NCBI GenBank assembly: GCA_001910725.1
Contig: MJGA01000096.1
Location: 1 to 36,706, forward strand
Length of the DNA: 36,706 nucleotides
Origin: Phanerodontia chrysosporium
Lineage: Eukaryota; Basidiomycota; Agaricomycetes; Polyporales; Phanerochaetaceae
Direction: 5' to 3'
Below, one piece after another: positions 1 through 36,706 of this stretch. Position 1 is the first letter of the stretch. Each line of letters opens with the position of its first letter. The notes beneath the pieces are model-generated. The model was not told the origin of the DNA. It did no database searches and saw nothing but the letters and a program-made list of their open reading frames with translations. Made by a program: the position numbers and the translations under genes.

Positions 1-1704
1 ACGAGGATCTAATGAAGACCAAAGTTCCTATGCAGAAAGCCTCTGTTTCTCTCTTGGGTTATTGGTTGATCTCTTGGGTAATCTCTCCAGCATCTCATGG
101 CCCCAACTGGGCACATCCGGCCCACGGCCGTTTACCTCGCCATCTCTAGCTCTCGCATCCTATCTGGACTCTTGATCACTTGGCTTACTTTGGGGTTTGG
201 CTCTTCCTTTTCTTTGCCCCCTATCGTTGCTGGCCCGCATGCGACCAGGACCCTTCTCTGGGTGACGTTACAAGATTTGTACGAACTCTTGCTTTGGCGC
301 ATATCTCTCCCCTCGACTTCTCAGCGATATTCCTCCGCGACCGCACTTGACGGGGCGCACCACACTATTTCCCAGCATATAACGACTCTTACACGACTCC
401 GCTCGTCTCGAGGTGCGCCCTCCTCTCGTCTTCGTGCTCTCCGTACTAAATCCATCACAGCCCGACTCTCGGCACGCTCTACGGCGACGTCGATGCCACC
501 GCCGCTACCTTCACGAACTCCGGAGAGTATGTCTGTCGAGGGCCCCGACAGCGTACGAGCCTCAGTGAAGGTGGTTGGCACCCGGCATTCACGGACGTCG
601 AGAACGGTACGCTCTGCTTCCTCGCACAAATGGTCTAGTCAAGCTGACTCGTATTCTGCTAGACGTTCTCACACGCACCCGCTGGTTGCACGATACCGTG
701 GACCTTGCACGCACTCGCGCTGCACAACGCCGAACACGCACATGCACCCCACCCAAGGCTGCACAACGCTTTGGCCGCACTCTCTCTTCGTTGCTAAACC
801 TACAGGCATTTTCTGGCCGCACATTACTGGAACCGCACATGCACCCAAGGCTGCACAATGCCTGGCCGCACATGAACACTCGCATTCTAGGCTTACAGGC
901 TCCTCCAGCTGCACAATGCTGGAACGTCACTCGTACTCCGAGCTGCACAACGCCGGAAACTCACTCGCACCCTAGGCTGCACAACTCTCTGGCCACACGC
1001 GGACCTCTGCTCACTAGGCCCACATGCACTCCCGGCTGCACGACGCCGGACTCCAGGCTAGCTGTCTTCGCTCGCTGACTTTTCGCTACTCGTCGCTCTC
1101 GCTCTCGCGCTAACTGACTAGCTCGCTTTGCGCTCCTCTGCTCTACCTCGCTTTGCAGGCGACTCTCGCCGCTCAAGCACGCTCTCAAAGCTTTGTCGCT
1201 CACGCGCCTTGCGCTCTTCGCCTTGCGCATACGGCGGTACTGACCCGCGACACTCTCTGCGCCAAATCTACTCACCCGCCTCGCTCCAGGCCGACGACTG
1301 GTCTGCGCTCAACAGCGGCACTGCCCGCCGACCCTTTCCCCTTACAGCGATGTCGCTGTCGATTCCTTCCGGACCTATCAATGGATCCGCGCTCACGGTC
1401 GTTCCTCGACTCAATGACTTTTCCGCACCGCTGACTGCGTGCGCGCTCAATGGTGGACTTGTCCGCCGACTGTCATTTGTAGTACTCGTTGTAATGTAAT
1501 GATGATGCTCAGGGACACGGAGCGAAGTGCGGGTGTGTAAGAGCCGATGCAAGGCTATGCATTATGAATCCGAAGTACAGGTGGTGAATCCAAGCGATAC
1601 ATCAGTGGGAGAATACATTGGGTGGTAAGCTACGATCTAACAGCACGTCTCCAGGCTACACTTTGTGAATCCGAACGGTACAGGTGAAGAAAGGGACGAG
1701 ACGG
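1..1704. other. Gene-free left flank, no gene recognised
   Basis: Several long open frames exist on both strands, but they are Arg/Ser/Thr-rich translations of repetitive GC-rich DNA with no domain, no plausible splice pattern and no recognisable family. The stretch holds the degenerate GCTGCACAAC repeat (719-1044), followed at about 1070-1260 by CTCGCT/CGCTCTCG-rich low-complexity DNA. Positions 1640-1704 are probably the 3' flank of the LIM gene. Confidence 0.6.
719..1044 (+). repeat. Degenerate minisatellite with core GCTGCACAAY
   Basis: The ten-base core GCTGCACAAC/T occurs at 719, 758, 850, 908, 942 and 977, with a one-base variant (GCTGCACGAC) at 1035. Copies are 30-90 bp apart. Several are followed by GCC or GCTGG and surrounded by CCGCAC and CATGCACCC words. 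The unit is too diverged to fix a period by eye. It is most simply read as an old tandem-repeat field outside any gene. Confidence 0.6.
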
Positions 1705-3022
1705 CTAGCCTCCGGCCTTGCCCAGCAGCGCGTACCCACTGCCTGCCGGTCCGTAGAGCTGCAAAAAGAAGTGAGCAGAGCGAGGAGGCCACGGTCGTGG
1801 CGCACGACGCACCTTGCCGTAACAGTGCTTGCAGTACGGGCTGCCCTCGTTCTCCGTGAGCCGCGTCGAGTCGAGGAGCGTCCCGCACTCGGTGCACCGC
1901 AGGCAGTTACGATGCCACGTCTTGCCAATCGCCTTCACCTGCTCAGCAAAGTACACCGTCTTCTGGCACTTGGGGCACACCGGGTTGCTCCCGCCCCACT
2001 GGCGCCCCGTCGGCATCGGCGCCATGGGCGACGCCGAGGGCGCGCGCCCGAGCGCCGCGCCGTAGCGCGTGCCCGTGGGCGTCGGCCCGAGATGCACCGT
2101 CATACGCCCGCCCAGCGCCGGCGCGCCGTCGTTCGTGGTCGCGCGCTTCACGGGGCTCGGCGTGCGCGGCGGCCCCGTCATCGCGGGCTCGAGCGGGACC
2201 GTGCGCGGGAGCCCGCTTGAGCCGCGTCCTGCGTGCGCCGGTGTGCCCGCGACGAAGGGCGGCTCCCAGTCCTCGTCGCCGTCTGCGGGCGCAGGCGGCG
2301 GGGACTTTGGGGGCGTGGTCGGAGATTTCAGTTGGGCGCCGAAGGACGCACGTTTGGGGCTCCAGGTGTGCGTCGGCTTGAAGATGGGGATGTCGCGCCG
2401 TCGCGCGAGCCCGTGTACACGCCGCTCGCGGGCCGCACGCTCTTTGGGGAGGCGGCGCTGGGGAGGTTGGTGTTCACGCGGGCGGGGGAGGCGGGCGGGG
2501 ACAGGAGCACGTCGTCGCGGTCGGGAGGTTTGCGTGTCGTAAGTCGCGTGTGCCAAAGTTCTTGACATGACAGGTCTTGCTAGGAGTTGCTCAGAGGGAA
2601 AAGACAAGGTAGGCGGCAGTAGTGCGTACCAATATGGCTGGTAAAATGAAGGTTTAGCTGGGAAGCAAAGCGGCGAGTGTGGCCACTCACTTCCTGATTG
2701 TGTTCTACGAGGCTGTAGGAGTCTAGGCGTTTCTTACACGACGTGCACGACAAGCATGGCTGCCGATCACTGTTGGTAAGCCACACGGGCAGTAGGCAGC
2801 AGTCCACACACCTTGTGGTACAACTGAAGCGAGCGAACGTGGTCAGCAAAGCGAGGAAATGAGGGGCGACTGCGCAGACCTTTCGCCCAGGGCCCATTAT
2901 CTGGAAACGCGTGGTTAGGGCGCGAATGGTAGACGTAAAAGTGGTGCAGCACGTACCTGTTCTGCAGCGTAAACAGCCTTGCTGCAGCGGGGACATGTGG
3001 GTGTTCCTCCGTAGGGATGCAT
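1705..3022 (-). CDS. Two-LIM-domain (CRP-type) protein with Ser/Pro linker, seven exons, two apparent single-base frame breaks
   Basis: The product is a zinc-binding adaptor; LIM domains mediate protein-protein contacts at the cytoskeleton or in the nucleus. LIM1 opens at residue 10 (CPRCSKAVYAAEQ) and continues through HKPC, CLSC, CTSC to PYCKTC. LIM2 reads CPKCQKTVYFAEQ ... HRNC ... CTEC ... YCKHC and ends with GKLYGPAGSGYALLGKAGG. Exons on minus are 3022-2957, 2900-2880, 2823-2812 (12 nt), 2759-2691, 2637-2630 (8 nt), 2579-1813 and 1758-1705. All introns have GT..AG ends, and the two micro-exons are needed to complete LIM1. The Ser/Pro linker changes frame twice, near 2523 and 2400, each time as if one G or C were missing. 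With two bases added the exons sum to 999 nt (332 aa). The ATG at 3022 puts LIM1 at the normal distance from the N-terminus. The gene is divergent from eIF5A. The LIM call is firm; the linker is not. Confidence 0.85.
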
Positions 3023-3301
3023 GGTGGACAGAGTGAGAGAGAGGTCGAGTGGCCAAGAGCCCGTCTGCGAGTCGACCCCGGCTCGCGCGGCCGCCGTCCG
3101 GGGCAGTGAAGTCATCCCGCGGCCTCCGGCGACCGGCCGGCCCATCGCAGCCCGGCCGGAGATTGCCGAGATACGCCAGCGCCGGCGATGGAAAATGATG
3201 AGCGCTCAAAAAAAGCAGCTTTGCTCTTGAGCTCACCCTTTCGCTTTTAGCTCCTCACACACCCTCCTCCTCCCTCACTCCCACCACCGTTCGCTACCAC
3301 C
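3023..3301. promoter_or_regulatory. Divergent promoter between the LIM gene and eIF5A
   Basis: These 279 bp separate two start codons that face away from each other. The eIF5A side (about 3230-3301) is strongly C/T-rich, with repeated CTCCT and CTCAC words running up to ACCACCATG, as in highly expressed fungal genes. The LIM side is GC-rich, with CCGGCGACCGGCCGG near 3123. I see no clear TATA box on either side. Confidence 0.55.
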
Positions 3302-4101
3302 ATGTCCGACGACGAGCAGCACCAGCACAACTTCGAGCAGGTGCGCCCCGTGGCAGCGCTTCCAGCGAGCATCCCAGAGCTGACGTTTTGCGCCCCGATC
3401 CGCACAGGCCTCCGCCGGAGCCTCGCTCACCTACCCCATGCAGTGCTCTGCCCTTCGCAAGAACGGGCACGTCGTCATCAAGGGTGAGTGAAACCTTTGC
3501 AGCAGCAGATTCGGCGGGGGAATTGCTCACACTCGCGCACCAAGGCCGTCCCTGCAAGATTGTCGAGATGTCCACCTCGAAGACTGGCAAGCACGGACAC
3601 GCCAAGGTCCACCTTGTCGCCATCGACGTACGTGCCACCCTCGAACGTTCCCAGCTTGCGTGCTGACATCCGCCCTTCTGCCCTCCAGATCTTCACCGGC
3701 AAAAAATTGGTTAGTGGCAGCGTCTCAAAGTGATAATGCCGCGATCTGATTGGCTGCGTGCGTTTACAGGAAGATATCTCTCCTTCCACCCACAACATGG
3801 ACGTCCCCAACGTCTTCCGTAACGAATACCAGCTCGTGCGTGCCCGTGCTCCCCACAAACAGCGCTCGTGCCAAACTGACGCCCCTTATTTTTTTTCCAG
3901 GTCAACATTGACGACGGTTTCCTTAACCTCATGACCCAGGACGGCACCGCCAAGGACGACGTCAAGCTCCCCGAGGGCGACCTCGGCAAGCAGATCCAGG
4001 CCGACTTCGACGAGGGCAAGGACCTGCTCGTCACCATCGTCTCTGCTATGGGTGAGGAGCAGGCCATCTCCTACAAGGAGGCGCCCAAGGGCAACAACTA
4101 G
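3302..4101 (+). CDS. Translation factor eIF5A (hypusine-containing)
   Basis: eIF5A binds the ribosome and helps peptide-bond formation at difficult motifs such as polyproline; it acts in the cytoplasm. The six exons are 3302-3340, 3408-3483, 3545-3627, 3689-3709, 3770-3835 and 3901-4101, summing to 486 nt (161 aa), the usual length for eukaryotic eIF5A. The hypusine loop reads [12 protein letters not shown], so the modified lysine should be residue 54. [12 protein letters not shown] begins the C-terminal OB-fold region, and the protein ends [17 protein letters not shown]. The ATG at 3302 follows a CT-rich leader with ACCACC immediately before it. Introns are 60-67 nt with consensus ends, and one exon is only 21 nt. 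Every frame joins without error. Modification by deoxyhypusine synthase and hydroxylase is known for the family; those genes are not in this window. Confidence 0.97.
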
Positions 4102-4711
4102 ACGTACCGCCCCCGCGCTCTGTATTCTCTCGCCCTCGATTTTCGGTCCTCATCTCTTGCGCTTTTTGCCCCTTTCCTGCACAATCAATATAGCACCAGC
4201 CCTCATACGTCTGTGCATGTACTCATTAAAGTATTTCCATGTACCTCGCACGCCGTCGTTGTTAGTACTCAGTCGTTGTTGTCGATCATGATACATCGGA
4301 GCTAGCGTCACCTCTAGCAGTTCTCATCGAGTATTCTCCGCTTTGGCGTGCCTGCAAATCCGTGCGAGGATCATGTATGTACGTGGAAGTAAAACGAGAA
4401 AGTTCTTTCGGACTCGGAAGCGTGGTCGTGTGCTCATTAGAGTTTGTCGGGTGCCCTAGCTCCAGCTCCGCGAGCTCTTTGGCTCTGCCGCTGGTCTGAT
4501 TCTTACATACCAAACACACGGCGGGAAGCGAAACTGGTCGTGTAACACCGCAGAGTACCCTCCTAGCTGAGCTGGTCGCGAGATAGGCCATTCATCGAGC
4601 ATCCAAATTAGCAACCATTCTGTCTACTCTACAACAACCTTCCGCGCCTGCCATACATGCGATACATGTCTATATCATCCCCCCGCATATCTCGCCAGTG
4701 CAGATATCTCG
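4102..4711. other. Convergent intergenic region with 3' UTRs
   Basis: This lies between the eIF5A stop and the stop of the SRAP-like gene on the other strand. CATTAAAGTATTT at 4224-4236 could be part of the eIF5A polyadenylation region. No gene is recognised here. Confidence 0.5.
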
Positions 4712-6054
4712 TCAGAGCGAGCGGAGAACGGAGCTCCCGCGACGCGCGCCTTTCCGCTTCTTCTTGGCGGGCCTCGCCGGCGCGGCTGTGGCGGCCCCCG
4801 CCACATCGTGCGCCGCGGATGCCGGTGGCGAGGGCGACCGCGTGCGCTTCGGCGTGGTGTGCGGCGTCGCCGTGCCTGTCTCAGGGGCCGCAGGGGCCTG
4901 GAAGGGTTTTTGGGCTGTCTGGCGCGTCGGGGGCGTTTGGATCATTTGGGTCAAAGTCCGGTCTTTTTGGGTTGTTTGGATAGCTGGAGCCGTGGATTTC
5001 GGTTTGAGGGCGCGGCGCCTGGTTCTGGTGGGTTGCGACGAGTTTGGCGTCTGGGCCTGCCGGTGGAAGTGGGCTCGGACGCCGTCGTGGCGTTCGGAGA
5101 GGGGTAAGGTGAGCGAGGGTCCGTTCGCCGTGGCGTTTTCGATGTGCGGGAGCACGCGGTGGCTGGAAGAGTGTTTTCAGGCGTGCGGCTGGGCCATCAG
5201 TGGCAGGGCGGACGAACCTGGTGAGTGACGGCAGCAGAGGCAGCGGGGACGTCACGACCGTGGTGAGGTCGGCGCTCCACAGCAGCGAGGTTGTATCTAG
5301 CCAGCGGACAAGATCCTCGACGCGGTGAAGGATGATCGGACTCAAACATTCGCCATTTCCGTCCTTGGAGACCAGGAGTGTGAAAGACGCGTTCCGCCGG
5401 CCTACATAGTTTGATGCGTAAAGGTCCATTTATTTTTTGCGTCTCTATCGCTTACCATGAAGGTGAGAATTATAATCGTACAGTCCGGCGAGCAGGATGA
5501 TACTTCGAGGGGAGGCGTCGTTCAGCTTAGGATTCGGCTTGAAATAGAAGGGCGTAAGCTCCTTCTTCCTGTTTTCACCCGGCACCTTCGTCTTCCGCCA
5601 CACGAAGAATCTAACTCCCATGCATAAGTCAACGGCGACAGACAGATGCGGACACGACTGACCCTTCGCAAACGACCGCACACCGCTTCCTGGAGCGCAA
5701 CAATGCCCACAAGAACTTCCCGCCGTCGGCGACGGTGTTTGCCTCGACAATGGGAATGCTGATGTCGACAGTGCCGTGGCTCGGGAGCAGGCCCCAGCGC
5801 ATGTTCTGCAGCGCGAGTTCGCGACGCGCTGGCGTGTGACTGTGCAACACGGGAACGATGCTGCCGCGATGGAGCGCATAGGACGGCGTGAACGTTTCGC
5901 CCCCGAGGGTAGTGGCGACAGTCGTGCCGTACTCTTTTGCGAGCTTGCTGGCGATTGCTGGCAGCTGTTTCGATGCAGCATGAGCGCGAGGCGGCTGTGA
6001 GGAGCGGGATACACCTACGTTCTGGTCCAGCGCGAGCTTCATGCGAGGGTTCAT
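4712..6054 (-). CDS. Diverged SRAP-family protein lacking all catalytic residues
   Basis: SRAP proteins (HMCES, YedK) normally crosslink to abasic sites in single-stranded DNA through Cys2. This copy aligns along the whole domain but not at the active site. Exons on minus are 6054-6019, 5964-5663, 5610-5456, 5401-5218 and 5162-4712; they sum to 1128 nt (375 aa) with every phase correct. Compared with the intact copy at 13870-15380: MCGRF becomes MNPRM (Cys2 to Asn), MKWGLVPHW becomes MRWGLLPSH, INAR becomes VEAN, QGYYEW becomes EGFFVW (Glu to Val), and LHDRQPVVL becomes GECLSPIIL (His lost). The fold-level landmarks AGLYD and ERHDGVRAHFHRQ remain. The C-terminal tail has likely nuclear signals (KRTRSPSP, AKKKRKGARRG). 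The open frame over five exons argues that it is expressed and constrained rather than dead. DNA binding without crosslinking is possible but is inference. Confidence 0.85.
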
Positions 6055-7330
6055 GTGGGCGGGACGGCGAAGGGATGCGCGATGCTGATGGGTAAAAATT
6101 TCCGCTAGAGCGTTCTTGTTGGCTCGCACCACCGTCGCTGGGGAGACGCGAGATGAACAGCCTGGGTTTTCCGCCACGCGAGGTCTATATATCCCGGGAA
6201 TAACCGCAAAAGCGCTTGCTGCGCCTCGAGAAGACAACCTCTACGGCATGCCGCTCGTCCTCGGTCATTTTGTTGGACAGGCAAAGGACACCACTAGCCT
6301 CCATGGATACCCCGCGCTACTATTGCGGCTGGCGACTGCCCGCTGCAGCGCTTTGCGGTCCCCCCTTGCTGATCTAGGCTCGGAAAGCGGTCAACATCAG
6401 TAAATTGCGCATGAACCGCTACACACCTCTCCAACGGCGAAAGCGGATCTGTCTGCCCATTCAAAACGACCAGTATCGCATCCTGTTCGATTGGACGAGT
6501 GACAGACTCTCCTCGGAGCGGTGCCGCTCGAAACACCTAGCTAGGACGACGCCTATCACCGTTCCCCCCAATTTTTGACGGTCCGACGTCGCACTCGGCA
6601 GCTACACAGCACCACAAACGCACATCACGCACGTACAAGTGCTTGACAGGGCCCGGACTAGAGGATAATGCTAGATGGTGCTTCGAGCGACACTGGGAGA
6701 GTAGCCTCGAGGTGCATCAAAGTATCTGACGGGTCAAAGAGCGGTTCTCTTGAAGGCGGCTCGTGCTGAGGTGGGGGTGAACAGCGCACGGGCTCGGTAG
6801 TCATGGTAAAGGTGAGAAGCTTGAATGCTGCATTTAGGGTACTGGTTATAGCCATACGCCTCGACGCTGTACATGAGGATGCAACATGTTATCCTCGCTG
6901 CACAAAGGCACCATCAAGCATGCGGCAAGCGGCCTGGCCTGTGCATGACCAAAGGGAGGTATCTGGGTACAGGCGTGCTGGCCGACAGCCGGATGCAGAA
7001 TGAGCGTAGAACGTAGACGCCATTGCGACCTAGTAGTAGACACGTCAGAGGATGTACTACTGTGACAATCATGCGGCATACCTGACATGTCTAAGGGGAT
7101 TTTCCCAGAATGCCCCCACTCGCGCCATCGAGAGAGAGCGACAGGCGAGAGCCAGTGCCACCCCCGAGACATTCGATCTTGCAGTGTGTAGTCGTCGCCC
7201 GACGGGCGCTACACGGATACGGGACGGAGGAGACTAGCGCCTGTGCGCTGAGTCCGAATTTGGAAGTCGGAGCACAAACCAGTCCTCAGACTCAACCGCC
7301 ACCACATCGAGCCCGACGACGACGAGAGGG
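6055..7330. promoter_or_regulatory. Divergent spacer between the SRAP-like and TAF8-like genes
   Basis: This is 1.28 kb without a recognised gene. A TATATA element at 6185-6190 lies about 130 bp upstream of the SRAP-like start, which would suit its promoter. The last 130 bp before 7331 hold the TAF8-like leader. A 65-codon ATG frame on minus at 6855-6658 is open but has no family features, and I do not call it. Confidence 0.45.
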
Positions 7331-9084
7331 ATGGATGCAGGAGCCAAGAAGCTGCTCGAGACGGCGACTATCGAGACTCTCCATGCTCACAACTTCTCCA
7401 AGGCTTCTACCCAGGCGACCGGCGTCCTGACCGACTTGCTCGCGCGGTATCTCCAGGTCCTTGCAAGCACATGCGCCAAGTACGCTGAACACGCCGGACG
7501 ACTGCGTCTCACGGCGAGAGATGCCGTGTGTGCGCTGGATGAGCTGGGGGTGGGAGTGGAGGAGCTGAGCGAGTACTGTGCGACGGAGGGCAAGGAGATG
7601 GCGCGGTACGCGGTGCACACCGCGCGCAGGCTGGAGGACCTCAACGAGTTCCGAGGTCAGTTCTGCTGCTCTGCGATCACCCCGGTTCGAATGACGAGTT
7701 CTTGCAGCTGCGCTGTCGGTCGGTCTGCGAGAAGATCGCGACGACGCGATGCATCTCGTCTACATGCCCGTTCCGGAGGACATGCCCACGGACGAAGAAG
7801 TCTCGGAAGAAGACGAAAGCGAAAGCGAGGAGGAGGCTATACCACATAGTCCACCATCCTTGGAGCAACAAATGAACGTGGACATTGCCGGCGCCGAGGA
7901 TGAGATTACCCAACTACTGGAGGACCAGAAGAACGGGCGAATATCGAGTCCTCGTCCACTTACGCCAACCTTGCCCCTTTCTCCCATATCGAACCCCTCA
8001 ACACCACCTCGAAAGAGACCACGTACTTCAGGCTGGAACCCACCATCGCATATACCCGAGTTTCTACCTCCATTTCCCAGTCATACACCGCAGCGCACTC
8101 CGTCGCCTCCTCCATTGTCTCTTCCTCCGGCGGCGTCATCTTTACCTTCTACATCTGTGAAGCCAGAGCGTCCAATTACGCCACCCCCGGATGCCGCATT
8201 TAGCACGGCAGACTACAAGAATCCAGTACCATATAGCATGTCCGTGCTTGCATCGCAGCCCCCGTCCAGCTTGCCTACGCGGCCCATCAGTCCGCCGTCT
8301 CCACCTCCTCCGCAGCACGCCCTGCCAGAGCTCCAGCCCTCTCTATATCAAGCGTACCACTACGCGTTGACGCATCCACCACCGAAGGAGCTAGGACCTA
8401 CGAATCCGGCTCGGTACAAGGTTGCCGTCTCGCTGATTGAGGAGAGTCAGAAGAATCCTCGTTGGGAACCCGCTCCATCGCTGTACGGCATCTCCAGTAC
8501 CAATGCGCCACGCGTCAGCAGTATGGGTCCATGGTATCCCGTCGCGCTCGATGACAAGAACGCCGGCAAGGGCAAAGAAGCGGACGAGCCCAAGTTCCCT
8601 CCGCACCAGCCACGGCCGATCATGTACTCCGAGCGTGTTGCTCCGCTCGTCAGCCAGCAGGGCTCGCGAATCCCGGCATTGGCGCAGAAGGTGCTCCCGG
8701 TGAGTATAAGGCTGGAATGCGTCTCGACGCCGAATCTCATCCACATGCGCGCAGGTCAACGTCCTCCGGCGCACGACGCGCCTCGCCCCGCCGCCGCCAC
8801 TGACGCAGGATGGCCGGAAGCTGACGTATGGCCCCGGTGTGAGCGCGCCGTGGAACTCGGGTCCGCTTCCGCCGCAGGGCCAGGCGAACGGTGCGAAGGA
8901 CGGCGTGAAGAAGGAGAAGAGCGACGCGCCGCCGTCGAAGCTGGTTCCGGACGCAAAGCTCTACGCGACGTGGAACTGGGAGCAGAAGACCTACCGCGAC
9001 TCGATTCGCCGTCCCCGCGTGGGGAGCATCAGCGGCACGATGAGCAACGGGCGTCGTCGGAGCGATACGCATGGCGATCGGTGA
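7331..9084 (+). CDS. TAF8-like TFIID subunit with N-terminal histone fold
   Basis: This is a probable component of the general transcription factor TFIID, acting at promoters in the nucleus. Exons are 7331-7655, 7708-8699 and 8755-9084, giving 548 aa with correct phases. Residues of about 1-105 form a bromodomain-associated (BTP) histone fold, from KKLLETATIETLHAHNFSKA to LRLTARDAVCALDELGVGVE. An acidic stretch (DEEVSEEDESESEEE) follows. The segment WNPPSHIPEFLPPFPSHTPQ matches the short C-terminal motif typical of TAF8, which separates it from TAF3 (no PHD finger is present). The middle is Pro/Ser-rich and disordered, and the last 110 residues are basic (LRRTTRLAPPPPL ... GRRRSD). The ATG at 7331 begins directly before the histone fold. 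It could be another BTP-family TAF; I favour TAF8 because of the LPPFP motif. Confidence 0.75.
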
Positions 9085-10057
9085 GCGCCGCGGCGACATG
9101 TTGCAAGGCTAGATCGTCCTTCTTTCCTTCTGTCCGAAAGTGTTGTGCATGCTTTGTTGGACTGCTTTCGCAAACTATCAATCGTATCGAGCATTTGTAC
9201 AGTCCTGCCGTTATAATGCGATCTGTTGTGTACCATCGATGCCCCTAGTCGGCGTAAAGGGCGTGTGCGAGCGATTCGATACCGGTGCGGACGTTCGTTC
9301 ACATTTCTTGGCTTGTGTCTCTGACCATTCTTTCCTTTCGCACTGAAGGCTTCGAAATAGCAATTATATACAGTTCTTTGCCATCTCGCCCTGGCAGAGA
9401 TTCGCGCAAAGCAAGGTAAACCGAACCCGCGTGCGATGACATGACAGTTGGTCTGTCCCCGAGACTGTCGTTAGCACACACGCTACTTCCAGTAGGTCCG
9501 TCAGACACCACTGCTCTCACATACCGACTCAACACCAGTACTCAGGATCCAGTCTTGGGAGGGTTTTCTGCACCTGACCCTGCGCCAGATGTCCCTCACG
9601 CAGCGCGCCATCTGCCTAATTCTCTTCATGTCACGCGTGCGTGCGCACAACATCCAGCACCACTCGGCCAGACTGTCCGCATGCGCAACGCGGGCTCCGA
9701 GCTCGATTCGCAGCTGAGCCAGCGTCCCGAGGCGTAGTAGCCACCGGTGTGGAGTCCCCATGCAGTTTTTATGCGGTAGCTCGCCCCTGCGGTGCCTTCT
9801 CGCGTGTATGCAGGTCCTTCGAGGCGAGATGGAGAAGGAAACGGCCACTACCGTCAGGGCTGGTTGTACGAAAAGTGCATACAGGTACGCCAATGGATTC
9901 GGGACATGGTCTACCGTACGTTCCTTACGCAGTATACCAGGACTGCGAATACCAGTGTCTACGCAACATTCAATAGTATTTGCAGGCACTCATCACGTCC
10001 ATTGTTCCCCTCAGCCTGACCCCCTACTCAACAGAGCCCCGTCTCTTACAACATCAT
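9085..10057. other. Spacer with one possible unassigned exon
   Basis: No complete gene is recognised. On plus, 9828-9889 encodes RRDGEGNGHYRQGWLYEKCIQ, bounded by an AG acceptor (GTATGCAG, about 9810) and a GTACGC donor after CIQ at 9890. It has protein-like composition, and a later frame near 9980-10030 reads QALITSIVPLSLTPY. These may be exons of a plus-strand gene convergent with the NLR-like gene, or relics. I could not link them into a model or name a family. Confidence 0.3.
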
Positions 10058-11733
10058 TCACCACTGACTCGACGTGCTCCTGGTTTCCAGCCCCTCAGTA
10101 CCTCTCGCGTGCCTCGGGTCGCCGTCGCCAGTCTCGCGAATCGCTGCCTCGCCCTGGCGTCGGTGGCTTAGTCCTTCTAGCTCACCCGCACCCAGCAAGG
10201 GCCATAACATTCTAGGCAGTAGGCACGTGTTGCACTTGCAATCTTGAGGGAGGAGCCTGTAGGTTCCCTCGGCAAGTCCTGCAAACGACGGGTCCTCCAA
10301 TGTCGTCCTGTCACCGTGCAGCTCTTCCAGGAAGGTTGTTACGAGCTCGTAGTATCGCTCCAGGTCACCTGCTTCGACACACGCCTGTCGGAGCATCGAG
10401 CTGAAACCAGAAGTCTCCAACGGAGCCCGGGGTTGTTCGTTGATCGCTTCCGTGAGGTCATCCGCACTAATCTCCGGGACGGGGCGTCTGGATAGAGACT
10501 GAGACTGCCGCCTCTGCCATAGCTGCACGTAGGATGTGAACTTGATGAATTCGCAGCAGAGTTGGGTACTAGTCCTCATGTCGGACTCGTCGGACGACCT
10601 CTGGTAGAGTGAATCGATGACGATATACTCAGCAAACTAAGTGTGCGTAGCTAGAAACATGGACGCACTGATCTGAGATAACTCTCCACAGCATGCCCGG
10701 CCCATGTCACGCGGATCGGCTCCGTCACCCACACATACATGGCAAGCTGGATGCTTGGGATAAAGGAGAATAGCAGGGGGTAATCATTGCCATAATAGGC
10801 TCGCTGAATGGAGGACCAATCCAAAAGATAATAGGGCCAGAGTGTGATGAATGGATGCCTCTCTGGGGATCCAAGATACCTTTGAGTCGGTGACGATGCA
10901 AGCAGCTCGGTGACAAGTGGCACATTGAGAATTTCTGCCAAGCATATGAAGCCGTTGCTTTTCCGCCACAAAGCATCTGGATGTCGCTCGCCTAAGAAGA
11001 ACTGCGGGAAGGAGTCATCGAAGGGTGTTACGCTGCGGTCTGCATTGATCATCAAGATGCTCTTCAGGCCTAGTAATACCGATAAGTCGTATTCGTGGCC
11101 TAGAGACAAATTGTACAGTTGACTAAGCTTGCTGCCCATGTTCAGGCCTCCCTTGCACACAGCTAAGGCCACTATGATGTTCATGCGATCCTGCTGGTTG
11201 ATGTTGCAGCTGTTATGTTGGAACGATAGAATAGCCTGGTAGATGATATTGGCTGACGAAGGTATCTGTTTGCAAAGGAGATGTTGGAGTGCCATGGACT
11301 CTAGGTGAGAATGTTCCCTGCATAGATAGTTAACTACAGCCCTTGCAACTGCGATGTCATTGCCAACAAGTCTCGAAAGCTTTTGGAGGTAGTGAGGATG
11401 CTTTCGAAGATAGTCTTGGAGATGCTGGGGAACAATCAAGAGCCTAGTCTCCAGATAATGTTGTGCACTACATGCGCTGTGTTGTAGACCATCACCTAAT
11501 GGTTGGTAATGCACAAGGTGTATCAACCTGGGATCCAAGAGTCTCGCTGTGATGTGTAGCAAGGGTTGTGAAGTGATGAATATACGAAGCCAAGGGAAAT
11601 TGCAAACCAGGTCAAGCAGATATCGCAACAGCCCTGAGACGGCCTCCTTCTCAGGTAGGCCATCAATCCCATCGATGACTATGACTGTTGGCTTGAAAGG
11701 CATTTTTGCAAGAGCACGATGGATCATGTCTCT

Positions 11734-11738
11734 GATTA
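11734..11738. repeat. Target-site duplication GATTA (left)
   Basis: GATTA lies directly before the LTR start TATCACA at 11739. Its partner lies at 12339-12343, directly after the LTR end TGTGACA. Confidence 0.85.
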
Positions 11739-12338
11739 TATCACAAAAATGCGCTGCCCTAGCGCCTATACACCAAACCAACCAGCAATACTCACTGGCA
11801 AAGGTTTACTTGGACTACAAGGGGTGTAGCCAAGCTTGAAGACGAGGTATAAAGACTAGAGAGGTGAAATGCGATGAGATTGAAGCTGGGGAGGCACCCC
11901 CAGCCCTCAGGGTTTATATACATGTGCACCAGGTCCCCAGGGACTGGTGTTCAGGGTCCTAGCTATCTAATACCTACTACGCCATTGGCTAGTGCCCTAC
12001 AGGCATTCCTACATTCTCCTACACGTTCCTAAATGTTCCTACGATGTCCCAGAAACCTCCAGAACGTTCCAGCACTGTCCAGACCTGTCCAGAGACCTCC
12101 AGGACTTTCTAGTCCATTCCGGAGTGTCTCGGCGCTTCCAGACCCTTGCCTGCTTCTAGACCTTCGACCATGTGACCCTGGGATACCGCACGTGTGCGCA
12201 TCACGTGACCGCCGTATCACGTGACCAGCCCCGAGCCTAGGGCTGTCACTCCAGCGCTTCTGCATGTCACAGTTCGGAGTAATCGCTTCTGTCACCTGCT
12301 GCCCCTAACCCTAAGGGTTGAGACGAAAAACTGTGACA
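11739..12338 (-). mobile_element. Solo LTR of an LTR retrotransposon, 600 bp
   Basis: Read on minus, the element starts TGTCACAG and ends TTGTGATA. This is the TG..CA form with one C-to-T change at the far end and imperfect 8-bp terminal inverted repeats. It is flanked by a perfect 5-bp GATTA duplication. It carries TATATAAACC (minus strand, 11912-11921) followed by a C/T-rich initiator-like tract, as expected for a U3-R boundary, so its transcription would run the same way as the NLR gene. The U3 part contains GGTCACGTGA boxes and a field of degenerate CTGGA(A/C)(A/G) words. There is no internal coding region, primer-binding site or second LTR, so it is a solo LTR left by recombination. Confidence 0.85.
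12201..12226. promoter_or_regulatory. Two TCACGTGACC E-box sites in the LTR
   Basis: TCACGTGACC occurs at 12201-12210 and 12217-12226, with a related CATGTGACCC at 12169. CACGTG is the classic core bound by bHLH factors such as Cbf1/USF types. Two exact copies 16 bp apart in a U3 region suggest an upstream activating site. This is inferred from sequence only. Confidence 0.45.
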
Positions 12339-12343
12339 GATTA
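12339..12343. repeat. Target-site duplication GATTA (right)
   Basis: Partner of the copy at 11734-11738. Removing the LTR and one copy joins the NACHT reading frame exactly. Confidence 0.85.
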
Positions 12344-13753
12344 CATGTTCCATTCCATATTCGTCACCCTCCGAGAGGTGCTTCCGGACAATGTCTTGCA
12401 CAACTTTAGCATCAGAACCGAGACTTGAGTGTAGCTGATATGCAAGTGATGGCAGGAAAACACGAAGTGGAGTATCAGAGGGACAATTGTCCTTCATAAA
12501 GAAGCAGGAGGCCACAAGAATGTGGGCCTTGGGCTCTGATGCTTCATTTAGACGTGTACAGACCTGGTAGGCAAGAGATGATTTCCCAGAGCCTGGCTCA
12601 CCAGAGAGAAAGTAAACAGCTTTCTGCCCTGGTGCTGGCCAGCATTGTAGATCAGCCAGAATAAGATGCCGCCCAGACTCGTGCTTATGATCTGACATGT
12701 GGTGAAATGACATGTGAGTCATTAGCTCGAGGAGGGTTGCAGTCTCTTCTGAGGATGTGAATACTATTTAAATGAAAGGTTGCTGGAAGTGTCTAGCAGA
12801 TGACTTACCAGCCAGCTTCCATTCATATTCTCTATCCTGTGCAAAACTGTGAGTGAGCCTTGAGAGGATTGGTGAAATGATTGGGCTCCACAAACCAATG
12901 TGTCACGGATTGTGATCAAAATATCAATGAGACTAACTGAGTCGCAGTGCTAGAGACGTGGGCAAATCATTCTGGCTGATCATTAAATGCGAACAAAAGT
13001 GACACAATACCTCAAAAACAGTGGTGGCCGTGTCCAAACGCTCCTTCATCTCTCTGAGAATGGCACAGTTATGATTGAGTGATCTTGGGCCAAGGGAGCT
13101 TAGAAAGTGCCGCAGGCCTTTGCTGGGGGCACTCCTCAACCTGTTGGCACATTTGCTGACGTGCAACAGCTCGCTGTGTTCCATGTCAACACAAGCAGGC
13201 TGCAGTGGGCTGCAACATACCTGAGCAGGTTCCGAGCTCTCTCTTGGAGTTTTTCGCAGGACTTGATTCTCTCTTTCACTTCCTCTTGCCAATCCTGGGC
13301 CCTGGGGTCGGTCAGAATGTCTTCCACCTTTCCGATGGTCTTCATGATAATGTTATCCAAGCTTGAGATACTAGCTGTAAGCATGGCTTTCTGCTCACGG
13401 CAGTGGTCATCGGGGAGGGTCTGGATAGGATTACATGGTTAATAAATGATGCCACAGGATGCTTTGGGACGGCGTACCTGAAGATTCATCTCTAGGTTAT
13501 CCATCTCGGCGATGATAGCTGTGAAATGTGTCAATCGCTCGGTTTGGTACAGGTAGTACTCATGCATTGCCGTCGAGTACACGAAGAGCGGATAACGAGA
13601 TGTTGGTGGTGGAGTGCAAGTGTAAGGGTACTGCGGGAGCGTCGAGTACGTTGGAACATGTGCTTGCGACGCGCGTCGCTCGTGTTCGGAAATGAAGTAT
13701 GGCTGTGTGCCGTGCACACGAGGCGCGGACCAATAAAGAGGGTCGACAGGCAT

Positions 13754-13869
13754 TGCGGTATACTGATCTGAGGCGACGGCGCGGTCTGCTGCCTGTGCGT
13801 CGTGAGAACAGTCGAGTGCCACGAGGTCTGTCCCTAACCCCAGGCCTGCCTCCCACTTCGCCCAAGACC
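13754..13869. promoter_or_regulatory. Compact 116-bp divergent promoter, NLR-like / SRAP
   Basis: Only 116 bp separate the NLR-like start codon (minus) from the SRAP start codon (plus). Either the transcripts start inside this spacer or their 5' regions overlap the neighbour. No TATA box is evident. Confidence 0.45.
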
Positions 13870-15380
13870 ATGTGCGGCCGCTTTGCACTCGGGCTCCCGG
13901 TACGTCGCCATTTCCCCACCAGCGGACTGCACCACCCACGTGAGCACAGCACGACGAGATCCAGGCCCTGCACGGCTACGACGGCCTCGCGGTCGGCGAC
14001 TGGGTCGCGCGCGACGCCTTCGTCCCGCGCTTCAACATCGCCCCGCGCTCGCAGGCCCCTGTCGTCTGCCGCGCCGACGCACTCGCCTCCGCTGCCTCCG
14101 CCAACCCCAGCGCTGCTGGCCCCTCTGCCTCCGCAACCCACGAGGAAGGTCGAGAGGCTGGCGAACGCCGCAGCGGACACGATGCAGAGGACGCCGCGCT
14201 CGTGCTGCACACGATGAAGTGGGGGCTCGTCCCGCACTGGAGCACGCGCGAGGACCCCACGCTCAACACCATCAACGCGCGCGCCGAGGCGCTCGAGGAG
14301 GGCACCGGCATGTGGAAGGGCCTCCGCGCCCGCAGGCGCTGTGCCGTGCCGTGCCAGGGGTGCGTCCTGCTCTCTGTTCCTGCACGCGGCCAGCGGGGCA
14401 CTGAGGGCCGCAAGGTACTACGAGTGGCTCAAGAAGGGCCGCGAGCGCCTCCCGCATTTCACCCGGCGCGCGGACGGGCAGCTCATGCTCCTCGCCGGGC
14501 TCTGGGACGTCGCCGTGCTCCCAGGTGCGCCCCCGCCCCCTCCTTGTCCGCTCCTTGCCCGCCTCACGACGCGCAACAGGGCACGCCGAGCCGCTGTACA
14601 CCTTTACCATCGTCACGACCGCCGCGTGCGCCGCGCTCGCGTGGCTGCACGACCGGCAGCCCGTCGTGCTCGACAGCGCGGACGCCCTGCGCACGTGGCT
14701 CGACGTCGGGCGGCACCCCTGGGACGCGCACGTCGTGCGCCTGCTCGCGCCGCCGCGCGGGGAGAACCTCACATGGTGCGCGCCCCCGCCTCTGGTGCAC
14801 GACGGACCGCCGTGCGGTGCGGTGCGGTGCTGACGGTCTCGTTGCGGGCAGCTATCCGGTGCCGAAGGAGGTCGGCAAGGTCGGCGCCGAGTCGCCCGCG
14901 TTCGTCGAGCCCCTCGCGGCGCGCAGGGACGGCATCGAGGCCATGTTCGCGCGGCAGGTGGCCAAGGCTCCGAAACGCAGCGCGTCGCCGGGGCTCCCTG
15001 AGCTAGTGTCCTCGCCGCCGAAGAAGACAAAGTCGGACGAAGACGAGACAGCGGAGGAGCCGAAGACGGAGAAGATGAACACCTGGGAGGACGACGAGGT
15101 CGAGATCCTCGACGTTGACGCGCCTTCTGAGGGTCCGAAGCGCAAGAGTACGAGTACTAGCAAAGAGGTAAGACGGACGTGGTGTGTATGCCGCTCGTCA
15201 GGTGCTGACGCGGTGTGCGTAGGCATCCCAAGGTTCACCATCGAAAAAGGTAGGACTTTCAGAGCCCAATACAGTCGATGCTGACGCAGGGTGCAGAAAA
15301 AGACAGCAAGGGCCACAAAGTCCAAGAAGCCGCAGGTGAAACAGGACAAGTCAAAGATCACAGCGTATTTTGGAAAGTGA
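13870..15380 (+). CDS. SRAP-domain abasic-site processing protein (HMCES/YedK family)
   Basis: It forms a thiazolidine DNA-protein crosslink with abasic sites in single-stranded DNA, shielding them at replication forks; it acts in the nucleus. The seven exons are 13870-13899, 13950-14359, 14415-14524, 14580-14775, 14852-15167, 15223-15249 and 15297-15380; they sum to 1173 nt (390 aa). All catalytic residues are present: Cys2 in MCGRFALGLP (exposed after Met removal), Asn in TINARAE, Glu in GYYEWLKKG and His in WLHDRQPVVL. FNIAPRSQAPV and MKWGLVPHWS are also typical. The SRAP fold ends at AMFARQ. The long basic/acidic tail ends KSKITAYFGK, which resembles a PCNA-interacting (PIP-like) box with Lys in place of the usual Gln. 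The start is fixed because Cys2 must follow the initiator Met. Its dead paralogue lies about 8 kb to the left. Confidence 0.93.
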
Positions 15381-15616
15381 CCATGCACGGTCCCCTCAGT
15401 CCTCAAGTCGGCCTGGCAGCGATAGCACCTGTATTGTACACTTTAACTAACCATGTACAATGGGACCTGTACTCCATGTTAGAACGAATGTTCAAATCGA
15501 CATTTTACAACGCTTGGAACAGATACATCACGAGCTAGAGCTACAAAGTCTACGCACGCATACAGCGGTCTACACGAAACGAACAGAAGGTATCACAAGG
15601 ACTGGCCGCAGAGAGT
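15381..15616. other. Convergent 3' flank
   Basis: 236 bp between the stop codons of the SRAP gene and the Ser-rich membrane gene. I see nothing in it beyond probable 3' UTRs. Confidence 0.5.
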
Positions 15617-18600
15617 TCAAAACGCGACACCCACCCCCGCAGAGAAACTGCCCTCCTCCTTCTGGCTCTCACGCGAGCCCGACGGGCCCACGCCCCCAAA
15701 CGGGTCGCCGAGCCCAAACAGGCTGACGCCCTCGACGACGCCCTCGCCAAAGCCGCCGCCCCCGCCCTCTGCGCCCGAAAAGTCCATCTCGGGCAGCGCG
15801 CCGGCGGCGAACTGGAGCGCACCGAGATCGAGCTCGAGCACGCTCTCGTTCACGCTCCCGCGGAGGTCCGCCGTGCTGATGCTCGCCGCGCTGAGGCGCG
15901 CGGCCGCGGTACCGCCGGGCGGCGGGAGGCGCAGCGCCGCGAGGGCCGGCGCGCCGAGGGTGTGGAGCGTGCTGCCCTGCGCCGGCGCGGTGCCGACGAC
16001 GACGTACGAGGACGGCCGCGCGGGCGTGTCCGCCGCGGGGAGCGCGAGGGCGGACAAGTAAGGGGAGGCGGGAGCGTCGCACTCGGACACGCAGTCCTCC
16101 TCGATGATTGGGTACAGCTGGCTGCCGTGCGGGCGGACGAGGCTGTCGCCGCTCGCGTCGTCCGCGTCGTCCGCCGCGTCGCGCGCGCCGAGCTCGTCGG
16201 CGGCGGAGCGCACGGAGCGCGCCTCGATGCTGAAGTCGTCCGCGTCGTCCTCGGCAGAGGCGTCGAGCGAGCTGCTGCGCGAGAGGCGGGCCGCGAGACC
16301 GAGCGCGGCGCTGACGGCGTCGACGTCGAGCCGCCCGTCGCTCGCCATGAGCGCGTCCAGGTCGAGCGATGCCCAGCTCTCGGTCTTGCTCCTGCTCTTG
16401 CCCTTCGAGCCCCCCGCGCTGCTCGCGCCGCGCGACTGGGCGCTCCCGGCGGTCGCTCGCGACGAGTGCGACGACGCCTTGCTCGCGCCGGCGCTCGACG
16501 CGCTGGAGTTCGTGCCGACGTCGAACACGAGCAGACCCTCGACCTCCTCGCTGGAGGTGCCCTTCGCGGTGTATGCTCCGTCGCGCTCGCCGCTGGTGTT
16601 CATGCCGAACTCGTCTGGGTTGGGAGTCGAGGGCCCGCTGACGCTCCTTCTAAAGCGGCCTGCGAGGCGCGCCTTTGCCCCAGTGAACCTTGGTGTTGGG
16701 CTCAGGGGTGGCCGAGGATTTAGGGGCACGAGCTGATTGGGTGTAGGTGTAGGAGGCAATGCCCCAGGCATCGCAGGGCTGTCTTTACGAATGGTGGTGG
16801 CAGGGCTTTCAGCCACAGGAGAACGAGCGCGATGGTGTCTTTCACAGCCACTGGGCGAGGGGTGGAAACTGTCCTCCATTACGACTCGCCCGCGGCCAAG
16901 TGAGGGAGACAAGCGTGTGGGCGTCTTTGTAAAGCCGAGACCAACGGCCTTGCTGCGGCAACCTCTCCCATCTTCGACGCCGCCGTCACTGGCTGAGACA
17001 GGAGAGACTGGCTCTGCTCTATGGGTGTGTTCAACGGCTTGACAGTAGCCTTTGCCTGCGAACTCTTTGTAGGCAAGAGATACGTGACAACATTCCGTCT
17101 TTCTTCAGAACCTGGAGATACCTTGCGATTTAACGATGTTGCAGGATCGCAAGGAGTGACCGGAGAGTGTGGTTGAGCGGGCGAGGAGGGAGCCACAGGA
17201 GAGGAGAGGGGTGAGGTCACGCTTAGAGACAAACAAGCACGTAAAGAAGACGAAGATGTGATAGAGGTGACGCTAATCCGTCTGCTAGCGGACTCTGGTA
17301 GTGACAGTTTGTCTTGAGACTTCGACGAGGGAGACGATGACATCGCCGAGGAGACGTTCACGTTGTGTCCATTCTGGGGCTGGAGAGAACTGTCTGCAGC
17401 ACTATCTGCATTTCTTCTCGACACAGGGTCAACTGCAAAAAAAGATCTAGTAGATGCGAATGGGAATCAAGCAGGACGCTCACGAGAAACGGGATCCAAG
17501 GCAGGGGATACGGAGGTTGCACTAGCTGGTGAAGAGCTCGACGGTGTCGGAGAGAGAATCAAATTCGGGGAGAAATAGTACGGTGTTGAGTATGGTGACA
17601 AGTCCGAGTTGGCGCTTATAGCCGGAGACCGATTCTTATGGAACGCGGAGACTATGTCCTTGCGCGCGTGATAATAGGTACGCTTATCTGAGGACGACAT
17701 ATGAGGCATTGACGACGACGCGTGAACGATCTGTGTCAAGGGAGACTCTTTCATGATGATGGGGAGAGATCTCGAAGAGCAACCAGGCCCGGGCAGAGGT
17801 GAAGGCAGGGGGTCGCAGGGCGGAGAACTAGGATGAACGCTGGCACAGTCTTCGATGCACCTGGACTTGCCGGCCGATACAGAAGGGTAATCGCCGTTCT
17901 TAACCATATTGGAGTGAGACCGAATGTCATTGGAACCGCGCGCAAGTAAAGCTTCTGTCGTGCAAGAGACGCCATTCAAGGCCTGCTCTGTAGCTTTCGC
18001 GAAGTCTTCTTGCTTGGCAGTGCCGGACAAGCCCCCGAGGTCGGGAGTGTTCATCTCCAAGAAAGACAAGCTAAGAGACCGAGTGTGGGTATTCAAAGAC
18101 GCTGAAGCATATCTAGAGGACTGAGACTGCCTGTTGAGATGAGGGCCTGACGAACGCGTAGCCTTTGAGACTGAGCCTGAGCCACGGTTGGAATTGACAG
18201 GTGCCGAAACAGAAGCAGAGCGACGATGCGACTTGCGCGAGCGATGCGAGCCACCAGCACCAGCGAGACCATCTGAAGAAACTTTCTTGCGTTCAACAAG
18301 ACTGCCGTCGTTTGCAATAGACATCCGTGTTCGCGCAGAGGAGCTCAGGGTGCCACCGTTAGATCTCAGAGAGGTGGAGTTGACCGTGCGTACACGAGAG
18401 CCAGTGGACACAGATTGAGACGCAAACCCGCCAGCGGTCAAGTAGGGGGACATATTCGGGCTTGTGGTAGGGTGTCGGCTGAGGGTGCTTCGGGGACTAA
18501 AGGTACTCGGGTAGAAGCTGCCAGGCCTAGAGTCTCTGGTCAGTAAACCATGTAAGCAATGGTACACGGCACTCACGTAGACATCGCAAAGGAGGAGCGA

Positions 18601-19145
18601 CGAGCGACCCGATGTGCGCGCACGGTGATACGAGTCTCCCACTCGGGCGAGCCCAGAAAGCCAACGACATAGCCTTGGAGGTCGTGCCGAACTCTAGTAG
18701 AGGCGGCGCGGAGAGCCGAAGGGTTGAACTTCAATAGTTTGCGAGGTGTCTTGATGGGGACCAAGCCCGAAGACAGAGCAAACGCAGCCGACGCGCTAGA
18801 TGCGTCGAGACCAAGACCAACCAGTGGGGATTGTTGCTTCTCGTCCAGCGTGTCGGCAGATGAACTCGAGACGGCGCGAGTTGTACACGGAGTGCTTGGA
18901 TGGCCGTTGTGTATCGTATGAGCCCGCCTGTACTTGAGATACGTGTACTTCAGCAGCGCAAGCACGACGAAAGGTGAACCAAGCCCGAGTGCAAGAAACC
19001 CTGCAGAGGCCGGAGTCAGGCTAGTGTCACAGCTGTCTCGTCTTCTTGGCACTGGGGAGGCCTCTGCACATAGAAACAAAGAGGTGAAAAGAATGACAAG
19101 ACAAGAGAATGTGGGGAGGAAAGTCGAGGGACGTGAGGACGACAT
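15617..19145 (-). CDS. Ser-rich single-pass membrane protein, 1123 aa, function unknown
   Basis: I do not recognise the family. Exons on minus are 19145-18577, 18526-17484, 17432-17009 and 16952-15617; the three introns (50, 51 and 56 nt) have GT..AG ends, and the exons total 3372 nt, an exact 1124 codons. The N-terminus has a signal-like segment (FLPTFSCLVILFTSLFLCAEAS) followed by PVPRRRDSCD, a possible dibasic cleavage region. A membrane segment follows at about residues 47-67 (GFLALGLGSPFVVLALLKY), with a basic stop-transfer YLKYRR. The remaining roughly 1050 residues are predicted cytosolic and very rich in Ser, Ala and Pro, with many SP and RSxS sites that suit phosphorylation. Base composition becomes markedly GC-rich in the last exon. 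The layout resembles a plasma- or cell-end-membrane scaffold with a disordered tail, but that is inference. Confidence 0.75.
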
Positions 19146-20053
19146 GGTGGACGCTCTCCAAGCTTCACGGGCCGTAAGCGCGCTAGGCGAGGGCGCGGGA
19201 AAGTCGGGATGCGTGCCGAACTCTGCCAGCTGCGTCGCCTTGCCCCGAACCAGCGGTGCAACAGTCTTGAGTACGCTTTCTCTTGAATGCCTTCGAGCCA
19301 GATGTATAGCTGATCATGTTTTACACTGTCTAGTACAAGGTTTGACAACTCATTGGTCCGCGATACCTGGACCGTGCTGGTCTGCAGTCGGAGGGGTTCG
19401 TTTCACGACCGTGCATGTAGGATACTATTTGCCTACCTCTGCACGCTCCCTTCTGCGGCCACGAGTCATTGTATACGAGATGAAAGCTGAAGAACAACTC
19501 AAGGCGACTATGAGACTGCGCTGGCCCGACGGGCACGAAACGGAAGCAGATGCTAAACAATACGACGAGCCGTCGGCATGCTCCCAACAATTTGTGAGGC
19601 TCACTTCATTGTTATATACAGTGTACGTGGGCTGTCGGCTCCAAAAATCTGAGAGGAAAACCACTCTGGCTCGTTTTGATAGGTCGGTTTGATTCGTGTC
19701 ATCTTGCAAAGAACCCGTCCTGACGTCGTATCGTATTGCTTTGAACGATGCAACAGACCAACCCCATCCCCAAAAGATGGGACATGCACTGACTACCTCT
19801 CTACCACAGTTATACCGCGGTACGAGAGTGCTTCGTTGCGTTACGAACCGTTCCGCGTCATAACGGTAGGTGTTACTTCAAGGCACAAAGGGAATAAACG
19901 CCTGAGCCTTTGTGTGTAGACCCTTGTGGCCCCCGGGTGACGTTGGACTTTTCAGGAAGTCACGCCTCAGCCACAATGTCGTTGTGAGGTTAAATACGAC
20001 CACTTTCCCCTTGTGCTCACTTCCTTCCACTCCACTCCCTCTCGCGACAAACA
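19146..20053. promoter_or_regulatory. Divergent promoter region, 908 bp
   Basis: Spacer between the Ser-rich membrane gene (minus) and the Gln/Pro-rich gene (plus). The last 60 bp before 20054 are C/T-rich (TTCCTTCCACTCCACTCCC). A TGACGTC element lies at 19721-19727 and a TGACGTTG at 19938-19945, both similar to bZIP/CRE half-sites. No gene is recognised inside. Confidence 0.4.
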
Positions 20054-23000
20054 ATGCCAAGTACACTCCAGTCAAACGCGACAGTTATTGTCGGCGCAGA
20101 CAACACTAACATGGTCGCTGCAAGCGCAACAGGGTGCGTTGTATTTCTGTGGCCATAGCACTGATCTCAAACTAACCCGGAGACCCCTCAGCGACATTGA
20201 AGACGCACTCGACATGTTAGACGATGTGCAGAGCATAGTTCTGAGCCTCTCTCCCCGCTCACAGGAAAAACTACTCGAAGCTCTGGAAGAGCTAAACCAA
20301 GAAGTTGGCGAGCCACAAAACGGGGCTCCACAGGAAGACACCACCCAGCCCGACACCAATGGCCATGGAGGCAATGCGGAACACGTACCAACGACTCAAC
20401 ATGATGTCCAGGAAGAGCAGGCACCTTCCTATCAGACCTCAACAAGCAGGGCCACACCCGCCACACACTCCGAGGGCACAGTCACGTCGAATCCCAGTAC
20501 GGTGGAGTCGACTTCGACTACCTCTGAAGGGTCCACGCAATCGTCTACAACACCAGATGGACCTTCAGCAGGAACCACCGCGGCCACAACGCCCGGGAGC
20601 ACGTCGGACGCGAGGCAGGAGGCTGTCAGTGAAGGAAGCGGAACCGGCGATGCGTGCGTCTCCATGATAACCTCTACAACACCTCCATTCACTCTTTTCT
20701 CAGATCTTCCTCCTCTATACATACAATCCCGCCTCTCTTTGACGCCGTAGAGTACCTCCGCCAGTTACAGGAGGCCTTCGAGTGCGTCTTTCCCGTACTG
20801 ATTCTCTCATCCCACTGACTATGTCTGCGTAGGGCGTGGCCTGACCGCATCGAGCTGCCAGACTTTCCCGAGAGTTTGGCGTGGACAGTACCTATAATTG
20901 CCGACCCGCCTCTTGACATTTACTCGACTGCTGGCGAAGCACCCGTCGCAGGCCCCTCTGTAGGTCCACCAAGCCTTGGGCCGAGCGAAGCACAACCATC
21001 TGCCCACGAAAACCGCCCCTCGAGTGTGCAACCGACGTACAACGCGACGGCAACGGCAGGTCCGTCGAACGCCCCCGCGAACGAGCTGCAGCCGAGTGCC
21101 ATCGACCCTCGCCTCCTACAGAGGCGGCCACAACCACCAGCAGCTCACGCTCATCTACACACACCGGTTACGCGGGCCATCTCGCCGCCCAGGGGCCTCC
21201 CGCATGGCGTGCACTCTCCCACAGTCCCTCCTCCCCAGTCAACGGCGATGCCCCCACCGTCGGGGAGCCCCGCCGCTCAGGTCCAGCGGAGGAACACACA
21301 GATGCAGGTCCCACAGGGGCAACAATTCCAGACGCCTACGCTCCCCAGGCCGTGCCCTCCAGTGACGCCGGAGTGTGCAGGCAGCGGGCCTGCGTTCCTG
21401 TACCCCGCGAACGCGTACCTTGTTGGCCAGGCACAACTCGCCGCTCAGGCGCAGTCACCCGCTCCTCAGTTCGCTGAGGGCAGCAGCAAGAGGCAGGCAC
21501 GGCCGACCGTGCCTCAGGTGCAGGTCGCGGGGTCCTCGCGGACGGGAACCCCGTCGGGCATCTCACAGGTCGCAGTCATGGATGCGCATATGCGACAACA
21601 GGCTTATATGCAGCAACAGTACGTCATCCTCTTGGTGATTCTTGTAATGTGGAAGCTAATGACTTCGTTTCTAGCATGACATATAATGGCGATACAACAG
21701 CCTTCGCACACGCAGGTCATGGCACCGCGTCGGGATCCGCCACCCCTGCTGCATACAACTCTACGCCATCGAGCCTATCGACGCCTGCTATGCAGGTCAG
21801 CAGGACACAAGCTGTTGCCCCTCCCTCCACATCAGCTGCCGCGTCTTCTAGCAACAGGAGCGGCCAGATGCGGCCCCCATCCACCATGCCTACTCGCGCG
21901 CAGACCCCTGCATCCGGGACGAGAGCTCAGGCAAGAGGAACCCCTGCGCCGCAGGTCCGCCAACAGGGCCCTGCTAGACACGCTGGAGGATCCGCGCATG
22001 GTGTCCAGGCAGCGCAGGTCTCCCGTCAAGCTGCTGCGACACCCTTGCCGACGCCGCGAACAGAGTACCACCAGAACCTCGCGGAGTACTACGGCTCGCG
22101 GACGCAGGAGCTCCAGGGCCAGCAGTCTGCGCCTGAGCCCTCGAGATCGCCGTCCCCAGTGCCTGCTGATTGGACGGTCGTCGTCGAGCGGTACATGCGC
22201 TTGACCGGTGGCGGGTCGGGTGCGCAAGGGGGCCTGATGGCCGGTCCTGGTGGGGTCCAAGGCATGGTGGCTCAGCCAGCGCAGGTGGACTCCAGGGAGT
22301 CGTGGAACGGCGGCCATCCTCCTGCGTCGACGTCGCAGTATTCAGTTCCTTCGCTCCTCGACGACTTGCCACCGCTGTCGCAGCCCAGCAACCACGCAGG
22401 TGCCTCTTCCTCCCAACCGCAAGCGCGCCCGATGGTTCCCCTTCGACGACAGCGTGCACCAGCCACGCAGCGGCAACAGCAGGCGACCCCCGCTCCAATG
22501 ACCCTCGCACCTGCGGGCTCAATGCCGCCGCGGTCGCGGATGCCCGAAGGGCACGTCTCGCCTGCGGTGGCGCGTGGCATGGGCCCGCCGCCGCCGATCG
22601 CACAGTCCCACCGTGCGTCTCGACAAGCGGCGACGAGCACACCGGCACAGTCGAGCGCGAACCTCCCGAACGCGACACAGGTCCCGGAACACCTACAGCG
22701 GTACATTATCCGGCAAGCTGCACAGGCCCACCAGCACGCGGCGTCCCAGGCGACGCAGGGCGCGTGCAGCGCGGAGGACGGCAGCCTGACGCCGATCGAC
22801 AACGTCGTGTACGGTGTCACGACGCTCTCCGACGACGCTGGGCAGGCGGCCTCGCGTCCTGGATCTGCACGCACGCCTGCGAGCGGTTCAGGTACGCCCG
22901 CGCCTCAGCACTACGAGCCTGCTCCACATGCTGGGCCGAACCGCCTGGTGCCTTCGACTCCCCAGTCTGGATACGTGCATCACCAAAACCACCCTGCGGC

Positions 23001-23811
23001 TAGCTCAAGCAGGGATGCCCCTCAGCAGCCCGCACAAGGTTCGCAGGCTGGGCCGAGCCGTCCGATGCCTTCGTCGACTCCACAGCCGGGATACGCGCCC
23101 CCTCACGCCGCGTCTGCAGCCCCCTGCTCTACACCTGCGCTCCATCGATTCGTGCAGGCCGTACTGGCTGATCCGACTCGCATGCCGGACATGGGAGACT
23201 ATCAGCCTGGACATACGCCCGCGCCCCCCGCCAGTCGACCTTCACAAGCGCCCATGGCATCCTTGACCCAGCATCCCTCGTATGGCGGGCACCAGCAGCC
23301 CCAGGCGGGCCCGTCGCGCAGGGTGCCCGCAGCAGGTGCCGCGTATAGCGGGTCGCGCGAGGACCCGCTGTTCCGGTGCCCCGCGGGCGGGAGCAAGTGC
23401 CCGGGGTACTGGCGCAAGGGACACAAGGGCGAGCACTTCGTGACGTGCCACGCAGAGATCGTGCCGCCCGAGGAGCAGACCGCGGCGGAGCTCGCGACGG
23501 GCCGCGAGATCGTGCGGTGCACGATCCCGCACGACGGCCCGCGCCAGGAGTGGCGCATCGCGAGCGAGTCGCTCCCGAACCACATCTCGAGGACGCACAA
23601 CATTCGCGACGAGCTGTGCGGCTTTGCGCCGCCCCAGGGGTATGGTGCCCAGCAGGCGCAGCACGGTGCGTATGCGTCGCCGCCCCAGCCGCCTCCTGAG
23701 CCTCCGCGTCGTCGAGGTAGGAAGCGTCGTGAGCCTGAGCCCTCCGACGTCGACCAACTGAACGAAGCAGAGGATACCGGGGGAAGAAGGAAACGGTCCA
23801 AAAGGTCATGA
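20054..23811 (+). CDS. Gln/Pro/Ser-rich probable nuclear protein with C-terminal Cys/His module, 1180 aa
   Basis: I do not recognise a named family. Exons are 20054-20133, 20192-20653, 20704-20781, 20833-21618 and 21675-23811; introns are 50-58 nt and all phases fit (3543 nt). Residues of about 27-70 form an acidic helix (DIEDALDMLDDVQSIV ... LLEALEELNQEV). A folded-looking insert (LFDAVEYLRQLQEAFEAWPD ... LAWTVPIIADPPLDIY) follows at about 180-230. Some 800 residues of low-complexity Gln/Pro/Ser/Ala follow. Near the C-terminus comes a compact Cys/His-rich module: FRCPAGGSKCPGYWRKGHKGEHFVTCH and, later, VRCTIPHDG ... LPNHISRTHN, which together could bind one or two zinc ions like a diverged paired C2H2 finger. 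It ends with basic clusters PRRRGRKRREPEP and RRKRSKRS (nuclear signals). A transcription or chromatin factor is likely but unproven. Confidence 0.7.
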
Positions 23812-24327
23812 ATACTAGGCGGTGGCCGCTGGGTTCTCATCTGTGCTCCTTATTCCATGATTGGGTTTCTGGGACTTGTGTGGGCAAAACATCGCAACTG
23901 TACTACGGCCGCGTTGCAGAGAATCGAGAGAAAGCTTGACAAAACGGCTACTAGGTTCATGGAGCACTGGCCCTTCCTCTCTTTTTTGGCGCAGAGGTAT
24001 ACAATGAGAGAAAACATTGCAAGACCTGAGGAGTGGCAGTCAGCTGGCAGTGATAAAGATAGCGAAGAGATCTCTTCATGAGTGCGGAAGCCATCTCCGT
24101 CGAGGGAGGTAAACGCAGATGGCGCATCAATGTGCCACGTGATGCTAGGCGCATGGAAAACTCCCGTCACGATAATTATTCTCGTAGACCGTCATCATCA
24201 TCAAGTCGTAACTCGCCAGAATCTGCGTACATATTCCACATGCTAAGCCGACCATAGCTCAAAATCTGCGCACACTGCCCGGAATTGCCTTACGTCGCCG
24301 ACACCGGATACTCGCGCTGAGCAACTC
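23812..24327. other. Convergent spacer, no gene recognised
   Basis: 516 bp between the stop codons of the Gln/Pro-rich gene and NADAR copy A. I see only short frames without protein character; the flanks are probably 3' UTR. Confidence 0.45.
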
Positions 24328-25117
24328 TCAGAGGCGGCTTTGCCTGCGCAGCTTGTCCCTCAGCCGCATGAGAGCCTTGCCGAGCTCATTCCTGCCCTTG
24401 CGGTCCGCGCCACAGCCCCAGAACGAATCAACCTGCAGCCGCCTCAGTACATAGTCTCGTTACTCGAACTCAGGCCGACTTACGGGACTGTCCTCGATGA
24501 TCTCTCTGTCTCCGGTGTCCAGCAGCAGCTGCTTGAGGTCCGCATTCTGGGTGAACTTGGCTTCGATGACCTCGTCCATGACGCTGATGTTCACGGAGAA
24601 CCAGTCCTTGCGCTGGTAGCTCCGCAGACGCGTCGCCTCCTCGAGGGCCGCGCGCGACGACTTGGCGTTACGGATGCGCTCCGCGAGGTCTGGGCGCGTC
24701 GAGAGGAACTTGTGCGCTTGGAACACTAAGGGCTGGTTCAAGCTATGTCCATCCATGACCCAATCCACGTGGCTTACAGTGCTCGGACGTAGGGTACATC
24801 TTGCCCTCGAACTGGATGGGGTGAGGAGAGAAGTTCGTGAATCTGTGTCACAAGGCGTCAGTGCTCATTTTCATTGCACCGTCAGACAGCAAGACATACT
24901 CATAATAAGGCTCGTTCCTATGGTAGAACATGAGAGGCCCCTCTTGCGCAGGGGGCTGTGCATATGCTTTCCTCTGCTTGGTCTTTCGCAGGACCACTGT
25001 CGACTCTTCAAGCTCGATACCCCCTCCACCAGACGTTCACCACGCACCTACGACTTGCCGCCAGGCGACAAGGACGAGACACAGCGCGACGCCCGACAGC
25101 ACGATCCAAGGCTCCAT
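24328..25117 (-). CDS. NADAR-domain protein, copy A, with N-terminal membrane anchor
   Basis: NADAR (YbiA/DUF1768) enzymes hydrolyse N-glycosidic bonds in ADP-ribose-like compounds; members remove ADP-ribose from guanine or clear riboflavin-pathway intermediates. The exons resolved on minus are 24842-24778, 24725-24484 and 24432-24328. The first exon region runs 25117-24900 and contains a short intron of 39-42 nt whose ends I could not fix. The protein is about 195 aa. Family landmarks in order are FYHRNEPYYE, FTNFSPHPIQFEGKMYPTSEH, FQAHKFLSTRPDLAERI, QRKDWFSVNISVMDEVIEAKF, LLLDTGDREIIEDSP and VDSFWGCGADRKGRNELGKAL. Before the domain lies MEPWIVLSGVALCLVLVAW, a hydrophobic anchor followed by a basic linker (LRKTKQRK), so the enzyme probably faces the cytosol from a membrane. 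This copy is intact. Confidence 0.88.
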
Positions 25118-25964
25118 GATTGTTAGTCGCAGGTGCAAAGCCTGGAAGCCGTGTCCCTTTACATACGCCCCGTCACCGTAGGTTTGATGGAAATGCGCTC
25201 TCACGTGTCTGCAGCGCGTTCCCCAAGACGGTCTCCTCGCGCGCCTCGGCGGGTCGTGTGAGCGAACCTTGTACGGGGCGCCCCCTTTGCTCGTGTCCAC
25301 GCCGCCGAAGGCACAAGCTTGCGGCAGGAGCGCAGCCTCTGCATGCAGGGAACGGCCCACGACGCCTCCTACGCGATTGCCATCGCTAGCGGAGTATCAA
25401 GGGCATAACCCTCATGAGCAACCATGCCGAGTATCCGTGCCATGCCACTCGACAGTGCCCTCGGCTACGCCGCAGGCGATGTTGCGGAAATGCAGCACGT
25501 CCTCCCCGCATGTAGGGGGATGAGGAGGAGGATACTCTGGCTGTGTGACATCTCATGAAAGTGTACACGAATCACGAGGGGCAAATGCGTGTGTACAGCT
25601 CTGTAGTGCGATATTGGAGCCAATCGGAGGCACGACGTTCCTGGGAATCGCGCCCTCAGGCCTCTAGCGCAAGAGCAGTACCTTTGCCCAGCACCACAGC
25701 TCATACGAGACGGTTATCCTATACCCTTGCTGCACTTCTGCACAACTGTTCGCGAAGAGCGAGGAGTCTTGGAGCTGACAACCCTCCGGATTCATGTCAG
25801 AACTGAAATGACTCGCTGCAGCATTGTACAATGAACCGTATCATTCATGAATGGTATGTCTGAAGCAAAAGCAGGTCCCCTCCGAGTCGACATCGACCGA
25901 GCTTCCCCGAGTGAGCAGCGTCAAGCGGCCGCAAGACGAGCATGGCTATGGTCGTCACGTAGTC
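25118..25964. other. Spacer between NADAR copies A and B, no gene recognised
   Basis: 847 bp. It must contain the promoter of copy A near 25120-25300 and the 3' UTR of copy B. Frames on both strands are short and lack family features. I looked for further NADAR motifs (FWG, TSEH, DW..N.) and found none. Confidence 0.4.
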
Positions 25965-26944
25965 TCACTGCCCCCCGTGTAGCCGCTCCTCACGAAGTTT
26001 CTCCCTTACCCTCATGAGACACTTCCCCAGCTCGTTCCTGCCCTGTCTGTCGGCGCCGCACCCCCAGAACGAGTCGACCTGCAAGCCTCCGCGTCAGCAG
26101 CCACTCGACCCTACACAGACACTGCACACGCACCGGGCTGTCCTCGATGAGCTCCCTGTCGCCCGTCGCGAGCAGCATCTCGCGCAGGTCCTCGTGGTGC
26201 CGGAACTTGGCCTCGACGACGCGCTCCATGACGCCGATGTTCACGTGGTACCAGTCGCGCCGCTGCCACCCGCGGTGCCGCGTCGCCTCCTGCAGCGCCG
26301 CGCGCGGCGTCGGCTGTGCGCGGATGTGCTCGACGAGCGTCGGGTCCGTGTCTTCGAACTTGAGGGCCTGGAAGACTGCAGGCCGCCCCTGAGCACATGA
26401 CAACCTGTGAAAGGGCTGCAAGGACTCACGATGTTCAGACGTCGGGAATCGTCGCCCGTCGTGCCAGACTGAATAGTTGGCGAAGTTCGTGAATCTGTAG
26501 GGGAATCAGTGCTTGTCAAAGCATTGGATGGCTGCTCCCACTCGTAGTATGGCTCGCCTCGGTTGTAGAAGTATATGGGTCCTGCGACCGGGGTACGGGC
26601 CCGTGAAGGAGGGCGCGAGCGTGACCGCGTGCGTGATCGTGGCCGCCCTGGCTGTACGCGAGGTGAAGAGGCTCTGTCCTGTGCATGTACAGTAAAGGAC
26701 GGTATGACAGGAGCTGATGGACGTTCAGCGCGCCGACGATGGAAACTAGCAGCACTATAGATGACGCACCAAGGTATTGATTCCACGTAGTATGCATCCC
26801 CGCCACCAGAGTCTGTGGATACGCGGAGAAGTCGGGCATTCGCACCCATCCCATAATCTGCTGTTGTGCTCCCAGGAAATATGGCTGTACAATGGGATAC
26901 CATTGCGCGTACGCAGAGCCCTGAGATGGGTGGTGATCGCCCAT
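25965..26944 (-). CDS. NADAR-domain protein, copy B, with membrane segment and Arg/Ser linker
   Basis: Exons on minus are 26944-26723, 26678-26542, 26494-26430, 26375-26134 and 26078-25965; they sum to 780 nt (259 aa) with every phase correct. The N-terminal 55 residues (MGDHHPSQGSAYAQWYPIVQ ...) precede a membrane segment, LGASSIVLLVSIVGAL, then an Arg/Ser-rich linker (RPRSRTRSRSRPPSRAR). The NADAR domain follows: IYFYNRGEPYYE, FTNFANYSVWHDGRRFPTSEH, FQALKF, QRRDWYHVNIGVMERVVEAKF, LLATGDRELIEDSP and VDSFWGCGADRQGRNELGKCL. It is intact. The ATG at 26944 was preferred because the frame further upstream has no ATG. It stands upstream of copy A on the same strand. The same membrane-anchor, basic-linker, enzyme layout as copy A suggests a shared site of action. 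Confidence 0.88.
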
Positions 26945-27289
26945 GAGGTCGCCGAGAGGTGCGCGAGTGGAGGCAAGTGACAAAGAGAAGTGCTAGCCAG
27001 TGCAGCGTCCTGAGCCTGTGGATGGACTGATTACCGCGCATGCTGGATGCGGGCAATCAGTGATTCCCTTGTAATGAGTTACGATAGTCGGATGTCGCAA
27101 GAGTCTTGATGTGGGCAGTGCGGTGCTGTTTCACAGTCTTTTCCTTTGAACCCCCCCCCCCCCTGCATCAAGAAACCTATATTCAGGGATGATTGCGTGC
27201 AGGTGCTTTCAAGAATGTATATAACATTGCAATTCGGCTGAGTACATTTGATACACTCGAACGAACACATCGATCCTGCAGAGCCGAAG
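26945..27289. other. Spacer between NADAR copies B and C with a C13 tract
   Basis: 345 bp containing the upstream region of copy B. A run of 13 C residues lies at 27151-27163. No gene is recognised. Confidence 0.5.
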
Positions 27290-28003
27290 TCAAGTCGCAC
27301 TCGGCATGGCGACGGTGGCGGTTGCGGTACACCCTTGTGATGTTTGTTCGTTGGCAATGGCAGCGTCGACCGAGGCTCTCGTGGTGCGCCGGAGAGCGAG
27401 AACGGTGCGCATGTTGGCGAGGATCTTGCCGAACTCGTTCTTCCCTTGACCGTCCTTACCGCAGCCCAGAAGGAGTCATACTGACGGTCAATGGACTTTA
27501 GATATATGACTTTCGGCAAAGCTTTCCGCACTTACTGGGGAATTGTATACAAGCTGTCTCTCCCCGGTAGACAGCAACATGGTAAGCGCGTCGTCGTGTT
27601 GCGAGAACTTCGCTGCTACGACTGCTTCCATACAGCTTATCTTGACCTCATCCCAGTCTGTCCGCTGGTGTTGCGTATTGTTGTTTGCCAACCGTACAGC
27701 CGAAAGCCATGTGTTTTGGACCCGGATTTCTTCCGCCAAGTCAGCACGTGGGGTGTCCAGAAACATGAAAGCATGGAAAACTACAGTTTGTGAATAGCCA
27801 TATCATCGATCGGAGTGCGAGACAGTACATACGATGCTCAGCAGTGCTGTACCGCTTGCCTTCATGCCACACAGCATGTTGGGAGATATTCATCAGTCTG
27901 GAAATACCGTCAATATCCATCGTAGCGATTATTCCAACGTTGCGCACTCCCAGAATGGTTCGCCCGGTTCGTAGAAGAACAGAGGCGGCGCTAAAGCTGA
28001 CAT
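27290..28003 (-). pseudogene. Compact NADAR-domain gene, copy C, with a one-base frame break
   Basis: The start ATG at 28003 leads almost directly into the domain (MSALAPPLFFYEPGEPFWE). Introns fall at the same places and phases as in the other copies. Landmarks are HAVWHEGKRYSTAEH, QRTDWDEVKISCMEAVVAAKF and LLSTGERQLVYNSP. In the last exon the conserved FWG motif lacks one base in its G run (27475-27477 on plus); adding one base reopens the frame to a stop at 27290. The copy also departs from family consensus: FTNF reads LMNI, and the usual Lys in FQA.KF is Met. It lies only 43 bp downstream of copy D. It could be a fresh pseudogene, a diverged gene with an undercalled base, or both diverged and dead. 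Confidence 0.75.
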
Positions 28004-28046
28004 TGACTCATTTGCTGTAAAGTAGTGGCTTGTCAACTCACGCAGG

Positions 28047-29244
28047 CTAAGTGCCAGAGAAACTCACATGCGTGGAGCGCAGCGCGCTCTTTGTCAGACC
28101 TCTCGAATTCCGAAAACAGGGACGGTTCTTCGGATTTCGTGCTGTTTTGCCTGAGCGGGTTAGGCTTTGGGGGAACCACCTACGGAGGTGGGCGGGACTA
28201 ACATGAGATCTCTTCATTGACATGGCATACATACTACCCACCGGTGGCTGCTTCCGAGGACTGGAAGGCAATCCAAGACCTGCCGCACTACTGGTACGGG
28301 GTGGCGGGGACGTGATGTTCATCGGTCTCGGCCCGGCAGGGGCTAGAGTCGACGCTGGAGCCACTGATGCCTGCGATGTGGTCCTGCTGCTGGCAGCGAT
28401 GGGGGTAGCGCTGACCACAGACAACTGGTTTCTTCGTAACTGATCCCGTATCTTCATCAAGGCTTTACCTAGCTCGTTTCTGCCTTTGCGGTCATGCCCG
28501 TACCCCAGAAAGCATCCACCTTGACACGCGCAGTCACCGTCTGCTGATCATGCAGATAGATCGCACTCACCGGACTTGCTTCGACAAGTTCTCTATCCCC
28601 TGTACCCAAGAGCATCTCGTATAGTTTGCGATGTTGCGTGAATTTCAGGAGCACGACCTCCTCCATGACACTGATGTTGACGTTATACCAGTCGCTGCGC
28701 TGTAGCTTGCGCAGCCTTGTCGCTGTCTCGAGTGCTGCCCGAGAGTTGGGTGTCGTCCTAATTTGCTCGGCTAGCTCAGGACGTGAATCGATGAACTTGC
28801 GGGCTTGAAAGACTGCTGTGCGATTAGAATGACGTACAAAGTCGTGGTAAATCGACCCACGATGCTCAGACGTTGGATATATCTTGCCCCTGTATTCCAC
28901 ATCGTAGGAAGCAAAATTCGTGAATCTAGCGCACGAGAATTAGGCGGGGAGCACGTAAACAGCACAAAGCTTACATACTCATAATATGGCCTATCTCTTT
29001 CGTAGAAGAAGAGGGTGGAAGTGTCCTGCGCCTTCGAGCCTTGACTTCGTTTCGTTGCCTCCGTTCCACTAGCACCGTAGCTCGTCAGGTTCCATGGCTG
29101 CGGATTATACGATCCAGTTCTCTTCGAGTCCCAGGCTGTCTGTGTATTGCTGGGTCTGACATCGTTGCCCGCACTACTCTGAGCTCGGGCGCGCCATCTC
29201 TTTTCGTCCACCTCTGCTTGTGTGAATTGCGCCGCTTTACTCAC
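28047..29244 (-). pseudogene. NADAR-domain gene, copy D, with long Ser/Pro tail and a one-base frame break
   Basis: Landmarks are LFFYERDRPYYE, FTNFASYDVEYRGKIYPTSEH, FQARKFIDSRPELAEQI, QRSDWYNVNISVMEEVVLLKF and LLGTGDRELVEASP. The FWG motif of the last exon again lacks one base in its G run (28503-28506 on plus). In the shifted frame the domain finishes normally (RKGRNELGKAL ... IRDQLRRN) and continues into a 120-residue Ser/Pro/Thr-rich tail ending at 28047. The N-terminus is open: the hydrophilic segment before the domain (SNTQTAWDSKRTGSYNPQPW ...) has no in-frame ATG after the stop near 29260, so an upstream exon must exist and was not found. The intron at 28978-28926 matches its counterpart in the other copies. 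Confidence 0.72.
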
Positions 29245-30065
29245 TTCGTCGTAAAGTCAGCCCCGTAAAAGTCTCTCGCAAGCAGACCCTCACATACTGT
29301 TCGCGGTCTGGTTCATGGTAGTACACAGATGACAATGAGACGCACATCGCTATCGAGGCGGCAGCTGAACGGACTCGCAGGCTGATGTGCTAAGCGCCAT
29401 CACGAACAGCATGCCGCATTCCGCAGTTGGTTCTCACGAACAGCCTTGCAGAGCTCTTGCGGCAGACCTCGTGCATACGGTGAGTATTCTCAACTACAGA
29501 TGTATCGCAGTGCTGCGTGGTCCACGAGGTCCCCTTTAGCATGGGAAAACCACTCGGCATCCGGAAAGCTGATGCGTCTCCCTACTGATCGTCGCAATCG
29601 TTATGGATCAATCTTAGGTCTCCCGGAGCACATAGAACGGGAGGACCAAGCGCACTGCCATCCGCATTCGCAGCCTCTTTCAGATCTAACCCCCGATGTC
29701 AGCGCAGGCGCGGCATTTGTCTCGTATGAGGTTCCTGCCACGCGAGCGCGAAGGGCCCGGGACTCGAGAGCGCACGACGAGTTCTTCACTGCGCAAATAT
29801 TGATCGGGGGCACAACGACGGGTGTGTTAGTTGCCTGAGCGTATTCATGGCGCAGGTTCAAGGCTAGCAAAAAAAGGTGACCTTTCTGATATTACAAGCT
29901 GAACGGAAAATCGGGCTCAACATTATGTGATACGCGTAAAATGTGTGAGTATACAGAAACGACCAAAATACGCAGCGAAACGAAGCAGAAATGAATCGTC
30001 TAGCAACGCCCATGGTCATTAAATCGCAATGAATACAAGGACTCACGTACCAACTGTCTGATGAC
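29245..30065. other. Unresolved spacer, possible missing exons
   Basis: It probably holds the missing first exon of NADAR copy D. On minus near 29330-29290 a short frame reads VYYHEPDREQ followed by GTATGTGAGG, resembling the end of NADAR exon 1 (FY...P.YE then GTATGT). On plus, 29600-29838 is open and reads DLTPDVSAGAAFVSYEVPAT; on minus the same stretch is open too (ATNTPVVVPPINIC). I could not choose between them. Confidence 0.3.
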
Positions 30066-30590
30066 TAACCAGTCGCCCCACTCAGAATATAAGCACTTGC
30101 GCAGGTGCGACCGCAAAATTCGTGGACCGTGAACGGCACTTGGGACGCACATCAGTCTAAGTCTGACAATCTTGCATATCGATGATAAGTCATACCTCTG
30201 CTACGATCTACAAAGACCGGTTTTGTCTTGCAGTACTGCGGAGAAACGCGTGAGCGTGCAGGCAGATGTAAGATGCACAGCAGCAGGCAGTCACACCTTG
30301 CATATGCGCGAATGCGGGTTCCACAGCGTTGGCGGGGCCTGCACAATCAGGATGTTCGTCGTTCGAGGTTGTTGCTGCTGCGTAGCTGAGGCCACCGGCT
30401 GGTATGGCGGGGGCTGTTGTGATGCAGGGGGCTGCTGGGAGGAAGAGGCCTGCTGGGCCTGCTGGGTCTTCCACTCGTTCAAGTGCGCGCGCGAACAGAA
30501 CTGGGAGGGCTTGCCACTAGGGTCGTGCCATACGGGAGACGAGCAGCCTGGCAGAGAGCAGGTGGTGCTGAACTTCCCCCGCCGTGACAT
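30066..30590 (-). CDS. Short zinc-finger protein matching the N-terminus of the PARP-like genes
   Basis: Exon 1 (MSRRGKFSTTCSLPGCSSPV ... QFCSRAHL, a Gln/Pro/Ser-rich linker, then RICK) splices through a GTGTGA..CGCAG intron to YCKTKPVFVDRSR, then through a GTATGA..CCAAG intron to VPFTVHEFCGRTCA. A stop at 30068-30066 follows after YILSGATG. The Cys/His pattern (C-x4-C, FCSRxH, C-x2-C, HEFCGRxC) matches the zinc-binding region of the ART gene at 34895-33185 (CALPGCSAPVW, YCSRSHL, HEFCGRGC), but no catalytic domain follows. An in-frame upstream ATG at 30620 would add ten residues. It is either a stand-alone zinc adaptor or the stump of an ART gene that lost its catalytic half. It is divergent from NADAR copy E. 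Confidence 0.6.
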
Positions 30591-31246
30591 CGAGAGAAGG
30601 TTAGGGAGAGCGTTAAGCATGGAGGTGGGAGCTGAGGGCTGCGACTACCGCGCAATTGGAGGACATGGCGCCTACTACGGTCTCCGCCAGGCACAGTGCC
30701 TCCATGCCATATACGGCGTGTCTGGGGTTGACGTCGACTCTAGCAGCAGGTACGCGGCCTCAGGCCGTCTAGTACTGAAATTTGCTGTCTTCGCCTGCAA
30801 GCGACTGAGTCAAATGTGCGTGGGTTTACCTCAGGCGCGTCCGCGCAATAGCGTGATCTTGAGGCGTGCAATCACTAACCGTCGAAGTCAGGGCATCCTA
30901 CCATGGGCGGCGAGGGCTCAACGGGACGCGAACTCTGTCTGAAACAAGAACGTGGGAGATACGATACCTGTATGGGGGACTCCACTAACGCTCACTGACA
31001 TTAGACGAGTCTTGAAGCTTGAGGGCTGACGGCCATCGCGCTCTCTAGACTTCAGACACCATGCAGCCGATTATCCGTACGTGAATATCCACTTCGAATC
31101 TGCGCTACGAGGCTAAGGAGACACCTGTCCTCAGTCCAAGTTTCTGTCGAACAACTGCACAATCGCTGTCAGGAATCGGAGGTTGATGGGGTGCTCTCTC
31201 CACAAACGTACCAAGCCGTGGTGGATCTACGCCCACACGAGCGATC
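30591..31246. promoter_or_regulatory. Divergent spacer between the zinc-finger gene and NADAR copy E
   Basis: 656 bp between two genes transcribed away from each other. I see no recognised gene or clear TATA element. The open plus-strand frame over 30172-30942 is the complement of the zinc-finger exons and has no protein character. Confidence 0.4.
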
Positions 31247-32121
31247 ATGCACAAGACAAATACGCCGGGAGGAAATAACCATCTGTCTCGCAGGACTCTC
31301 GAGGCCGGAAAGGGTATATTCCGTGTCACGGCAGATACTACAAGAACGCAGGAGCGCGCTGGAGAGGTTGCGGAGAATCCTGAAAGCAGATCAGCGAGTA
31401 CAGAGGCGGGTGAAGACTGTCTCAAGCCAGAGGAACACCACGATACGCCTATCCGCTTTCACGAGCGTGACCAGCCGTACTATGAGTGCGTTGAGACATA
31501 TGTGACTGGACGTCCGTATTCATGGCTTGCGAACAGGTTCACCAACTTCGCGCCGTACGCGGTATTGTTTGAGGGCAAGGCGTATCCTACGGCTGAGCAT
31601 CGTCAGTTACGACACCGATATGGGAAACTCGCAGCGACTGACTATGCTCAAGTATTTCAGGCGCACAAGTTCTTGAGCGTACGTCCTGATATTGCAGAGC
31701 GCATACGAAGCGCAGCAAGCCCCAGAGAGGCACAGGGTGAGGCCGCCAGGGTGCGCAAGCTGCAACGGCGGGACTGGTTCGATATCAGCCTCGCCGTGAT
31801 GGAGCAGATTCTAGAGGCGATGTTTACCCAGTACGAGGGCTTGCGCTCCATGCTCCTTGAAACAGGGAGCAGGGAGCTTGTAGAAGCCAGCCCCGTAAGA
31901 TTCTGAAAACTAGCCCATCTATGACTGAGCTGATGCGTGGTCAGACGGATGCGTTCTGGGGATCAGGAGCGGACGGTGGAGGGCGAAATGAGTTGGGAAG
32001 AGCCCTGGGGCGTGTGAGAGGTAAAATATTGGCAGATGCACAAGCAGATGTGCAGGCAGCTTCTAGTGGTCGTCAGCCTGAAGGAGATGGCAGAGGACGC
32101 TCTGGAGGACGCCCACCGTGA
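31247..32121 (+). CDS. NADAR-domain protein, copy E, intact, soluble
   Basis: Exons are 31247-31485, 31537-31601, 31653-31894 and 31945-32121, totalling 723 nt (240 aa) with every phase correct. The N-terminal 70 residues are hydrophilic, with no membrane segment. The domain reads IRFHERDQPYYE, FTNFAPYAVLFEGKAYPTAEH, FQAHKFLSVRPDIAERI, QRRDWFDISLAVMEQILEAMF, LLETGSRELVEASP and TDAFWGSGADGGGRNELGRAL, followed by a Gly/Arg-rich tail (GRGRSGGRPP). It is the only copy on plus. The stop codon overlaps a perfect GTGAGT donor (32118-32123); splicing from there to CCTACAG at 32181 would replace the stop and add a His/Gln/Pro-rich tail ending at 32342. Both forms are possible. Confidence 0.87.
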
Positions 32122-33184
32122 GTGCTCGAGGAATGGAGCCGATTCATGGTTGGAATAATCACCTTCATGCGCTGTCCTACAGGCCGAGCGAGCATGTGGG
32201 CAACCACGACGCTCAGCCTCTCTACCAGCAAAGGACCAGCTTCGTCCGACCGCCGCCATATGCCAGTCCGATTGTTGCGTCTCGAAGGGGCACCGTTCTT
32301 CATCATCTCCACCGACAAGCGCATGTCGCAGAGCTCGGATAGCAGAAGCGTAGTTATGCAAGAGTTACTCGAGACAATAGCTGATATTGGATGGATGGGG
32401 CGAGGACGGTGTCTTGCTGTGACAAGCTTGTACGTCCGGACATTCGCAGAGTCGGCAGGCAACAAGATTTGATGTGCCTGATCCGAGTATTGATCCGCAA
32501 GAGTCTACCTCGACAGGATGTATTTGGCCCGACGTCCCATCTGCACGGAGGAACCGTTTGATTTTCCTGCTGCGAGTAGTCTTTCTACTGTTCCGAATCA
32601 TGTCATGCGGGCATAGCCGTAAGGCATGCCTGCACGGCCACCTATCTCTTCGTTCTGACTGCGTCGCGTACGTGGAACGAGACAGAAAGCTATCGAGAGG
32701 TATCGAGTTACCGCCGGCGAGGAGGCCCAAGGCAACGCAGAGGCCCAGGAGAGAGAGAAGTGTGATCATCTCCTCGTGGTCGAGTTCTTTTCCCTTAATC
32801 CTATACGCGTCCCAGCACTCCCTCGGCTGGGCTACCTGAAATCCACTTCTCTACCCCAGCAACGTCTGTCTCTCCCCCCTTTCACCTCTCTCGGTCTTAG
32901 CACCTGTACAGCTGGCCTCATAGTCACCCGCAGGCTTGTATTGCCCTGACTTGATGTCTTCGCGTATGCGTGCTGGTGGAAGCAAAGGAGATCCAGTAAG
33001 GAACCCAGACAACTCCATCCCCAAAGGACTACCCAGCACCCGTTCATCTGAAGAGCGAGTATTGTTATTGTATTGGTATATAAGCTACAAGGACCACAAT
33101 AAATGGTAATATCGGAAGGCACTCAGCGCGGGGTATATCAGGCACGAAGATGACGATTCCATGTTTCCACAGGCAACCGGACGA
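32122..33184. other. Unresolved spacer with two weak coding candidates
   Basis: On minus, an ATG at 32769 begins MITLLSLLGLCVALGLLAGG, a hydrophobic segment followed by a GTAACT donor, then a basic stretch (SRKTTRSRKIKRFLR). This is like the anchor and linker of NADAR copies A and B, but without a NADAR domain. Also on minus, after an AG at about 33040, DERVLGSPLGMELSGFLTGS ... ERQTLLG runs to a stop near 32851 and looks like a final exon. On plus, 32122-32472 stays open after the NADAR E stop. None can be confirmed. Confidence 0.3.
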
Positions 33185-34895
33185 TCATTCGCTCGGTTCG
33201 AATATGACAAGGTATTCGGGTCGGATGGCATCGTTCTATCAGAGATCAAACGTCAGAATATCTAGACGTACAATGCATGCTCTCCATACCGTGTAGACTG
33301 ATAAGTATGAGTAAGTACTGAGACACTAGCACATCTGAATTATTTCGCTTACCGACAGCCTCATCATAGTTGACAGTCAGTCCAGGCTCCCCACGACAGA
33401 GTCGTACCCGGGAGGGGCTGAAGGTCGCGACATTAGAGCATGGCCGAGGTAGCAGGTTTCTGAGACTCTACCTTGGTCAGAGTGTGATCCTCTTGCGGGG
33501 CTTCCACACCTTGCCCATAATCACCTCGCAGAGGAACATCGCCCGGTATGGAGAGTTTCCCGAATTATTGATGTAGTCGTAAGCCTAAAGCGACGCTTCA
33601 TTAATGATGTCTAGAACAAAGCTGGAAACGTACCTTGGACGAAGTAGCTGAGCTATATATTCCCTGGCCGAACCGCTGGTAGCTGCTCGGACCCGCCTTT
33701 CCAGCTTTGGCGAGCATGAATGAGTTCTGAAAAATCTCTCAGCTTACGCGAAAACGGATGGTTTCTTTGGCGCACCTGGAGGATGCCACACATCGAACAT
33801 CCTTGTGTACTGCAGAACCCCGAGTTCGCTGGGTCGTCCCCAATCCTGCAAGCGCGGGTCGTACCATGCCAGCGTCGTCTTGGGTTGCCTACTCTGCTCC
33901 TGAATAGACGACGATAATTGAGCACGCCAAGCTAAACGCTGTGGCTCAGAAGGGACGTACTTGTATGCACGGAAGCGTTTCATGTGTTGCTCTCTTGAAT
34001 ATATTTTGTATAGCTGTTGAGACGTTAGCGTGACACGCTTTGCATGACAGCCATCGTCACCTTCACGACCGGTCCGGGCATTGGTTTGTTGGCATAGCAG
34101 GATGCTTCCACTTTTCTATAAACAATGCCGAGACTGCGAGATGAACTTCAACAAGAGTCCTTCGACTAGACTCCTACTTCGTGACTTACTATCCTTAAAT
34201 TCCTCGTCACTCTGGGTATTTCCAGTATTGTCGGGCCTTCGCAGGCATCGGTCAATGAATGTCACCCGTGTCTGGAACGAGTGCATACCTGAACTATATG
34301 TTCTGTTCTTGCAGACTTCGGAGCAAAAGTCACTGAGCGCCGCGCCCATCCGTGCCTTCGGATACTGGTGACAGCTACTCCGCAAGCGACACCTCAGCTG
34401 GTGTCAATGAGGAGGAGATGATGGCGTACAGTAGGCACATCTCAACAGGACCAGTCGCCTGAAGCAAAGATCGATGAGCATTTCGTTGAAACATTGTCTA
34501 GATACTACGCACTGGGAAGCAAAGCCATCGATGCCCGCTCGCTGGCGGTATTCATTTGCGCAGCCGCGACCGCAAAACTCGTGCACTACCGGCATAGAGC
34601 GTTAATTCTGGAACCGTAGGAGAGGGAAGACACAATACTCTTTCCGTTTTCCACGTACACTCGCTGCTGGTGGCAATTCTGCGGCGACGCACATGAGCCC
34701 TCGGATGAACATCTCCCAACGTGGGCCACACACCTTGCACATCGGCATCTGGGAGGCACCGCCCCTCTTCTGTGGCGACTTCGCGGCGTTCAAGTGCGAG
34801 CGCGAGCAGTACGCCGATGGCTGGCCATCGTCGCCTACCCACACGGGAGCGGAGCAGCCTGGCAATGCGCAAGTCTTGTTGTTAGAGTGCCCCAT
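33185..34895 (-). pseudogene. Zinc-finger PARP-like ADP-ribosyltransferase gene with single-base frame breaks
   Basis: PARP-like enzymes transfer ADP-ribose from NAD+ to protein or nucleic acid. The N-terminus (ATG 34895; an in-frame ATG also at 34946) carries CALPGCSAPVW, YCSRSHL, HEFCGRGC and LSDFCSEVC zinc knuckles over several exons I only partly resolved. The catalytic part follows: LYKIYSREQHMKRFRAYK, NPRRRWHGTTRACRIGDDP, SGFCSTQGCSMCGILQ, YQRFGQGIYSSATSSKAYDY, MFLCEVIMGK, GYDSVV, VNYDEAV and finally NDAIRPEYLVIFEPSE, stop 33187-33185. The H-Y-E triad positions (WHGT, GIY, NYDE) are all present. The frame is interrupted at about 33389-33392 (C run on plus), again about 60-70 bp upstream on the gene near the end of the preceding exon, and possibly at the exon join between. 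These breaks may be decay or base-call gaps. Confidence 0.72.
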
Positions 34896-36023
34896 GGAGG
34901 AACGTCGCAAGGAAAGGCGAGCCGCTAGTGAAGTTAAGATGGGCATGATGCTTTGGAGGGACTTGCGCGTGGGAGCCTAAAGGAGCCGGAAGCCTCGCAG
35001 GTACAGCCTACAGTGATGCGCTGCCGGGCATTCAGCGACAGCTAATTGCGAGCGGTTGCAGTCCGGACTCACCGCATTGATAGCACGTGAGGTCCACCTG
35101 ATGGAAGACGGCGGACGACAAGAATTCTGAGCTTCCATGCATAGCTTGGGACGCGTTTCACACGGAAAATCGACGTAGCCCAGCTCCGAATTGGGTATGC
35201 ACGCAGATGGTGATCAACCCCTGAAACAGGGTGCACCGCTGCCAGGAAGGCCTTGTCAGGGTCAGTGAAATCTATTCAATTCGCTTGAGGCATCTTACCC
35301 AATGCGACGACGGTGTCTATGCGCGAAGCATGGAAGTAACATCGCCGGTGCCCCCGCAAATCGCCCGGGACGACTGAGGTCTCCCATCATACCCGATAGC
35401 TGAGACTTCCTATTACCGATCGATGAACCCTGTCTGCTACTAGGATTATGTCAGTCTTAGCTCAGTGCAATGTCGCGAAATTACGCACCTGCGCTGACAG
35501 GGCACGCCCCGTATAGCAAAGCCTGGCCCTTCGATCCCGCCCATTCTCCCTTGTATTTCCACCGGCAAGCGAAACTGAACCTTCGTCCTAGCGTGATGTG
35601 CAGCAGGCGATGCATTCTTCGAAGGAGCCACTCGTGCCAAGCGAGCACAGACAAGGGCCGTGACCAGAGAATACATTGGCGGGATGAGCGAGGCACCGCT
35701 GTTCCGAAGGGTCAGGACCTGCCCCGCTGTGCACGGGACGCTGGCATGGCGCCTAGATATCAGGGACCAGCAAGGCACATTTCGCGGGAACAGTCCATGT
35801 ATGGATGACTAGGATGCAGGAGCACGCTATCAAACGCGGTACCGTGCAGAGACAATTGGATTTGGGGCAATGCAGAACCGAACACTTATGGTATAAGGCG
35901 GAGATTATGCAGGGAATCGGCGAGCGGCGCTCTAACTGGGAACTCCAGACATGTGTCGTGCTGCCATCCAGGTCTGGGAGTGCAAGTTGATTAGGGTGTG
36001 ACGACGCTCATGAGGATGTGGAC
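34896..36023. other. Spacer between the two ART genes, no gene recognised
   Basis: 1.13 kb. An ATG frame of 112 codons on plus (35470-35808) and a similarly long frame on minus over the same bases (35778-35446) are both open; neither has recognisable motifs, so I call neither. The left end should hold the promoter of the gene at 34895. Confidence 0.35.
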
Positions 36024-36706
36024 TCACATGGTCGAGACAAGGACAAGGTACATGGGTCTGATCGCTTTGCTCTGGTAGGATGTCCTCATTGTCAGCATCG
36101 CACTGCGTGAGCAAAGCAGAATAAACCCTTACCGTATATACTTCAGTTTGGGGAGAGTGAGATTAGCTTTCGTGACGATAGATTCGTGGGACGTACCGAC
36201 GGCTTCATCGTAGTTGAGATGACCTCCTGGTACGCCTTGTACGGAATCGTGCCCCGTCGGTGGCTTGCATATTGTGGTTAGCTTATTTCTGCTGCTAGTA
36301 CAGAGGGCTCACCTTCGTCAGACGTGGTTGTTGGACTGCAGTCTGGCCGGGTTGCCCATCACGACTTCGTTCAGAAGTAGAGCCGAATATCTGGAGCTGG
36401 TGCTCCCCTTCGTATAATGATATGCCTGCGCACAGATCAACGTCAGAAAGGCCTGTAAAAACATAGGGAAACAACGCAGTACCTTCGAAGAGTTGAGCTC
36501 GTGTAGATTCCAGCACCGAATCGACCCCACTTGTGGCGCGATCGCGACAAGGAGATATCGTAGGATTTCTGCAACCAGGAGGTCATTCGGCGACGTCTGA
36601 CCCATGGCGAATCATTAATCCCGTACCTTCATGATACGGCAAAGCGAGCACTCGTCGCTAGAGCAAGGAGTCTTTGATGCGCCGTCTTCACCGATTTTTG
36701 CACGCG
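36024..36706 (-). pseudogene. Second PARP-like ADP-ribosyltransferase, C-terminal part, cut by the window edge
   Basis: The gene runs leftwards from beyond 36706, so its N-terminus and the HGT motif are outside. Visible in order: KIGEDGASKTPCSSDECSLC, then after a GTACGG..TTGCAG intron KSYDISLSRSRHKWGRFGAG and GIYTSST, AYHYTKGSTSSRYSALLLNE with VVMG, PPTGHDSVQGVPGGHLNYDE with AVVYT, and AIRPMYLVLVSTM with a stop at 36026-36024. The Tyr of GIY and the Glu of NYDE are present. It is close to the copy at 33185-34895 in layout and intron places. One base seems missing after GIYTSST (about 36492) and one near the end of the next exon (about 36320), both in short G/C doublets. It may be a pseudogene or undercalled. 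Confidence 0.65.

What the first reader, a model, noticed from the sequence alone, without database searches (positions are those of the whole stretch)
24328..36706. Island of five NADAR genes and three zinc-finger/PARP-like ART genes
Within 12.4 kb lie five NADAR-domain copies (A-E) and three loci with the zinc-finger and/or catalytic parts of a fungal PARP-like ADP-ribosyltransferase. NADAR enzymes are known to reverse ADP-ribosylation of guanine, and ART enzymes to write ADP-ribose. Physical clustering and repeated duplication suggest a write/erase system, perhaps for defence or conflict, like bacterial DarT-type toxins with their reversing enzymes. The functional link is inference; the clustering is seen directly. 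I do not know a published description of this pairing in basidiomycetes.
Basis: partly seen in the sequence, partly recalled or inferred. Interest (0 to 1): 0.9.

Follow-up and report, generated by a model that had tools for sequence, protein, structure and literature searches.

The report
Fungal ADP-ribose writer-eraser gene island
A fungus carries a conserved island in which genes that look like ADP-ribose-attaching enzymes (PARP type, several with zinc fingers) are mixed with genes for NADAR enzymes, a family known to take ADP-ribose off guanine, which points to a eukaryotic counterpart of bacterial attach-and-remove pairs, although no activity has been measured.

Summary
The window is the second haplotype (about 97% identical) of contig C59:2421-57097, where the island spans about 54 kb: 13 NADAR loci with one shared four-exon pattern and 8 loci of a PARP-like ART family; 6 have the catalytic domain with the H-Y-E motifs, 2 are zinc-finger only. 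Elsewhere in the 39-Mb genome the searches found one degenerate NADAR and one such ART. NADARs A-E and ART2 are under strong purifying selection (21 synonymous, 2 replacement differences between haplotypes); the window's frameshifts near its end are probably assembly errors. In eight Polyporales species from four families both gene families lie on contigs of the same length (8 of 9 assemblies that could be judged). A relative of the ART models as a tankyrase-like PARP domain, a relative of the NADARs as YbiA. Published work shows that YbiA-class NADARs remove ADP-ribose from guanine and that one is the antitoxin of an ARTD-type toxin (YarT). Best reading: an intracellular, reversible ADP-ribosylation module, probably acting on nucleic acid. 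The pairing is well supported; substrate and defence role are inference. New variant of a known kind.

The parts
24343..24937 (-). NADAR copy A, four exons of the conserved domain, open; catalytic residues kept
   Evidence: 0 replacement and 4 synonymous differences to the C59 allele
25989..26579 (-). NADAR copy B, open; catalytic residues kept; groups with P. carnosa P0084 and P. sordida P0096
27398..27985 (-). NADAR copy C; active-site Lys and second active-site Glu replaced; one frameshift in the last exon here, open in C59
   Evidence: groups with the second domain of P. sordida P0073
28431..29013 (-). NADAR copy D; catalytic residues kept; one frameshift in the last exon here, open in C59
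30068..30569 (-). ART1: two zinc knuckles only; no catalytic part found; the alignment model needs one frameshift in both haplotypes
31247..32121 (+). NADAR copy E, open (ATG 31247; exons 31247-31485, 31537-31601, 31653-31894, 31945-32121); divergent to ART1
   Evidence: the end of the last exon is counted from the reading
33194..34895 (-). ART2: zinc fingers plus PARP-like catalytic domain, 14 exons in the model; five frameshifts here, none in C59; H-Y-E motifs present
36039..36695 (-). ART3, catalytic part, cut by the window end (on C59 the model runs 56433-57472); one frameshift in each haplotype's model; no zinc knuckle aligned

Best explanation
The island encodes an intracellular reversible ADP-ribosylation module. 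PARP-type ADP-ribosyltransferases (H-Y-E), most with zinc fingers, use NAD+ to put ADP-ribose on a cellular or foreign target, most likely guanine in RNA or DNA brought in by the zinc fingers. The neighbouring YbiA-type NADARs hydrolyse that N-glycosidic bond and so protect or reset the cell's own molecules. Both families duplicate and diverge in one place, as expected if eraser and writer specificities must match. Shown: both families, catalytic residues, selection, conserved linkage. Inferred: the enzymatic activities, their coupling, the guanine target, the protective purpose.
Against: No activity measured. The order of the two families along the island is no more alternating than random (8 switches, shuffled mean 9.9), so there are no strict gene pairs. 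6 of 13 NADARs have an altered active site or a frameshift. Many Agaricomycetes in the hit lists show the ART without a NADAR hit and some a NADAR without an ART hit. One ART of this genome (C33) and single members in P. sordida, L. sulphureus and D. quercina lie apart. ART3 and ART4 aligned without zinc knuckles. In the literature YbiA is active in vitro but could not rescue E. coli from DarT1 or YarT, so class membership does not fix the target. In what I read no NADAR was shown to act on ADP-ribosylated protein.
Confidence: 0.55

Rival explanations
1. Neighbours by descent: one ancestral NADAR and one ancestral ART happened to lie together in a duplication-prone region of a Polyporales ancestor; both families grew by local tandem duplication and work in unrelated pathways.
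For: Order no more alternating than random; ARTs and NADARs each occur alone in some species of the hit lists; all eight species with linkage are Polyporales, so they are not independent; dispersed members exist.
Against: Linkage is seen in four families although both gene families show duplicates of different age in them; on short contigs (22.6, 69.6, 115 and 156 kb) both still co-occur; the chemistry of the two families is complementary in bacteria.
Confidence: 0.25
2. Metabolite housekeeping: the NADARs are YbiA-like N-glycosidases for reactive riboflavin precursors or other small ribosides, amplified for dosage; the ARTs are a separate protein-modifying family.
For: YbiA is the best match by profile (E 6.4e-44) and fold (44% identity); the literature gives YbiA a riboflavin-intermediate role (PMC11543638).
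Against: I would expect a conserved single copy for housekeeping; here 13 diverged copies share an island with ARTs and the one NADAR outside lacks two catalytic Glu. YbiA itself also removes ADP-ribose from guanosine in vitro.
Confidence: 0.1
3. Protein ADP-ribosylation switch: the tankyrase-like ARTs modify proteins (stress, incompatibility or virus response) and NADARs process released or protein-bound ADP-ribose.
For: A relative's catalytic domain is PARP-like, best to PARP3 and tankyrase; [quoted passage not shown]
Against: NADARs are reported inactive on thymidine and on phosphate-end ADP-ribose; activity on protein links was not seen in what I read; guanine is the link documented in those papers.
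Confidence: 0.1

Closest known systems
YarT-YbiA toxin-antitoxin pair (myxobacteria; PMC11125620, passages and section 5 seen)
   Same: An ARTD-type toxin beside a YbiA-class NADAR; the eraser's class is the same; specificity between pairs reported
   Different: Bacterial operon with a small stand-alone ART; here a eukaryotic multigene island of intron-rich genes with PARP-type ARTs, most with zinc fingers
DarT1-NADAR (DarTG1; PMC11543638, sections 8, 9, 12 and part 1 of 13 seen, plus passages)
   Same: ARTD-type writer genetically linked with a NADAR eraser
   Different: DarT1-linked NADARs form their own clade with Asp in place of one Glu; most of our NADARs have the YbiA-type Glu; the best fold matches of our ART are PARP3 and tankyrase
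Tankyrase and other PARP catalytic domains
   Different: N-terminal zinc knuckles (zf-FCS and YacG matches below cut-off); a Cys cluster follows the HG[TS] motif in 102 of 105 database proteins that have that motif
Fungal PARPs of clades 1 and 6 (PMC2964712, passages seen)
   Same: Fungal members of the PARP superfamily
   Different: The described fungal clades carry BRCT/WGR or UBCc domains; a zinc-knuckle Agaricomycete family does not appear in the passages seen
C. elegans SNA-3, three NADAR domains, trans-splicing (mentioned in PMC11125620, passage)
   Same: A eukaryotic NADAR protein with a role in RNA processing
   Different: No linked ART is mentioned in that passage

Membership tests
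NADAR superfamily (PF08719) | Match to the family model over its curated cut-off | tested here: met
   all five window loci over the cut-off
NADAR superfamily (PF08719) | NADAR/YbiA fold | tested here: met
   model of the relative P0075 (not a window copy) against 2b3w TMq 0.89 and 8bau TMq 0.83
NADAR, YbiA class | Catalytic Glu (E125 of the P. nicotianae enzyme) rather than Asp | tested here: met
   Glu in 9 of 13 copies (A, B, D, E, F, G, I, J, K); not in C (Tyr), H (Asp), L (Gln), M (Asn)
PARP/ARTD superfamily | PARP catalytic fold | tested here: met
   PF00644 E 1.5e-14 on the ART7 model from C59; on the model of the relative P0005
PARP/ARTD superfamily | H-Y-E motifs | tested here: met
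   6 of 6 catalytic island ARTs (C59 models); 71 of 108 database proteins show all three motifs, many of the 108 being short or partial
DarTG1 (DarT1-NADAR) | NADAR with the DarT1-linked active site (Asp at the catalytic position) | tested here: not met
   Glu at that position in 9 of 13 copies, Asp only in H; nearest fold is YbiA
DarTG1 (DarT1-NADAR) | ART of the DarT family | tested here: inconclusive
   shown rows are PARP3, tankyrases, PARP4 and PARP1; a family not listed is not excluded
ART-NADAR toxin-antitoxin systems | ART toxic, linked NADAR rescues | not testable with these tools
   needs expression in a laboratory strain
ART-NADAR toxin-antitoxin systems | Genetic linkage conserved between species | tested here: met
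   8 of 9 judgeable assemblies, contig identity inferred from equal length

The most novel reading that the evidence does not exclude
A eukaryotic, chromosomally arrayed toxin-antidote defence: fungal zinc-finger PARPs that ADP-ribosylate guanine in nucleic acids of invaders (viruses, transposons, foreign nuclei), with a coevolving array of NADAR antidotes that shields self; as far as my searches show this would be the first native writer-eraser pair for guanine ADP-ribosylation in a eukaryote.
Probability: 0.2. Interest if true: 0.92.

Novelty: new variant of a known kind. Interest (0 to 1): 0.75.

Why it matters
The physiological role of NADARs across eukaryotes is stated as unclear in PMC11125620 (passage). 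A conserved PARP-NADAR linkage names candidate writers and makes the question testable with a handful of proteins. It would extend reversible base ADP-ribosylation from bacterial toxin-antitoxin operons to a multigene system in Agaricomycete fungi, and it points to a zinc-finger PARP family that does not appear in the passages I saw of a PARP family history (PMC2964712). I found no paper describing the pairing in the listings (open-licence PMC papers only; at most 20 titles shown per search, so a paper outside the shown lists could exist).

Tried and rejected
Pseudogene array: rejected as the main reading, because the six genes compared between haplotypes show 21 synonymous and 2 replacement differences, and because beyond 32 kb the window lacks single bases 28 times (6.0 per kb, against 0.4 per kb before 32 kb) while substitutions are not raised there (14.1 against 20.5 per kb). 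C59 also lacks single bases more often there (7 of its 10; 1.5 against 0.2 per kb), which is against a fault of the window alone. Subtelomeric location: four exact TTAGGG units were found nowhere in the genome, so nothing follows. Fixed ART-NADAR units: order no more alternating than random. PARP domain search by Pfam in the raw genome finds only the canonical PARP on C2, presumably because the island exons are short. DarT was not among the shown structure matches, which excludes nothing. A motif count for the Cys cluster returned 0 through a badly written pattern and was redone. Cross-species counts rest on named database hits; contigs are taken as the same when their lengths are equal; gene distances are unknown except for Phlebia brevispora (gene numbers g1676 and g1679). 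A missing hit in a species is weak evidence, as the searches need shared words and one search scored only the candidates sharing most words. No control pair of unrelated families was run. Chance values assume 40-Mb genomes and independence and are only a guide. The NADAR tree has 20 of 45 inner branches open and an unsettled bootstrap. In an earlier wording I called P. sordida P0073 a relative of NADAR D; the tree does not support that and it was taken out.
Full report
What the window is. The 36,706-base window is contig C142 of a 39.0-Mb, 145-contig genome. Its stretch 14470-36706 matches C59:34856-57097 at 97.5% and its stretch 1-7574 matches C59:2421-10000 at 97.3%, so I take it as the other haplotype of C59:2421-57097; the part between (7575-14469) was not matched to C59 except for a repeat (C59:10001-20000 was not fetched). 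The nearest named relatives of the ART are Phanerochaete proteins; the species itself is not identified here.

The NADAR loci. The Pfam NADAR model hits all five window copies over the cut-off; genome-wide it hits C59, C142 and one place on C1. Spliced alignment to a P. carnosa relative (P0075) gives 13 loci on C59 (A-M), all with the same exon pattern (aligned lengths 35-38, 65-68, 241-245 and 83-90 bases). In C59, 11 of 13 are open over the domain; K and L carry frameshifts. In the window A, B and E are open, and C and D have one frameshift each in the last exon. Seven of 13 (A, B, D, E, F, G, J; C59 alleles) are open and keep the Glu, Lys, Glu, Asp and Trp that line the active site in the Phytophthora enzyme (residues from PMC11543638 section 12; matched by spacing). 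C has lost the Lys and the second Glu, I the first Glu, H, L and M the second. The C1 NADAR-like gene lacks both Glu residues in the alignment.

The ART loci. Eight loci lie on C59 between 50.4 and 93.7 kb. ART1 and ART8 show zinc knuckles only. ART2 to ART7 have the catalytic domain with WHGT, GIYxS and DEA[IV]VY, that is H-Y-E, in 6 of 6 (models, checked). ART2, 4, 6 and 7 align without frameshift in C59, ART3 and ART5 with one each; ART3 and ART4 aligned without zinc knuckles. A hand-spliced ART7 gives an uninterrupted 322-residue protein from 13 exons; the later model and the 94% identical database protein P0001 suggest small corrections. Pfam sees the PARP domain in it (E 1.5e-14), with zf-FCS and YacG matches below cut-off in the knuckles. 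Outside the island this ART type was found only at C33:644129-644698; the canonical PARP lies on C2. No strongly hydrophobic N-terminus was seen in ART2, ART7 or NADAR E (best 12-residue mean hydropathy 1.29, 0.89, 0.46), which fits intracellular proteins but is no signal-peptide test.

Are they genes under selection? Between haplotypes, NADAR A-E and ART2 together show 21 synonymous differences over 697.5 sites and 2 replacement differences over 2464.5 sites (Fisher p 2e-12; gapped codons skipped). Paralogues are old: median dN 0.35 with synonymous sites mostly saturated (finite dS in 16 of 55 pairs of 11 open copies, median dN/dS 0.21 and maximum 0.46 among those). The window lacks 35 single bases that C59 has, and C59 lacks 10 that the window has. 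Beyond 32 kb these are 28 and 7, while substitutions are fewer there (14.1 against 20.5 per kb). I therefore take the window frameshifts in ART2 as probable assembly errors; those in C and D may be either.

Conserved linkage. The protein searches (70 ART hits; 97 NADAR hits; 94 ART profile hits) name species and contig lengths. Both families fall on contigs of identical length in Phanerochaete sordida (234,441; 5 ART and 2 NADAR proteins), P. carnosa (2,507,747; 3, 4), Fomitopsis serialis (609,855; 3, 2), Laetiporus sulphureus (156,492; 2, 1), Rhodofomes roseus (410,921; 1, 3), F. betulina (69,624; 1, 2), Phlebia brevispora (22,626; 1, 1, gene numbers g1676 and g1679) and Daedalea quercina (115,264; 1, 3). 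That is 8 of 9 assemblies with both families in the lists; in the ninth, a second R. roseus assembly, the ART is on a 4.4-kb fragment and the NADAR on a 40-kb one. Postia placenta hits come from two different assemblies and cannot be judged. Members lying apart: ART P0026 (P. sordida), ART P0176 (L. sulphureus), NADAR P0081 (D. quercina). All eight species are Polyporales, of four families (Phanerochaetaceae, Meruliaceae, Laetiporaceae, Fomitopsidaceae). With assumed 40-Mb genomes the chance that a NADAR falls on an ART contig is 0.0006 to 0.23 per species; the values are not independent, because linkage can be inherited.

History. In the ART tree ART5 groups with P. sordida P0014 (97/80), ART6 with P0003 (100/97), ART2 with P0007 (87/86, not starred), and ART7 lies with P0002, the C33 ART and the ART6 pair (95/82); the four P. 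sordida proteins are on the 234-kb contig. ARTs of Fomitopsidaceae, Laetiporus, Irpex, Phlebia and others form a separate clade of 18 rows (98/97). In the NADAR tree B groups with P0084 and P0096 (98/93) and C with the second domain of P0073 (95/95); several Fomitopsidaceae-only groups are starred. So the island, with several lineages of each family, seems older than the split from P. sordida, and both families have further duplicates in the Fomitopsis group while staying linked.

Mechanism. Published: NADARs hydrolyse guanine-ADPr in DNA (PMC11543638, section 9); four tested subtypes including YbiA do so, and a myxobacterial YbiA is the antitoxin of the ARTD-type toxin YarT, with specificity between pairs, E. 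coli YbiA itself failing to rescue from DarT1 or YarT (PMC11125620); NADARs act on guanosine-ADPr RNA and not on phosphate ends (PMC11833690, passages). From that and the anatomy I infer a writer-eraser module. The zinc fingers as nucleic-acid guides, guanine as target and protection of self as purpose are inference. Against a tight pairing: gene order is not more alternating than random (8 switches; shuffles 9.9 on average), six of 13 NADARs are altered or broken, and both families occur without the other in other fungi of these hit lists.

Literature. Searches for NADAR, DUF1768 or PARP with fungal terms listed no paper describing this pairing; the library holds open-licence PMC papers only and each search shows a limited list. 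PMC2964712 (passages) places fungal PARPs in clades 1 and 6 only. Papers seen: PMC11543638 (sections 8, 9, 12, part 1 of 13, passages), PMC11125620 (section 5, passages), and passages of PMC11833690, PMC9503650, PMC2964712 and PMC12477816.

Verdict. The clustering is real, larger than seen and conserved; the write/erase link is more likely than not; the defence role is open.

Noticed in passing
protein P0116 (source mmetsp): A KptA/Tpt1 RNA 2'-phosphotransferase domain (an ART-fold enzyme, recalled) and a NADAR domain in one protein: a writer-type and an eraser-type domain in one chain, probably from a marine protist transcript.
   Followed up: partly
window 10651-12764 (-): An NLR-like gene (NPHP3_N/NACHT matches) split by a repeat of about 600 bp at 11739-12338 with a 5-base direct duplication; about 40 other places listed at 98-99%, several in pairs about 7.5 kb apart, so probably a solo LTR.
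   Followed up: partly
window 13944-14830 (+) and 5629-6237 (-): Two SRAP genes, the second just over the cut-off; this family handles abasic sites in single-stranded DNA (recalled).
   Followed up: no
window 27398-29013; P0073: P. sordida P0073 is annotated as one protein with two NADAR domains, the second grouping with copy C; here D and C follow each other in the same order. C and that domain both lack the second catalytic Glu.
   Followed up: partly
window 32000-36706: Excess of missing single bases relative to C59 at the contig end without excess substitutions, probably unpolished assembly.
   Followed up: yes
protein P0100 (Fomitopsis schrenkii): RING-type and NADAR domains in one predicted protein.
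   Followed up: no
C59:50.4-95.2 kb: ART1/NADAR E, ART4/NADAR F, ART8/NADAR J and ART6/ART7 are divergent neighbours, 0.9 to 2.1 kb apart.
   Followed up: no
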